Part shown: one piece after another, positions 1 through 57,130 of the stretch
Numbering within the stretch: position 1 is the stretch's first letter
How the letters are laid out: the number at the start of each line of letters is the position of its first letter
Assembly: GCA_023511585.1 (NCBI GenBank)
Contig: JAIMBF010000010.1
Location: 1-57,130 of the forward strand
DNA: 57,130 nt
DNA from: Terriglobia bacterium
Lineage (GTDB): Bacteria; Pseudomonadota; Alphaproteobacteria; Acetobacterales; Acetobacteraceae
Direction: 5' to 3'
The notes under the pieces: model-generated
Seen by the model: only the letters and a program-made list of their open reading frames with translations
Told to the model about the DNA's origin: nothing
The model's database searches: none
Program-made: the position numbers and the translations under genes

Positions 1-864
1 CACCTTCAAGGGGTGGTTGCGAAACTTGCCAATCGGCTGCAACGTCGGTTGCTCGCCCAGCAAACCCGCGCCTGGGAGTTCGATCTGGAAGAGGGACTTT
101 TGGATGTCGGCCGGCTTGCGCGCGTCGTGGCCAATCCGCTGCACCCGCTGTCTTTCAAGCGCGAACGCGATACCGAGTTCCGCGACACCGTGGTTACGCT
201 GCTGATCGACAATTCCGGCAGCATGCGCGGCCGCCCCATCACCGTTGCGGCGATGTGCGGGGATATTCTGGCCCGCACCTTGGAACGTTGTGCGGTGAAG
301 GTGGAAATTTTGGGCTTTACCACGCGCGCCTGGAAGGGCGGGCAGAGCCGCGAGCGCTGGGTAGCGATGGGCAAGCCGCGGAATCCCGGGCGGCTGAATG
401 ACTTGCGGCACATCATCTATAAAGCGGCCGATACGCCTTGGCGGCGGGCCCGGAAGAATCTCGGTTTGATGTTGCGAGAAGGGTTACTGAAAGAGAATAT
501 CGACGGCGAGGCCTTGCTTTGGGCCTATCGGCGGTTGCTGGCCCGCCCCGAGCGGCGGCGCATTCTCATGGTGATCAGTGACGGCGCGCCGGTCGACGAC
601 AGCACGCTTTCCGTTAACCCCGGCAACTACTTGGAAAAGCACCTGCGCGAGGTGATCCACGAAATTGAAAGCCAGGCTTTGGTGGAGCTGACTGCAATCG
701 GCATCGGCCACGACGTGACGCGATATTATCGCCGTGCCGTCACCATTGTTGACGCCGAAGAGCTGGGCGGCACCATGATGAAAAATCTCACCGAGCTCTT
801 TGATGAAGATGCCGCTGCGGCATGGGCGCGGGCAAGCATGATTCAGGCTCCGTTGGTGGCTTAA
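1..864 (+). CDS. cobT: Cobaltochelatase subunit CobT, C-terminal part (5' end outside window)
   Basis: CobT works with CobS as the AAA+/VWA pair that drives CobN in inserting cobalt into hydrogenobyrinate a,c-diamide during aerobic cobalamin synthesis. The reading frame is open from base 1, so the true start lies upstream; 287 residues are visible. The C-terminal von Willebrand A domain is clear: the MIDAS metal site reads DNSGSM about 70 residues in, followed by VISDGAP and a GIGHDV segment, as is typical of CobT. The protein ends normally at TAA. cobS would be expected upstream. The kinase gene at 905 follows after 40 bases on the same strand and may be cotranscribed. Family call is firm; only the N-terminal acidic region is missing. 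Confidence 0.9.
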
Positions 865-904
865 GGCGCTCTCGGGGCGCACGGAATAAAAGGGAGGAAG
901 CGGC

Positions 905-1810
905 ATGCGCCGCCCGCGGATCGGCGTTGATTTTGGAGCCAGCAAGATTGAAGTGGCCGCGTTATCGCCCGACAGCAGCTTTCTCTTTCGCGAGCGCGTG
1001 CCAACCCCCCATTCCTACGACGAAACCATCGCCGCCGTTGTCGGGCTGGTGAAGAAGGCCGAAGAAATGCTCGGCGTGAAAGCCAGCGTAGGCGTCGGGT
1101 TTCCCGGCCGCATCGATCCGGCAACAGGCTTTGTTCAGGACCAAACGGCACTGAACGGGCACCCGTTTGACCGCGATCTTGCCCAAGCGCTTGAGCGCGA
1201 GGTGCGCCTTGCCAATGATGCGGTCTGCTTTGCGGTGAGCGAAGCAACCGACGGGGCTGGGGCCGGTGCGCGCGTGGTGTTCGGCGCAATTTTCGGCAGC
1301 GGGGTGGGCGGCGGGGTCGTCGTGGATCAGCGCCCGATCATCGGCGCAAACGGTCTGGCCGGAGAGTGGGGACATAACCCGTTTCCCTTTTCCGATGCCC
1401 GCGACCTCCCCGGCAAACGCTGCTGGTGCGGGCAATTCGGTTGCAATGAGACGGTGCTTTCAGGCACCGCCCTTGCCGAGGATTACTTCGGCCCCGGAGC
1501 CCGTGATGCCTCCAGCCTCCCTGCCCTTGCCCAGGCCGGAGATGCCCGCGCAAAGGCGGCGCTCCAGCGCCATGCCGAACGAGCCGCCCGCGCGCTTGCG
1601 CAAGTGGTGAACCTGATTGATCCCGATGTGATCGTACTCGGCGGCGGGCTTTCCAATATGGAGCACTTCTACACCGAAGTGCCGAGGTTGATGCAGAAAT
1701 GGCAATTCCGCGGACTTGGCCGGGCGGAGCTGCGCCGCGCAAACTACGGCGACAGCTCCGGGGTGCGCGGTGCGGCCTGGCTTTGGCCGCTTGAGGCCGC
1801 CGACCGCTGA
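905..1810 (+). CDS. ROK-family sugar kinase (fructokinase / N-acetylglucosamine kinase type)
   Basis: This 301-residue protein is a ROK-family ATP-dependent sugar kinase, expected to phosphorylate a hexose or amino sugar in the cytoplasm. It has the N-terminal phosphate-binding segment DFGASKIEVA, the catalytic-base region around N104-D105, the GEWGHNPF motif with metal-binding H157, and the zinc-site pattern CWCGQFGC with C173, C175 and C180. The start is ATG with the strong ribosome site AGGGAGGAAG just upstream. The zinc motif and size fit NagK or fructokinase equally well, so the substrate is not assigned. It follows cobT closely but has no obvious functional link to it. anmK (13842-14909), which acts in cell-wall sugar recycling, lies elsewhere in the window. 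Confidence 0.88.
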   Translation: MRRPRIGVDFGASKIEVAALSPDSSFLFRERVPTPHSYDETIAAVVGLVKKAEEMLGVKASVGVGFPGRIDPATGFVQDQTALNGHPFDRDLAQALEREVRLANDAVCFAVSEATDGAGAGARVVFGAIFGSGVGGGVVVDQRPIIGANGLAGEWGHNPFPFSDARDLPGKRCWCGQFGCNETVLSGTALAEDYFGPGARDASSLPALAQAGDARAKAALQRHAERAARALAQVVNLIDPDVIVLGGGLSNMEHFYTEVPRLMQKWQFRGLGRAELRRANYGDSSGVRGAAWLWPLEAADR

Positions 1811-1843
1811 AGGCCGGGCATTCGGAGCTGCGAAAGCCGCGCT

Positions 1844-2398
1844 TCAGATGCGCTCGCTCAACGCAATGGCAACTCGGCAGCCGGCTTTAATGAGCGCGCT
1901 TAAGACCCGATAGCCGGGAGCTTCCTCTGCGCCATGGGCAAGCCCGATGTCGCGATGCTCCAGCTCATCGGCACGAAACGCCTCAATCGTTTCGCGCAGC
2001 TTCTGCTCGTTCTCGCCAAGCGCGCGAGCCTGGCGGGCGTAATGCGTATCGATTGCTTCCTCGACGGCAACCGTGCATGCCATGGCAGCGCGCTCACCCA
2101 AAGCCGCGGTCGCAGCGCCGAGCACGAAACCGGCCAGATGCCAAAGCGGCAAGAGTGCGGTGGGACGCACACGGCGTTCCGTCAACAACGTATTAAAGGC
2201 AGCTAGGTGCTCCTGTTCCTGCTTGCGCATCCGCCGCAGAAGCGAAGAACACGGCGCGTTGCCAAGCACCGCAAGCTGGCCTTCGTAAATCCGGATCGCG
2301 CCATATTCGCCCGCGTGATCCACCCGAAGGATGCGGGCAACCTGCTCCTCGGGCGGCGGATCACCGGGAAGATAGGCCTCAGTGCTCGGGATCGTCAT
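1844..2398 (-). CDS. coq7: Demethoxyubiquinone hydroxylase (COQ7 family)
   Basis: COQ7 is a membrane-associated di-iron enzyme that hydroxylates demethoxyubiquinone in the penultimate step of ubiquinone synthesis. The 184-residue product carries the expected carboxylate/histidine ligands: E31 in AGEYGA, the EQEH cluster at 61-64, the EEAIDTHY segment, and ADELEHRD near the C-terminus. I chose the ATG at 2398 because it overlaps the stop codon of the dsbB-like gene in an ATGA junction, indicating translational coupling. The downstream end is convergent with the sugar kinase gene. The compact single-domain form is typical of alphaproteobacteria. Confidence 0.9.
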   Translation of the reverse strand: MTIPSTEAYLPGDPPPEEQVARILRVDHAGEYGAIRIYEGQLAVLGNAPCSSLLRRMRKQEQEHLAAFNTLLTERRVRPTALLPLWHLAGFVLGAATAALGERAAMACTVAVEEAIDTHYARQARALGENEQKLRETIEAFRADELEHRDIGLAHGAEEAPGYRVLSALIKAGCRVAIALSERI

Positions 2399-2895
2399 GC
2401 TTTTTTGCCCCGGCTGCGCCAAAGATAAGTTGCCAACACCACCGAAAAGGCCAGCGCAAACACCATGTTCATCGCAGCCATCGATATTTTAAGACCCGGG
2501 ATCACATAGCTCGGCGCATCGCACGGCTTGCTAGGAAAGGCCGGCATCTGCGCCAATCTTTCCGCCACGCTAAGCCCGCTCAGATGCGGTCCGGAACACT
2601 CCGGCAGCGGGCTTGGCCACGCCCCCGCTTCGACCCCGACATGTACAAAGGCGAGCACTGCACCGGCGAAAATCACCAAGGCTAATGCTGCCAGGAGCAA
2701 GCGCGAGGTGCGATAGGACGAAACCAACGCAAATATCCCAAGCAAAGCCGCGAGCCGATAAGGCCAGCGTTCCAGCAAACACAAGGGGCAAGGGACGAGC
2801 CCTTCCATACGCTCGGCGGCAAACGCCACACCGAGCGCCGCCGCGGCTGCAAGCACCGAAAGCAGACTTGCCCAACGAGTCGATGCGGAATCCAT
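2395..2895 (-). CDS. dsbB: DsbB-family disulfide bond formation protein
   Basis: DsbB reoxidises periplasmic DsbA and passes the electrons to ubiquinone in the inner membrane. The 166-residue protein is very hydrophobic with about four membrane segments. It has the quinone-proximal CxxC (C36-P-L-C39 in VPCPLCLLERWPY) and a second cysteine pair in the last periplasmic loop (C100 and C125), which is the canonical arrangement. The ATG at 2895 gives the normal DsbB length; an in-frame extension to 3048 would add a non-conserved tail. It is coupled to coq7 by a four-base overlap, a plausible pairing because both proteins deal with ubiquinone. The GST gene is divergent across 118 bases. Confidence 0.88.
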   Translation of the reverse strand: MDSASTRWASLLSVLAAAAALGVAFAAERMEGLVPCPLCLLERWPYRLAALLGIFALVSSYRTSRLLLAALALVIFAGAVLAFVHVGVEAGAWPSPLPECSGPHLSGLSVAERLAQMPAFPSKPCDAPSYVIPGLKISMAAMNMVFALAFSVVLATYLWRSRGKKA

Positions 2896-3013
2896 GCGCT
2901 GCGATATCGCGAGCAGCGGAATCCGGCAAGCGTTCTCTCTCAATTGCAGGCGGCGAAGGAAGCGCTTAGGCTTGCCGCAAGATGACAGCCAAAGCAGAAG
3001 GGGGGAAAAGCGC

Positions 3014-3634
3014 ATGCTCACGCTTTGGGGACGGGCCAATTCCAGCAATGTGATGAAGGTGATTTGGCTTTTGGAAGAACTTCGCCTTCCCTATCAGCGG
3101 ATCGATGCGGGCGGGGCGTTCGGGAGAACCAACACCCCCGAGTATCGGGCCATGAACCCGACGGGTCTGGTGCCCACCCTTCAAGACGGCGATTTCTCGC
3201 TTTGGGAAAGCAACGCCATTTTACGTTACATTTGTGACGCTCACGCCCCGGGCACTCCGCTCTGGCCGCAATCGCCGAGAGTGCGTGCCAACATCGATCG
3301 CTGGATGGAATTTCACCACACCTTGGTGCGCCCGCAAGGTGTCATTTTCTTCGGGCTGGTCCGCTGTTCGCCCGAGCAGCGTGATATGACGGCCATCGCC
3401 GAAGCAGCAAAAGAAGCAGCCAGATATTGGGCAATTCTGGATAGCGTGCTTGCGCATAATGCTTATCTCGCGGGCGATGCGCTGAGCTTGGCCGACATCG
3501 TCTGGGGCCCCAACCTGCATCGTTGGTTCTTTTTTGCCATCGAACGGCCGGAGGCGCCGCATCTGCGCGCCTGGTATGAACGGTTGTTGCAGCGGCCGGC
3601 CTATCGGCAACATGTCGCCGTTACGCCTACGTAA
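3014..3634 (+). CDS. Glutathione S-transferase family protein
   Basis: A 206-residue cytoplasmic glutathione S-transferase. The N-terminal thioredoxin-like domain (about 1-80) has the GRANSSNVMKV helix start, the cis-proline segment GLVPTLQDGDFSLWESNAI and the glutathione-contacting E-S pair. The all-helical C-terminal domain follows, with the conserved LSLADI N-capping box near residue 160. The start is ATG 3014 with GGGGGAAAAG just upstream. Substrate is not predictable. The stop codon lies five bases from the convergent stop of the oxidoreductase at 3640, with no terminator visible between. Confidence 0.9.
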   Translation: MLTLWGRANSSNVMKVIWLLEELRLPYQRIDAGGAFGRTNTPEYRAMNPTGLVPTLQDGDFSLWESNAILRYICDAHAPGTPLWPQSPRVRANIDRWMEFHHTLVRPQGVIFFGLVRCSPEQRDMTAIAEAAKEAARYWAILDSVLAHNAYLAGDALSLADIVWGPNLHRWFFFAIERPEAPHLRAWYERLLQRPAYRQHVAVTPT

Positions 3635-3639
3635 GGCAA

Positions 3640-5052
3640 CTAACGGCCTGTGAGAATGCGCTCCAACAACTGGCGAACGGTCGGGATGAAACCGTTGGAA
3701 TAAAACGGATCCGTTGCAAAACGAAAGGCGTTATGCCCGCTGAACATCAAATTATGCTCGATCGCTTCCGGATCGTCGCCGATATGGCTTATGGCTTGCA
3801 ATGTTTTTTGAATGCAAAAACTCCGCGGATCTCCCTTCTTGCCTGTACTGTAGGTAGGACCCTGCTGGCTCCAATTGGAAAAGCGGCATTGGCTTAGGCA
3901 GCCCATGCAAGCCACTTGATCAGCAAGGATTTGCCGTGCCTTCTCGGGCGTGACAAAAATCAGCGTACTATCGGGCGTGCGCATCGCTTCCGTGAAACCT
4001 TGCGCCTCCCATTCTCGGACGCGGGCAAGATCCGCCGGGGTAAGATAAACCGGACGCTTGCGGGGGCCAATTCCGTACTCGGCAACGTGCTCGCCGACAA
4101 CTTCGGTGGTATAAGCCACCTGGCGTTCGTTTCGTTCTCGTAATTCCTGGAGATAACTGTTGTTTACCGCACTTGAATAGAAACCGGTCGGAGAAAAGCG
4201 GTTAAGCAAAACATCGCCTTCCTTCAGCGTCAGCAGCCGCTGCTTCCACGCATCGCCGATGGGGCTTTCCTTGGTCAGCAGCGGACGCGTACCGAATTGA
4301 AACGCGATGGGACCGAGCTCGGGATTATCGATCCAGTCCTCCCACTCTTCCAACCACCAAACGCCGCCGGCCATAATAATCGGCGTCTCTCCCAAGCCGA
4401 ATTCGCGCATGAGCTTGCGCAATGCGCGCACCCGCGGATAGGGATCTTCCGGTTTGGTAGGATCCTCGGTGTTGGAAAGCCCGTTATGACCGCCGGCAAG
4501 CCAAGGGTCTTCATAGACCACACCGCCCAACCATTCGGCCACCTTGTGATAGGCGCGGCGCCAGAGCGCGTTGAACGCACGTGCGGAAGAGACAATCGGA
4601 TAGTAATATACCCCAAACCGTGCGGCGATTTCGGAAAGCCGATACGGCATGCCGGCCCCGCATGTCAGGCCATGGATAAGCCCTTTCGCCCCTTCCAGCA
4701 CACCGGTGATCACGCGCTCGGCTGCCGCCATTTCCCAGAGGATATTGGCGTGGATGCGCCCCTTGCCTTGCGCGATATCATGTGCGCGTTGGGCTTGCGC
4801 AATCCCGCCCTGAATGGCGTACGCAACCAGTTCTTCATGGCGCTCCAGGCGCGTGCGTCCGCGATAGATTTGTTCGATGCGGTTGCCGTTCGCGTCATAG
4901 CTATCGGCGTTCACCGCGCTGAACGTACCTATCCCACCGCCGGCGGCCCAATGGCCCGAGGTAATACCGTTTGAGACGGAAATGCCCTTGCCGCCTTCAA
5001 CCAGGGGCAAGACCTCCACCCCTCCGATGCGGATTGCGTTGATCGCCTTCAT
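3640..5052 (-). CDS. NAD(P)H-dependent flavin oxidoreductase, nitronate monooxygenase-like, with C-terminal cysteine cluster
   Basis: The 470-residue protein belongs to the FMN-binding nitronate monooxygenase / 2-nitropropane dioxygenase-like TIM barrels. Visible marks are the CGAGMPYRLSEIA segment near 131-143, the GGHNG loop with H189 at the usual catalytic-histidine position, and the phosphate-binding PIIMAGGVWW strand near 224-233. It is about 100 residues longer than simple members. The extra C-terminal part carries C382-x2-C385-x3-C389 and C413, which look like a metal or Fe-S ligand set. The native substrate is unknown; enoyl-reductase-like roles are also known in this superfamily. It lies 53 bases downstream of pnp on the same strand. 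Confidence 0.8.
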   Translation of the reverse strand: MKAINAIRIGGVEVLPLVEGGKGISVSNGITSGHWAAGGGIGTFSAVNADSYDANGNRIEQIYRGRTRLERHEELVAYAIQGGIAQAQRAHDIAQGKGRIHANILWEMAAAERVITGVLEGAKGLIHGLTCGAGMPYRLSEIAARFGVYYYPIVSSARAFNALWRRAYHKVAEWLGGVVYEDPWLAGGHNGLSNTEDPTKPEDPYPRVRALRKLMREFGLGETPIIMAGGVWWLEEWEDWIDNPELGPIAFQFGTRPLLTKESPIGDAWKQRLLTLKEGDVLLNRFSPTGFYSSAVNNSYLQELRERNERQVAYTTEVVGEHVAEYGIGPRKRPVYLTPADLARVREWEAQGFTEAMRTPDSTLIFVTPEKARQILADQVACMGCLSQCRFSNWSQQGPTYSTGKKGDPRSFCIQKTLQAISHIGDDPEAIEHNLMFSGHNAFRFATDPFYSNGFIPTVRQLLERILTGR

Positions 5053-5105
5053 GGCTGATTTCGTCCCATTCGCGTGTTCCGGACCGGTTCTATTTTTCCA
5101 CCCTT

Positions 5106-7268
5106 TTATCCTGCAGCTTTCTCCGCTTCCTGTTTCTCGGGCCGTTCTTTGGCGCCGGCAATCTGTTTGCTGATATCGGCGCCCGTAAGCTGATCCACCA
5201 TCCGCATGGAAAGCTTCACTTTGCCGCGCTCGTCAAAACCGATGACTTTCACTTTCACCGTGTCGCCCACGTTGACCACATCGGTGGTCTTGGCCACCCG
5301 CTTGGGCGCGAGTTCGCTGATATGCACAAGCCCGTCCCGAGAGCCAAGGAAATTCACAAAGGCGCCGAAATCCGTGGTTTTGACCACTTTGCCGGTATAA
5401 ATCGCACCCAGTTCGGGTTCTGCCACGATGCCGCGAATCCAGTCGATCGCAGCCTGCGCCTGAGTTTCCGAAGTGGCGGCAATTTTCACGGTGCCGTCGT
5501 CCTCGATGTCGATCTTGGCGCCGGTCTGCTCCACGATCTCACGGATCACTTTGCCGCCGGTGCCGATCACCTCGCGAATCTTGTCCTTCGGTATGGTGAT
5601 CACGGTGACGCGCGGGGCGGTTGCGGCCACCTCGCGGCGCGATCCTGCCAGGGCCTTGGACATCTCGCCCAGAATATGCATGCGCCCCTCGCGGGCTTGC
5701 TCCAGGGCAAGGCGCATAATTTCCGGAGTAATGGAGGTGATCTTAAGGTCCATCTGCAGGCTGGTAACGCCGCGCTCCGTGCCGGCCACTTTGAAATCCA
5801 TATCGCCCAGGTGGTCTTCATCGCCCAAGATGTCGGAAAGCACGGCAAAGCCGCGGTCTTCTTTGATCAGGCCCATGGCAATCCCGGCCACCGGGCGTGC
5901 AATCGGAACGCCGGCATCCATTAAGGCGAGCGAACAGCCGCAAACGGTTGCCATGGAAGAACTGCCGTTGCTCTCGGTAATTTCGCTGACCAACCGGATG
6001 GTATAGGGGAAGCTCTCCTTTTCGGGCAAAAGCGGGTGAATGGCACGCCAAGCCAGCTTGCCGTGACCGACTTCCCGGCGCCCGGGGCTGCCGAGCCGGC
6101 CGGTCTCACCCACGGAATACGGCGGGAAGTTGTAATGCAGAATAAAATGCTCGCGGTATTCGCCCTCAAGCGCATCCACGATCTGCTCGTCCTCGCCGGT
6201 GCCGAGCGTGGCCACACACAAGGCTTGGGTCTCGCCGCGGGTAAACAAGGCACTGCCATGCGTGCGCGGCAGCACGCCCACCTCGCAGACGATGGGCCGG
6301 ATGGATTTCGTAGAGCGTCCGTCAATACGGATGCCCGTATCCAAAATAGCATTGCGGACAATATTCGCTTCCAGCTCTTTCAAAAGCGGTTTGGCCGCCT
6401 CCGGGTCAAACCCCTCTTCGGCCAGGCGGGCAAGCACCGTTTCCTTCACTGCATCAATTTTGTCATGCCGCGCTTGCTTGGCTTTTTCTTGATAGGCTTC
6501 GGTAAGCTCGCTGCGTGCCAAAGCCTCGATCCGCTGGGCGAGGACCTGCTGCTCCGCCGAAGGTTCCGGCAACGGCCAAGGATCTTTCGCCGCGACCTCG
6601 GCAAGCTCGATAATGGCCTGGATCACAGGCTGAAATGCGGCATGGCCGAACGTCACCGCGCCGAGCATGACTTCCTCGGACAGTTCGCGCGCTTCGCTTT
6701 CCACCATCAACACGCCCTCGGCGGTGCCGGCCACCACCAGATCGAGCGCAGAGGCAGGAAGCTGCTGCGCGGTTGGGTTCAGCACGTATTGCCCGTCGAT
6801 ATAACCAATCCGCGCCGCCCCCACGGGGCCGAAAAACGGCATCCCCGAAAGGGTCAGTGCAGCCGAAGCGCCGATCATGCTGACAATGGCCGGATCGTTC
6901 TCCAAATCGTGGCTGAGCACGGTGGCGATGACTTGCACTTCATTGCGAAAGGCGGCGGGAAAGAGCGGACGGATGGGCCGATCGATCAAACGGCTGACGA
7001 GGGTTTCATGCTCGCTCGGGCGGCCCTCGCGTTTGAAGAAGCCGCCCGGAATTTTGCCGGCCGCGAAGGCACGTTCCTGGTAGTTGACGGTCAGGGGGAA
7101 GAAATCCTGCCCCGGTTTCAGGGTCTTGGCGCCGACCGCGGTGCAAAGCACCACGGTATCCCCATAACGCACCATGACAGCGCCGTCAGCCTGACGGGCA
7201 ATCTTGCCCGTTTCCATCACCAGCTTACGTCCGCCCCATTCCAGTTCTTTACGAAAATATTCGAACAT
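5106..7268 (-). CDS. pnp: Polyribonucleotide nucleotidyltransferase (PNPase)
   Basis: PNPase is the phosphorolytic 3'-5' exoribonuclease of the RNA degradosome and also synthesises RNA tails. The 720-residue protein has the standard order: first RNase PH domain, helical linker, second RNase PH domain beginning at [11 protein letters not shown], then a KH domain ([12 protein letters not shown]) and an S1 domain ([18 protein letters not shown]) near the C-terminus. The start at ATG 7268 gives the usual [14 protein letters not shown]-terminus; the in-frame upstream extension is not conserved in type. Gene order truB-rpsO-pnp is the widespread bacterial one. The 335-base rpsO-pnp spacer may hold processing sites for autoregulation. 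Confidence 0.97.
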
Positions 7269-7603
7269 CGCGTGCATCCTTGCATAGCCTGCGACGCGGC
7301 TTGGCGGCATGACGGATGAAGGGTCGAACCTCTGGTCGGGGCCGGCGCCTCGGACGACATGGAAGCGGTCTCGGCGGCTAAGAAAATGGCCGCGCCGCAC
7401 TGCCATGTGGCCGGAGACGCCGATGCGGATCCCGCGCGCGAGGGTAAGGTACCGGATCGGCCGTCAGTCGTTCCGCCGCGTGCACGACGGAGAGAGCCCT
7501 TGAGCTCCCGTTGCGTATTGGTTCTTCGCCTTGTCGGCGCAGGACCGAACACTTCTAGCCGCTATATAGCGGTGATTGTAGCCAGCGCCATAGGCAATCG
7601 CCC
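7269..7603. other. rpsO-pnp intergenic spacer with 14-bp palindrome
   Basis: This 335-base gap holds no convincing gene; open frames here lack recognisable sequence. A perfect 14-base palindrome, CCGCTATATAGCGG, sits at 7559-7572, about 30 bases after the rpsO stop on the transcribed strand. In enterobacteria the matching spacer contains the rpsO terminator, a pnp promoter and an RNase III hairpin. No T-tract follows this palindrome on the minus strand, so it is not a standard terminator. Confidence 0.4.
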
Positions 7604-7873
7604 CTAGCGGCGCAAATTCAAGCGTGCGATCAAGGTTTCGTAACGCTGAAGGCTTTTGCGCTTCAGGTAATCCAAAAGCCGCCGCCGCCGACCCACCATC
7701 ATCAAAAGCCCCCGGCGGCTATGAAAATCCTTCGGGTGCGCCTTGAGGTGCTCGGTCAAGTTATTGATCCGCTCGGACAGCAAAGCCACCTGAACCTCGG
7801 CGCTCCCCGTATCGTTCGGGGCGGTGGCAAATTCCCGGATCAGCCCGACACGGCGCTCATTGCTAATCGACAT
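7604..7873 (-). CDS. rpsO: 30S ribosomal protein S15
   Basis: S15 binds the central domain of 16S rRNA and is an early assembly protein of the small subunit. The 89-residue product matches the standard length, with the conserved [16 protein letters not shown] helix, the [12 protein letters not shown] segment and a C-terminal basic tail. Two ATG codons are adjacent. The first (7876) overlaps the truB stop as ATGA. The second (7873) gives the usual MSI start and better spacing from AAAGGAG, so I used it. The gene is cotranscribed with truB upstream and probably pnp downstream. Confidence 0.96.
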
Positions 7874-8832
7874 CATACTTCTCCTTTGCTCGTCATGGCG
7901 CGCTCGGGGCTCACGAACAGCCGTTCCGGCTTTAACCAACCGCTTTGCAGCCGGCACAGGCCCAAGAGGCGGTCTCCCATCACGGCTCGCACCAACCCGC
8001 CATGCGGATCGGCCGCTTTCGGAATCCGACCCATCAACGCTACCAAGCTGATGGCTTGGCCGTGCGAAAGGTTGGCGCCTTCTGCTGCGGTTAGGGCCAG
8101 CGCCGGGATGTCGGCCAGCGCGGTCGCAACCGGAAGCAGAAGCTCCCTGAGCGCGGCGCCCGTATCGCCTAAGGTTCGCAATTTGTCCAGAGTGATCGCC
8201 TGCGCCTCATCGAACGGGCCGACCCGCAGCCGACGCAAGGCTGCAATATGGCCGACCGTGCCGCAGGCAATCGCAAGATCGCGGGCGAGGCTTCGCATAT
8301 AAACGCCCTTGCCGGCGAGCACTTCAAAAACGGCATGGTCGGCATCGGGCCGGGCGATAAGCTCAAACCGCTCCACCCGTGCGGGGCGCGCTTTCAGCTC
8401 CACGGGCCGGCCTTCGCGGGCGAGATCATAAGCGCGCTCGCCCGCCACTTTCACCGCCGAAAACGTGGGCGGCACCTGCATCGTGGTTCCGATAAAGCGC
8501 GGAAGGGCAGCCCGAATCTCTTCGTCGGAAGGCCGATGGTCAGAGGTTGCGGTCACCTTCCCATCCGCATCATCGGTATCTCGTGCCTCGCCAAAACGCA
8601 ACGTGAAGCGGTAAAGCTTGGTCCCGTCCATCACGTAGGGGACGGTTTTCGTGGCCGCGCCGAGCGCAATCGGGAGCACCCCCGTCGCCAAGGGGTCCAG
8701 CGTGCCGCCGTGCCCGGCCTTCTCGGCGCCGAAGATCCTACGCACGAGGTTCACGACGTCGGTACTCGTTAATCCGGGAGGTTTGTCGATAACCAGCCAC
8801 CCGTCCACGGGGCGGCCTTGGTGGCGGCGCAT
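7873..8832 (-). CDS. truB: tRNA pseudouridine(55) synthase TruB
   Basis: TruB converts U55 in the T-arm of tRNAs to pseudouridine and acts as a tRNA chaperone. The 319-residue sequence shows the N-terminal [13 protein letters not shown] motif, the catalytic loop [11 protein letters not shown] with D46 as nucleophile, and the [20 protein letters not shown] segment. The C-terminal region resembles a PUA-type extension. The ATG at 8832 is preceded by an AAGGAA site. The stop codon overlaps the start region of rpsO. The infB/rbfA genes that often precede truB are not upstream; an acyl-CoA hydrolase gene is there instead. Confidence 0.95.
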
Positions 8833-9016
8833 GGGGGAGTTCCTTCCGTTTTCGTGCCGGTGCCAGCGAGCCGTGCTCATGGGCCTTCCACGGCCTCACC
8901 GCTCAGAGCAGCATTCTCGCGCGCCGGGGAGCGCGCCACGGCTGCATAAGCATCTGCCACGATCGCGCATTGCCGAAACGCGCCGAAGATAGGCTCGCAC
9001 GCAAACATCGCAGACC

Positions 9017-10024
9017 TCATGCGAACATGGCGGCGATGGCAGCAGGATCAACCTCCTCCACGCTTGCCGCACTCCAGCGCGGGTTACGATCCTTATCCAC
9101 CACCATTGCGCGCACGCCTTCGGCAAAATCCGGGTGCCGGCTGACATGGCGGCTTAAAGCGAGCTCGGTTTTCAGGCATTGGGCAAGCTCGGAATGAACG
9201 CCGCGCCGCAAAATCTCGAACGACCAAAGCAAGGAAGCGGGGGAAGCGCGGCGCATGGCGGTCAGCGCTTGGCGGGCGAATTCCGTCTCTTCCGCAGCCA
9301 AGGCAGCGAGAATGGCCACGACGCTTTCCGCTCCAAAGCAGCGGTCGATGCAGGCACGATGGGGCGCCAACGAAAACGGCGGCAGCTTTTCCGCAAAAGC
9401 GGCAATGACTGCCACACCGTCTTCGGCCATTGCGGCGGCTAAAGCCGAAAGACGCTCATGCGGCACGAAATGGGTAGCCAAACCCGCATGCACCGCATCG
9501 GCGCCCAGTAGGCGCGCACCGGTGAGGCCGAGATAAAAGCCGAGCTTGCCCGGCAGGCGGGGAAGGAAATAGCTTGCCCCGATATCGGGGAAAAAGCCGA
9601 TACCCGTTTCCGGCATGGCAAATTCCGCCGATTCGGTAGCAACCCGGTAACGGCCATGGACGGAAACGCCGATCCCGCCACCCATGCAGATGCCGTCGAT
9701 CAGCGCGACATAGGGCTTCGGGTACTCGGCAATCGTGCGGTTGAGGGCATATTCCGCGGCGAAGAATTCTTCGACGGCTTCTGCATCGCCCGCCAGTGCC
9801 GCGTTGCGAACGGCCCGAATGTCGCCGCCGGCGCAAAACGCCCGGTTGCCGGCCCCCTCGATCAAGACCGCGTGCACGGAAGGGTCATCGCGCCATTCCG
9901 CGAGCGCGCGGTCGATCAATCGCACCATCTCTAAAGTGAGCGCGTTCAGGGCCTTGGGCCGGTTGAGCAAAAGCCGTCCGACGCGACCGTCTCGAATGGC
10001 AACAACGCTGGGTTCGAGGTTCAT
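9017..10024 (-). CDS. Enoyl-CoA hydratase/isomerase family protein, 3-hydroxyisobutyryl-CoA hydrolase-like
   Basis: A 335-residue crotonase-fold protein. Length and motifs fit 3-hydroxyisobutyryl-CoA hydrolase, which releases 3-hydroxyisobutyrate in valine degradation: the oxyanion-hole strand GNRAFCAGGDIRAV, the GICMGGGIGVSVHGRYRV segment and the PETGIGFFPDIGASYFLPR loop. The C-terminal ECH_2-type extension, with SRHPDFAEGVRA and a DKDRNPRWS end, is also characteristic. The start at ATG 10024 begins MNLEPSVVAIRDG. No other valine-degradation genes are adjacent, so the assignment rests on sequence alone; an enoyl-CoA hydratase of related type is the alternative. Confidence 0.85.
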   Translation of the reverse strand: MNLEPSVVAIRDGRVGRLLLNRPKALNALTLEMVRLIDRALAEWRDDPSVHAVLIEGAGNRAFCAGGDIRAVRNAALAGDAEAVEEFFAAEYALNRTIAEYPKPYVALIDGICMGGGIGVSVHGRYRVATESAEFAMPETGIGFFPDIGASYFLPRLPGKLGFYLGLTGARLLGADAVHAGLATHFVPHERLSALAAAMAEDGVAVIAAFAEKLPPFSLAPHRACIDRCFGAESVVAILAALAAEETEFARQALTAMRRASPASLLWSFEILRRGVHSELAQCLKTELALSRHVSRHPDFAEGVRAMVVDKDRNPRWSAASVEEVDPAAIAAMFA

Positions 10025-10136
10025 CCGAAATCCCCCTTGCAAGGACGCGGCCCTATACCCGCTCCGGCTTGCCGCGGGAAGCGGGGGGTGAGCCGGATTT
10101 GGAATCTCTCAACGCTTTCCTGCTTTGCTGGAAAGC

Positions 10137-11510
10137 ATGTCCCATTCTGCCGAAGCCCTTCCCCGGTTACCGCCTTCTCAAAGCGAGGCGCCTCTCCTGT
10201 TGACAAAACCTGTTTCGGCGCTGCTGCGCGAAGGCGGGGATGCCCGGCTTGCGCTGGACCCGAAGACCAAGCGGGATCGCTACGGCACGGCAGCCGTGCC
10301 CCGTCCGGCGCTTCGCTTCGGCTCCTGCACGGCCTCCACGGTGACGGTTCGGGGTTATCTTGCCGCAGAGCGCTTTCGCCGGAAGCTGCTGGCCGATGCC
10401 GCCCGGATGGGTTTGCATGCAACGCTCGCCGCGGCCACGGCATTCGTGGAGCAAGAAATTCTGCGCTTCTACGCCGTGGAAAACCTCGCGCACTGCGTGC
10501 TTGCCCCGTCGGGGACGGATGCCATCGGTCTCGGCACGCGCTTGCTCGCGGCGGCTCTTGGTCAGCCGCTGGCAAAGGTGATCATGATGGCCGAGGAAGA
10601 AACCGGCCGCCTCGTGCCGCAAGCGGTGCATGCAGCCGCCGCCCCTGCAAACTTGCATCATATCCCCTTGCGGTCGCCGGACGGCATGCCGCGCGAGCCC
10701 GACAAAGTGGCGGAGGATTGCGCCGACCACATCGGCCCCGGTTCCGGCCCCGTCTTGCTTCACCTGATCGATTGCTCCAAAACCGGGCTCACGGCGCCTC
10801 TTCCAAAAGATGCCGCCGCCTTGCAGGCGAGTTTTGCCGGGCTCGAGGTGATGGTGGACGCCTGCCAGGCAAGGCTCTCGGCGGCAGCTCTGCAGGATTA
10901 CCTCGCCCGCGGTTGGCTGGTGGCGTTGACCGGCTCGAAGTTCTTCGGCGGGCCGCCGTTCTCCGGCGCGCTGCTGATTCCCAAAGCGCGTCGGTTCCGG
11001 CTTGGGCCGAGGGCACCGGCAAACCCCGGCCTGCTTTGCCGATGGGCTGCAGCGTTGGCGGAAATGGGCCATTTTCAGGCAATTCCACAGGCAGCGTTTG
11101 CCTCCAAGCTGCACGGCCTCAAGAACACCTTACACCGCTATGCGGCAAGCCATTCGTCGATCGTGCTTCTCCCCACGTTCAAGCGGGAAGGGGATACCGG
11201 CAATTGGGGGCAAACAATTTTCACTTTGGCTTTGCGCCACCCGCTCCACCCCGAGCGCTTCCTGCAAAATGACCAGCTTCACGTGATTTATCGGGCCATG
11301 GGTAAGGATGGGCTCGGACGGCAAAACCACGCTTTTCCGGCTTGCGAAATCGGACAGCCGGTCATGGCAGGCGCAGTGCCGGCGCTTCGCATTGCCTTCG
11401 GGGCTACGCTGGAGAGTGAAGCCGACCTGTTGGTCTGCCTGGAAAAGCTTGTCTGGGCAAGAGACCGGATTGTCGAAGCCCCATCCCGCCGATCGGCTTT
11501 CGTGCAGTGA
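10137..11510 (+). CDS. PLP-dependent aminotransferase-fold protein of unrecognised subfamily
   Basis: I do not recognise the exact family, but the 457-residue protein has the hallmarks of fold-type I PLP enzymes. These are a glycine/serine cofactor-binding turn (APSGTDAI, 123-130), the aspartate that pairs with the pyridine nitrogen in MVDACQAR (D241), and a Schiff-base lysine candidate K268 in LTGSKFFGGPPFSGALL. The motif around K268 resembles the cysteine-desulfurase/class V group. The ATG at 10137 has GGAAAG upstream; TTG 10125 in frame is possible. Its stop codon directly abuts the stop of the convergent molybdopterin-domain gene. Neighbours are a molybdopterin-domain protein and a molbindin, suggesting but not proving a link to sulfur or molybdenum cofactor chemistry. 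Confidence 0.7.
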   Translation: MSHSAEALPRLPPSQSEAPLLLTKPVSALLREGGDARLALDPKTKRDRYGTAAVPRPALRFGSCTASTVTVRGYLAAERFRRKLLADAARMGLHATLAAATAFVEQEILRFYAVENLAHCVLAPSGTDAIGLGTRLLAAALGQPLAKVIMMAEEETGRLVPQAVHAAAAPANLHHIPLRSPDGMPREPDKVAEDCADHIGPGSGPVLLHLIDCSKTGLTAPLPKDAAALQASFAGLEVMVDACQARLSAAALQDYLARGWLVALTGSKFFGGPPFSGALLIPKARRFRLGPRAPANPGLLCRWAAALAEMGHFQAIPQAAFASKLHGLKNTLHRYAASHSSIVLLPTFKREGDTGNWGQTIFTLALRHPLHPERFLQNDQLHVIYRAMGKDGLGRQNHAFPACEIGQPVMAGAVPALRIAFGATLESEADLLVCLEKLVWARDRIVEAPSRRSAFVQ

Positions 11511-12041
11511 TTATTCCACAACGATTGTTGCCACGTTCCGGACGCTTCGGCCCCCGCGCTTATCGCCGGGAACGATCAGCCGCAGCTCCTGTTTGGGAAG
11601 TCTCTCGCCATCTTTGCGATAGGCGAGGATCACGCGCTTTCCTTCAAACTCGGGGTCGATTTCCCCCATGGCAAGGGCGACCGTGTAACCGTCGTGTCCG
11701 ATGAGCTTCACCACGCTGCCCACCCGGCTGCGCGGCTTGGCCGGATCAAAAGCTTGCGCTTTCGCCAGCACGTCCCAGAGCAAGGGGCCGGTGTAGGTCG
11801 CCGTCTCCTCTCCGTGCATGCTGTGGAAGGAAACGCGAACGTCCATCGCCGGCATTTTTTCGATGTCTGCCAGCGAAAGACGGAGCTCGCTTCCGAGTTT
11901 ACTCTTGACTGTTACCTCCGAGGTCGCGGCAGCGGCAGCCGCGGAGGGCTGCTCGGCATAAGCCGTTCTTGCCGGGCATGCCAAGCCAAGCGCAAAGCAC
12001 GAATAGAGCAATGCCCCGAACAGAAGCGGGCGCTGCGGCAT
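11511..12041 (-). CDS. Exported small molybdopterin-binding-domain (sulfite-oxidase-like) protein
   Basis: The 176-residue product begins with a Sec-type signal peptide (hydrophobic LLFGALLYSCFALGLAC, predicted cleavage near AYAEQ). The rest resembles the short stand-alone form of the oxidoreductase molybdopterin-binding domain: LSLADIEKMPAMDV, TGPLLWDVL, and the end segment LRLIVPGDKRGGRSVRNV. It lacks the cysteine-bearing cofactor loop of full sulfite oxidases and is far shorter, so it may not hold cofactor. It lies three bases downstream of the molbindin gene on the same strand, so the two are an operon and a periplasmic molybdenum-related role is plausible. Confidence 0.75.
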   Translation of the reverse strand: MPQRPLLFGALLYSCFALGLACPARTAYAEQPSAAAAAATSEVTVKSKLGSELRLSLADIEKMPAMDVRVSFHSMHGEETATYTGPLLWDVLAKAQAFDPAKPRSRVGSVVKLIGHDGYTVALAMGEIDPEFEGKRVILAYRKDGERLPKQELRLIVPGDKRGGRSVRNVATIVVE

Positions 12042-12044
12042 GGA

Positions 12045-12254
12045 TTAATCCTTGGCGACCATCACGTCGGAAGCCTTGATCACCGCAACCGCGTCATCGC
12101 CCACTTTCAGGTTCAATTCATCCACCGCTTCGTTGGTGATCGAAGAGGTGATGATGATCCCGTGGCCGACATCAATGCGCACGTGCGAGGTTGTCGCGCC
12201 TTTTTGGACAGCGACAACCTTACCCTTGAGCTGATTTCGAGCACTGAGTTTCAT
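12045..12254 (-). CDS. mop: Molbindin (Mop / TOBE domain molybdenum-pterin binding protein)
   Basis: A 69-residue single TOBE (Mop) domain protein that in its family binds molybdate or tungstate oxyanions as an oligomer and acts as a cytoplasmic store or sensor. Typical sequence is visible: MKLSARNQLKGKV at the start, then GATTSHVRIDVG and ITSSITNEAVDELNLKVGD, ending in VIKASDVMVAKD. It is the first gene of a two-gene unit with the exported molybdopterin-domain protein. No modABC transporter genes are in the window. The moaC-moeA cofactor genes lie about 9 kb away on the other strand. Confidence 0.9.
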   Translation of the reverse strand: MKLSARNQLKGKVVAVQKGATTSHVRIDVGHGIIITSSITNEAVDELNLKVGDDAVAVIKASDVMVAKD

Positions 12255-12337
12255 GGCAACCGCTTGTCCTCTCTAGAAAATGCAGCAGGCGAATAGGCCG
12301 ATTTTGCCCGCACGATGACTCCGCCGGCCGCTTGCCG

Positions 12338-13789
12338 TCAAACACCATCGCGGAAGACAGGCGGCGGCTCAAACCGGCGCCAATGCCGTTCCAAAAGCCG
12401 CGCGACGGCAAGAGTGGTCTGATCCCCATAATACGGGCCGACGACTTGGACACCTACCGGCAAACCGGCACGGGTAAGCCCGAGCGGTGCAGCGGTGGCC
12501 GGCAAGTGGAAGCCGCAGGTGATCCCCGGCCAGAACAGCATATCGTTGTAGGCAATCTCCTTCCCGTTCACCACAACACGCCGCTCCCGGGTCGGAGTAT
12601 CCAACGCATGGAGGAAAGCAGGCGTGCCGATCACCGGGCAGAGCAGCACGTCCCATTCTTGAAAAAACGCCCCCCATGCACGGCGGAAGCGGATGCGGGT
12701 TTCGTGGTCGGCAAGCCATGCGCGATGGGAAGGATCGTAGCTCCGATCCGTAATCGCATCCGCGCTCACGTCGTCCGCAGCGCGCGCTTCTGCCCGTGCA
12801 CGCGCGGCGGCGAGCTCCTCTTCGCTGAACCTCCCTCCCAGCGCGGCCGCAAGCAGCCGAAGGTAAAGGTGATAAGCGGTTTTGGGGTCGAAAGCGGGCC
12901 GCGCCGTGAAATTCACTCTCGCACCCTGCTTGCGCAAGAACCGGCCGAGAGTCTCGATCAATTCCGTAATTTCCGCATCGGTTTCCGTCGCCTGGTCGTG
13001 CGACCAAACGGCCACGCGCAGCCCCTCGAAAGTCCTCGCTCGCGGCGGCGGCAAGCGCGGGCGGAACTCGGCTTGCACCGGATCCGGCCCCGCGATCAGG
13101 TCGAGTACGAGGCTAAGATCCTCCGCAGAACGGGCGAGCGGGCCGATAACGGAAATATCGGTCATGGCGACCGCGCCCTTCAGCGAATGGCCGAGCGGCG
13201 AACAAAGACCCCAGCTCGGTTTGTGGCCGAAGACGCCGCAGGCATGCGCCGGCTGGCGGATGGAGCCGCCGATATCGCTGCCGAGCTCCAGGCCGGTCAG
13301 TCCGGCGGCGAGAGCTGCCGCCGCTCCGCCCGACGAACCGCCCGGCGAGCGCGCAGGATCCCAAGGGTTTTTCGTCACGCCGTAGACCCTATTGTAACTC
13401 TGCCAATCCGCGAGAAGTTTCGGCACGTTGGTCTTGCCGAAGATGATGGCTCCGGCCGCTTTGAGCCTTTGCACGGCAAGCGCATCTTGGGTTGGGATAT
13501 TCTCGCGCGCCTCCGGCAGACCCCAAGTGGTGGGCAGCCCCGCAACATCGAAGCTTTCCTTAACCGTCATCGGCACGCCGTGCAGAGGCCCGATCCGGCT
13601 GCGCTTGCGATCCAGCGCGCGTGCCTCACTCCGGGCACGATCAAAGTCTCGCACCACCACCGCGTTCAATTCCGAATCGATCTGCTCGATCCGTTTGATG
13701 AAATAGTCGAGCAATTCCAGGCAGCCGATCTCTCGACGTTCGATTTTGCGTGCAAGCTGTTTCGCGGATGCAAAGGCAAGCTCGGCCAT
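12338..13789 (-). CDS. Amidase (amidase signature family)
   Basis: A 483-residue amidase-signature hydrolase, expected to cleave a C-N amide bond of an unknown substrate. The Ser-cisSer-Lys triad is intact: K77 in GVPMTVKESFD, S152 in SPGGSSGGAAAAL and S176 in GSDIGGSIRQPA. I used the ATG at 13789 because a good AAGGAG site sits just before it and MAELAFASAKQLA is a usual amidase N-terminus. It is not GatA by context, because gatB/gatC are absent. It lies 52 bases downstream of anmK on the same strand and 83 bases upstream of the molbindin. Confidence 0.9.
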   Translation of the reverse strand: MAELAFASAKQLARKIERREIGCLELLDYFIKRIEQIDSELNAVVVRDFDRARSEARALDRKRSRIGPLHGVPMTVKESFDVAGLPTTWGLPEARENIPTQDALAVQRLKAAGAIIFGKTNVPKLLADWQSYNRVYGVTKNPWDPARSPGGSSGGAAAALAAGLTGLELGSDIGGSIRQPAHACGVFGHKPSWGLCSPLGHSLKGAVAMTDISVIGPLARSAEDLSLVLDLIAGPDPVQAEFRPRLPPPRARTFEGLRVAVWSHDQATETDAEITELIETLGRFLRKQGARVNFTARPAFDPKTAYHLYLRLLAAALGGRFSEEELAAARARAEARAADDVSADAITDRSYDPSHRAWLADHETRIRFRRAWGAFFQEWDVLLCPVIGTPAFLHALDTPTRERRVVVNGKEIAYNDMLFWPGITCGFHLPATAAPLGLTRAGLPVGVQVVGPYYGDQTTLAVARLLERHWRRFEPPPVFRDGV

Positions 13790-13841
13790 GCTCTCTTCTC
13801 CTTCGTCAGCGGAGCATGTGCAGCCGAAACGGCTTTGCTCG

Positions 13842-14909
13842 TCAAGGATAGGCAACACGCCCGCCGCAGCAGGGCTCCGAAACGCCGGTGGTCTCCGGAA
13901 AGGACAGCGGCAACCCGGCCAGCGCGCGGACGGCGAGAAAGCCGAAGCATTGCGCTTCCAATGCATCACCGTCCCAACCCACGGCTTCCACCGGTTCCAC
14001 AGGCGCCCCGAGTCGCGCCCGAAGCGCGTCCATCAGAGCCGGGTTGCGCCGCCCGCCGCCGCAGACCAACCACCGCCGCACCGGCGCAGGCAGGGGCGCG
14101 ATGGCAACCGCCTCTGCAATAAAGGCCACAAGCGTGGCCGCGCCATCCTCCGGCGAAAGAAGGTCCAGTCCGCTTTCCGCAATGACGGAGGCAAAGTCTT
14201 CGCGGTCGAGGGATTTCGGCGGCGGACGGCGGAAATACGGATGCGAAAGCAGCCGGGCGCAAATATCCCACGCCACGCGCCCTCGGCGCGCCAGCATGCC
14301 GTCACGATCACACGGAATACCTGTATGACGCATCGCCCAGTCATCCAGCGGCGCATTTCCGGGGCCGGTATCGCAGGCAAGAATTTCGCCGCGCGTGCCG
14401 AGAAACGTGAGATTGGCCACACCGCCGATATTCAGCACCGCCAGCGGCTTTTCCAATTCCGCCGCCAAAGCCGCATGAAAGACCGGCGCAAGAGGGGCAC
14501 CCTCCCCTCCTCGGCTCACATCGGCCGTGCGAAAATCATGCACAACCCGCAGCCCTGTGGCACGCGCCAAGGCTTGCGCATCGCCGATTTGCCACGTGCG
14601 CCGAAGCTTCGGCAGATGCAGAATGGTTTGGCCATGAAAACCGATCAGGTCGGCTGAAACGCCGAGTTCCGCCACCGCTTCGGCATGGTAGAACGCAAGC
14701 TCTGCGGCAATTTTGGCGACCTCCGGGTCATCGGCTGCCAAACTCGGGGCTTTGGCGATAAGGCTTCGAAGCGCAGCGCGGAACTCTTGGGGGTACGGCT
14801 TGGTCAGCGCGGGGCCGAAACGCGCCACGCGAACGCCGTCGGTTTCGATCCATGCGGCATCCACCCCATCCAGCGAGGTGCCGCTCATCAGCCCGATCGC
14901 GCGCAGCAT
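13842..14909 (-). CDS. anmK: Anhydro-N-acetylmuramic acid kinase AnmK
   Basis: AnmK cleaves the 1,6-anhydro ring of anhydroMurNAc and phosphorylates it to MurNAc-6-phosphate during peptidoglycan recycling. The 355-residue protein starts with the diagnostic GLMSGTSLDGVDAAW phosphate-binding motif. It continues with LIGFHGQTILH, VLNIGGVANLTFL and ACDTGPGNAPLDDW, all standard for the family, and the C-terminal half has LVCGGGRRNPALMDAL. The start is ATG 14909. It is divergent from tyrS across 67 bases, the usual tyrS-anmK arrangement in proteobacteria. Confidence 0.95.
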   Translation of the reverse strand: MLRAIGLMSGTSLDGVDAAWIETDGVRVARFGPALTKPYPQEFRAALRSLIAKAPSLAADDPEVAKIAAELAFYHAEAVAELGVSADLIGFHGQTILHLPKLRRTWQIGDAQALARATGLRVVHDFRTADVSRGGEGAPLAPVFHAALAAELEKPLAVLNIGGVANLTFLGTRGEILACDTGPGNAPLDDWAMRHTGIPCDRDGMLARRGRVAWDICARLLSHPYFRRPPPKSLDREDFASVIAESGLDLLSPEDGAATLVAFIAEAVAIAPLPAPVRRWLVCGGGRRNPALMDALRARLGAPVEPVEAVGWDGDALEAQCFGFLAVRALAGLPLSFPETTGVSEPCCGGRVAYP

Positions 14910-14976
14910 TTCCTCCACACCCCGCCTATGCTAGCCCACAGGAGACACAAATATTCCTTCTGGAGCCCTTTACGCC

Positions 14977-16221
14977 ATGCCCCGGAGTGCGTTTTTGCAG
15001 GAAGCCGAAGCGCGAGGCTTTGTTTTTCAGTGCACCGATCTCGAAGCGCTGGACGCAGCGCTCTCGGAAGGGTGCATGCCTGCTTATATCGGGTTTGACT
15101 GCACCGCCTCCAGCCTGCATGTCGGTTCGCTCGTGCAAATTATGATGCTGCGCCTGCTGCAGCGGGCCGGCCACAAACCCGTGGTCTTGTTGGGCGGGGG
15201 CACGACACGCATCGGCGATCCTTCCGGCAAGGATGAATCCCGCCAGCTTTTGAGCGATGCGGAAATTGCCGCCAACATGGCCGGCATCCGCCGCGTCTTC
15301 GATCGTTTCTTGCACTTCGGCTCCGGCGAAACCGATGCGATTGTCGTCAACAATGCGGATTGGCTCGATCAACTCGGCTACATCCCGCTGCTGCGCGACG
15401 TGGGAACCCATTTCACGATCAACCGCATGCTGACCTTCGATTCGGTGCGCCTGCGGCTGGAACGCGAGCACCCGCTGACGTTTCTGGAATTCAACTACAT
15501 GATCCTGCAAGCCTATGATTTCCGTGAGCTCTATCGGCGCTATGGCGTGCGGCTGCAAATGGGCGGGGCGGATCAGTGGGGAAACATCGTTTGCGGCGTG
15601 GAGCTCGGCCGTCGGACCGATGGCGCAACATTGTTCGGCCTCACTTCGCCGCTGATCACCACCGCTTCCGGCGCAAAGATGGGCAAAACCGCCCAAGGAG
15701 CGGTTTGGCTCACGGCGGATCGGCTTTCGCCTTACGATTACTGGCAATACTGGCGCAATGTGGACGATGCCGATACCGGCCGTTTCTTGCGTCTGTTCAC
15801 CGAGCTGCCGCTTGCGGAAATTGCGCGCCTAGAAGCGCTGCAAGGTGCGGAGATCAACGAAGCCAAGAAAATTCTGGCCACCGAGGCAACCGCCCTCGCG
15901 CACGGCCGCGAAGCGGCGGAAGCGGCGGCCGAGACCGCGCGGCGCACCTTCGAGGAAGGCGAAGCCGCCGAAAGCCTGCCCACCGTAAATCTGCCCCGAG
16001 CGGAACTCGAGCAAGGAATCCCCGCTTTTCGGCTATTCGCTCTGGCCGGCCTGGCGCCCAGCAATAGCGAGGCAAGGCGGCTGATCCGCGGTGGCGGGGC
16101 GCGGGTGAACGATAACGTGATCACCGACGAGGCGATGCTGATCGGCACGGAGGCGCTGCATCACGGCGCGATTAAGCTCTCTGCGGGGCGCAAGCATCAT
16201 CGGCTTATTCGGCCGGTGTAA
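14977..16221 (+). CDS. tyrS: Tyrosyl-tRNA synthetase
   Basis: A 414-residue class I aminoacyl-tRNA synthetase charging tRNA-Tyr. The HIGH-type motif is HVGS at 48-51, following GFDCTASSL; the KMSKS-type motif is KMGKT starting at residue 234; YMILQAYDF and the [10 protein letters not shown] tyrosine-pocket segment are present. The C-terminus is an S4-like RNA-binding domain ([17 protein letters not shown]). Start [14 protein letters not shown] at ATG 14977. It is divergently placed to anmK. The carboxymuconolactone-decarboxylase-like gene follows after 23 bases. Confidence 0.97.
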
Positions 16222-16244
16222 ACTTATCGAGGGAGGAAGACATC

Positions 16245-16865
16245 ATGTACCACCACATGGCTCTTGCCGCTCTTTTTGTGCTCATTGTCGGAACCGCCCG
16301 CGCGCAGTCGCGTTTTCCCGAGCTCGATCCGGAACACATGACTCCGGCGCAACAACAAGTGGTGAAAAACATCACCTCCGGCCCGCGTCACGGCATGGCG
16401 GGGCCGTTCCAGGCCTGGCTGCGCAGCCCGGAGCTTGCCGATCGGCTCCAGCGTGTGGGCGAATATGTGCGCTTTCATACCAGCATCCCGCATCGGCTGA
16501 ACGAGCTTGCCATCCTCATCAACGCGCGGGAGTGGGATGCCGCTTTCGAATGGTATGCGCATTATAAAATCGCCATGCAGGCCGGGCTTTCGCCATCCAT
16601 TGCGGATGCCATCAATGCCCGCCGTCGTCCCGAAGGCATGAGCGCGGATGAGGCGCTGATCTACGATTTCTGTACCGAGCTCTATAAAAATCACGCGGTG
16701 AGCGACGCGACCTTCAACGCGGTCAAAGAGCGCTTCGGAGAGCAAGGTGTGGTGGATCTGCTCGGCGTGAACGGATACTATGCCGCCGTTTCCATGACAT
16801 TGAACGTCGCGCAAGTTCCGGCGCCGGATGATCCCTCTGTTCCCAAGTTGCTGCCGCGCGAATAA
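16245..16865 (+). CDS. Exported carboxymuconolactone decarboxylase (AhpD-like) family protein
   Basis: The 206-residue product begins with a signal peptide (hydrophobic MALAALFVLIVG, predicted cleavage after ARA), so it is probably periplasmic. The body matches carboxymuconolactone-decarboxylase-like proteins: the RLNELAILINAREW helix followed by EWYAHYKIAMQAGLS, which carries the conserved E and H of the family. No CxxC of AhpD peroxidase type is seen, so decarboxylase or an unknown activity is more likely. An AGGGAGGAAG site precedes the ATG. Its stop is four bases from the convergent stop of a Tat-exported amidohydrolase; both being exported suggests shared chemistry. Confidence 0.8.
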   Translation: MYHHMALAALFVLIVGTARAQSRFPELDPEHMTPAQQQVVKNITSGPRHGMAGPFQAWLRSPELADRLQRVGEYVRFHTSIPHRLNELAILINAREWDAAFEWYAHYKIAMQAGLSPSIADAINARRRPEGMSADEALIYDFCTELYKNHAVSDATFNAVKERFGEQGVVDLLGVNGYYAAVSMTLNVAQVPAPDDPSVPKLLPRE

Positions 16866-16869
16866 CCGC

Positions 16870-17823
16870 TCAGGCGCTCTTCGGGAAACCGTAAAGCTCC
16901 GCCGGATTGTCCACCAAAATCCGCTGCCGGGTTGCCTCGGCCGGTGCCCATTCGGCCAAAAGATCGAAGAGAAGCGCATCATCCGGCTTCTCCGTCGCCG
17001 TCGGATGCGGCCAGTCCGTTCCCCACACCATGCGCTCGGGCGCAAGGCGCACATAGGCTTTGGCCACGGCGCCGGTATCGGCATAAGAGGGCGGGCCGAT
17101 GCGTGTATCGATGTAAGCCCCTGAGAGCTTGACGTAAGCGCGACCTTTTTCCACCAATCCGGCGATGACGCGGAACGCCGGATGACGCACCCCCTCGGGC
17201 TGCGGCAACCGGCCCATATGGTCGAATACAAGAAGAACGGGCAGACGGGTCAGAACATTTTCGGCCGCGACGATTTGATCGCCCAACATATGCACCTGAA
17301 TATGCCAGCCCAGGGGGTGAATGCGTTGGGCAAGCGGCTCCATCATCTCCAGTGTGGTGGCGCCCGCCTGCACGAGATTGAACCGAATTCCCCTTACGCC
17401 GGCTCGGGCGAGGCTTTGCAGCTCCTCATCGGTGACTTGGGTATCGACAACAGCCACGCCGCGCGCGTTTGTTCCAAACTGCTCTAGGGAAACCACCAGG
17501 AGCCGGTTGTCCGTCCCGTAAGTCGAGGGCTGCACGACCACATGGCGCGTCAGACCAAGCCGCTGCTGGAGTTTGCGGTAATCGCTCACGCTGGCATCGG
17601 CCGGGCGCAAAACGGCACCCGGAGCAACCGGAAAACGGTGATCGTAGATATGGTGATGGCAGTCCGTGGCGTTTGCGGGGGCGGAGAGGCGCGGCCGTTC
17701 GTTGCCGGCAGAATAAGGCACGGTTTGCGCCTCTACCGCCCCGGGCATCATCGAAGCGGCAAGCCCCGCCGGGACCGCTTGCAGCACGACGCGGCGAGGC
17801 CAAGATGTGGCATGATGCATCAT
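16870..17823 (-). CDS. Tat-exported amidohydrolase (2-pyrone-4,6-dicarboxylate hydrolase-like)
   Basis: A 317-residue TIM-barrel metal hydrolase of the amidohydrolase_2 / LigI-like group. The metal motif H-H-H appears in ATDCHHHIYDHRFP, and the late aspartate in VWGTDWPHPT. The N-terminus has a twin-arginine signal (SWPRRVVLQ followed by a hydrophobic stretch and AVEAQT), so it is exported folded. Two ATG codons are adjacent; the first (17823) follows GGGGGAGGAT. LigI-type enzymes open lactone rings of aromatic breakdown products, which would fit the neighbouring carboxymuconolactone-decarboxylase-like gene. A decayed copy of its 5' end lies at 18543-18765. Confidence 0.82.
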   Translation of the reverse strand: MMHHATSWPRRVVLQAVPAGLAASMMPGAVEAQTVPYSAGNERPRLSAPANATDCHHHIYDHRFPVAPGAVLRPADASVSDYRKLQQRLGLTRHVVVQPSTYGTDNRLLVVSLEQFGTNARGVAVVDTQVTDEELQSLARAGVRGIRFNLVQAGATTLEMMEPLAQRIHPLGWHIQVHMLGDQIVAAENVLTRLPVLLVFDHMGRLPQPEGVRHPAFRVIAGLVEKGRAYVKLSGAYIDTRIGPPSYADTGAVAKAYVRLAPERMVWGTDWPHPTATEKPDDALLFDLLAEWAPAEATRQRILVDNPAELYGFPKSA

Positions 17824-17907
17824 ATCCTCCCCCTCACGGCATGGGCTTGCCGGATGAAATTTGTGCGTGGGCAAATCGGATCCGTTGACCACAAACCGGC
17901 CGCCGCG
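17807..17907. repeat. 101-bp direct repeat, copy 1 (start region and upstream of amidohydrolase gene)
   Basis: Bases 17807-17907 and 18665-18765 align without gaps over 101 bases and differ at only four positions by my reading. Copy 1 covers the first codons, ribosome site and upstream region of the amidohydrolase gene and ends between a TTGACC -35-like hexamer and the position expected for a -10. Weaker homology extends further into the gene (about 17515 onward), with an internal deletion in copy 2. Confidence 0.9.
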
Positions 17908-17979
17908 TCAAAATCCTTTAGCTTGATTTTGAGCGCAATTCCGAAGGCCGCCTGCCGTTCTGACCGAGAATAAAGACCA

Positions 17980-18549
17980 ATGCCTCCCGATTTGGGTAAG
18001 AAAGTAGTACTGAACGCTCAGCGAGACAGGCTAAAAAGTGCTGTCGAAGAAGAATATCTGTTCCAATTGTTTGAAGAATCTGTCCAGAAAATCAAAGCTC
18101 TGGTGTACGCACGGGAAAAGACTGCGCGAAGCGGCAATATGGATCTTGCCTTTGAGGAAAGTAAAAACATAGAAGAAAATACTATCGGTATCGCGTTACT
18201 GATTCTACAGAAGAAGATCCATCGCGTCTTGAACTCTGCCAAACCCTTTTTCCCTAACCAGGACATACGGGAAATTCTTGGAAAATACAATAATAAATCT
18301 TACAGCCTGATCACTATTATTTGGGAGCTTGCAAATTACTACAAACATAGAGAAGAAACTGACTTTTGGAAAAGAAATACAAAAACTATAAACGTAGTTG
18401 ACGCTGTTGGCGTAGATAAGCGTTCTAATTTACTGAAGGCACTGGAATCGCTCGGCGTCTCACTCGATGATTGCAGTCAACTGGCTGATCATGTCCAAAA
18501 GTGGGCAGAGAAAGTTCTGGAAACGGCAAGAACGAGCAAATGTCCATAA
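17980..18549 (+). CDS. AT-rich ORF of unknown function, probably horizontally acquired
   Basis: I do not recognise this 189-residue protein. It is predicted soluble, mostly helical and rich in Lys, Glu, Asn and Ile, with segments such as LAFEESKNIEENTIGIALLILQ and WELANYYKHREET. Base and codon use (A/T-ending codons, many AAA/AAT/ATA) is unlike every neighbour, pointing to transfer. It sits between two copies of a 101-bp repeat. The last codon and stop (cca taa) fall inside sequence homologous to the amidohydrolase gene, so the present C-terminus may be a product of the junction. The start ATG 17980 has only a weak ribosome site. A defence or stress role is possible but not shown by any motif. 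Confidence 0.6.
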   Translation: MPPDLGKKVVLNAQRDRLKSAVEEEYLFQLFEESVQKIKALVYAREKTARSGNMDLAFEESKNIEENTIGIALLILQKKIHRVLNSAKPFFPNQDIREILGKYNNKSYSLITIIWELANYYKHREETDFWKRNTKTINVVDAVGVDKRSNLLKALESLGVSLDDCSQLADHVQKWAEKVLETARTSKCP

Positions 18550-18681
18550 GTCGGGGGCAGCACGATCACGTTACGGGTTAGCCCGAGCCGTTTGGAGTTT
18601 GTAGCAATCGCTCACGCCGGCATCTCCTGGGCGTGAGATCGCGCCGCAAAAAGCTGGCCAAATAGTGGCATGATGCATCAT
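18543..18681 (-). pseudogene. Truncated, decayed duplicate of the amidohydrolase gene 5' end
   Basis: Read on the minus strand from ATG 18681, a 36-codon frame (stop at 18571-18573) begins MMHHATIWP, like the intact gene's MMHHATSWP. It then jumps to GAISRPGDAGVSDCYKLQ, matching GAVLRPADASVSDYRKLQ about 65 residues into the parent, so the signal-peptide region is deleted. A frameshift follows, after which nucleotide similarity continues to about 18543 (cccccgacttatgg against ccctcgacttacgg). It retains the parent's ribosome site and start. Confidence 0.85.
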
Positions 18682-18765
18682 GCCCTCCCTCTCACGGCAT
18701 GGGCTTGCTGGATGAAATTTGTGCGTGGGCAAATCGGATCCGTTGACCACAAACCGGCCGCCGCG
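18665..18765. repeat. 101-bp direct repeat, copy 2 (upstream of trpG)
   Basis: Second copy of the repeat at 17807-17907, with four substitutions. It contains a 14-base palindrome CATGATGCATCATG (18669-18682) over the start codon of the pseudogene and ends 57 bases before the trpG start. It supplies the -35-like TTGACC of the candidate trpG promoter. Confidence 0.9.
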
Positions 18766-18771
18766 CAGATT
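18743..18771 (+). promoter_or_regulatory. Candidate sigma-70-type promoter of the trpG operon
   Basis: TTGACC (18743-18748) is separated by 17 bases from CAGATT (18766-18771), about 50 bases before the trpG start. The -35 matches consensus at five of six positions, the -10 at only three. The repeat ends exactly between the two hexamers, so the duplicate at 17885 keeps the -35 but has a different downstream hexamer (tcaaaa). Confidence 0.3.
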
Positions 18772-18821
18772 ACACGCGCGTGCAAACGCCGGAAAGCCTC
18801 TCCTGCTCGCGGAGCTTCGCC

Positions 18822-19418
18822 ATGATCCTGCTGATCGACAATTATGACAGTTTCACATTTAACCTGGTGCATTTCCTGGGCGACCTTGGGGCGGAATGCG
18901 ACGTGCGCCGGAACGATACGCTCTCCGTTGAAGACGCTCTGGCTCTTGCCCCGGAGGCAATTGTTCTCTCGCCGGGGCCTTGCACACCGGATGAGGCCGG
19001 CATCTCGGTGGATTTGATCCGCGCAGCCGCAGGGCGTATTCCGATTCTCGGCGTCTGCTTGGGCCATCAGGCTATCGGCCGCGCCTTCGGCGGAGCCGTG
19101 GTGCGCGCGCCTGTGCCTGTGCACGGCAAGACCAGCGCTATTTTTCACAGCGGCACCGATATTTTTGCAGGTCTACCGAGCCCGTTTACGGCCACGCGCT
19201 ACCACAGCCTGATTGTCGCGCGCGAAAACCTGCCCGAGACGCTCCTCGCCACGGCCTTTACGGAAGACGGCTTGATCATGGCGCTTCGGCATCGGGGGTT
19301 CCCCATCTTCGGCGTGCAATTCCACCCGGAAAGCATCGCCAGCGCGTTCGGCCACGAGCTTTTGCGCAATTTCCTCGACATCGCCCGCGGCACGAACGAG
19401 CCCGCAAAGGCTGCTTGA
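18822..19418 (+). CDS. trpG: Anthranilate synthase component II (glutamine amidotransferase)
   Basis: The 198-residue class I glutamine amidotransferase supplies ammonia to TrpE for anthranilate formation; in many bacteria it also serves as PabA in folate synthesis. The N-terminus [17 protein letters not shown] is diagnostic. The triad is visible: nucleophile C79 in [11 protein letters not shown], and the H-x-E pair in [10 protein letters not shown]. The start ATG 18822 gives the canonical [10 protein letters not shown]. It heads the run trpG-trpD-trpC-moaC-moeA-lexA. trpE, which often sits directly upstream, is not present; the decayed duplication and AT-rich ORF lie there instead. Confidence 0.95.
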
Positions 19419-19427
19419 AAAGGCTGC

Positions 19428-20468
19428 TTGATCGGCGTGTCTCGCAATTTGCGCCCCATTCTTGCCAAGCTTGCGCAGGGCCTCTCGCTCTCGGAGGCCG
19501 AGGCCGAAGAGGCGTTCGGCCTGATTATGTCGGGCGAGGCCACCCCCGCGCAGATCGGCGGGTTGCTGATGGCAATGCGCGTGCGCGGGGAGACGGTTGC
19601 CGAACTCACCGGGGCGGTGCGCGCCATGCGTGCGCGTATGGTGAAGGTAGAGGCCCCGCCGGGAGCAATCGATGTCTGCGGCACCGGCGGCGACGGGGCT
19701 GGAACCTTGAATATCTCCACCGCCGTCACCTTTGTCCTCGCGGGGCTCGGGGTTCCCGTCGCCAAACACGGCAATCGCGCGCTTTCTTCCCGGACCGGCG
19801 GAGCCGATGTGCTCACCGCGCTTGGCATTAATGTTGAGGTACCGATTGAACGCATCCCTGAGATTTTGAAGGAAGCCGGCTGCGCCTTTCTTTTCGCGCC
19901 CCGCCATCATGCGGCGTTGCATTATGCCGCCGGGCCGCGCGTGGAGCTCGGCACGCGCACCATCTTCAACCTGCTCGGGCCGCTCGCAAACCCGGCCGAA
20001 GTGCGCCGGCAGCTCGTGGGGGTATTCGATCCGATCTGGGCGCAGCCCATGGCGGAAACCTTGGCCCGCCTCGGCACCGAGGCCTGCTGGGTCGTGCATG
20101 GCCAAGGGTTGGATGAACTCAGTTTGGCCGGCACCAATTATGTGGTAGAGTTCTTTGACGGTAATGTTCGCACGCGGACTGTAGAGCCCGAAGACGCAGG
20201 CCTGATGCGTGCTTCCATAGAAGGCATCACCGGGGGCGATGCGGCAACGAATGCGGCGGCGTTGGAGCGGTTGCTGAACGGAGCGCCTGGGCCATATCGC
20301 GACACGGTGGTCTTCAATGCGGCCGCTGCTTTGGTGGTGGCAGGCCGGGCGGAAGATTTGCGCGAAGGGGCGGCGCTTGCCCAAGCGGCCATCGACCGCG
20401 GGGCCGCCTTGGCGGCGCTGGAGCGGTTGCGAAGCGCGGCGCCGTTGCCGCCGCCGCAAAAGGATTAA
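19428..20468 (+). CDS. trpD: Anthranilate phosphoribosyltransferase
   Basis: TrpD transfers phosphoribose from PRPP to anthranilate in tryptophan synthesis. The 346-residue protein carries the PRPP-binding GTGGDG (85-90), the [21 protein letters not shown] segment and the [10 protein letters not shown] loop, all standard. No ATG precedes the conserved region. The best starts are TTG 19428, eight bases after the trpG stop, or GTG 19437, which would begin [14 protein letters not shown] used the former but the choice is open. It is certainly cotranscribed with trpG. Confidence 0.94.
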
Positions 20469-20526
20469 GACCGCAAGCCCTTTCGCGAACACGAGAAAGC
20501 TCACGAGAAAACAAGGGTGTAAAGCA

Positions 20527-21369
20527 TTGACGGTTTTTCAAGATAAACCCTCCGACGTGCTCGCCGAGATCTGCACCGAAACACGGCGCAGGCTGGAACG
20601 CAGCAAGCAAGAGGTGCCGCTCGAGGTGCTGCAATCCGCGATCGAGCAAGCCGAACCCCCGCGCGAATTCGGCCGCATTCTTTGCGACGCCGCGGCCCGC
20701 AACGGCGTGGCGTTGATCGCCGAGATCAAAAAGGCTTCCCCTTCGGGCGGGCTCATTCGCCCCGAATTCGACCCCGCCGAGCTTGCCGTCGCCTATCGCG
20801 ACGGCGGAGCCACGTGCCTCTCGGTGCTGACCAATGCGCCCTACTTTCAAGGTGCCCCCGAGCATCTGCAAGCGGTGAGAAAGGCCGTCGATCTGCCCAT
20901 ACTGCGGAAAGATTTCATTCTCGATCCGTGGCAGGTTTATGAAAGCCGGGCCACGGGGGCGGATTGCATTCTTCTCATCATGGCTGCGCTCTCCGATGAC
21001 GAAGCGCGCGAATTGGAAGCGCTGGCCCGTTCGCTCGGCATGGATGTGCTCGCCGAGGTGCACGATCGCAAGGAACTGGAACGAGCGCTCGGCTTACAAA
21101 CCAGGCTCATCGGCATCAACAATCGCAATTTACGAACGCTGAAGACCGATCTGGAAACCACGCTTTCCCTCGCCCCTTTGGTGCCGCTCGAACGTTTTCC
21201 GATATCCGAAAGCGGCATTCGCACCCATGAAGACATCGTTCGCCTGCGCGCGGCGGGCGTGCACGCGTTCTTGGTTGGAGAGCATTTGTTACGCCAGCCC
21301 GACATTGCCGCCGCCACGCGCGCGATGCTAGGGGAAGAACCTCTCAGGGAACAAAAGGCAGCCTCATGA
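20527..21369 (+). CDS. trpC: Indole-3-glycerol phosphate synthase
   Basis: A 280-residue TIM barrel that closes the indole ring from carboxyphenylaminodeoxyribulose phosphate. Key segments are [14 protein letters not shown] (substrate lysine), [20 protein letters not shown] with the catalytic [16 protein letters not shown], and the phosphate-binding [10 protein letters not shown]. The start is most likely TTG 20527 ([15 protein letters not shown]), since no ATG or GTG lies at a suitable place; an AAGG site is about ten bases upstream. The stop overlaps the moaC start by ATGA, coupling tryptophan and molybdenum-cofactor genes. Confidence 0.93.
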
Positions 21370-21842
21370 GCGGGTCGTTTTCCCATTTCGATGCCGCCGG
21401 CAACGCGGTCATGGTGGATGTCTCCGAAAAACCCATCACCGCGCGAACCGCCACGGCGCGGGCGCGGGTTCGGATGCAGCCCGAAACGCTGGCCATGATT
21501 CAAGCGGGCACGGCCAAAAAGGGAGACGTCCTTGGAGTCGCCCGGCTTGCCGGGATCATGGCCGCAAAACGCACCGCCGAGCTCATCCCGCTCTGCCATC
21601 CGTTGCCGATCTCGGCGGTGGAAATCGCACTTGAGCCGGCATCTCCGGATGCGGTGGAAATCATCGCCACCGTGCGCACCACGGCGCAAACCGGAGTGGA
21701 AATGGAGGCGCTCACTGCGGCGGCCATTGCCGCCCTGACCGTTTATGACATGTGCAAATCGGTCGATCGGGCCATGCGGGTGGAAGATATCCGAATCACC
21801 CACAAATCCGGCGGAAAATCGGGAACCTTTACCCAGGAATAG
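21366..21842 (+). CDS. moaC: Cyclic pyranopterin monophosphate synthase MoaC
   Basis: MoaC forms cyclic pyranopterin monophosphate from the MoaA product in molybdenum cofactor synthesis. The 158-residue protein is standard in length, with [20 protein letters not shown] at the N-terminus, the [12 protein letters not shown] active-site strand and the [19 protein letters not shown] helix with the conserved catalytic K. It overlaps trpC by four bases and precedes moeA by seven. The trpC-moaC-moeA-lexA order is typical of alphaproteobacteria. Confidence 0.96.
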
Positions 21843-21849
21843 GCAGGAA

Positions 21850-23055
21850 ATGATCAGCGTTGCAGAAGCGCAGGCCCGCATTTTGGCCGACTTGCGGCCT
21901 ACTCCGGCGGAAATCGTCGGGCTCTCGGAAGCACTCGGGCGAGTCGTTGCGGCCGATGTGCGTGCTCGGTTAACCCAACCCCCCGCCGATCTTTCGGCGA
22001 TGGACGGATACGCGGTGAAAAGCGCCGATGCCGAGAAGGGGGCGATTCTGCGCCTTATCGGCAGTGCCCCCGCCGGCCACCCCTTTTCTGGCACGCTCGA
22101 GCACGGGCAAGCGGTGCGCATTTTCACCGGCAGCGTCATTCCACAGGGGGCCGATGCCGTGCTTATCCAAGAAGATGCCGCCCGCGATGGCGAGTGTGTG
22201 CATGTGCGCGAGAGCGTCCGCCCGGGGCGGCATATTCGTCGGGCCGGGCAGGATTTTCGCGCGGGCGAAGTGGTCATCCCGAAAGGCAAGAAACTGACCC
22301 CGCGCGATATCGGGCTTGCCGCCGCGGCCAACTATCCCTGGCTTTTTGTGCACCGACGCCCGCGCGTTGCCGTTCTCTCCACCGGCGATGAAATCGCCCT
22401 TCCGGGCGAGCCCATCCCCGAAGGCGGCATTGTCAGCTCGAATGCACACGCTTTGGCGGCGTTGATTCGCGCCGGCGGCGGCGAGCCCATCGTGCTTCCC
22501 ATTGCCCGCGACGACGTCGGTGTCATCGCCGAAGCCGCAAATGCGGCCGCCGGCGCAGATTTGCTGGTGAGCACCGGCGGGGTGAGCGTCGGCGAGCACG
22601 ATTTGGTGCAAAGCGGGCTGTCCAAGCTCGGGTTCGAGGTCGATTTTTGGCGCATTGCGATGCGGCCGGGCAAGCCGTTGATGTATGGCAGAATGGGTGA
22701 AACCCCGGTGCTCGGCCTGCCGGGCAATCCCGTCTCGGCCTTGGTCTGCGGGCTTCTCTTCCTTTGGCCGTTGTTGCTCGGGCTTTCCGGCCTCACCCCC
22801 GAGCCTCCCGCAACCACCCGCGCGCGGCTCGGCGCGCCGCTCGGCGCCAACGACAAGCGGATGGATTTTCTCCGTGCCAGACTCTCGCGCGCCGAAGACG
22901 GCAGCTGGGTGGCCACGGCTTTTCCGGTGCAGGATTCAGCCATGCTGAAACTGCTTGCCGAAGCGGATTGTCTGATCCTGCGCCCCCCGCACGCACCGGC
23001 GGCCGCAACCGGCGAGAGTGTGGAGGTTCTGCGATTCGCGGCTTTTGGATTGTGA
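21850..23055 (+). CDS. moeA: Molybdopterin molybdenumtransferase MoeA
   Basis: MoeA inserts molybdate into adenylated molybdopterin. The 401-residue protein has the expected marks: PADLSAMDGYAVKSADA, GSVIPQGADAVLIQED, the STGDEIALPGEPIPEGGI turn, VSTGGVSVGEHDLV in the MoCF-binding domain, and GLPGNPVSALVCG. The ATG 21850 follows an AGGCAGGAA site. A stronger lexA-proximal promoter lies downstream, so moeA may be the last gene of the trp/moa transcript. Confidence 0.95.
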   Translation: MISVAEAQARILADLRPTPAEIVGLSEALGRVVAADVRARLTQPPADLSAMDGYAVKSADAEKGAILRLIGSAPAGHPFSGTLEHGQAVRIFTGSVIPQGADAVLIQEDAARDGECVHVRESVRPGRHIRRAGQDFRAGEVVIPKGKKLTPRDIGLAAAANYPWLFVHRRPRVAVLSTGDEIALPGEPIPEGGIVSSNAHALAALIRAGGGEPIVLPIARDDVGVIAEAANAAAGADLLVSTGGVSVGEHDLVQSGLSKLGFEVDFWRIAMRPGKPLMYGRMGETPVLGLPGNPVSALVCGLLFLWPLLLGLSGLTPEPPATTRARLGAPLGANDKRMDFLRARLSRAEDGSWVATAFPVQDSAMLKLLAEADCLILRPPHAPAAATGESVEVLRFAAFGL

Positions 23056-23098
23056 GAAAGAGAGCTTGCGCCTCTCCTGCACCCCACCACCAAAGAGC

Positions 23099-23126
23099 TT
23101 GACGGGCGGTTGAAACTTCATTTAAA
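23099..23126 (+). promoter_or_regulatory. Candidate lexA promoter
   Basis: TTGACG (23099-23104) and TTTAAA (23121-23126) are spaced by 16 bases, about 100 bases before the lexA start and after the moeA stop. The match is good for -35 and moderate for -10. The repeated GGTTTGT boxes just downstream would sit over the expected transcription start. Confidence 0.4.
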
Positions 23127-23138
23127 AGACCGATGTTG

Positions 23139-23158
23139 CCGGTTTGTTCCGGTTTGTC
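23139..23158 (+). promoter_or_regulatory. Candidate LexA operator (direct repeat)
   Basis: Two tandem 10-mers, CCGGTTTGTT and CCGGTTTGTC, lie 12 bases after the candidate -10. Alphaproteobacterial LexA is known to bind direct repeats of the form GTTC-N7-GTTC. Here the repeat unit is 10 rather than 11 bases and the second half reads GTCC, so it is a near-match. Its position fits autoregulation of lexA. Confidence 0.35.
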
Positions 23159-23226
23159 CTGATTCCGGCGCGCCCACGCAGCCGGCAATTTCCGCCCGGT
23201 CGCTTTTTCGGGAGAAGGGGTTTTTC

Positions 23227-23943
23227 ATGCTTACCCGCAAACAGCACGAGCTGCTGATGTTTCTTGACGGGTACCTCAAGGCAACGGGCTTCTCCCCAAG
23301 CTTTGAGGAGATGAAGGCTGCGCTGCGGCTGAAGTCCAAATCGGGGATCCATCGGCTGATCTCCGCTTTGGAAGAGCGGGGCTTTGTCCGTCGGCGGCAT
23401 CATCGGGCCCGTGCTCTGGAGATCATCCGGCTTCCCGATGACGTGGTGGCGCGCGCGCAAACGGGCACCGAGGCCCGGAGCGGGCAAGGCTTCGCGCCGA
23501 ACGTGATCCGGGGAGATTTCTCGCCGCGGCTCGCCGGCGTGCGCGCGGCAAACGAGGCCGCGGCGGTGCAGCTGCCGCTTTATGGGCGGATCGCTGCCGG
23601 CTTACCGATCGAGGCACTGCGCGATACCGGCACGCAGATTGAGGTTCCGCTTGCCCTGCTTGGCAGCGGCGAGCATTACGCCCTGGAAGTTGCCGGAGAT
23701 TCGATGATCGAGGCCGGCATTCTCGACGGGGATACCGCCATCATCAGCAAAGGGGAAACGGCGGAAAACGGGCAAATCGTCGTCGCTCTGGTGGACGATG
23801 CCGAGGTTACGCTGAAACGTCTGCGCCGGCGGGGCAATTCGGTTGCGTTGGAACCGGCCAATGCACGCTATGAAACCCGCATTCTGCCGGCGGAACGCGT
23901 CAAAGTTCAGGGCCGGCTGGTGGCACTGCTCCGCCGCTATTAA
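23227..23943 (+). CDS. lexA: LexA repressor
   Basis: LexA represses SOS genes and self-cleaves when RecA is activated by DNA damage. The 238-residue protein has a winged-helix DNA-binding domain ([18 protein letters not shown], then [21 protein letters not shown]), a linker, and the S24 peptidase domain. Cleavage would occur at A124-G125 in [10 protein letters not shown]. Catalytic S159 is in [11 protein letters not shown] and K197 in [10 protein letters not shown]. The start ATG 23227 is the canonical one. Its 3' end overlaps the convergent comEC by 44 bases. The upstream region holds a candidate own operator. Confidence 0.96.
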
Positions 23944-26095
23944 GCGGCATCGAACGGACGTTCCATCGCGTGGGCGCCCGTTCGTCGGCCGGCTCTAACA
24001 CCCATGGGCGCGCGCCGCGTTCGCGGCGGTCGGAAAGGACCCGTGGCCCCTCGGGGTTCAGCCAAATCGCATAAGCGCCGTTGCGCCAGGCGCTGAGCCG
24101 ATCCACAAGCAAAGGGCCGCGGCAACGCCCGCGCGCACGCTCGGAGGAAAGCAGAATCGCAACCGCCGCACAGTCCGGCAGCGGCCCGTCACCGGTTATT
24201 AGAAGTGCGGCCGGCCCCGCCGTGCGCGCGCGAAGAACACACGCATCGGAAGAGCACGCGATATGTTCCGGCACCTCGCGCGGACCTATGCTGATCGGCC
24301 GTGCCGGCCCCGAAGCCCAGAATTGCTCCCAACTCTCGAGCGTGAAGCGCGCCGCCCCGGGCGCGGCCTGCACATAGACCGCGGTAGGGGTATGCAACGC
24401 AATCAATCTCGCATCGGCGGAGACCAAGATATCGGGAGGGCGTGCCAGCAGCGGCGAGGCGAGGGCAAACGTCAAGACCGGCACACCGGCAAGGCGCAGG
24501 CGCGAACGCCAGATTCCGATCCACGCCATGCTGAGCGCCAGAAGCAGCAGCCCCCAAAGCGGCATATGCGGCACCCGCAGCGTCGCGGCCGGCAATGCGG
24601 AGACCGTGCGCGCGACCCAGAGCACCAGAGCAACCCCCCAACCCATCACCACCAAGGCACCATGCTCCAGCCCAAACGGCATTAAAGCGAGCGCGACCAA
24701 TCCCGCCGGCATAATCCACATTCCGGTCAGCGGCACGGCGATGATGTTGGCGAGAATGAAGTAAAATTGAATTTGCCCGAAGTGGTATGCCGCAAAGGGC
24801 GCGGAAGCCGTGCCGGCTAAGAGGCTGGTCAACGCCAGCCCCAAAAGAAACAAAAGTGCGCGCCGGCCGGGGTGCCCCGCGCCGCGCAAGCGCGCGAGAT
24901 GCGGACGCAGCCATTCATATCCCGAAACCAGAGCGAGCACGGCAGAGAAGCTCATTTGAAAGCTCACTCCGGTGATTTGCTCGGGTTCCAGCAAGATCAG
25001 CGTCGCCGCCGCGAGCCCCAAACCGCGCAGCGAAACGGCGCGCCGCCCGGCGAGAAGTGCCGCGGTGGCCAGCGTGGCCATGGCAAAGCTGCGCACGATC
25101 GGCACATGCACGCCGGTGAGCAACATGTAACCGCCGCCGCCGGCGAGTGCGATCAGCGCCGCAATGGATTTTATCGGCCAATGGAGCGCCGCGTATTCCC
25201 AAGATGCGAGCAGGAGCCGGCTGAACCCCATCAGCAGCCCCATCACAATGCCGATATGCAAGCCGGCAATGGCGAGCAGATGCGCAAGCCCCGAATCGCG
25301 GAAGGCGGCGCGGTCGGAGGCGGGAATGCCGGCCGTCAGCCCGGTGAGCAGCGTGGTGGCGATGGCCCCGACGCTGCCCTCCAAAGACGCCGAAATCCGC
25401 GAGGCGATCGCCTCGCGCAATCTCTGGATAGAGATCCAAAAGCCGCCTGCCGCGCTCTGGCCCAGCTTCTCCATGGCGCCGACGGCATAGCCATAGCCTC
25501 CGACACCGCTGAAAAAAGCATCGCGCTGAAGGTCCCAAGCCCCCGGATAAGCCGGCGGCGGCGGCGGCCGTACCAACGCGCGCAGGCGCACAAGATCGCC
25601 GCTTTCCACCGGCGCAAGGTCGTCATTGCGAAGACGGATGCGCACGCTTCGCACCAGCGCGGGCCCGTCTTCGATTCGGGGCTCGGCAAGGCTGATCCGC
25701 CGGCCGTTCGGCAATGCCTCCACCGCGCGCACCGTGCCGATCAGCACCGCGGCGCGGGTCGGTAGAGTTGGAAACGGCGGGGCGCGAATGGCCGCATACT
25801 GAGCGGAAGCAAATCCCATCGCCGCCGCCGCGCAGCAAGCAAACGGCACGCGCGCGAGCGAATGGGCCGAAAGCAACAGCCATGCCGCAAGCGTCGCGGC
25901 AAAGCCTGCAAACCCGAGCCAGGCCGGCGGCTCGGTGCGGAGCGCGAAATAGAGGGCATCGCCGGCGCCGAGAAAGACCGGCAACCAGAGCGCAAACCGA
26001 CCGCGCTCTGCCGCAAGCAAGGCATGCCAGACTCCCGCCAAGCGGGAAGGTTTGGCCGGCCCAACACTCGCGATCGCGCCAGAAACCAGCGACAT
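23900..26095 (-). CDS. comEC: ComEC/Rec2-family DNA uptake channel protein
   Basis: ComEC carries single-stranded DNA across the inner membrane in natural transformation. The 731-residue protein has an N-terminal membrane pair plus OB-like DUF4131 region (residues about 1-190), then a long polytopic Competence domain with [20 protein letters not shown] and [19 protein letters not shown]. The C-terminal 150 residues are soluble but lack the H-x-H-x-D-H metallo-beta-lactamase motif found in Bacillus-type ComEC; such shortened ends are common in alphaproteobacteria. The last 44 bases overlap the end of lexA in antisense. No other competence genes are in the window. Confidence 0.88.
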
Positions 26096-26103
26096 GCCAA
26101 CCC

Positions 26104-26118
26104 AGGGTTGTTAACCCT
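26104..26118. repeat. Inverted repeat upstream of comEC
   Basis: AGGGTT-GTT-AACCCT is a perfect 6-base inverted repeat with a three-base loop, eight bases before the comEC start on the minus strand. It has no T-tract, so it is more likely an operator or an mRNA hairpin close to the comEC ribosome site than a terminator of the SDR gene. Confidence 0.35.
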
Positions 26119-26219
26119 TTCACACTATCGCGTATGCCGGCGGTTGGAAAAGAGGCGGCGGCCGCGAAATCAGTGCGGGCTTCGCGCCGGGTTGGCGCCG
26201 GGGGCTGCGGAGATCCGCG

Positions 26220-27005
26220 TCAGATCAAAACCTGCATATCGCCGTCCACAGCAATCGCTTGGCCGCTAATGGTCGCGCCGAACGGGCTCGCCAAATAAAG
26301 CGCGATATTGGCGATATCCTGCTGTGTGACAAAGCAACGCAGGCTCGTGGTCGCCACCGCCTTCGCCGCCTGTTCCTCTTCGGAAATTCCCGCCGCTTGC
26401 GCCTTGGCGCGAATCACGGCCCGGATACGCGGGCCATCCACAAGCCCCGGCAAGATAGCGTTGGCACGGATGTTATCGGGGCCAAGCTCGATCGCAAGCG
26501 TTTTGGTGAACCCCACCACGCCCCATTTGGCGGCACAGTATGGCGCGCGCAAAGGAAAGCCGAACCGCCCCGCCGCGGAGCTCAGATTGATAATCGCACC
26601 GCCGCCGGCGGCCCGCAATGCCGGAATAGCCCGACGCGTGCAGTGAAAAAAGCTGAGCAGATCAACCCGGATCGTCTGTTCCAAATCTTCGGGCTTGATA
26701 TCTTCCACCCGCGCCGTGGGACCGGCAATGCCCGCGTTGTTGACCAAGACGTCAAGCCCGCCGAGATGGGCAAGCGCGGCATCCATGAACCTTTCCATAT
26801 CCGCCACCGAGCTCGCATCGGCCCGCACATGCGGATGGCCGGAGGCTGCGAGCGCCGTTTCGTCGATATCAGAGATAAAGACCCGCGCGCCGCGCGCAAC
26901 GAAACTATCGGCCATAACCTTGCCGATGCCGCCGGCGGCGGCGGAAATCGCAACTCGAAGCCCGGAAAGATCAACAGGCAAAGGCGTCGTGGCACCACTT
27001 GGCAT
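26220..27005 (-). CDS. SDR-family oxidoreductase
   Basis: A 261-residue short-chain dehydrogenase/reductase. The cofactor turn is SAAAGGIGK (21-29), which departs from the usual TGxxxGIG in its first two residues. VLVNNAGIAGP is standard, the catalytic S is in INLSSAAGRFG and Y-x3-K in PYCAAKWG, and IRANAILPGLVDGPR follows. The DIDE after the second strand suggests NAD preference. The substrate is unknown; the overall pattern fits 3-hydroxyacyl or polyol dehydrogenases. The ATG 27005 is preceded by TTGGAGGAA. Confidence 0.88.
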   Translation of the reverse strand: MPSGATTPLPVDLSGLRVAISAAAGGIGKVMADSFVARGARVFISDIDETALAASGHPHVRADASSVADMERFMDAALAHLGGLDVLVNNAGIAGPTARVEDIKPEDLEQTIRVDLLSFFHCTRRAIPALRAAGGGAIINLSSAAGRFGFPLRAPYCAAKWGVVGFTKTLAIELGPDNIRANAILPGLVDGPRIRAVIRAKAQAAGISEEEQAAKAVATTSLRCFVTQQDIANIALYLASPFGATISGQAIAVDGDMQVLI

Positions 27006-27107
27006 CGCATTCCTCCAATGTTCAAGCCAACCTAAGACAGCGCCGAGGCTGCGGCAATTCCCGATTCAGGGGTTGAAGCATAGCTCCAAAAGGGCCAAGT
27101 GTCCTCC

Positions 27108-27386
27108 ATGCCGTTCCATCAACGAAAGCTTCTGACGATTGAAATCACGCCGGAGGGTGAAATCCGTCAGCCGGAGCGTCCGCCTCTGGCGATGCGGATT
27201 GCCCTGATTGCCGCAGTGGTGGCCTTGATTGCCGGGGCCATTGCGGCTGCGGCGCTTGCTCTCTGGGTGGCTTTGGCGCTGATTCCGGTGGCTGCGATTG
27301 CAGCGGTGGTGGCTTATCTCGCTTTTCGCTTCCAGCTTTGGCGCAATCGTCGGTCCTTCCGCGGCGGGGATCACTTTCCCGTTTAG
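27108..27386 (+). CDS. Small hypothetical membrane protein
   Basis: A 92-residue protein that I cannot assign to a named family. A short polar N-terminus (FHQRKLLTIEITPEGEIR) precedes two adjoining alanine/valine/leucine-rich membrane segments (about residues 30-52 and 55-73) and a basic tail (FQLWRNRRSFRGGDHF), so both ends are probably cytoplasmic. ATG 27108 is used; GTG 27099 is in frame. It is divergent from the SDR gene across about 100 bases and convergent with the DUF445 gene 14 bases away. Confidence 0.6.
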   Translation: MPFHQRKLLTIEITPEGEIRQPERPPLAMRIALIAAVVALIAGAIAAAALALWVALALIPVAAIAAVVAYLAFRFQLWRNRRSFRGGDHFPV

Positions 27387-27400
27387 GTCGGTTCACGGGC

Positions 27401-28675
27401 TCACAAACCGGCATGGCCGAATATGCCCCGCAAGACGGCATAAACCACGCCGCCCACCAAAAACCCCACAAGCGTGCCGTTGATTCGCACAAATTGCAGA
27501 TCTTTGCCCACCCGCAGTTCCAGCCGATCGGTCAGCGTGGCGCTGTCCCAGCCGGCAACCACCCCCGCAATAAACTGCGCAATCTGCTCGCGAGCCACCG
27601 GCAAAAGCCTGATCACCGCCTCTTCCGCCATGTTTTGCAAACGCGCACGGGCGGCCGGGTCTTCCGCAAGTCGGCGGCCAAGATCGGTCAGTATCCCGTC
27701 GATAATCGCGATCGATCGTCCTCTCGGGTTGGCGGCGTCTTCTTCCAGCACGCGGCGTAAGCGGAGCCAAATATCCCAGCCCCAAGTCCGCACCGTTTCG
27801 TGCGAAAGCACGCGGCGCAGCGCCATGCCGATCTCGCGGGCACGAGAGGGTTCGCTCTCCATGCGGCTAATCTCGTGGCGGATCCAAGCATCGAACGCCA
27901 CACGAAGCTCCGAGCCCTCCGGGCCCATTTTGTCGAGTTCGTTGTTGATGGCGCTTAGCACGCGGCGCGCGATGGAAGCGCCGATGGCCCAACCCACCAG
28001 CCTGCCGCCGTATTCGCTCACCCGCTCTTCCACTGCCCGACGAAGCTGAGCTTCCTTGGTGGCCAGCAGCAATCGGATTTGCTCCAGCAAAAAACTAAAC
28101 ACCTCTTGATGTCGGCCGCCTTCCACAAGCCCCCGAAGCGCCGAAGCGAGCACCGTGCCCCCCGCCTCGCCCCCGAGCAAGCGCGGCAGAAGCCTGGCGA
28201 AGAGACGTGCGGCACGGCCGTCCTCGATACTTCTCAACGCGCGCGGCAGCAGCCGTGCCAGTGCCTCGGCAGCCGGCCGGGTGGCCAGCGGGTCGCTCAG
28301 AAAGCGCTGAATAATTGCCGGCACATCCAAGCCGGCCAGAGTGCGCGCCACGTCCGCCTGGGTAAAGACGTGATTGGCAACAAAATTGCCGAGCGCCCGG
28401 CCCAATCGTTCTTTTTGTGCGGGAATAATCGCGGTATGCGGGATCGGCAGGCCCAGCGGATGGCGAAAGAGGGCGGTCACCGCGAACCAGTCTGCAATGC
28501 CGCCGACGAGTCCCGCCTTGGCGGCAGCACCCAGCAGATCCGCCGGCCAGCCGGCCGGCAAAGCGTAGCTCAGCAGGGTCAGGCCCGCCATGATCACAAG
28601 AAGAAGGGTGGCGAAAGCGCGGTGGCGTGCCAGCGCCTCACGAAGCGGCCGGTCGGGGTCGGGGGCCTGGAGCAT
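27401..28675 (-). CDS. DUF445 (YjiN-like) inner-membrane protein
   Basis: A 424-residue member of the DUF445 family, whose function is not established. One N-terminal membrane segment (AFATLLLVIMAGLTLLSYAL) leads to the family signature AGLVGGIADWFAVTALFRHPLGLPIPHTAIIP, then a long helical soluble region, and a C-terminal hairpin LVGFLVGGVVYAVLRGIFG. That layout suggests a protein anchored at both ends with the helical part between. It is convergent with a small membrane protein and divergent from gmhB. Confidence 0.88.
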   Translation of the reverse strand: MLQAPDPDRPLREALARHRAFATLLLVIMAGLTLLSYALPAGWPADLLGAAAKAGLVGGIADWFAVTALFRHPLGLPIPHTAIIPAQKERLGRALGNFVANHVFTQADVARTLAGLDVPAIIQRFLSDPLATRPAAEALARLLPRALRSIEDGRAARLFARLLPRLLGGEAGGTVLASALRGLVEGGRHQEVFSFLLEQIRLLLATKEAQLRRAVEERVSEYGGRLVGWAIGASIARRVLSAINNELDKMGPEGSELRVAFDAWIRHEISRMESEPSRAREIGMALRRVLSHETVRTWGWDIWLRLRRVLEEDAANPRGRSIAIIDGILTDLGRRLAEDPAARARLQNMAEEAVIRLLPVAREQIAQFIAGVVAGWDSATLTDRLELRVGKDLQFVRINGTLVGFLVGGVVYAVLRGIFGHAGL

Positions 28676-28764
28676 GGAAGAGAAGCGTTAGCAGGATTAG
28701 GGGAAGAGGGACAAAAGCAATCGACCTTGCTGCTACGCGGCAGCTGCGCCTATTTATAGCGCGC

Positions 28765-29388
28765 ATGTCGCGCCCTGCTCTTTTTCTGGATCGAGACGGA
28801 ATCGTCAATTACGACCTCGGCTATGTCCACCGGCCGGAAGATGTGATCTTTTGCGAGGGAATTTTTGAACTTTGCCAAGCCGCCACCGCGCGCGGAATGG
28901 CGCTGGTGATTGTGACGAACCAGGCCGGAATCGGCCGCGGGCTTTATACCGAAGCGGAATTTTACGCCTTGATGCATTGGATGCTGAATATTTTTGCAGC
29001 GCACGGGATCCGCTTTACCGGGGTGGAATTCTGTCCCGACCATCCGGAGCATGGCATTGGACCATATCGGCGTGAAACCCCCCGTCGCAAACCCGGCCCC
29101 GGCATGATCCTCGATGCCTGTGCCGCGCACGGGCTGGACCCGGCGCTCTCGGCTATGCTCGGAGACCGCGCGAGCGACATGCAGGCAGCGGAGGCCGCAG
29201 GCATTCCCAAGCGGGTATTGCTGCCGATAACCCCCCTGGAAGCAGAAGCCGCGCCGAGAGGGACCATCATTGTACGCGAGGGTGGGTTGCATGCGGTGCG
29301 AAACATCTTATTCGGGGAATCGGCATCCCCAAAGCGAACAGCCTTCGCGCGCGGAATGTCTCTGACCTCTCCGGCAGCCGAGCCCTGA
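28765..29388 (+). CDS. gmhB: HAD-family D,D-heptose 1,7-bisphosphate phosphatase-like protein
   Basis: GmhB removes the C7 phosphate from heptose bisphosphate on the way to ADP-heptose for lipopolysaccharide. The 207-residue HAD protein has the nucleophile motif FLDRDG (D9, D11), VIVTNQAGIGRG, and MLGDRASDMQAAEAAGI. The zinc loop is altered: C90 and H93 remain in FCPDHPEHG, but the later C-x-C before RKPxPGM is replaced by ETP-type residues, so structural zinc may be lost. The ATG 28765 begins MSRPALFLDRDG. No other heptose genes are adjacent; related histidinol-phosphate phosphatase activity is an alternative. Confidence 0.82.
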   Translation: MSRPALFLDRDGIVNYDLGYVHRPEDVIFCEGIFELCQAATARGMALVIVTNQAGIGRGLYTEAEFYALMHWMLNIFAAHGIRFTGVEFCPDHPEHGIGPYRRETPRRKPGPGMILDACAAHGLDPALSAMLGDRASDMQAAEAAGIPKRVLLPITPLEAEAAPRGTIIVREGGLHAVRNILFGESASPKRTAFARGMSLTSPAAEP

Positions 29389-29399
29389 ACCAATCACCC

Positions 29400-30764
29400 A
29401 TGCCGAAAGAGCGGAGCCGCTTTGTCTGCCAAGCCTGCGGTGCGGTGACCCCGAAGTGGCTCGGCCGATGCGAAGCGTGCGGCGAATGGAACAGCATTAT
29501 CGAGGAAACGCGCCCCGTGCTCCCCGCCGGCAACGGGGGCGGGCTTGTCTTTGTCGACCTTGCGGGTGAAGACGCTCCGGTCGCGCGCGTAGCGACGGGT
29601 ATCGCCGAGCTTGACCGTACCCTCGGCGGTGGTTTCGTGCCTGCCTCGGCGGTGCTGATCGGGGGTGACCCCGGCATCGGCAAATCAACCTTAATGCTGC
29701 AGGCGGCTGCCGCCCTCGCCCGCCAAGGCAAGCGCGTGCTCTATATTTCCGGCGAGGAATCGCCTGCGCAAATTCGCATGCGCGCGCGCCGGCTCGGGCT
29801 GCAGGATTCGCCGCTGCAGCTTGCGGCCGCAACGGCGCTGGCCGAAATCGCCCCGACGCTTGCTGCAACCTCCGAGGCGGCGCTGGTTGTCATCGATTCG
29901 ATTCAAACCCTCCGCCACGATGCGCTTGATTCCCCTCCCGGTTCGCTGACACAGGTTCGCGCGTGCGGTATGGAACTCGTCAAGCTCGCGAAGAATGGCG
30001 GGTTTGCCCTCACCCTCGTCAGCCACGTCACCAAGGACGGCACGCTCGCCGGCCCCCGCGCCTTGGAACATATGGTGGACGCAGTGCTGTATTTTGAAGG
30101 CGATCGGGGGCATCAGTTCCGCATCCTCAGGGGGGTGAAAAACCGCTTCGGCGCCACCGACGAAATCGGCGTGTTTGAAATGACCGAGCGGGGGCTTGCG
30201 GAAGTTGCCAACCCCTCGGCACTGTTTCTGGCCGAGCGTCGCGGCAATATCGCGGGTTCGGCCGTATTCGCCGGGCTCGAGGGCACGCGCCCGGTGTTGA
30301 TGGAAGTGCAGGCATTGCTGGCGCCGGATTCGGGCGGGAGCCCCCGGCGCTCCGTGCTGGGATGGGAGCCCGGCCGGCTTGCGATGCTGCTCGCGGTCTT
30401 GGAAGCCCGCTGCGGCCTGAAATTTTCCGGCCAGGACGTATTTCTCAACATTGCGGGCGGGCTGAAAGTGAACGAACCCGCCGCGGATCTTGCCGTGGCG
30501 GCAGCGCTGATTTCCGCTGCCTCCGGCACGCCCACCGATGCCGGCGCGGTATTCTTCGGCGAGGTTGGGCTTTCCGGCGAAATCCGCCAGGTTGCGCAAG
30601 TGGAGGCGCGGCTGAAAGAGGCGGCCAAGCTTGGTTTTCGCTCCGCCTTTCTGCCGCGAAGGCTGGCACGGGGAAATCGCGCCGCCGCCCCGCCCGAAGG
30701 CTTTGCATTGACCGAAATCGGCCACCTTTCCGACCTCTTGGCCAAGCTTGGAGTGCGATCTTGA
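29400..30764 (+). CDS. radA: DNA repair protein RadA
   Basis: RadA is a hexameric DnaB-like helicase that helps RecA-mediated branch migration. The 454-residue protein has all its parts: an N-terminal zinc finger with C10, C13, C24 and C27; a RecA-like ATPase with Walker A GGDPGIGKST; the RadA-specific KNRFGATDEIG motif; and a C-terminal Lon-like domain (LNIAGGLKVNEPAADLAVAAAL). It starts 12 bases after the gmhB stop. cvpA follows 90 bases later. Confidence 0.96.
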   Translation: MPKERSRFVCQACGAVTPKWLGRCEACGEWNSIIEETRPVLPAGNGGGLVFVDLAGEDAPVARVATGIAELDRTLGGGFVPASAVLIGGDPGIGKSTLMLQAAAALARQGKRVLYISGEESPAQIRMRARRLGLQDSPLQLAAATALAEIAPTLAATSEAALVVIDSIQTLRHDALDSPPGSLTQVRACGMELVKLAKNGGFALTLVSHVTKDGTLAGPRALEHMVDAVLYFEGDRGHQFRILRGVKNRFGATDEIGVFEMTERGLAEVANPSALFLAERRGNIAGSAVFAGLEGTRPVLMEVQALLAPDSGGSPRRSVLGWEPGRLAMLLAVLEARCGLKFSGQDVFLNIAGGLKVNEPAADLAVAAALISAASGTPTDAGAVFFGEVGLSGEIRQVAQVEARLKEAAKLGFRSAFLPRRLARGNRAAAPPEGFALTEIGHLSDLLAKLGVRS

Positions 30765-30854
30765 ACGGAAATGCCACGCCGAACCGCACCGAAGCCTCTA
30801 GCCTCGCCCTCTCACTGTCATTATACCGCGTGAAAGATCAGATGTGGCGGCGCG

Positions 30855-31487
30855 ATGACCTGGGTTGACCTTGCAATTATCGGGGTATTGCTGCTTTCCG
30901 GGGTGTTGGCCTTTACCAAAGGCTTCGTGCGGGAAATTTTAGGCATCGTGGCTTGGGCCGGGGCGCTTTATGCCGCAGTGAAGCTGTTTAACCGCGTCGA
31001 GCCCTTTGCCCTTCGTTTTGCCTCCGATCCTACCATTGCGGCCGTCATCGCCTTCGGCTCGGTGTTTCTTCTAACCCTTGTCGTTCTTTCCCTGATCGCC
31101 GCCACAGTTGGCCGGCACATGCGCCGTTCCGCCTTGGGCGGGCTTGATCGTGCGCTCGGGCTCGCCTACGGGTTGGCGCGGGGTGCCGTTTTGGTGGTGG
31201 CTGCCTATATCGTAGGTCAGTGGCTGAGCCCGACGGAACATTGGCCGGCCCCTGTGCTGGAAGCACGCAGCCTGCCGCTCGTCTATAGCGGGGCGGAGTG
31301 GCTGGCCAACACCTTAAGGCCGGCATGTCGGATGGCGAATGCCGAGTGTGAACTGAAGGTCGAACCGCCGCCGTCCCGAAAGCTTGCCTCGGCGGAAGAC
31401 TTGCTAAGCCCTCGCCCGGCCGGCTATGCGCTCGAGCTCCTGCGACAGCGCGCCCGTGCGGGAGAAGGGCAGGAGAAGTCGCGATGA
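30855..31487 (+). CDS. cvpA: CvpA family inner-membrane protein
   Basis: A 210-residue CvpA-type protein with four predicted membrane segments. The conserved N-terminus DLAIIGVLLLSGVLAFTKGF is followed by REILGIVAWAGALYAA and GGLDRALGLAYGLARGAVLV. The soluble tail after about residue 140 is poorly conserved. CvpA was named for colicin V production in E. coli and is linked to envelope stress tolerance, but its biochemical role is unclear. The stop overlaps the purF start by ATGA, the usual cvpA-purF pairing. Confidence 0.9.
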   Translation: MTWVDLAIIGVLLLSGVLAFTKGFVREILGIVAWAGALYAAVKLFNRVEPFALRFASDPTIAAVIAFGSVFLLTLVVLSLIAATVGRHMRRSALGGLDRALGLAYGLARGAVLVVAAYIVGQWLSPTEHWPAPVLEARSLPLVYSGAEWLANTLRPACRMANAECELKVEPPPSRKLASAEDLLSPRPAGYALELLRQRARAGEGQEKSR

Positions 31488-32974
31488 TCAGCTTGCCTGA
31501 GAGCGAAGACGACCACCTGCATGAAGAATGCGCGGTCTTCGGCGTCTGGAACACCCCGGACGCCGCGGCGCTGACCGCGCTAGGGTTGCACGCGCTGCAG
31601 CACCGAGGCCAAGAGGCCACCGGCATTGTGACTTTCGACGGCCGGCATTTCCACATGCATCGCGGCCTTGGCTTGGTCGGAGACAATTTCGGCGACGCGA
31701 AAGTGATCGCCGCTTTGCCAGGCATGCATGCGGTCGGCCATAACCGCTACGCCACCACCGGTGATACCATTCTGCGCAACGTCCAGCCGCTTTATGCCGA
31801 CTTTGAATTCGGCGGATTTGGCGTCGCCCATAACGGCAATCTCACCAACGCGCATGCACTCCGCCGTCGGCTCGTGCAGCGCGGCTGCCTGTTCCAATCC
31901 ACCACGGACAGCGAGGTGTTCATCCACCTCATCGCCATCAGCCTTTATTCCACCGTGGTGGACCGGCTGATCGATGCGCTGAAACAAGTAGTAGGCGCCT
32001 ACAGCCTGGTTGCCCTCTCGAATGAAGCATTGATCGGCGCGCGCGACCCGTTAGGCGTGCGGCCCTTGATTCTCGGTCGACTGACTTCTTCTGCCTCGGA
32101 AAGCTCAAGCCCCGGCTTGGGCGGCTGGGTATTGGCCAGCGAGACCTGCGCCTTGGACATCGTCGGGGCGGAGTTTGTGCGCGACGTCGAGCCCGGCGAG
32201 ATCGTCGTGATCAACGACCAAGGCGTGCATAGCGTCAAACCGTTCGGCCGCCAGCGCCCGCGCTTCTGCGTCTTCGAATATATTTACTTCGCCCGACCGG
32301 ATTCGGTGGTGGAGGGCACGCCGGTTTATGAGGCGCGCAAGCGCATCGGCCGGGAACTTGCACGCGAAAGCGGCGTGGCGGCCGATATCGTCGTGCCGGT
32401 GCCGGATTCGGGCGTGCCGGCGGCGATGGGTTATTCGCTGGAAAGCGGGCTTCCTTTTGAATTCGGCATTGTGCGCAATCACTATGTCGGCCGCACGTTC
32501 ATCGAACCCACCGACCAGATCCGCCATCTCGGCGTGAAGCTCAAGCATTCCGCGAATCGCGCCGTGCTTGCCGGCAAGCGTGTGGTCTTAGTGGACGATT
32601 CCATCGTCCGCGGCACCACCAGCCGCAAGATTGTGGAAATGGTGCGCCAGGCCGGAGCGAAAGAAGTGCACATGCGCATCTCTTCGCCGCCCACAACCCA
32701 TTCGTGCTTTTACGGCATCGACACGCCGGAGCGGGAGAAGCTTCTGGCGGCACGCCACGACGTTGCCGAGATGGCAAAGCTGATCGGCGTCGATTCCCTT
32801 GCGTTCGTCTCGTTGGAGGGGCTTTACCGGGCGCTCGGCGAGAACGGCCGGAATGCTGCCGCCCCGCAATTCTGCGACGCCTGCTTCACCGGCGAATACC
32901 CGATCCCGATCACCGACATGCTGGAAGCCGATACGCGCCAGCTGAGCCTTTTGGCCGAGGGAAATTCGGCGTGA
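31484..32974 (+). CDS. purF: Amidophosphoribosyltransferase
   Basis: PurF makes phosphoribosylamine from PRPP and glutamine, the first committed step of purine synthesis. The 496-residue protein has a short propeptide; C16 in HEECAVFGVW would become the N-terminal nucleophile of the glutaminase domain. GHNRYATTG and GVAHNGNLTN are conserved glutaminase segments, and the PRPP loop VVLVDDSIVRGTTSRKI is intact. The start ATG overlaps cvpA and the stop overlaps the next SDR gene, so all three are translated from one message. Confidence 0.97.
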   Translation: MISLPESEDDHLHEECAVFGVWNTPDAAALTALGLHALQHRGQEATGIVTFDGRHFHMHRGLGLVGDNFGDAKVIAALPGMHAVGHNRYATTGDTILRNVQPLYADFEFGGFGVAHNGNLTNAHALRRRLVQRGCLFQSTTDSEVFIHLIAISLYSTVVDRLIDALKQVVGAYSLVALSNEALIGARDPLGVRPLILGRLTSSASESSSPGLGGWVLASETCALDIVGAEFVRDVEPGEIVVINDQGVHSVKPFGRQRPRFCVFEYIYFARPDSVVEGTPVYEARKRIGRELARESGVAADIVVPVPDSGVPAAMGYSLESGLPFEFGIVRNHYVGRTFIEPTDQIRHLGVKLKHSANRAVLAGKRVVLVDDSIVRGTTSRKIVEMVRQAGAKEVHMRISSPPTTHSCFYGIDTPEREKLLAARHDVAEMAKLIGVDSLAFVSLEGLYRALGENGRNAAAPQFCDACFTGEYPIPITDMLEADTRQLSLLAEGNSA

Positions 32975-33684
32975 GCCTGCCGCTGGAGGGACGGGTTGCA
33001 TTGGTGACCGGCGCGTCGCGGGGGTTGGGAGCAGCCACCGCTATCGAGCTTGCGCGGCTCGGCGCGCAGGTGATTATCACGGCGCGCACCGAAGGCGGTT
33101 TGGCCGAAACCGATGACGCGATCCGCGCCCGCGGCTTAAAAGGCGCGGTTCTCTTGCCGCTCGACTTAAAAGAGGGCGACAAGCTCGATGCGCTTGGTCC
33201 CTCGATCTATCAGCGTTTTCACCGCCTGGATATCTTCGTTTCCAACGCCGCCACCTTGGGGCGGCTTACCCCGGCCCCGCATATCCTGCCCATGGACTGG
33301 GCGGAGGTCATGGCCGTCAACCTCGGTGCTGCATGGCGGCTCATTCGCAGTTTAGGGCCTTTGGTCCAGATTGCCGAAGCGGGGCGAGCGGTCTTCGTCA
33401 CCTGCCGGCAAGGGCGCACGCCTCAAGCTTACTGGGGTGCCTACGGCGCAAGCAAAGCCGGAATCGAGAATCTGGCCCTCTCTTGGGCGGAAGAAGTTCG
33501 CGGCAGCCGGCTACGCGTCAACCTCTTCGACCCGGGGCCGATGGCCACCCGCTTGCGGGCCACCGCCATGCCGGGGGAAGACCCCGCGACCTTGCACCGG
33601 CCGGCGGAAGTCGCGCCGGCCCTTGTGGAGCTTTGCTTGCCCGATGAACGCCGCCACGGCAGCCTTGTTTCATTCAATGGTTAA
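32971..33684 (+). CDS. SDR-family oxidoreductase downstream of purF
   Basis: A 237-residue short-chain dehydrogenase. It has the cofactor motif VTGASRGLG, an NAA triplet in IFVSNAATLG, and Y-x3-K in GAYGASKAGIENL; the catalytic serine position is less clear (VFVTCRQGR). The start is GTG 32971, overlapping the purF stop in a GTGA junction, which fixes the choice. SDRs of this type follow purF in many alphaproteobacteria but their substrate is unknown. Confidence 0.87.
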   Translation: MSLPLEGRVALVTGASRGLGAATAIELARLGAQVIITARTEGGLAETDDAIRARGLKGAVLLPLDLKEGDKLDALGPSIYQRFHRLDIFVSNAATLGRLTPAPHILPMDWAEVMAVNLGAAWRLIRSLGPLVQIAEAGRAVFVTCRQGRTPQAYWGAYGASKAGIENLALSWAEEVRGSRLRVNLFDPGPMATRLRATAMPGEDPATLHRPAEVAPALVELCLPDERRHGSLVSFNG

Positions 33685-33742
33685 ATCGGTTAAATTTTTG
33701 CGTCTATCGCGCATTTCGCCCTTGACTGCGGCGCATTTCGGC

Positions 33743-33772
33743 AAAAAAATGGCGGCCCAAGACAGGGCCGCC
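33743..33772 (-). terminator. Rho-independent terminator of the minus-strand small RNA
   Basis: An 8-base perfect stem, GGCGGCCC with GGGCCGCC (33751-33772, six-base loop), is followed on the minus strand by A and then seven T (33749-33743). The T-tract lies on the minus-strand side only, so it does not terminate the upstream plus-strand SDR gene. Confidence 0.8.
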
Positions 33773-33823
33773 AAGTTTAGGGAGGAAACGTCCAAGAACG
33801 CAGGAGCGCGCAACGCATCCTGC
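33743..33823 (-). ncRNA. Candidate anti-Shine-Dalgarno sRNA (alphaproteobacterial alpha-r14/suhB-like)
   Basis: About 81 nt on the minus strand folds into three hairpins. The first is GCAGGA/TCCTGC at 33823-33800. The second is GTTT/AAAC (33789-33775), presenting CCTCCCT in its seven-base loop. The third is the terminator at 33772-33751. An exposed CCUCC sequence that can pair with ribosome-binding sites, followed by a strong terminator, is the design of alphaproteobacterial trans-acting sRNAs such as the alpha-r14/suhB group. Family membership is from memory and needs a covariance-model search; the structural case is strong. It runs against the neighbouring plus-strand genes. Confidence 0.72.
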
Positions 33824-33829
33824 AATAAT

Positions 33830-33858
33830 AAGTTAAGTGCGTTCCTCTCGGCCTGCAA
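33830..33858 (-). promoter_or_regulatory. Candidate promoter of the minus-strand sRNA
   Basis: On the minus strand TTGCAG (33858-33853) and TAACTT (33835-33830) are spaced by 17 bases. A start seven bases later falls at 33823, the first base of the 5' hairpin. Hexamer matches are only moderate; an overlapping TATTAT (33830-33825) is the alternative -10. Confidence 0.35.
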
Positions 33859-33993
33859 GAGAAATTGTGCATTGCAGCGAGCGGGATTGTTTTCCCGAAA
33901 TGTTGTGTGTTTTTTCGGCAACAGTGTCATTTTGAAGCCGAATCTGTTTTTTTCTCGACGACCTCCAACTCGGCTCTTGTTCGTTTCCCTCCA

Positions 33994-34944
33994 ATGACCG
34001 CGGTTCAGATTTATCGCGATTGGCGCGCCCTTCCCGAAAGGGCACGCGGGGCAAGCGTGGCGCTCGGCAATTTCGATGGCGTCCACCTCGGCCATGCCGG
34101 CGTGGTGCGGGCGGCTCAGACAGCCCGGCCGGATCTCGTGCCTGCGGTGTTGACCTTCGAGCCGCATCCCCGCGAGCTCTTCCGCCCCAATGATCCGCCT
34201 TTTCGGCTCACACTTTCGGAAGAGCGGGCGGAAGCGCTCGCCAATCTCGGCGTTCGGCTGATTTACGAGCTGCGTTTTGACCGGAATTTCAGTGAGCTCT
34301 CCGCGGAAGCCTTTGTGCATGAGGTGCTCCATCGGGGCATCGGCGCGCGGCACCTCGTCTGCGGGCCGGACTTCGCCTTCGGCCATCGGCGCAGTGGAGA
34401 CGTGCGCTATCTGGCCGCAAGAGCCGAGGCTTTGGGGATGGGGCTTACCGTTGTTCCGCCGGTTTCCGACGAACAAGGCCCAATCTCGGCAAGCCGCATT
34501 CGCCGCCTGTTGCAAAGCGGCGAACCCGAGCGTGCAGCGGCCTTGCTGGGAAGGCCTTGGGCGATCCGCGGCACCGTGGCAAAAGGGGATGCATTGGGGC
34601 GGAAACTCGGCTTTCCGACTGCGAATATCGCCTTGGGCAGGCATTTGGAGCCGGCGCGCGGGGTTTACGCCGTCAGCGTGACGATGCCGGATAAAAGCAA
34701 ACGTTTGGGCGTGGCCAATATCGGCCGCCGCCCGACCATCAAGGAGGGGCTGGAGAGCCTGCTGGAAGTCTATCTCTTTGATTTTTGCGGAGATCTTTAC
34801 GGCGCCGAGCTTTCCGTTGCGCTGCATGCCTTCCTTCGCCCCGAGGAGAAATTCCCGAGCCTCGATGCGCTTGCCCGGCAAATCGCGGCCGATGCACGAC
34901 AAGCCCGCGCCGTGCTTGACCGGCTTGGACCTTCATTCGCATAG
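33994..34944 (+). CDS. ribF: Bifunctional riboflavin kinase / FAD synthetase
   Basis: RibF phosphorylates riboflavin to FMN and adenylates FMN to FAD. The 316-residue protein has the nucleotidyltransferase half with GNFDGVHLGH and the ISASRIRRLLQSG segment, then the kinase half with GRKLGFPTANI, GVYAVSV and the VYLFDFCGDLYG end. The start ATG 33994 begins MTAVQIYRDW. ileS follows after 123 bases; the ribF-ileS-lspA order is common in proteobacteria. Confidence 0.96.
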   Translation: MTAVQIYRDWRALPERARGASVALGNFDGVHLGHAGVVRAAQTARPDLVPAVLTFEPHPRELFRPNDPPFRLTLSEERAEALANLGVRLIYELRFDRNFSELSAEAFVHEVLHRGIGARHLVCGPDFAFGHRRSGDVRYLAARAEALGMGLTVVPPVSDEQGPISASRIRRLLQSGEPERAAALLGRPWAIRGTVAKGDALGRKLGFPTANIALGRHLEPARGVYAVSVTMPDKSKRLGVANIGRRPTIKEGLESLLEVYLFDFCGDLYGAELSVALHAFLRPEEKFPSLDALARQIAADARQARAVLDRLGPSFA

Positions 34945-35067
34945 TCCGCCGACAGGCGTTTGCTTGCGCACGCATGGCCGCGCAGGCAAAACCGTCTGTC
35001 TTGCCGCGTTTTTTGCAGCGCCCGCTGCCATGCTTTATGACGTTTTTTGCAAACGCCGGAAGAGATC

Positions 35068-37875
35068 ATGAGCCAAAATTCGGATTATCGGAACACCGTT
35101 TTTCTCCCGCAAACAAGTTTTCCCATGCGCGCGGATCTCCCGCGCAAGGAACCGCAAATTCTCGCCCAGTGGGAAGAGATGAAGCTCTGGGAGCGGATGC
35201 GCGCGGAAAACCGCGGCGCACGCAAGTTTATCCTGCATGACGGGCCGCCTTATGCGAACGGGCCGATCCATATCGGCACCGCACTGAACAAGGTGCTCAA
35301 GGACATTATCAATCGTTCGCGGCAAATGTCGGGCCTCGATGCCTATTACGTCCCGGGATGGGACTGCCACGGCCTGCCCATCGAATGGAAAATCGAAGAG
35401 GAATACCGCGCCGCCGGGCGCGACAAAGACTCGGTGCCGGTTCTGAAGTTTCGCGCCGAGTGCCGCGCATACGCGGAACACTGGATGAAAGTGCAGGAGA
35501 AGGAATTTCGCCGCCTCGGGGTTGCGGGTGACTGGGCGCATCGTTACGCGACCATGGATTTTCCGGCAGAAGCCGCGATTGCGGCGGAGATCGGCAAGTT
35601 TTTGCTTAACGGTGCGCTCTATCGCGGGCTGCAGCCGGTGCTCTGGAGCCCGGTCGAGAAGACCGCGCTCGCCGAAGCCGAAGTGGAGTATTATGAACAT
35701 ACCAGCACCGCGATTTGGGTGCGGTTTCCGCTGCAGAAGGCCCCGAAACCGGAACTCGCGGGTGCTGCCGTCGTCATTTGGACCACAACGCCCTGGACCA
35801 TTCCGGGCAACCGCGCCATCGCTTATGGGCGAGACCTCGACTACGCGTTGATTCGTATCGGCAGCGTTACCGAAGGCTCGCTGGCGCGACCGGGGGAGGC
35901 CTTGCTGGTCGCGGTGGCGCTACAGGAAAGCTTTGCGGCCGCCCTCGGCATTACGAGCTACACGGTGGAGCGGGTGTATCGCGGCGAAGACTTGGCCGGT
36001 GCGGTCGCGGCTCACCCGCTCCGCGGCCACGGCTATGATTTTCCGGTGCCGCTTTATGCCGGGGACTTCGTCACCACCGAAGCCGGCACGGGCTTTGTGC
36101 ATGTGGCGCCCGGCCACGGCGATGATGACTTTATTCTCGGCCGTGCGCACGGGCTGGAAGTGCCGGATACGGTGGGCGATGACGGCACGTTCAACGCCTG
36201 GGTGCCGCTGTTTGCGGGGCTTCATGTCTATAAGGCGGATCCCCGCGTCTGCGAGGAATTGCAAAAAGCGGGCGCGCTTTTGGGCCGACAAGATTTCGTG
36301 CATTCCTACCCGCATTCTTGGCGCTCAAAGGCGCCGCTGATTTTCCGCGCCACGCCGCAGTGGTTCATCCGCATGGACGGCCCGCAGCAGATCCGCGCAA
36401 AAGCGCTGAACGAAATCGCCAGAACCCACTTCGTGCCCGATGCCGGACGCAACCGCATTGCGGGGATGATCGCCGCACGGCCGGATTGGTGCATCAGCCG
36501 CCAGCGCGTTTGGGGCGTGCCCATTCCGGTGTTTGTCGAGCGGGCCACCGGCGAGCCCTTGCGGGATCCTGCCGTGCTTGCCCGGATTGTCGAGGCCTTC
36601 GCCGCCGAGGGGGCCGATGCATGGTATTCCTCCCCTCCTGAACGCTTCCTGGGCCCCGGCCGCAACCCCGCCGATTACGAACAGGTGAAAGACATCGTCG
36701 ATGTCTGGTTCGAGTCGGGCTCCACGCATGCCTTCGTTCTGGAGGCGCGCGGCCTGCCGTGGCCCGCAGACCTCTACCTCGAAGGCTCCGATCAGCATCG
36801 CGGCTGGTTTCATTCGTCGTTGTTGGAAGCGGTCGGCACGCGCGGCAAAGCACCGTTTAAGGCGGTCCTTACCCATGGTTTCGTGTTGGACGAGCAAGGA
36901 CGCAAAATGTCGAAGTCGCTCGGCAATGTGGTGGCGCCGCAAGAAGTCTTGGAACAATACGGCGCCGACATTCTGCGTCTTTGGGTGATGATGTCCGACA
37001 TCACCGATGATTTGCGCATCGGGCCCGATATTTTGCGCCAACAGGCGGAAGTCTATCGGCGGGTGCGCAATACGTTTCGCTTTCTGCTCGGTTGCCTCTA
37101 TAACTTCAAACCCGAGGAGCGCTTGCCGGAAGCGGAAATGCCCGAGCTTGAGCGTTTTGTGCTGCATCGGCTCTACGAGTTGGATCAGCGCATCCGCAAG
37201 GCGGCGGAAAGCTATGACTGGGTAGGTGTCTATCCCGAGCTGCACGCATTTTGCGCCAACGACCTCTCCGCCTTTTATTTCGATATCCGCAAGGACACGC
37301 TCTATTGCGATCGGCCGGACAATCTTCGCCGTCGGGCGGCGCGCACGGTGCTGGATCATCTGCAGCGCTGCCTTTCGATTTGGTTTGCCCCGGTCTTGGT
37401 CTTTACCGCCGAAGAGGCGTGGTGGACGCGCTTCGGCGACGATGTCAGCGTGCATTTGCAGACCTTCCCCGAACTCCCGAAGGCTTGGCGCGATGAGGAG
37501 CTGGCGCGGAAATGGCAGGCAGTGCGCGCCATTCGCGGAGTGCTCACGCAAAAGCTCGACGAGGCGCGCAAAGCCGGAAGCTTGGGCTCGTCGTTGCAGG
37601 CCCGCGCCGAGTTCGTCTTTCCGCCCGATGCGGAAATTTGGCTGAGCGAAGCGGAATGGGCGGAAATCGGCATTGTCTCGGCCGCGACAGTGCGCCGCGA
37701 AGCCGGGGTAGAGCCCCCCTGCCGCGTGGAGCTTCACCGGGCGGAAGGCGAGAAATGCGCCCGGTGCTGGCGGGTACTTCCGGAAGTGGGCGAGAACAAG
37801 CGCCATCCGCTGCTCTGCCGTCGTTGCGTGGATGCCGTGGAATCCGGGCTGGTTTCGCCGTCGGCGGCCGCATGA
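35068..37875 (+). CDS. ileS: Isoleucyl-tRNA synthetase
   Basis: A 935-residue class I synthetase that charges and edits tRNA-Ile. The HIGH motif is HIGT in ANGPIHIGTALNKVLKD, followed by YVPGWDCHGLPIEWK. The CP1 editing domain includes VIWTTTPWTIPGNRAI, and KMSKS begins at residue 613 (RKMSKSLGN). The C-terminal zinc finger has C-x2-C in KCARCWRVL and again in LLCRRCVDAV. The start at ATG 35068 begins MSQNSDYRNTVFLPQT. The stop overlaps lspA by ATGA. Confidence 0.97.
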   Translation: MSQNSDYRNTVFLPQTSFPMRADLPRKEPQILAQWEEMKLWERMRAENRGARKFILHDGPPYANGPIHIGTALNKVLKDIINRSRQMSGLDAYYVPGWDCHGLPIEWKIEEEYRAAGRDKDSVPVLKFRAECRAYAEHWMKVQEKEFRRLGVAGDWAHRYATMDFPAEAAIAAEIGKFLLNGALYRGLQPVLWSPVEKTALAEAEVEYYEHTSTAIWVRFPLQKAPKPELAGAAVVIWTTTPWTIPGNRAIAYGRDLDYALIRIGSVTEGSLARPGEALLVAVALQESFAAALGITSYTVERVYRGEDLAGAVAAHPLRGHGYDFPVPLYAGDFVTTEAGTGFVHVAPGHGDDDFILGRAHGLEVPDTVGDDGTFNAWVPLFAGLHVYKADPRVCEELQKAGALLGRQDFVHSYPHSWRSKAPLIFRATPQWFIRMDGPQQIRAKALNEIARTHFVPDAGRNRIAGMIAARPDWCISRQRVWGVPIPVFVERATGEPLRDPAVLARIVEAFAAEGADAWYSSPPERFLGPGRNPADYEQVKDIVDVWFESGSTHAFVLEARGLPWPADLYLEGSDQHRGWFHSSLLEAVGTRGKAPFKAVLTHGFVLDEQGRKMSKSLGNVVAPQEVLEQYGADILRLWVMMSDITDDLRIGPDILRQQAEVYRRVRNTFRFLLGCLYNFKPEERLPEAEMPELERFVLHRLYELDQRIRKAAESYDWVGVYPELHAFCANDLSAFYFDIRKDTLYCDRPDNLRRRAARTVLDHLQRCLSIWFAPVLVFTAEEAWWTRFGDDVSVHLQTFPELPKAWRDEELARKWQAVRAIRGVLTQKLDEARKAGSLGSSLQARAEFVFPPDAEIWLSEAEWAEIGIVSAATVRREAGVEPPCRVELHRAEGEKCARCWRVLPEVGENKRHPLLCRRCVDAVESGLVSPSAAA

Positions 37876-38399
37876 GCCGAGGCCGCGTATTTGCCGCGGG
37901 CCTCGCTTCGGCAGGCCTCGTGCTGATCGCCGACCAGCTCAGCAAATGGTGGGTGCTGGATATTTTGCGGCTGCCGCTCCGCGGGCGTGTGGATCTTCTG
38001 CCGGTGCTGAGTCTCACCATGGTCTGGAACCGCGGTATTACGTTCGGTTTGTTGCATGAGTTCGGCGCTTGGGCCTCTCCGCTGCTGGTGGCAACCGCGG
38101 TCGCCATTGTGCTGGCCTTGGGGGCTTGGATGTACCGCGCGGAACGGCTGCTGGTGGTTATTGCGTTGGGCGGCATCGTGGGCGGCGCGATCGGCAACGT
38201 GATCGACCGGTTGCGCTTCGGCGCCGTGGCCGATTTCATTCATGCACATGCGTTCGGTTATTCGTGGTATGTCTTCAACATTGCCGATGCGGCCATCGTC
38301 TGCGGGGTTGCATTGTTGGTGCTGGACACGGCAATGGTGCGAACCACCGAAGCGGGCCACGGCAAAGACAATTCGCGCCGGAGGTTACATCCGCCATGA
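37872..38399 (+). CDS. lspA: Lipoprotein signal peptidase
   Basis: LspA cleaves signal peptides of diacylglyceryl prolipoproteins in the inner membrane. The 175-residue protein has four membrane segments and the two catalytic aspartates: D121 in GAVADFIH, just after GNVIDRLRFG, and D139 in FNIADAAIV. It is coupled by four-base overlaps to ileS upstream and to a lipoprotein gene downstream, the last probably one of its substrates. Confidence 0.95.
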   Translation: MSRGRVFAAGLASAGLVLIADQLSKWWVLDILRLPLRGRVDLLPVLSLTMVWNRGITFGLLHEFGAWASPLLVATAVAIVLALGAWMYRAERLLVVIALGGIVGGAIGNVIDRLRFGAVADFIHAHAFGYSWYVFNIADAAIVCGVALLVLDTAMVRTTEAGHGKDNSRRRLHPP

Positions 38400-38932
38400 A
38401 CCCGTTCAGAAATGCTTCGATGCTTGTATTTCGGCTCAGCGGTCTGGCTCTGGCGGCAGCGGGGCTGGCCGCGTGCGATCCGATCCCGGATGCTTCGCAC
38501 AGCATGGGGCTGACCCGCGACGGTGCCCACCAATTCGAGGTGATCACGCATCCGCCGCTGCAAATACCGCCCGATTTTTCCAATCTGCCGCCGCCGAAGC
38601 CGGTCGAGGACCAGCCCTCGGGCCCGCCGGTTCAGGCCCAGGTTGCGGCGATTCTCGCCCCGCAAGTGGCGCTGGCGACGGATGCCGTGCCGCTGACGCC
38701 CGGTCAGAAAGCCCTGGATGCCGCGGCAGGCCCGCAGCCGCCGGCGGATATTCGCCAGCGAATCGATGCCCTGCCGCATCCCGCACCGGCCGAGCATAGC
38801 TGGATCGACGCTCTGACATTCTGGAGCTCGCCCGCGCCCCAGGAACCCATTATCGACCCGATCGCCGAGGCCAAGCGCCTGCATCAACCGATTCCGGCCG
38901 CGGCCGTTGCCGCGCCCACGCAATCGCAATAG
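38396..38932 (+). CDS. bamF: DUF3035 lipoprotein, BamF-like outer-membrane assembly subunit
   Basis: A 178-residue predicted lipoprotein: hydrophobic signal then lipobox LAAC with C27. The rest is low-complexity and proline/alanine rich, with the DUF3035 core around PPLQIPPDFSNLPPPKP. In Caulobacter a DUF3035 lipoprotein was identified as the BAM complex subunit BamF; I transfer that name by family and by position after lspA. It overlaps the lspA stop by ATGA. M16 peptidase genes are often found next, but here an accessory block begins. Confidence 0.8.
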   Translation: MNPFRNASMLVFRLSGLALAAAGLAACDPIPDASHSMGLTRDGAHQFEVITHPPLQIPPDFSNLPPPKPVEDQPSGPPVQAQVAAILAPQVALATDAVPLTPGQKALDAAAGPQPPADIRQRIDALPHPAPAEHSWIDALTFWSSPAPQEPIIDPIAEAKRLHQPIPAAAVAAPTQSQ

Positions 38933-39015
38933 GACGCCCGATAGTGCGCAGACCTTCCGCGGTGTGGGGCCGGATGCGCTTGCTCATTTGCCGCTTGCTC
39001 TAAAAGGCGCGGCCC

Positions 39016-41229
39016 ATGGCTTTCGGTTTTCGTGGCGTGACATTCGCGAAACGCCGGCCTATCGATCTTGCAGAGCGACTGGCCCATTTCCCGCGAGAAG
39101 GCCTGCCTCTGAAGGCTCCCGTCCTCGTTCACTGGGATGAACATCAGATTCCGTTTCTGGAAGCGGAACACGACGAAGACCTCGCCGTCGCGCTCGGTGT
39201 TCTCCATGTTCATCTTCGCTGGGGGCAAATAGAAATGATGCGCCGGCTTGCGCTCGGGCGCCTTTCCGAGATGATCGGGCCGGCCGGCATAAAGATCGAT
39301 CACGCGCTGCGCGCTCTCGGCATTGCGCGAACCGCAGCCGCCATCATGCCGCTTTTGCCAGAGCAGACGGCGCGATGGCTAAAATGTTTCATCGACGGTA
39401 TTAATCATGCGATCGAACATCTGCCGAAAATGCCGCCAGAATTTCGAATTTTGGGGATCAAGCGCGAACACTGGCGGGTTGAAGACGTTCTGGCTCTCGG
39501 GCGGCTGGTTTCTGCGGACGTGACATGGTTAAGCCTGATCCCCTTGTTGCGCGAGAAAAACGAAGCGCTCGTCTTGGAAATTTGGCGTAGGCTTGTCGGC
39601 CTAAACAGAGATCGTGCGGAAAGGGCGCCGTCAGGCCGGCTTCTGCGCCGCGGATTGGACCAGTTCGCCGGGCTTTCCTGGAGCGGCGGCAGCAATTCGT
39701 TCGCCATTGCACCCTCCCGAAGCGAATCCGGCGCGGCCATGCTCGCGAGCGATCCGCATCTTGCCGCGACAATCCCCGGTCCTTTTCTTATCGCCGGATA
39801 CAAATCCCCTTCCTTCCATCTTGTCGGGCTGATGATCCCGGGGCTCCCGTTTGTCGCGCTCGGACGCAATCAGTGGATAAGCTGGGGCGGCACAAACCTT
39901 CACGCGGCGAGCAGCGAGTTGTTCGACATTTCCGATCTCCCTTTGGAAGAAATAACAGAACGCCGCGAGCGGATCCGCGTGCGCTGGTGGCGGGATCGCA
40001 GCGTGGCAATTCGCGAATGCGCTTATGGGCCGGTTATTTCCGACTTGAAAATCATCCCTCGCAAAAAAGGCCGCACGCTGGCGTTGTCTTGGATGGGAAG
40101 CAAGCCGAGCGATGAATTCACCGCAATGCTCCGCCTGAACCAAGCACGGAATTGGGATGATTTCAAAGCGGCGCTCACCCTTTTTGCGGTTCCCGGGCAA
40201 AACTTCACCTACGCGGATGTGGACGGCCATATCGGAAAGCTGATAGCGGCGAAGCTTCCGAAGCGCCCGCTTGCACCTCCGCATTCTCCGATCCTGCCGC
40301 TGAGTTTCGCCGCTCATTGGCAGAACTCTGTAACGGCAGCCGATTTGCCGGCAATTTTTGATCCTGCCGAAGGATTTATCGCATCGGCGAATGAAAGACC
40401 GTCGGGGTTTCCGGTTTCCGTCGGTTATCTCTTTTCTTCAAATAACAGAATCGAGCGGCTCAAGTTTTTGCTCGGCCATAAACACCGGCACTCGCTCGCG
40501 GATATCGGCGGGATCCAACGCGATATTTCCGTGCCCTCCAGTCGCGAAATCCGCGACGAATTGCTGCAAAGCCTGCGTTCGGCAAAGATGCTTGAGAATG
40601 AAACGGCACGGCATCTGGCCCGGGAGCTCGAAGCGTGGGACGGAAACTATAGCGCGAATTCGCGCGGGGCCTTGTGTTTTGAGTTGTTCTTTTTTCTGGT
40701 CGCGCTGAAGACGAGCGGCAGCAAACGACTCTCCCTCTATGCAAAAGGCTGGAACGCCTGGGAACTGATGCGCGAAGACATCGCCTCGGCAACGCTAGAG
40801 CAGCGCGAAAGAGCGGTTCGAAAGGCTCTGCCCGTCTTGGCGCGAAGATTAAAAAATTTCCATGTTTGGGGCGATATGCATCGGCTTCGCCTTCGGCATT
40901 TCGCGGGCTTTTTCCCGATCATCGGGCGCCGGTTTCATTTCCTGGATTGGCCCGCGGCGGGAAACAGCGAGACCGTCCTGAAGACCGCACATGCCCCGAC
41001 GGATCGCCGCCACGCGGTAAGGCTTGCAACCACAGCGCGGCACATTTCGGATCTCGCCGATCTCGATTGCAATTACTTTGTTCTGCTCGGCGGCCAGGAC
41101 GGGTGGCTCGGCAGCACGACAATGCTCGACCAGGTTCCATTGTGGCAAAAAGGCGACTACATTCCGGTGCCGCTCAGTTTGGAAGCGGTGCGGCGTCGGT
41201 TTTCCATCCACATGGAACTCAAACCGTGA
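39016..41229 (+). CDS. Penicillin acylase-family Ntn hydrolase without signal peptide
   Basis: A 737-residue member of the penicillin/acyl-homoserine-lactone acylase family, amide hydrolases that mature by self-cleavage. The alpha-chain region has PVLVHWDEHQIPFLEAEHDED and the GRLSEMIG motif. The maturation site lies at GGS226NSF, so S226 would become the N-terminal nucleophile of the beta chain; ASDPHL and FVALGRNQWISWGGTN follow as expected. Unlike most relatives no signal peptide is seen, so it is probably cytoplasmic. It starts a three-gene unit with a GH3-like ligase (36-base gap) and a secreted beta-helix protein. The true substrate is unknown; N-acyl amino acids or acyl-homoserine lactones are candidates. 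Confidence 0.82.
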   Translation: MAFGFRGVTFAKRRPIDLAERLAHFPREGLPLKAPVLVHWDEHQIPFLEAEHDEDLAVALGVLHVHLRWGQIEMMRRLALGRLSEMIGPAGIKIDHALRALGIARTAAAIMPLLPEQTARWLKCFIDGINHAIEHLPKMPPEFRILGIKREHWRVEDVLALGRLVSADVTWLSLIPLLREKNEALVLEIWRRLVGLNRDRAERAPSGRLLRRGLDQFAGLSWSGGSNSFAIAPSRSESGAAMLASDPHLAATIPGPFLIAGYKSPSFHLVGLMIPGLPFVALGRNQWISWGGTNLHAASSELFDISDLPLEEITERRERIRVRWWRDRSVAIRECAYGPVISDLKIIPRKKGRTLALSWMGSKPSDEFTAMLRLNQARNWDDFKAALTLFAVPGQNFTYADVDGHIGKLIAAKLPKRPLAPPHSPILPLSFAAHWQNSVTAADLPAIFDPAEGFIASANERPSGFPVSVGYLFSSNNRIERLKFLLGHKHRHSLADIGGIQRDISVPSSREIRDELLQSLRSAKMLENETARHLARELEAWDGNYSANSRGALCFELFFFLVALKTSGSKRLSLYAKGWNAWELMREDIASATLEQRERAVRKALPVLARRLKNFHVWGDMHRLRLRHFAGFFPIIGRRFHFLDWPAAGNSETVLKTAHAPTDRRHAVRLATTARHISDLADLDCNYFVLLGGQDGWLGSTTMLDQVPLWQKGDYIPVPLSLEAVRRRFSIHMELKP

Positions 41230-41265
41230 AGCACGATCGACGATGCAGATCCCGAAGCCGGCGCG

Positions 41266-42816
41266 ATGTTTGACGCAACCCCGCTTCTTCGTCTTTTCGC
41301 CGGCCATCGCCTCAAAAAGCTTGCGCATGACGATGCGCAGCAGACGCAGAGGCTTGTATTGTTGCGGCTCCTGCGACGTGCACGCCATACCGAGTTCGGC
41401 CAAAAACACAGGTTTGCAGATATTTCCGATATAACAACGTTCCAACGGCGTGTCCCGCTCCGGCATTACGAGGATTTTTGGCGCGAATATTGGGGCCGCT
41501 CTTTTCCGATATTGAAAAATCTCTGCTGGCCGGGGACGATTCCCTACTTTGCGCTAACCTCGGGAACGACCACGGGAAAAACGAAATATATTCCCGTTTC
41601 TCGTGAGATGATTGCGAGCAACAAGCGCGGGGTGCTGGACGCATTCACCTATCATCTGCGCGCGCATCCGAAAAGCCGCGTGCTTGCCGGGAAGAATTTT
41701 ATGCTTGGCGGCAGCACTTCCCTCAAACAGGAAGCTCCGGGCATCTATAGCGGGGATCTCAGCGGGATCGCGGCACGCGAAGTGCCGTGGTGGGTTCGCC
41801 CTTGGTTTTTCCCGTCGCTCCATTACGCCTTGATCGCGGATTGGGAAACCAAAATCGATACACTAGCGCGGCTTGCGTTGCACTCGGATATCCGCACGAT
41901 CGCCGGCACGCCCAGCTGGGTTCTGCTGTTCTTCGCCAAACTCGCGGAAATTCGGCCGGATTTGCCGACCAGAACCACCAGTTATTTCCCCAATCTCGAA
42001 CTCTTTCTTCACGGCGGCGTGAACTTTGAGCCTTATCGCCGACAATTCGAGAATCTTTTTCAAGGAAGCACCGTCGATATGCGCGAAGTCTATACGGCGA
42101 GCGAGGGTTTCATCGCCGTTGCCGATCGCGGCTATGGCGAGGGGCTTCGCCTGATGACCGATCACGGCATCTTTTACGAATTCGTGCCCGTTGAAGAGAT
42201 CGAAAGCGAAAAGCCTCCCCGGCATTGGCTTGGTTCCGTGGAGCAAGGCGTCAACTACGCCGTGGTCTTGTCGACTTGCGCGGGACTTTGGTCCTACGTT
42301 CTCGGCGATACGGTGCGGTTCGTCGAGCGTCATCCGCCGCGCATTCTGGTGACCGGCCGCCTTTCTTACTTTCTCTCCGTATTCGGCGAACACTTGATCG
42401 GAGAGGAGATAGAAGCCGCGGTCGAAACAGCGGCCTCGGCCATTGGTCAGCACGTCGTGGACTATACCGTCACACCGATTTACCCGTCCGAGCCCGGGCA
42501 GCGGGGCGGCCATCTTTTCTTTGTTGAATTTTCCACGCGCATCGATGACCTTTCGCTTACGCGTTTTGCCCAGGCTCTCGATCACGCGCTCGGTGATCAA
42601 AACGAAGATTATCGGACGCATCGCCTCAAGGACTTCGGTATGGCCGCGCCGCGTATCGCCGCGGTTTTACCGGGCTCGTTCGCGGCGTGGCTGAAAGCCC
42701 AAGGCAAACTCGGAGGGCAAAACAAGGTTCCACGGGTGCTTCACGATCCCGCCGCGGTTCGTGCCTTAGAAGAATTTCTCGAGCGCGAGCAGAGAATTTA
42801 CGGAGCCACATCCTAA
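41266..42816 (+). CDS. GH3 auxin-responsive-promoter family acyl-adenylate/amido synthetase
   Basis: A 516-residue GH3-fold enzyme of the adenylating superfamily. In plants GH3 proteins join acyl acids such as indole acetate or jasmonate to amino acids; bacterial members are poorly studied. The ATP motifs are present: ALTSGTTTGKTKYIP (96-110), YTASEG (276-281) and YVLGDTVRF (344-352), then TGR (363-365) and the hinge region GEHL (374-377). The length is close to plant GH3s. It sits between an Ntn amide hydrolase and a secreted beta-helix protein with short gaps, so the three are very likely one operon. I infer it forms an amide conjugate; the acid and amine are unknown. Confidence 0.85.
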   Translation: MFDATPLLRLFAGHRLKKLAHDDAQQTQRLVLLRLLRRARHTEFGQKHRFADISDITTFQRRVPLRHYEDFWREYWGRSFPILKNLCWPGTIPYFALTSGTTTGKTKYIPVSREMIASNKRGVLDAFTYHLRAHPKSRVLAGKNFMLGGSTSLKQEAPGIYSGDLSGIAAREVPWWVRPWFFPSLHYALIADWETKIDTLARLALHSDIRTIAGTPSWVLLFFAKLAEIRPDLPTRTTSYFPNLELFLHGGVNFEPYRRQFENLFQGSTVDMREVYTASEGFIAVADRGYGEGLRLMTDHGIFYEFVPVEEIESEKPPRHWLGSVEQGVNYAVVLSTCAGLWSYVLGDTVRFVERHPPRILVTGRLSYFLSVFGEHLIGEEIEAAVETAASAIGQHVVDYTVTPIYPSEPGQRGGHLFFVEFSTRIDDLSLTRFAQALDHALGDQNEDYRTHRLKDFGMAAPRIAAVLPGSFAAWLKAQGKLGGQNKVPRVLHDPAAVRALEEFLEREQRIYGATS

Positions 42817-42837
42817 AGCGATCGGGAGAGAGTACTA

Positions 42838-43944
42838 GTGCGACTTTTACGAAATCTGCCTGCATTTCTTGCAGCGATAACAACTCTTGCTTTGTTGTTT
42901 TCCGCTCCGGAAGCACACGCCTGCCTCGCGGGAGGCGATGAGCGAACGATTAACGCCGCCTTGCAGGGTCCGGGCACAAAAGCCGAGCTTTGCCCGAGAG
43001 CGATATTCCTGCTTCATGCACCGATCGTGCTTTCTGCCGACGGGCAGGAAATTGCGACCGCCGGCTATCCCACTGACGAAACCCGAGCGATTGTGCGCGT
43101 TGTCGGCCGCTCGCTTGCCACGGCCATCACGTCGCGCGTCTCGAATATCGCGATCCGCAACATCGAGGTTGACGGTTCGCGCCCGGCGCTCGGCCCGATT
43201 CCGGGCGGCAGAGCTTTGATCGAGATCGGCGGGGCCGTCAGCAATATCCGTGTTGATTCCATAAGTTCTCATGATCCGCGAGGATGGTCGGCGCTGCACG
43301 TCTTCGAAGGCGGCGGAAAATGCCGCGGCGCTTTTGTAACGAACAACCGCATCGGCCCTGCCGGCACGCCGGATGGGCACTGGGCAGACGGTATTTCCTT
43401 CGCATGCCGAAACGGCTTGATTGCCGGAAACGTTATCACGGATGCCTCGGATGGCGGAATTGTGATCTTCGGCGCGCCGGGAACCGTCGTGGAGAATAAC
43501 CTTGTTCGCACGCGCAGGAATATTTTGCTCGGCGGCATCAATTTGGTGGATTATCAGCCGTTTTTTGGTGATTACACGGGCACCATCGTCCGCCACAACC
43601 GCATCGAGGCGGATGGCGGGTTTATCAAAGTAGGCATCGCAATCGGCCCTGCAACGTGGCAACCCGATAAGGGGCTCGTCAATTCCGGCGGGCAGGTGAT
43701 CGACAATCTGATCACCGGTTCCGGTATCGGTTACGGGATTGTGGTGAGCGGGGTAAACAACTTTGTTGTTATGAATAACCGGGTGGCTGCAAAACTCGGC
43801 GGAGCAGTGGGTCCTGGATGCCCTCGGAACCAAATAGCGCCGGGGCAAGCGCTGGTGGTGAATCCCGGAAACAGCCAGGGGCGATTTCAAGCCGATTTTC
43901 TGCAGGCTCCCATCCAATACGCGATTTGCATTCAGCCAAGATAA
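42838..43944 (+). CDS. Secreted right-handed parallel beta-helix protein
   Basis: A 368-residue protein with an N-terminal signal peptide (AFLAAITTLALLF, predicted cleavage after AHA). The body shows the turn pattern of parallel beta-helices, with repeated N-N-x and G-N segments: VTNNRIG, IAGNVITDA, VENNLVRT, RHNRIE, IDNLITGSG and MNNRVAAKL. This is as in pectate-lyase-like carbohydrate-active folds, although I see no certain catalytic set. The start is GTG 42838 with GGGAGAG upstream, 21 bases after the GH3-like gene. Pectate lyase C-like or alginate-epimerase-like chemistry is possible, or a non-enzymatic surface role. Confidence 0.75.
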   Translation: MRLLRNLPAFLAAITTLALLFSAPEAHACLAGGDERTINAALQGPGTKAELCPRAIFLLHAPIVLSADGQEIATAGYPTDETRAIVRVVGRSLATAITSRVSNIAIRNIEVDGSRPALGPIPGGRALIEIGGAVSNIRVDSISSHDPRGWSALHVFEGGGKCRGAFVTNNRIGPAGTPDGHWADGISFACRNGLIAGNVITDASDGGIVIFGAPGTVVENNLVRTRRNILLGGINLVDYQPFFGDYTGTIVRHNRIEADGGFIKVGIAIGPATWQPDKGLVNSGGQVIDNLITGSGIGYGIVVSGVNNFVVMNNRVAAKLGGAVGPGCPRNQIAPGQALVVNPGNSQGRFQADFLQAPIQYAICIQPR

Positions 43945-44418
43945 AGAGCTTAAGATGATCCGCCCGCATTTCAGGGGCGAATGAATGCCTTTCGGTAAGC
44001 GCGTATGAACGAGGTTCGGCTGTTTCTCTGCGGCGATGTGATGCTCGGGCGAGGTATTGACCAAATCCTTCCGCACCCTAACCGCCCGGAACGCATCGAG
44101 CGACCGATCCCCCGGCATCAGGAACATCGTCTCTCACGAAGCGCCGGCACAACGCACGTTCGATTTCCAAACGCGAGAAGAGTTTGAGCAAAACGTCCGT
44201 GAAATCCCGCTTGCCTGCTCGCCCGAACGTGCCGGGGTAAGCTTTGAGATGCGCTCGCACCGGTGAAAACGAACCCCGCGAGCCGGCGGATGGGTCCAAG
44301 CCGGCCGCGCACGCCGAAAAATCTGACGCAAACCCCGAGCCCATGCCACCCGTTTGGCTCCGGATGAGCTTGATTTTGATCAATGCGGCGCATCTCCCGC
44401 CAGGAATAAAAACCAACC
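43945..44418. other. Gene-poor gap with capA remnant
   Basis: About 470 bases between the beta-helix gene and an alpha/beta hydrolase. It contains the 5' fragment of a capA-like gene (44005-44187). The remaining 230 bases show no recognisable protein on either strand and no terminator with a T-tract; I take them as decayed coding sequence. Confidence 0.5.
44005..44187 (+). pseudogene. capA-like gene fragment (poly-gamma-glutamate synthesis protein N-terminus)
   Basis: The first 29 codons, MNEVRLFLCGDVMLGRGIDQ followed by ILPHPNRPE, match the start of CapA/PgsA metallophosphatase-like proteins, including the metal-binding GDVMLGRG. After this the frame degenerates (ERPIPR may be a second surviving piece) and stops at 60 codons, against 350 or more in intact relatives. 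It is therefore a truncated remnant with at least one internal deletion. Confidence 0.65.
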
Positions 44419-45072
44419 ATGGTGCCGCAACCGCACAGCATTTCCATAACCTTGCCGCACGGCGGCGAGGGCTTGCTCGGCCTTCCCGCAGCCCAAGCAC
44501 AAGGGATCGTGCTTTTTGCGCATGGCAGCGGCAGCAGCCGGCTCAGCCCGCGCAACACCATGGTCGCCCGCTCGTTGCAGCAATCCGGCTTGGCGGTGCT
44601 GCTGTTTGATTTGCTCACAGAGGCAGAAGCCCAACACCGGGGCAAGGTTTTTGACATCCCCTTGCTCGCCGAACGCCTTGCACAAGCCGCGGATTGGGCG
44701 GCTAACGATCCGGCCATAAAGGGTCTTCCGCTCGGCTTCTTCGGCGCCAGCACCGGAGCGGCCGCGGCGCTCGTGGCCGCGGCAATGCGAGAGGATGTGC
44801 GCGCCATCGTCAGCCGTGGCGGCCGGCCGGATCTCGCGGCGGAGGCGCTCGCGCAGGTGAAAGCGCCGACATTGTTCATCGTCGGCGGTGCGGATCCTCT
44901 GGTGTTAGAGCTGAACCGAGAGGCGCAACGGATGATGCGCTGCGAAACGCGTCTGGAAGTGATCCCCGGCGCAACGCACCTTTTTGAAGAACCCGGCGCG
45001 CTGGAAGCGGTCATCGAGCTTGCGCGCGCGTGGTTTCATAAACACCTGACCGCGGAAATAAAGGTCGGCTGA
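44419..45072 (+). CDS. Alpha/beta hydrolase (dienelactone hydrolase-like)
   Basis: A 217-residue single-domain alpha/beta hydrolase. The oxyanion segment is [15 protein letters not shown], the nucleophile S111 lies in [13 protein letters not shown], the acid is probably the D of [10 protein letters not shown], and the histidine is in [10 protein letters not shown]. It has no signal peptide. The pattern resembles the short dienelactone-hydrolase-type proteins often found beside phosphoribosyltransferase domains; no such partner is here. It may be the first gene of the operon with the acyl-CoA synthetase, 128 bases downstream. Confidence 0.82.
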
Positions 45073-45200
45073 GATGCGAATGGAACCCCTGCCGACACAA
45101 GCCGCCCGTGACGCAACGCCGCCGCAGCGGCGCGCCGCCCGAGGCTGCTTCGGCAAAAACGAAGAACCAGCAGCGCTTTGGAAACAACAAGGAACGGATC

Positions 45201-47018
45201 GTGAGCGAATCGGCATCAAGGCAAGCGCTTTTGCCAGGCCATTATCCCACCATCGTCAAATCACGCGAGCATCTCGGCAAACCGCCCAATCTGCTTGACT
45301 ACGAGGCCGCCCGCGCCGCATTCCGCTGGGACTGGGCCCGCGGGCTGCTCGACGGCCTGCCCGGCGGGCGGGGGCTGAATATCGCCTATGAGGCGGTGGA
45401 CCGCCACGCCAAGGGGCCGCGCGCAGAGCGCCATGCGCTGCGTTGGATCGGCCGGTCCGGCGCACAACGGATTCTCACGTATCGAGACTTGCAGGCCGAA
45501 ACCAATAAATTTGCCAACGCCCTGCTGAGCCTCGGCCTTGGCGAAGGCGACGCGGTCTTCGTGCTGGCCGGGCGGATCCCCGAACTTTACATCGCGGTGC
45601 TCGGCGCGCTGAAGGCCAAATGCGTGGCCTCGCCGCTCTTTTCCGCCTTCGGGCCCGAACCGTTGGCAACCCGGCTCAAGCTCGGCGAGGGGCGCCTTTT
45701 GGTCACTACCGAGGCGCTCTATCGCCGCAAGGTCGCATCCATCCGCCCGCAGCTGCCGAAGCTCGCGCATGTGGTTCTCGTCTCAGAGGGGCAGCAAGGG
45801 GCACAAGCGGCCGGCGACGTGCCCGACACGCTGGAGTGGCATCAACTCATGGCCGCGCAAAGCCCTGATTTCGAAATTCCGCCGACCGCGCCGGAAGATC
45901 GCGCCTTGCTCCATTTCACCAGCGGCACGACCGGCCGGCCCAAGGGCGCAATCCACGTGCACGAAGCGGTCGTGACCCATCACATCACCGGGTATTACGC
46001 GCTCGATCTGCATGATGACGACATCTTCTGGTGCACGGCGGATCCCGGCTGGGTCACCGGCACCAGCTACGGCATTATCGCGCCACTGACCAACGGCGTC
46101 ACCAACGTGGTTGTCGAGGCGGAATTCGATGCGGCAACCTGGTACGGCGTTCTGCAGCGCGAGCGCGTCAGCGTTTGGTATACCGCGCCGACGGCGATCC
46201 GCATGATGATGAAGCTTGGCCTGGAGGCGCTGCGCAACTTCGATCTCTCCTCGCTCCGTTTCCTCGCCAGCGTCGGCGAGCCGCTGAATCCGGAGGCGGT
46301 TATCTGGGGGCAGCAGGCATTCGGCCAGCCGTTTCACGACAATTGGTGGCAGACGGAAACCGGCGGGATCATGATCGCCAACTACGCCTCCATGGACGTC
46401 AAACCCGGCTCGATGGGCCGGCCGCTTCCCGGCATCGAGGCCGCCATCGTGCAACGCAATGCCGACGGCAGCGTGGTGGAAATCCAAGAACCGCTGGTGG
46501 AAGGCGAGCTCGCGCTCAAGGCCGGCTGGCCGTCGATGATGCGCGGGTATCTCCATGAAGAAGAGCGCTATCGCAAAAGCTTTGCTGGCCCTTGGTACCT
46601 TACGGGCGATCTCGCCATGCGCGATGCCGACGGTTACTACTGGTTCGTCGGCCGCGCCGATGACGTGATCAAATCCTCGGGACATTTGATCGGCCCCTTC
46701 GAGGTCGAGAGCGCGTTGATGGAGCATCCCGCCGTGGCCGAGGCGGGCGTGATCGGCAAACCGGACCCGGTGGCTGGGGAAATCGTCAAAGCGTTTGTTT
46801 CCCTCAATCCGGGATTTACCCCTTCCGAAGCTTTACGCCGGGAACTGCTCGGGCACGCGCGCAAGCGCCTCGGTGCCGTGGTCGCCCCGAAGGAAATCGA
46901 CTTCAGCCCCGCGCTGCCCCGCACGCGGAGCGGCAAAATCATGCGCCGCCTCTTGAAAGCGCGCGAGCTCGGCTTGCCGGAAGGCGACCTTTCCACCCTT
47001 GAGAGCAACGCCGAATGA
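45201..47018 (+). CDS. Acetyl-CoA synthetase-like acyl-CoA ligase
   Basis: A 605-residue AMP-forming ligase. Motifs are in order: [20 protein letters not shown] (P-loop, F239 onward), [30 protein letters not shown], and the C-terminal acetylation-site motif [14 protein letters not shown]. It is slightly shorter than housekeeping Acs (about 650) and resembles the acetate-CoA ligases found beside 2-oxoacid dehydrogenase genes. I chose GTG 45201 because AAGGAA lies at good spacing; the upstream in-frame part is low-complexity. The stop overlaps the E1 alpha start by ATGA. Substrate could be acetate or a slightly longer acid. Confidence 0.88.
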
Positions 47019-48001
47019 CCGAGAAGCTGCACCTCGACCATGCGCATCTTCGTGACCTGCTCACGGCGATGCTGCGGATCCGCCGGTTTGAGGAGAAGTG
47101 TTTTGAACTTTACCAAAGCGAAAAGATCCGCGGCTATCTGCATCTTTACGACGGCGAGGAGGCCGTCTCGGTCGGGGTGATCCGAACCCTCCGTCCCGAT
47201 GACGCAATCGTGGCCACTTATCGCGAACACGGCCAGGCGCTGGCGCGCGGCATCGGCATGAACGTCCTGATGGCCGAGCTTTACGGCAAGCAAGAGGGGT
47301 GCTGCCGCGGCCGAGGCGGGTCCATGCATATCTTTGATCGAACGAAACGTTTCTACGGCGGCAATGCGATCGTCGGCGGCGGTCTTCCGCTCGCCGTGGG
47401 CGTTGCGCTCGGCGATAAAATGCAAGGACGGACCAGCATCACCGCCTGTTTTTTCGGCGAAGGCGCGGTGGACGAAGGATCGTTTCACGAAAGTATGAAT
47501 CTCGCGTCGTTATGGCGGTTGCCGGTCTTGTTCGTCTGCGAAAACAATCTCTACTCCATGGGCATGGCGCTGGAACGTGCCGAGGCCGAGCCGGATATCA
47601 CGCGCAAGGCGGCGGGCTATCGCGTCACGGCCGAGGCGGTGGACGGGATGGATGTCGTTGCGGTCGAGGTTGCCGCCCAGCGGGCGGTGAGCGCGGTCCG
47701 CGAAACCAGCCGGCCTTATCTCCTGGAGTGCCGCACCTACCGTTTTCGCGCGCACTCGATGTTCGATGCGCAGCTTTACCGCACGAAGCAGGAAATCGAG
47801 ACATGGCGCAAGCGGGACCCGATCGATCGGCTCCGCTCCTGGCTCGAGCAATCAGGGCTGATGCACGCCGAGGAAATCAACAAGATCGAGGCCGAAATCG
47901 CGGCAGAAATCGATGCCGCCGTCGCCTTCGCAGAGGCGGGAACCTGGGAGCCCGTCGAGGAATTGGAACGCTTCGTGACCATGGATCGGGTGCCGCAATG
48001 A
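47015..48001 (+). CDS. 2-oxoacid (pyruvate/acetoin-type) dehydrogenase E1 alpha subunit
   Basis: A 328-residue thiamine-diphosphate enzyme subunit. The cofactor motif begins at [10 protein letters not shown] (G148-E-G) and ends at the ENN of [21 protein letters not shown] and the phosphorylation-loop-like [15 protein letters not shown] region are also typical. Together with the next gene it would decarboxylate a 2-oxo acid or cleave acetoin. Length and loops are close to both pyruvate and acetoin dehydrogenase E1 alpha, and context does not decide. Both ends overlap neighbouring genes by four bases. Confidence 0.9.
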
Positions 48002-49005
48002 ACTCCGCCGCCACACCGCCCAAGCCGCAGCGCATGACCTATCGCGAAGCCTGCAAACAGGCCATCCGCGCCGCCATTCTCGCCGATCCGCGCGTGTTTC
48101 TGATGGGCGAAGACGTCGCGCGCTACGGCGGGAGCTACGCCGTGACCAAGGGCCTCGCGGAGGAGCTCGGCGAAGAGAAAATCCGCGACACGCCGCTCTC
48201 GGAAGCGGCCTATGTCGGCGCCGGGATCGGCGCCGCCATTGCCGGAATGCGCCCGATCGTGGAAATCATGACGGTGAATTTCAGCCTTCTCGCGCTGGAC
48301 CAGATCGTCAACAACGCGGCGACGATCCCGCACATGTCGGGCGGGCAACTGGCCGTGCCGCTCGTGATCCGCATGGCGACGGGGGCCGGCCGGCAGCTTG
48401 CGGCGCAGCATTCGCACAGCCTGGAAGGCTGGTATGCCCACATTCCCGGCCTGAAAGTGCTGGCGCCGGCCACCATCGAAGACGCGCGATACATGCTGCA
48501 GCCGGCGCTTGAGGATCCCAATCCGGTGCTGATTTTCGAGCACATCATGCTCTATAACCGCGAAGACGAGCTCGACCCGACCATCACCGGGGTCGATATC
48601 GTTTCGGCAAAGATCCGCCGGCCGGGGCACGATGTCACGCTGCTCACCTACGGGGGAATGCTCTTCAAAACCCTCGATGCGGCAGAGGCCTTGCACCAGG
48701 AGGGGATTGAAGCGGAGGTGATCGATCTCCGCGTCTTGCGGCCGCTGGACATGGCAACCGTGCTCGGCTCCGTCGCCCGTACCCGCCGCGTGGTGATTGT
48801 GGACGAGGGCTGGAAGTCCGGCTCGTTATCGGCCGAGCTTACCGCGCGGATTGTGGAAGGCGCCTTCTTCGAGCTGGATGCGCCCATTCGGCGGGTGTGC
48901 TCGCGAGAGGTGCCGATTCCGTACGCCGCGCATCTCGAACAGGCGGCGCTGCCGCAGGTGCCGGCGATCGTGGCCGCCGCGCGGGAGCTGGTGAAAGGCC
49001 GATGA
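47998..49005 (+). CDS. 2-oxoacid (pyruvate/acetoin-type) dehydrogenase E1 beta subunit
   Basis: A 335-residue transketolase-like beta subunit. Visible are [39 protein letters not shown], the [20 protein letters not shown] segment and the C-terminal [14 protein letters not shown] strand of the transketolase-C domain. The start ATG 47998 overlaps the E1 alpha stop. It has no fused lipoyl domain, unlike the PdhB of many alphaproteobacteria, which suggests this operon is not the housekeeping pyruvate dehydrogenase. Confidence 0.92.
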
Positions 49006-50228
49006 TCGAGTTCCGCATGCCCTCCCTCGGCGCCGATATGGAAGCCGGCACGCTTGTGGAATGGCTGGTCAAACCCGGGGATAAAGTGAAACGCGGCGAT
49101 GTGGTCGCGGTGGTGGAAACGCAGAAAGGCGCCATCGAGATCGAGGTTTTTCACGACGGCGTCATCTCCGAGCTGCTCGTGCCGGTGAATACGCGCGTGC
49201 CGGTTGGAACGGTGCTGGCGAAGATCGATACCGGAACGGCCGGCGAAGAAAAGGCGGCCGCGCCTGCGCCTCGCCCCGAGGCTGCTCCGCCACCTCCACC
49301 GCCACCTCCACCTTCCCCTACCCCACCGCCGCCGCCGGCACCACCAACCCCGCCGGCAGCATCGCCTCCCCCCGCGCCCAGCCTCTCCCAAACCCTGCCG
49401 CATCGGCGGATTTCGCCGGCGGCGCGGCGCCTTGCCGCCGAACGGGGGATCGATATCACCCGGATCACCGGCACCGGACCGGATGGGGCCATTACGCTTG
49501 CCGATATCGAGGCCGCCAGACCCAGCGCGACCGGCGAAGCTCCGGCGCGGCGCGGCGGGTTCGACCCGGCGGCGATGCGGCAGGCCATTGCGGCCGCCAT
49601 GAGCCGCTCCAAACGCGAAATTCCGCACTATTACTTGCTGCAGACCGTGGATGTTTCCGCGATGCTCGCGCGCGCGGAACGGCTGAACGCCGAGCGGCCG
49701 CCGCCCGAGCGCGTGCTGCCCGCGGCCTTCTTCTTGCGCGCCGTTGCGTTGGCCGCGGCCAAAACCCCCGAACTCAACGGGTTTTGGGAAGACGGGCGGT
49801 TTCGTCCGGGCGATGGCGTGCATATCGGCTGGGCGATTGCGCTGCGCGGCGGCGGGCTGGTGGCGCCGGCGATCCGCAATGCCGACCGCCTTTCGCTGGA
49901 TGAGGTAATGGCCGCGATGCGGGATTTGGTCACGCGGGCGCGCACTGCCCGGCTGCGGAGCTCGGAGTTCGCCGCCCCGACACTGACCATAACAAGCCTT
50001 GGGGATCGCGGGGCGGAGGGCGTGCTGCCCATTATTTATCCGCCGCAGGTGGCGATGGTGGGGGTTGGGAAAATCGTCACGCGCCCGTGGGTGGTGGACG
50101 GAGCCGTGCTTCCCCGCCCGGTTGTTACGCTGAGTTTGGCCGGCGATCATCGGGCAAGCGACGGCCATCTCGGCGGTTTGTTGCTCGCGGAAATTGCGCG
50201 CTTGTTGCAGGAGGCCGAGACGCTATGA
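49002..50228 (+). CDS. Dihydrolipoamide acyltransferase (E2) with polyproline linker
   Basis: A 408-residue E2 core. The N-terminal lipoyl domain (1-78) has lipoylation lysine K42 in [11 protein letters not shown] linker of about 45 residues is nearly all proline and alanine, with nine prolines in a row at 96-104 and five more at 108-112. A peripheral-subunit-binding domain ([19 protein letters not shown]) follows, then the catalytic domain with H383 and D387 in DHRASDG. The transferred acyl group is unknown. ATG 49002 overlaps the E1 beta stop, and the gene's own stop overlaps the acyl carrier protein. No E3 gene is in the cluster. Confidence 0.92.
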
Positions 50229-50461
50229 ACGAAACCGAGGCGCGGCTTCTGGTGCTGGATGTTCTTTCCGGCATCGCACCGGAAGCGGATGTGACGAAGC
50301 TTGCCGGCACAGAGGATCTTCGGGAAGCGCTGGATCTTGATTCGATGGATTTTCTCAATTTCGTCACCGCGCTGCACGAGCGCACCAAGCTTGATATTCC
50401 GGAGGCGGATTATCCGAAACTCGCCACGCTGGACGGCGCGATCGCCTACCTCCGCCGCTGA
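50225..50461 (+). CDS. Acyl carrier protein-like protein
   Basis: A 78-residue phosphopantetheine-attachment protein. The attachment serine is S40 in LDLDSMDFLNFV, a DSMDF variant of the usual DSL motif, within a four-helix acyl-carrier pattern. The ATG overlaps the E2 stop by four bases, so it is translated with the dehydrogenase subunits and is not the FAS AcpP, which has different neighbours. It probably carries an acyl group made by, or delivered to, the E2 or the ligase; that is inference from gene order. Confidence 0.88.
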   Translation: MNETEARLLVLDVLSGIAPEADVTKLAGTEDLREALDLDSMDFLNFVTALHERTKLDIPEADYPKLATLDGAIAYLRR

Positions 50462-50505
50462 GGGGCCGCGAATTCTTCGACGTGGTTTGCGGCTATCCCG
50501 TTCCA

Positions 50506-50530
50506 TCGGCTTCCGCCGAAGGATTTTTTT
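50506..50530 (+). terminator. Terminator of the ligase-dehydrogenase-ACP operon
   Basis: TCGGC-TTCC-GCCGA forms a five-base stem with a four-base loop (50506-50519), followed by AGGA and seven T (50524-50530). It lies 45 bases after the acyl carrier protein stop and separates this operon from the convergent CRISPR-Cas operon. Confidence 0.65.
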
Positions 50531-50588
50531 GTCGATTGCCGACCGATTGCGGAGACTGGGCGAGCCGTTGACACATCTGCCGGTGCGT

Positions 50589-51680
50589 TCACACATGGGG
50601 TCCAAGCGAATCCGCAATAAAATGGTCTTCGTCAAAATGCCCAAAAAGCCGGCCGGCAGAACCATCGCTCCATAAGTACAACTCATGAGTCGCCGGCGGC
50701 ACAGGATTTCCTTTAAGTTCCCTCAAAGTATTTGATTTAGGGAGTTCTTTTCCGAGATCGAGATGCGCGCTGAGGGCATCAAGGGCGTCGTTGACTTCTA
50801 CGCGTCGCTTGTCTTCCAACTTGTCGAACGCTTTTCTGACTGCATTTGAGATGGCCAATTTGGGTGAGAGGGGCTCGAGCAAACGCTCCTTGAGTAGCTC
50901 TTTGCGCACGCGACTCCACACAACATCGCCCCACACACTGGCGGTGACTTGGCCATCGTCCGAGAGAAGCAGCGCATCGGGGATGCCTGCGGCTTCGCTC
51001 TCCGCGACAGAATACCCATGTTCAAGTTTTCGGAACACGGTTAGATGCTTTTGAATCTCGTCCTTTTCCACAAGCTTTATGGGCAGCCGCGGGATTTCCA
51101 TCAGCATCGGCGCGCCTTCGAACAAGAACACGCAGCGATCCGCATACAGCATGCCGAGCGCTTGCAGATACGCATTCACGGATTTGAAACCCCCTGTCAG
51201 ATTGAAAAGAACGGTCCAGCCTTGTTCCCGGTGGCCCGGCAGCAATTCCTCAAGCTGTTTGGTGACATCGGCCAGTGCTTCCCGAAATGATGGGAAATCG
51301 TCAGTTCGCAACCCCGGTGCCTCGATTATTTGCACCGGCTGTCCGTCCTTTTCCAATACTGCTTGCACAATTTTGGCGCACGCTTTGCCTGCGGCCGTAT
51401 CGGTTTGAATGAGAAAATGTTGGATGCGAGACGGTGCCCATCGTTCAAGCACGGCTGCAATGCCGTTCAACTCTGCACTCAGCCGACGACGCTCGGTAAT
51501 TTTGGCATCCAAAAGTTGCTGCTTGCGATGTGCGGCGTGCTTTTGGAGCCGTTCAGATTCCGTTTTGGGAAGATCTTTCTTGTTTGCGATCTTGTTCAAC
51601 CACGATCTGGTGTTTTCATCGGCGTTGTTCGTCAGCGAACTCGTTCCGCAAGTTGACAGAAGCAAAATCTGCGAAGTCAT
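50589..51680 (-). CDS. CRISPR-associated CARF-domain protein (APE2256-like) with RelE-like C-terminus
   Basis: A 363-residue type III CRISPR ancillary protein. The N-terminal CARF domain (about 1-205) starts with ILLLSTCGTSSLTN and contains the FNLTGGFKSVNAYLQALGM segment (159-175), as in APE2256/Csm6-like proteins that sense cyclic oligoadenylate. A middle winged-helix-like region leads to a C-terminal 80 residues (about 284-363) with a RelE-type pattern: FDKLEDKRRVEVNDALDAL, LRELKG, THELYLWSDGSAGRLFGHF. No HEPN R-x4-6-H motif is seen. I infer a cOA-activated RelE-like ribonuclease. It overlaps the cmr6 stop by ATGA. A ring nuclease role for the CARF part alone is possible. Confidence 0.78.
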   Translation of the reverse strand: MTSQILLLSTCGTSSLTNNADENTRSWLNKIANKKDLPKTESERLQKHAAHRKQQLLDAKITERRRLSAELNGIAAVLERWAPSRIQHFLIQTDTAAGKACAKIVQAVLEKDGQPVQIIEAPGLRTDDFPSFREALADVTKQLEELLPGHREQGWTVLFNLTGGFKSVNAYLQALGMLYADRCVFLFEGAPMLMEIPRLPIKLVEKDEIQKHLTVFRKLEHGYSVAESEAAGIPDALLLSDDGQVTASVWGDVVWSRVRKELLKERLLEPLSPKLAISNAVRKAFDKLEDKRRVEVNDALDALSAHLDLGKELPKSNTLRELKGNPVPPATHELYLWSDGSAGRLFGHFDEDHFIADSLGPHV

Positions 51681-52801
51681 CTCCGATGCGCTCCTCTTTT
51701 GCCCCCGCCCTGCTTTTTGCCCGCCGCCCGGCTTGCCCGTGCTTCGTCGGCAGGAGTGGGATAGCGAAAATGAATCTCCCGTTTTGTCGCGCTGGCGACA
51801 ATCAGTTCCAACACGTCGCCCGGTTTCTTCTCAGAGGGGACATCGTTTGTGTTCTGGATAGGGCCGCTCAGGCCGGAAAGCGCATGCATTGCCCGCCAGC
51901 CGCCCTTTTTCGTCCGTTCTTCGAGCAGTTGCGCTTCGACCCGCTCGCCAGGATTCGGCAAAGGCCCGGAGCCGCCGACCGAAGGATGCACAAGCCGCCC
52001 GTAGCCGCTGCTGGTCTTGCCGCCTACGCCCCACTCAGCCAGCGCTTCGCACAAGATCTTCATGGCAAGTTTGGTCCAGGCCTTTGCCTGCTCGGGCGGC
52101 GTCTCGGCCGGGCCAGACCAGGAGATACGCAGATCGAAGCTCCCCGCCACCGAGAGAAAAGAAACCGGATTTGGGCTGTCGAAATCCGTGGGCGGCGCCT
52201 CGTTCATCTGCCACTTCGGATGGTGCGGGGTCATCACATCCAGGCGCAGCGCGCCCGCGTTCAGCGATTCCGGCACGATCCAGGCATCGTGGAAAGTGAC
52301 GATGCCGCCATCCTCCGTGGTGCCGAAGAGCAGCCGATAATAGTCGCCTTCCGGCTCGTTTTCGGAACGCTTGCGCCGGAACCGCTTGTTATCGTCAGGA
52401 GCGCTGTTACCAAGATGGCGCTGCCCCCAAACCGTATCGCAATAGTGCGCGGCCAGGCCCTTGAGCGCCGATCCCGGAATGATCGGAACGCCGTAGGTGT
52501 GGTGAAGCCGCAAGCCTGTTTCCAGAACACTCTCGGCGCCGAGCCCGACGATCAGCCGGCCGGCCGTGGCGAGCTCTGCCGATGCGTGCGGGCCGCCCTT
52601 GGCGAAGGAGTTGGCCCAGCGCTTATAAGCCGCCTGGTAAAGCTTCCCCAGCGGGCCGCTTCTCGCGGCATTGCGCGCCGCATCGAGGAGCTTTCGGCGC
52701 TCATCCGGATTCGACTGCCCGAGCAAATATTTCTGCAGGATCAGGCCGGGGTGATTACTGTTCTTGCGATCGTTATCCAAGTTGATCAGCGCCTGCCGCA
52801 T
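51677..52801 (-). CDS. cmr6: Type III-B CRISPR RAMP protein Cmr6
   Basis: Cmr6 is a Cas7-like subunit at the head of the Cmr backbone near Cmr1. The 374-residue protein has the RAMP entry motif VPIIPGSALKGLAAHYC, the conserved FHDAWIVPE strand and the glycine-rich loop WGVGGKTSSGYGRL. The C-terminus is strongly basic (GKKQGGGKRGAHRR), which could contact RNA. The ATG 52801 follows GGAG at suitable spacing, five bases after the cmr5 stop. Confidence 0.9.
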   Translation of the reverse strand: MRQALINLDNDRKNSNHPGLILQKYLLGQSNPDERRKLLDAARNAARSGPLGKLYQAAYKRWANSFAKGGPHASAELATAGRLIVGLGAESVLETGLRLHHTYGVPIIPGSALKGLAAHYCDTVWGQRHLGNSAPDDNKRFRRKRSENEPEGDYYRLLFGTTEDGGIVTFHDAWIVPESLNAGALRLDVMTPHHPKWQMNEAPPTDFDSPNPVSFLSVAGSFDLRISWSGPAETPPEQAKAWTKLAMKILCEALAEWGVGGKTSSGYGRLVHPSVGGSGPLPNPGERVEAQLLEERTKKGGWRAMHALSGLSGPIQNTNDVPSEKKPGDVLELIVASATKREIHFRYPTPADEARASRAAGKKQGGGKRGAHRR

Positions 52802-52806
52802 GGCAT

Positions 52807-53154
52807 TCACTCCGGCTCTCTGGCCTCGACATAGCGTTTCAGCCAACCGGCAGCCTGAAGCGCGTTCCGGCTGAGGCGGATATAGGCAGGGACGGAGATA
52901 TTGCGCGTCGTCGTTTCGAGCTCCCCTACCGTCGCTACATCGGAATGCCCCGCAGCCGCGAGCACCGCGGCGAGGTCCTCTAGGTACGCGTCTCGGTTTT
53001 TCGCCCGGGCGAAAGCAACCGCTTGGGCAAGGCCAGAGGCGTGAATCAGCGAGGGAAACGAGCGTGCGAAGCTTGCGAACTCACGATCCGGTTTCCGGGC
53101 AACGATTCGTTCGTAGGCGGCCTGCGCCATCTTTTGGCTGATGGTGCGGTCCAT
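52807..53154 (-). CDS. cmr5: Type III-B CRISPR small subunit Cmr5
   Basis: Cmr5 is the all-helical small subunit that stacks along the Cmr complex (Cas11 role). The 115-residue protein fits in length, with the N-terminal MDRTISQKMAQAAYERI helix, KNRDAYLEDLAAVLA and the C-terminal AYIRLSRNALQAAGWLKRYV helix usual for the family. ATG 53154 is two bases from the cmr4 stop. Low sequence conservation in this family means the call leans partly on position between cmr4 and cmr6. Confidence 0.88.
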   Translation of the reverse strand: MDRTISQKMAQAAYERIVARKPDREFASFARSFPSLIHASGLAQAVAFARAKNRDAYLEDLAAVLAAAGHSDVATVGELETTTRNISVPAYIRLSRNALQAAGWLKRYVEAREPE

Positions 53155-53156
53155 CC

Positions 53157-54074
53157 TTAGCCCCCCTTGCCTGCCGACGTGAACACACACCGCACGCGCC
53201 CGCGGCCGACGCTCGCCTTGCCGCCGATCTGCAGCAGCAGCTGCTCGGTTGCGAAGTGTCTGATAAGTTCGTCCGGCGTGATGCTGTTCGCTTCCGGCGA
53301 ATAGGTGCGGTCGCACGTGATCAGCCCGGCCAGGATGGTCTCCGCCGGCAGCGCTTCCTCGTTCCAGAGCGCTCCTTCGACCACCGTCTTGAGCTCATCA
53401 TCGATGCGAACGCGCGCGGCAACCTCGGTTCCGGTCTCCGTGAGAAAATCAAAGACCACGTCGGGCAGGATCGCGAACCTCTCGATAAAGAGATCGTGCC
53501 ATGGCTTATCCGCCTTGTCCGGGAACACCCATTCCGCCAGCCGCTCGGCCCATTTTGCGGCCGCGTCGCACTTCTTCGCGGCAAAGTCGAGGTCTTCGAG
53601 ATAAATACGGCCGCTATCCGCGAGCTTCGTCTGATCGGGCGTGTGAATTTCGCCCTCGTTCACCTGCGGAGGCTCGGGGAGAGGATTCGCCAGGCCGGCG
53701 AACGCCAGATCGCGCCGGAGCATTTTCAGCGCCAGCGGTGAGGTGCACCAGGCGAAGGTTCCATAAAAACTTCGGACCGGCAGGCAGACCAGGCGCGCAT
53801 CGGTCGGGATCAGGGCGCCGGCGTTGGAGGCGTTGCTCTCATCAGACGCAAGCCCGAACGCCAGGCGGAGCTTCATGGAATCCGGAGAACGGCGCTTCCC
53901 CTCCGTGGCGCCGTAATAATCGGCCCAGACGCCCTTGAAGGCCGAGACAGGAATAACCGGCCAGTTCGTCACCTTGTCGCGGTGGATCGGCAGGTCGATA
54001 TACCCGACGCCGCGGCCCGTTCCCACATGCGTCGGCGACACGGTGTGCAGCCAGTAGACGCGCGTATGCTCCAT
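53157..54074 (-). CDS. cmr4: Type III-B CRISPR backbone nuclease Cmr4
   Basis: Cmr4 (Cas7) forms the filament that cuts target RNA at six-nucleotide intervals. The 305-residue protein has the expected N-terminus SPTHVGTGRGVGYIDLPIHR; D27 aligns with the catalytic aspartate of known Cmr4. It continues with PVIPVSAFKGVWADYY and the glycine-rich end LQIGGKASVGRGRVR. ATG 54074 is 16 bases after the cmr3 stop. Target cleavage is therefore expected to be active. Confidence 0.92.
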   Translation of the reverse strand: MEHTRVYWLHTVSPTHVGTGRGVGYIDLPIHRDKVTNWPVIPVSAFKGVWADYYGATEGKRRSPDSMKLRLAFGLASDESNASNAGALIPTDARLVCLPVRSFYGTFAWCTSPLALKMLRRDLAFAGLANPLPEPPQVNEGEIHTPDQTKLADSGRIYLEDLDFAAKKCDAAAKWAERLAEWVFPDKADKPWHDLFIERFAILPDVVFDFLTETGTEVAARVRIDDELKTVVEGALWNEEALPAETILAGLITCDRTYSPEANSITPDELIRHFATEQLLLQIGGKASVGRGRVRCVFTSAGKGG

Positions 54075-54090
54075 GCGCCCCTCCCTTCCT

Positions 54091-55293
54091 TTACCAGACG
54101 CCCCAGGCGGCGAGGCCGAAGCCGTCGAGCCGATCTTGCGCATCGTCGCTGACCGGTTTGAGCCAGCGTTCCGCGAGAACCGACGCCTCGCCTTGAACGA
54201 CTTCGAAGAAGTAGACGCCGCCCGCGGGAACCATGCGTTTGACCGGCTTCGGACCTAGCGGTTGGTCGGGCAGCTTGGCGAGCGACCAACCCGAAACCGC
54301 CTTCCAACGCGCGATGCTGACGCCCTTGAGACGGAGCGTTAGCTTCTCGGCGCCCGGCGGTGCGCCCTCGCCACTTGCGTTGAGCCAGCCCGGCTTCCAG
54401 CCGTCTTTAAAAATTGCCGGCGTGGCCAAGGCCATGCGCACATGGCGCGTTTCCGGCTTTGCCAGCGCGTTTCGGATGTTCTCCGGGCAGTGCCAGAGAT
54501 CGGCCTCTTGCCGCGCTCGCCAATGCACCAGCCGGCGCTCCCCGCCGAGGGGATGCAGCGCATCAAGCTTTTCCATGACCTCGCCGCACCAGCCATCGGC
54601 GCGGATGCGGGCGCAGAGCGTGATGGGGACGAATTTCCGCTCCGGCCCTGCGCCAGCTCCCCCGGGCGTACCTTTGGCTTTCGGATCGGTCCGGTAACGC
54701 GGGAGGTGCGAGAGCGCGAGCGCCGCCGTTGTGAAAAGCTGGCTCTCTTCGGCGGCGCCGGCAGCGGGGTCGATTTTGACGTGCGTCCGCTCTTCCCTTT
54801 CCGCCGCGCCAAGGAAGTGCTCATCGAAGGTGATATCTTCCTTGGCCAACCACGCGGCATAACGATCCAACGGCCACCAGACGGGCGCTTCCGCGGGTTT
54901 GAAGTCCTCAGATGCCTGTGCCTGCGTCAGGCCGACGGGCAGGAGGCCTGGCGAGGGCCAATCGCATCCGCTGCCTTCATCCTGGGGTTGCGGCCTCGCG
55001 CGTAGCGGACCGTGCTCTGGATGGACGACACAGTCTTCCGGCGCCGGCAGATAAAGCTGTCTGGCGGCACAGGGCAACGGCCCCGCGACTTCCACGCGCA
55101 GCAAGTCTTTGACGTTGTCCGCCGAAAAATCCCGCTTCGCGGCCTTTCCCAAGGTTGTGCGCAACGAGCCGGCCAACACGGATGGCAGCAGCCAGTCCAG
55201 GCTTCGCATCCGGTTGCCCCCGGCCGCGCCGAACGGCCTGCCGTCGCGGGCGATGATCGGATCGCGGCAGATAATCTCCAAGATCGTTGTCAT
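54091..55293 (-). CDS. cmr3: Type III-B CRISPR protein Cmr3
   Basis: Cmr3 (Cas5-like) caps the 5' handle of the crRNA and contacts Cmr2. The 400-residue protein begins with the characteristic CRDPIIARDGRPFG segment, then DWLLPSVLAGSLRTTLGK; GVSIARWKAVSGW and the glycine-rich C-terminal GFGLAAWGVW are consistent with the family. ATG 55293 overlaps the cmr2 stop by ATGA. Confidence 0.9.
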   Translation of the reverse strand: MTTILEIICRDPIIARDGRPFGAAGGNRMRSLDWLLPSVLAGSLRTTLGKAAKRDFSADNVKDLLRVEVAGPLPCAARQLYLPAPEDCVVHPEHGPLRARPQPQDEGSGCDWPSPGLLPVGLTQAQASEDFKPAEAPVWWPLDRYAAWLAKEDITFDEHFLGAAEREERTHVKIDPAAGAAEESQLFTTAALALSHLPRYRTDPKAKGTPGGAGAGPERKFVPITLCARIRADGWCGEVMEKLDALHPLGGERRLVHWRARQEADLWHCPENIRNALAKPETRHVRMALATPAIFKDGWKPGWLNASGEGAPPGAEKLTLRLKGVSIARWKAVSGWSLAKLPDQPLGPKPVKRMVPAGGVYFFEVVQGEASVLAERWLKPVSDDAQDRLDGFGLAAWGVW

Positions 55294-57107
55294 AGCGAAC
55301 CCGCCCCCGCGGCCGGGCTTACTGCGGCCGATTTTGGAGCGGCGCCGATTGCTTTGGCCACCAGCAATTGATCGGCGAGGCCGCGCAGGGACTGGGCATC
55401 TTGAACATGCGCTTGGATCAGCTTCTTGATATCTTTCATTTTGCTTGCTCCGCGCGGCTGCTTTCGCTCCAGAACCGCGAGGACATCGCGCCGGATGGCA
55501 TTTGTGACGGTTTCGGCAGGCCAACGCTCGTAGACCCGTGCCAGCGCGTGGAGATCGTAGGGAAGCGTGCCGGGAACGGACTGATCGGCTAGCCAATCCG
55601 CCAATTGCCGCAGGTGGTGCGCGGGGTTTGTCGGCGCGCCGTCGGCTGGCCAGTTCATGCGGACGGCAACCGGTTCCCCTCCGCGTTTCACGACGTGCAC
55701 GGCCAAACCGTTGCGATCGGCCTGGTGGGGGAGATCGCCGGGGCGCGGTTGCTTGGCGTGCTTTTCCGCCGCGCGCCCGTAACGGAGCAGATCCTCCAGC
55801 GGCTCCATGAAGTGGGCGATGGCCAGGCCGACGGAGAGCGTGAGTTCGGGGTTCGGCCGCTGCGACCAGTCTGCGAGTGCTGTGCCGAAGGCCTCGTGAA
55901 GCGCATGTGCACACTCCAGGCAGCGGTCCAAGGGTACGAAGGCCAGCACGTCGTCACCGCCGGAATAAACCAAGACACCTTGATGTTTCCCCACGATCCT
56001 AGCGGCTTTGCCGGCAAATCCCGCCAATGCCTGCGAAAATTGCCGATGCTGATCGGGCGATGCGAGCTGGGCGAGCGCGGCGCCCATGCGGTCTCCGTCG
56101 GCGACCAGCACGGCAAGGTAGGGGTTCGGCTCTGAGGGCAAGCCTTTGCCTTTGGCTGCTTGGGAGACCTTATCCAGCGCTCGTACGAGCTGCATAAATG
56201 TGGAATCGTCAGTGATCCCCGTCTCCTTCAGAAGATCGGGATGCCGGGAGCGATAAAGCACGCTGCCTTCATAGGGAAAGGCCGTGTATTGGAGGTGGCC
56301 GCGTGCCCCGGCAGTATTCAATTTGTGCACCACATCGGGCCCGAGCGCATCGCATGCCGCGGCCAGCGGCCGGAGGTTGATACCCTTCGATTGCAAAAGC
56401 CGGATCCAGGGATCGGCCGCAATGCGCGCCACCGAGGGATAACTTGGATTTCCATCCTTGGGCTGCCAGGCGCGCTTGACCAAGCCGATAACGTCGAGCT
56501 GCTCCCCCGCCCGAAGACGCAGTCGGCCGCGCAACTGCTGAGAGGCCGCAGACGGCAGGCCGAGGACGCTTTCCCGCAACCCGTCTAGCGAGGATTTCGG
56601 CACGCCGGCACGGCCCTTGGCCGGTGGAAAATCGCGGCAGCGTTTGCGCGCCGCGAGCAAGCGCATCAGCGCGGCGCGATCTTTTTGGTAGGTCTGCAGC
56701 GCGTAGGGGCGCCATGCGGCATAGAATTCGATCACGTCATCGACTTGATCGTTCCAGATCTCGGCTCGGATGACCCCTTGGTATTGACGGCAGACCTGGT
56801 CGGCGAACGCGCGCCAGCATTGTCCGGCGGCGTTCTTCGCCTTGCCGGCAACGGCCGCAGGATCGGTGTCGTTGAGTTCGGCCAGGATCACGTTGGCGAC
56901 GTTGAGCAGCGAGTCGGGCGCGAGGTCCGCGTTGCCGGCGGGTGCGGGGAAGATGAGCTTGCCGCCTTGGTCTTGCACGGATTTGGCTGCGGCCTTGCTG
57001 ATCTCCGAGAGCAGGTAGGAGCCGAACCAGAGGTCTCGCGTGCGTCGCGCGGCGGCGATGAACTCCTGCACCGGGCCGATGCTGAGCGCGAGGAGATAGC
57101 CGGTCAT
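55290..57107 (-). CDS. cmr2: Type III-B CRISPR large subunit Cmr2 (Cas10), HD domain absent, GGDD cyclase intact
   Basis: Cmr2 is the Cas10 subunit that makes cyclic oligoadenylates on target RNA binding. The 605-residue protein begins directly with the Palm-associated motif LSIGPVQEFIAAARRTRDLW (residues 8-27). The N-terminal HD DNase domain of about 200 residues found in many Cas10 proteins is missing. The first Palm strand is LVADGDRMGAAL (334-345) and the cyclase motif is YSGGDDVLAF with GGDD at 383-386, intact. ATG 57107 overlaps the stop of the gene upstream, probably cmr1. DNA cleavage is therefore unlikely; signalling is expected. Confidence 0.93.
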   Translation of the reverse strand: MTGYLLALSIGPVQEFIAAARRTRDLWFGSYLLSEISKAAAKSVQDQGGKLIFPAPAGNADLAPDSLLNVANVILAELNDTDPAAVAGKAKNAAGQCWRAFADQVCRQYQGVIRAEIWNDQVDDVIEFYAAWRPYALQTYQKDRAALMRLLAARKRCRDFPPAKGRAGVPKSSLDGLRESVLGLPSAASQQLRGRLRLRAGEQLDVIGLVKRAWQPKDGNPSYPSVARIAADPWIRLLQSKGINLRPLAAACDALGPDVVHKLNTAGARGHLQYTAFPYEGSVLYRSRHPDLLKETGITDDSTFMQLVRALDKVSQAAKGKGLPSEPNPYLAVLVADGDRMGAALAQLASPDQHRQFSQALAGFAGKAARIVGKHQGVLVYSGGDDVLAFVPLDRCLECAHALHEAFGTALADWSQRPNPELTLSVGLAIAHFMEPLEDLLRYGRAAEKHAKQPRPGDLPHQADRNGLAVHVVKRGGEPVAVRMNWPADGAPTNPAHHLRQLADWLADQSVPGTLPYDLHALARVYERWPAETVTNAIRRDVLAVLERKQPRGASKMKDIKKLIQAHVQDAQSLRGLADQLLVAKAIGAAPKSAAVSPAAGAGSL

Positions 57108-57130
57108 CGCTTGATCTCGCAGAAGCCGTT
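57104..57130 (-). CDS. Last codons of an upstream gene, probably cmr1 (start outside window)
   Basis: Read on the minus strand from the window edge, the frame NGFCEIKR ends at TGA (57106-57104), which overlaps the cmr2 start in an ATGA junction like the other joints of this operon. Cmr1 is the missing member of the set and usually precedes cmr2. Only eight residues are visible, so the identity rests on position. Confidence 0.4.
   Translation of the reverse strand, partial: NGFCEIKR

Follow-up and report, generated by a model that had tools for sequence, protein, structure and literature searches.

What do a penicillin-acylase-like hydrolase and a GH3-family synthetase do side by side in a bacterial genome, and does the exported protein encoded next to them belong to the same system? 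Within the window, the whole 57,130-nucleotide stretch of DNA that was analysed, three open reading frames lie on the + strand, separated by gaps of 36 and 21 bases, as a preliminary description of this DNA had it. The first (39016..41229; 737 aa) encodes a penicillin-amidase-family Ntn hydrolase (PA) from a GH3-linked orthologous group. The second (41266..42816; 516 aa) encodes an OlsH-like GH3-family acyl acid-amido synthetase, and the third (42838..43944; 368 aa, GTG start) a right-handed beta-helix protein, predicted to be exported from a signal peptide recognised by eye. The preliminary description read all three as one unit, possibly acquired, in which a make-and-break pair for an N-acyl amine works with an exported partner.

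The first gene product is a penicillin-acylase-like Ntn hydrolase, as proposed. Pfam assigns PA to Penicil_amidase (PF01804, E 1.5e-142), and the N-terminal serine, His23 and asparagine of the beta chain that mark the family are all present: S226 (codon 39691..39693, +), H248 (39757..39759, +; beta-chain position 23) and N459 (40390..40392, +) are invariant in an alignment of 39 sequences that includes the window's. By analogy with the family, S226 would be the N-terminal nucleophile after autoprocessing, and N459 is presumably the oxyanion-hole asparagine of the family. In the structural model, residues 198–223, just ahead of S226, have low confidence, as expected of a spacer peptide, and self-cleavage is predicted. 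The closest solved structure is the D-succinylase of Cupriavidus (7ea4, 7eby; for 7ea4 Z 46.2, rmsd 3.0 over 674 residues, 25% identity), which acts on N-acyl amino acids with a short acyl group and for which we know of no GH3 neighbour; the next nearest, glutaryl and cephalosporin acylases, likewise take short polar acyl substrates. MacQ and PvdQ share the Ntn fold with PA, and PvdQ entries have dodecanoic acid and myristate as bound ligands, so the fold accommodates long chains. Both N-acyl amino acids and long-chain acyl groups therefore lie within its reach. PA itself differs from PvdQ, on whose NCBIfam model (NF051460, cut-off 950) it scores 22.4 bits.

The location of PA varies between clades. 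The amidase had been called intracellular, and this fits the window's clade: the window's PA has a readable N-terminus without signal or lipobox, an in-frame stop codon sits four codons before its start, and all 15 rows of the clade likewise lack the lipobox. It is not a trait of the group, however. Among 75 PA N-termini, which represent 74 loci because L042 and L071 are one locus, and which include loci from the best 80 of 575 relatives with start codons assigned by script, 57 carry a lipobox in canonical (36) or near form (21) and 18 carry none, suggesting that the former are exported lipoproteins. The lipobox rule follows PROSITE PS51257; the near form, LPxC, falls outside this rule and was counted separately, L038 was scored as lacking a lipobox although it has LAGC after a nearby Arg, and six more PAs with a cut N-terminus were excluded.

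The second gene product is, as claimed, a GH3 adenylating enzyme with intact ATP motifs. Pfam recognises its N, central and C domains (E 4.4e-34, 4.1e-14 and 2.5e-20), the fold agrees, and the three nucleotide motifs, TSGTTTGKTK (41557..41586), YTASE (42091..42105) and GLWSYVLGD (42283..42309), all on the + strand, are intact when checked against those printed for OlsH, S99 in the first corresponding to OlsH S115. Plant GH3 acyl acid-amido synthetases (JAR1, GH3.5, GH3.6) share the fold (best rows Z 34.4–34.7, those at Z 34.5–34.7 over 489–491 residues) and the nucleotide motifs, but at ∼20% identity and with no link to plant hormones indicated. A closer relative is OlsH of Singulisphaera acidiphila, described in 2025. 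That report (PMC12493201) presents OlsH as a lyso-ornithine lipid synthetase that yields N-acyl ornithine, with free fatty acids as its acyl source, and whose S115 is essential in vitro; it reports homologues in alpha-proteobacteria and leaves those outside planctomycetes open. OlsH resembles the window's GH3 in family, length and all three nucleotide motifs. The OlsH model (NCBIfam NF052613) gives the window's GH3 581.5 bits, under its cut-off of 620, and the GH3s of six relatives 531.4 to 613.2 bits; none of 299 genomes of the order exceeds the cut-off. We predict by analogy that the window's GH3, whose nearest characterised kin is OlsH, acylates with free fatty acids, and because of the score below the cut-off its amino acid may differ from that of OlsH. 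The immediate neighbour differs as well: the same report places planctomycete OlsH in an operon with OlsI, an alpha/beta hydrolase O-acyltransferase, and names OlsG and OlsI as its neighbours, whereas the window's GH3 adjoins a penicillin-amidase-family protein. The earlier statement that no characterised bacterial system has this composition needs amending, since its GH3 half has a characterised relative; it holds for the pair insofar as the words 'acylase' and 'amidase' do not occur in the main text of the OlsH paper (PMC12493201) and no description of a PA–GH3 pair was found in the literature searched.

PA and GH3 form a conserved two-gene module. In a sample of 299 genomes of the window's order ('order', 'class' and 'family' are here the search tool's own groupings), scored by each genome's best PA match, 35 carried both genes, four GH3 only, none PA only and 260 neither (p 1.5e-41); of the 39 genomes whose GH3 is strong, 35 thus have the PA group, which no other genome of the sample has. 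Complete members of the group in the order score above 1000 bits against its profile (1094.6 for the window's PA, itself a row of that profile), whereas the 260 genomes that lack a strong GH3 reach no more than 353.9 bits. A single match above 1000 bits defines 33 of the 35; the others are G198, whose PA is split into pieces of 829 and 341 bits, and G215, whose two contig-end pieces (328 and 325 bits) would not stand out by score alone and which was counted because one of them ends directly before its GH3. A class sample of 385 genomes, searched with thresholds fixed beforehand from the order PA search (E 1e-120 for PA, 1e-30 for GH3), gave 39 with both, eight with GH3 only, 18 with PA only and 320 with neither (p 1.4e-31), those with both spreading over 23 family codes. 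The amidase–GH3 pairing, part of the trio for which a co-occurrence check had been proposed, is strongly non-random in both samples.

The genes are also usually adjacent. They lie at most 500 bases apart in 29 of the 39 class genomes with both, as read by eye from coordinates; a contig end truncates G411, one of the other ten. PA adjoins GH3 in 33 of the 40 order loci fetched (the window not counted) and in 41 of the 59 loci from named records whose stretch upstream of GH3 exceeds 2.8 kb, the named-record loci being the best 80 of 575 relatives and hence nearest kin rather than a fair sample. With starts chosen by script, 21 of the 33 order pairs have a GH3 start that overlaps the stop of PA, as do 11 of the 41 pairs from these best 80 of 575 relatives. 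In L129, PA stands on the opposite strand and is still the neighbour of GH3. The same best 80 include 33 loci without an adjacent PA, 15 of them with 2.8 kb or less upstream. The PA group lies on another stretch in 10 of these 33 genomes, a count that is not independent of the class sample because some genomes recur (G315 and G395, for example, agree in PA place and score), and in one of them, G331, a contig end may hide adjacency. One GH3 clade of 11 rows has no PA beside GH3 (three of its loci have less than 2.8 kb upstream); the genome of L073, a member, carries PA elsewhere. This clade and the 18 PA-only and eight GH3-only class genomes indicate that neither gene needs the other. By eye, a desaturase gene lies beside seven PA-less loci, and no replacement synthetase was seen next to PA in 15 regions of PA-only genomes. 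Although the PA and GH3 trees look different, we do not claim partner swapping as evidence of linkage, because the GH3 data do not reject the PA rows without lipobox as one clade (p-AU 0.266; 14 versus 41 rows, quick tree).

The beta-helix gene, by contrast, is a local add-on and not a member of the module. Pfam identifies its product as Beta_helix (29.5 bits, cut-off 25.9), and a PDB sequence search returned no match at E 1. The gene is present in one of 60 genomes, the window's own, with no homologue in the other 59, and searches of 30 loci (E 1e-5) and 40 loci (E 1e-4) found none besides the window's; the trio as a unit was rejected on this distribution, and what survives of it is the joint conservation of genes 1 and 2. 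A system of all three genes, in which the exported beta-helix protein is a working partner, would fit the 21-base gap and the similar low GC, but these absences disfavour it so strongly that we consider it barely credible. No constant third neighbour of the pair was seen; the window's alpha/beta hydrolase gene, 474 bases past the beta-helix gene, was not found in the 30- and 40-locus sets. ABC permease, regulator and kinase genes were noted by eye beside some order loci. The suggestion that the unit is acquired DNA is plausible, not proven: GC is 57.8% in the PA gene, 56.7% in the GH3 gene and 58.1% in the beta-helix gene against 62.1% for the window, and other genes stand downstream of lspA in the 11 relatives inspected.

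Ornithine lipids may have another source in these bacteria. An OlsB-type acyltransferase is present in the window's genome, below the cut-offs of the OlsB models, but reportedly absent from S. acidiphila (PMC12493201). Its domain (PF13444) was found in all 48 PA-bearing class genomes tested versus 17 of 24 with neither gene, a domain match throughout, the window's enzyme alone also having been scored against the OlsB models; because OlsB is common, this association may reflect genome size. The 80 class genomes tested were picked by handle number (18 of 18 PA-only, eight of eight GH3-only, 30 of 39 with both, 24 of 320 with neither), and the order test took in 72 of 299 genomes, all 41 with a GH3 match and 31 without.

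The non-random pairing and the nearness of GH3 to OlsH are read most economically as two enzymes that make and break an N-acyl amine; this part of the original proposal stands, without the exported beta-helix partner. We give about even odds to a cycle at the membrane in which GH3 makes, and PA cleaves, an N-acyl-amino-acid lipid from one shared pool, with substrates assigned by analogy. Both gene groups keep their catalytic residues. As OlsH would lead one to expect, GH3 would work in the cytoplasm, where it would activate a free long-chain fatty acid with ATP and couple the acyl group to ornithine or another basic amino acid of this kind through the alpha-amine; the product would be an N-acyl amino acid (a lyso-aminolipid). 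PA, as its family suggests, would cut itself to expose S226 and then hydrolyse the amide of such lipids, releasing the amino acid and the fatty acid. Most relatives have a lipoprotein-like PA, which would act on the periplasmic face of a membrane; in the window's clade, without lipobox, PA would act on the cytoplasmic face, where GH3 would be as well. The two enzymes may thereby control how much of the lipid is present, or turn it over as needed, in addition to the ornithine lipids that OlsB makes.

Several points weigh against this reading: the nearest solved structures accept short polar acyl groups, each gene is also found without the other, and, because most PAs would lie across the membrane from GH3, a simple cycle needs lipid transfer. 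In a scavenging series, the PA lipoprotein would cleave external N-acyl compounds, such as homoserine lactones or foreign aminolipids, and GH3 would join the freed fatty acid to an amino acid, with no cycle. Most PA relatives do resemble membrane-anchored exported lipoproteins, the structural relatives PvdQ and MacQ cleave acyl homoserine lactones, PA occurs without GH3 in the 18 class genomes, and free fatty acids are the reported OlsH substrate (PMC12493201). We nevertheless regard scavenging as unlikely, as the window's clade lacks the lipobox, PA falls far below the PvdQ cut-off, and a pure scavenger would need no such tight link to one synthetase. Alternatively, GH3 may be a second ornithine-lipid route and PA may act on an unrelated amide, their neighbourhood reflecting shared regulation or co-transfer only. 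That each gene is also found alone, and that an OlsB-type enzyme is usually present anyway, would suit this account; it becomes distinctly unlikely when one PA group is picked from a large family (above 1000 bits, versus 353.9) and the association covers 23 family codes of the class.

PA might also transfer rather than hydrolyse. GH3 would then use ATP to make an N-acyl amino acid within the cell, and PA would move the acyl group from S226 to another membrane amine instead of water. Ntn hydrolases form acyl-enzymes, one enzyme of this fold, isopenicillin N acyltransferase (2x1c; Z 27.5, rmsd 3.3 over 340 residues, 11% identity), is naturally an acyltransferase, and most PAs would be placed outside the cytoplasm, where there is neither ATP nor acyl-CoA. 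However, such a relay lacks a known acceptor and the structures nearest to PA are hydrolases, and we judge it quite improbable. More doubtful still, we conjecture an ATP-charged acyl shuttle: GH3 would store ATP energy in the N-acyl amino acid, a membrane-tethered Ntn enzyme would spend it outside the cytoplasm by passing the acyl group to another amine, and the window's clade would later have returned its Ntn partner to the cytoplasm.

Taken with the make-and-break reading, the results point to a PA–GH3 cycle for a membrane lipid that was not described before in the literature searched, where OlsH, alone among the bacterial GH3-family enzymes that we met, has a demonstrated function. An amidase partner conserved across the class gives a direct handle on the substrate of the OlsH homologues outside planctomycetes, and the compartment change of PA between clades is testable in ordinary environmental strains, e.g. 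of Azospirillum. Such a partner also suggests that these bacteria actively turn over their amino-acid lipids and do not merely make them.

The penicillin-amidase-family Ntn hydrolase (PA; Penicil_amidase, 39016–41229), the GH3 acyl acid-amido synthetase (GH3; 41266–42816) and the beta-helix protein (Beta_helix; 42838–43944) are all encoded on the forward strand, separated by 36 and then 21 bases, and this layout and the Pfam assignments bear out the preliminary description. The first two genes form a conserved pair. Among 299 genomes sampled from the window's order, in which the PA group was sought with a profile of the GH3-linked PA, 41 contain a GH3 match (39 strong, and two distant in genomes G224 and G118). 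PA is present in 35 of the 39 strong-GH3 genomes, as a single match above 1000 bits in 33 and in pieces in G198 and G215, and is absent from the 260 genomes lacking a strong GH3, where the best PA-profile match is 353.9 bits. The four strong-GH3 genomes without PA are G199, G270, G081 and G280, the last interrupted by a contig end. The counts of genomes with both genes, GH3 only, PA only and neither are 35, 4, 0 and 260 in the order (p = 1.5e-41) and 39, 8, 18 and 320 among 385 sampled genomes of the class (p = 1.4e-31), a strongly non-random pairing, with p values that overstate independence because the genomes are related.

The two genes are usually neighbors. PA lies directly upstream of GH3 in 33 of 40 fetched order loci, not counting the window; in G173 they occupy separate contigs. 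The 39 class genomes with both genes are spread over 23 family codes, and 29 of them have the two on the same strand ≤500 bases apart. Among named-record loci (the best 80 of 575 relatives from a GH3 profile search), PA was seen in 47, and in 41 of the 59 with >2.8 kb of upstream sequence. These include Azospirillum halopraeferens, Aquibaculum arenosum, Acidithiobacillus sulfuriphilus (L149) and three Defluviicoccus loci (L109, L129, L147); in L129, PA adjoins GH3 on the opposite strand, facing it. In 33 genomes PA is not seen at the GH3 locus; ten of these encode a member of the PA group elsewhere, and the short flanking sequences read there contain no GH3. One of the ten, G331, has its PA cut off by a contig end, and the gene may yet prove to be next to GH3. 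In Defluviicoccus sp. SSA4 (L109, 5709–9539), the PA frame is split in two and GH3 is intact. One GH3 clade of 11 rows lacks an adjacent PA (L073, L076, L078, L088, L134 and kin). By eye, a fatty-acid-desaturase-like gene lies 3′ of GH3 in seven PA-less loci, which may mean that the synthetase operates in another lipid setting there, and in one genus with PA but not GH3 (L163, L164, L165), PA follows a glutathione S-transferase-like gene. Tandem GH3 genes occur in locus L079 (two, 73–3124) and side by side in genome G526.

The beta-helix protein was found in one of 60 genomes searched, the window's own, which tells strongly against the trio as a conserved unit with this protein as its third member. 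Its gene follows closely behind GH3 and has a GC content (58.1%) as low as that of its two neighbors, and it may therefore have arrived on the same fragment. Downstream of lspA, 11 relatives carry genes other than the trio (a DUF3035 match in nine, followed in several by a mutL-like ORF, by eye). These differing genes, together with the low GC, fit a variable or inserted stretch and make the proposal of acquired DNA plausible, but fall short of proving transfer. Elsewhere in the window, a Type III-B CRISPR (Cmr) locus encodes Cas_APE2256, two RAMP proteins, Cmr5, Cmr3 and Cmr2/Cas10 (50589–57107, reverse strand).

Structural matches of the predicted models confirm both folds. The PA model (pLDDT 90.2) matches D-succinylase (Z 46.2, rmsd 3.0, 674 residues), and catalytic residues S226, H248 and N459 do not vary across 39 aligned sequences. 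The GH3 model (pLDDT 90.0) matches plant GH3 enzymes, with best rows at Z 34.5–34.7 over 489–491 residues, and all three nucleotide motifs are intact. Among NCBIfam models, GH3 scores highest against that for OlsH, the lyso-ornithine lipid synthetase (581.5 bits, below the cut-off of 620). OlsH joins free fatty acids to ornithine in an ATP-dependent reaction, after which the alpha/beta hydrolase OlsI attaches a second chain; its authors suggest that non-planctomycete homologues may use other amino acids (PMC12493201). The main text of that paper contains neither ‘acylase’ nor ‘amidase’, and no description of the PA–GH3 pair was found among the literature matches listed, in a search mostly outside subscription journals. 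The earlier statement that no such bacterial system is characterized has to be qualified, since OlsH is a characterized relative of the GH3 half. The family of OlsI, the alpha/beta hydrolases, also has a member encoded 3′ of the trio (44419–45072; weak homoserine lactonase match, 36.1 bits against a cut-off of 400).

PA had been described as intracellular, which suits the window's clade (15 rows, SH-like support 100 in FastTree, no lipobox) but not most relatives, which start with a predicted lipoprotein-type signal. Of 75 intact N-termini, 57 carry a canonical lipobox (36) or an LPxC form (21), and 18 carry neither. Lipobox forms occur on both sides of the midpoint root, itself not inferred, so the simplest history starts from a tethered exported enzyme, with the export signal lost in the clade that includes the window. 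By eye, the N-terminus of several PAs of this clade is hydrophobic or amphipathic, with positively charged residues after it; the window's PA has a short N-terminus without such a stretch. A nine-codon frame (MRLLICRLL plus stop, 38974–39003), in frame with PA and ending four codons 5′ of its start, might be a signal-peptide remnant or chance.

The association and the intact catalytic machinery are established. An OlsB-type acyltransferase is encoded in the window's genome (273.9 bits, below the cut-off of 320) and its domain in 71 of 72 order genomes tested, so GH3 is probably dispensable for ordinary ornithine lipids. Among class genomes tested, this domain occurs in 48/48 with PA, 6/8 with GH3 only and 17/24 with neither (PA-bearing versus neither, p = 0.0002), an association that genome size may partly explain and that hints that PA uses aminolipids whether GH3 or OlsB made them.

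Several points weigh against a cycle in which GH3 makes and PA breaks one N-acyl-amino-acid pool: each gene also occurs alone, most PAs would act across the membrane from GH3, and the solved structures nearest to PA (D-succinylase, glutaryl and cephalosporin acylases) accept substrates with short acyl groups. A scavenging pathway in place of the cycle seems unlikely, and an acyl relay distinctly improbable. The make/break cycle itself we consider evenly poised. Its chemistry is inferred: GH3 most likely turns a free fatty acid into an N-acyl amino acid, as OlsH does, and PA, which has the fold of enzymes that act on N-acyl amino acids and on amides of long-chain acyl groups, most likely cleaves that product.
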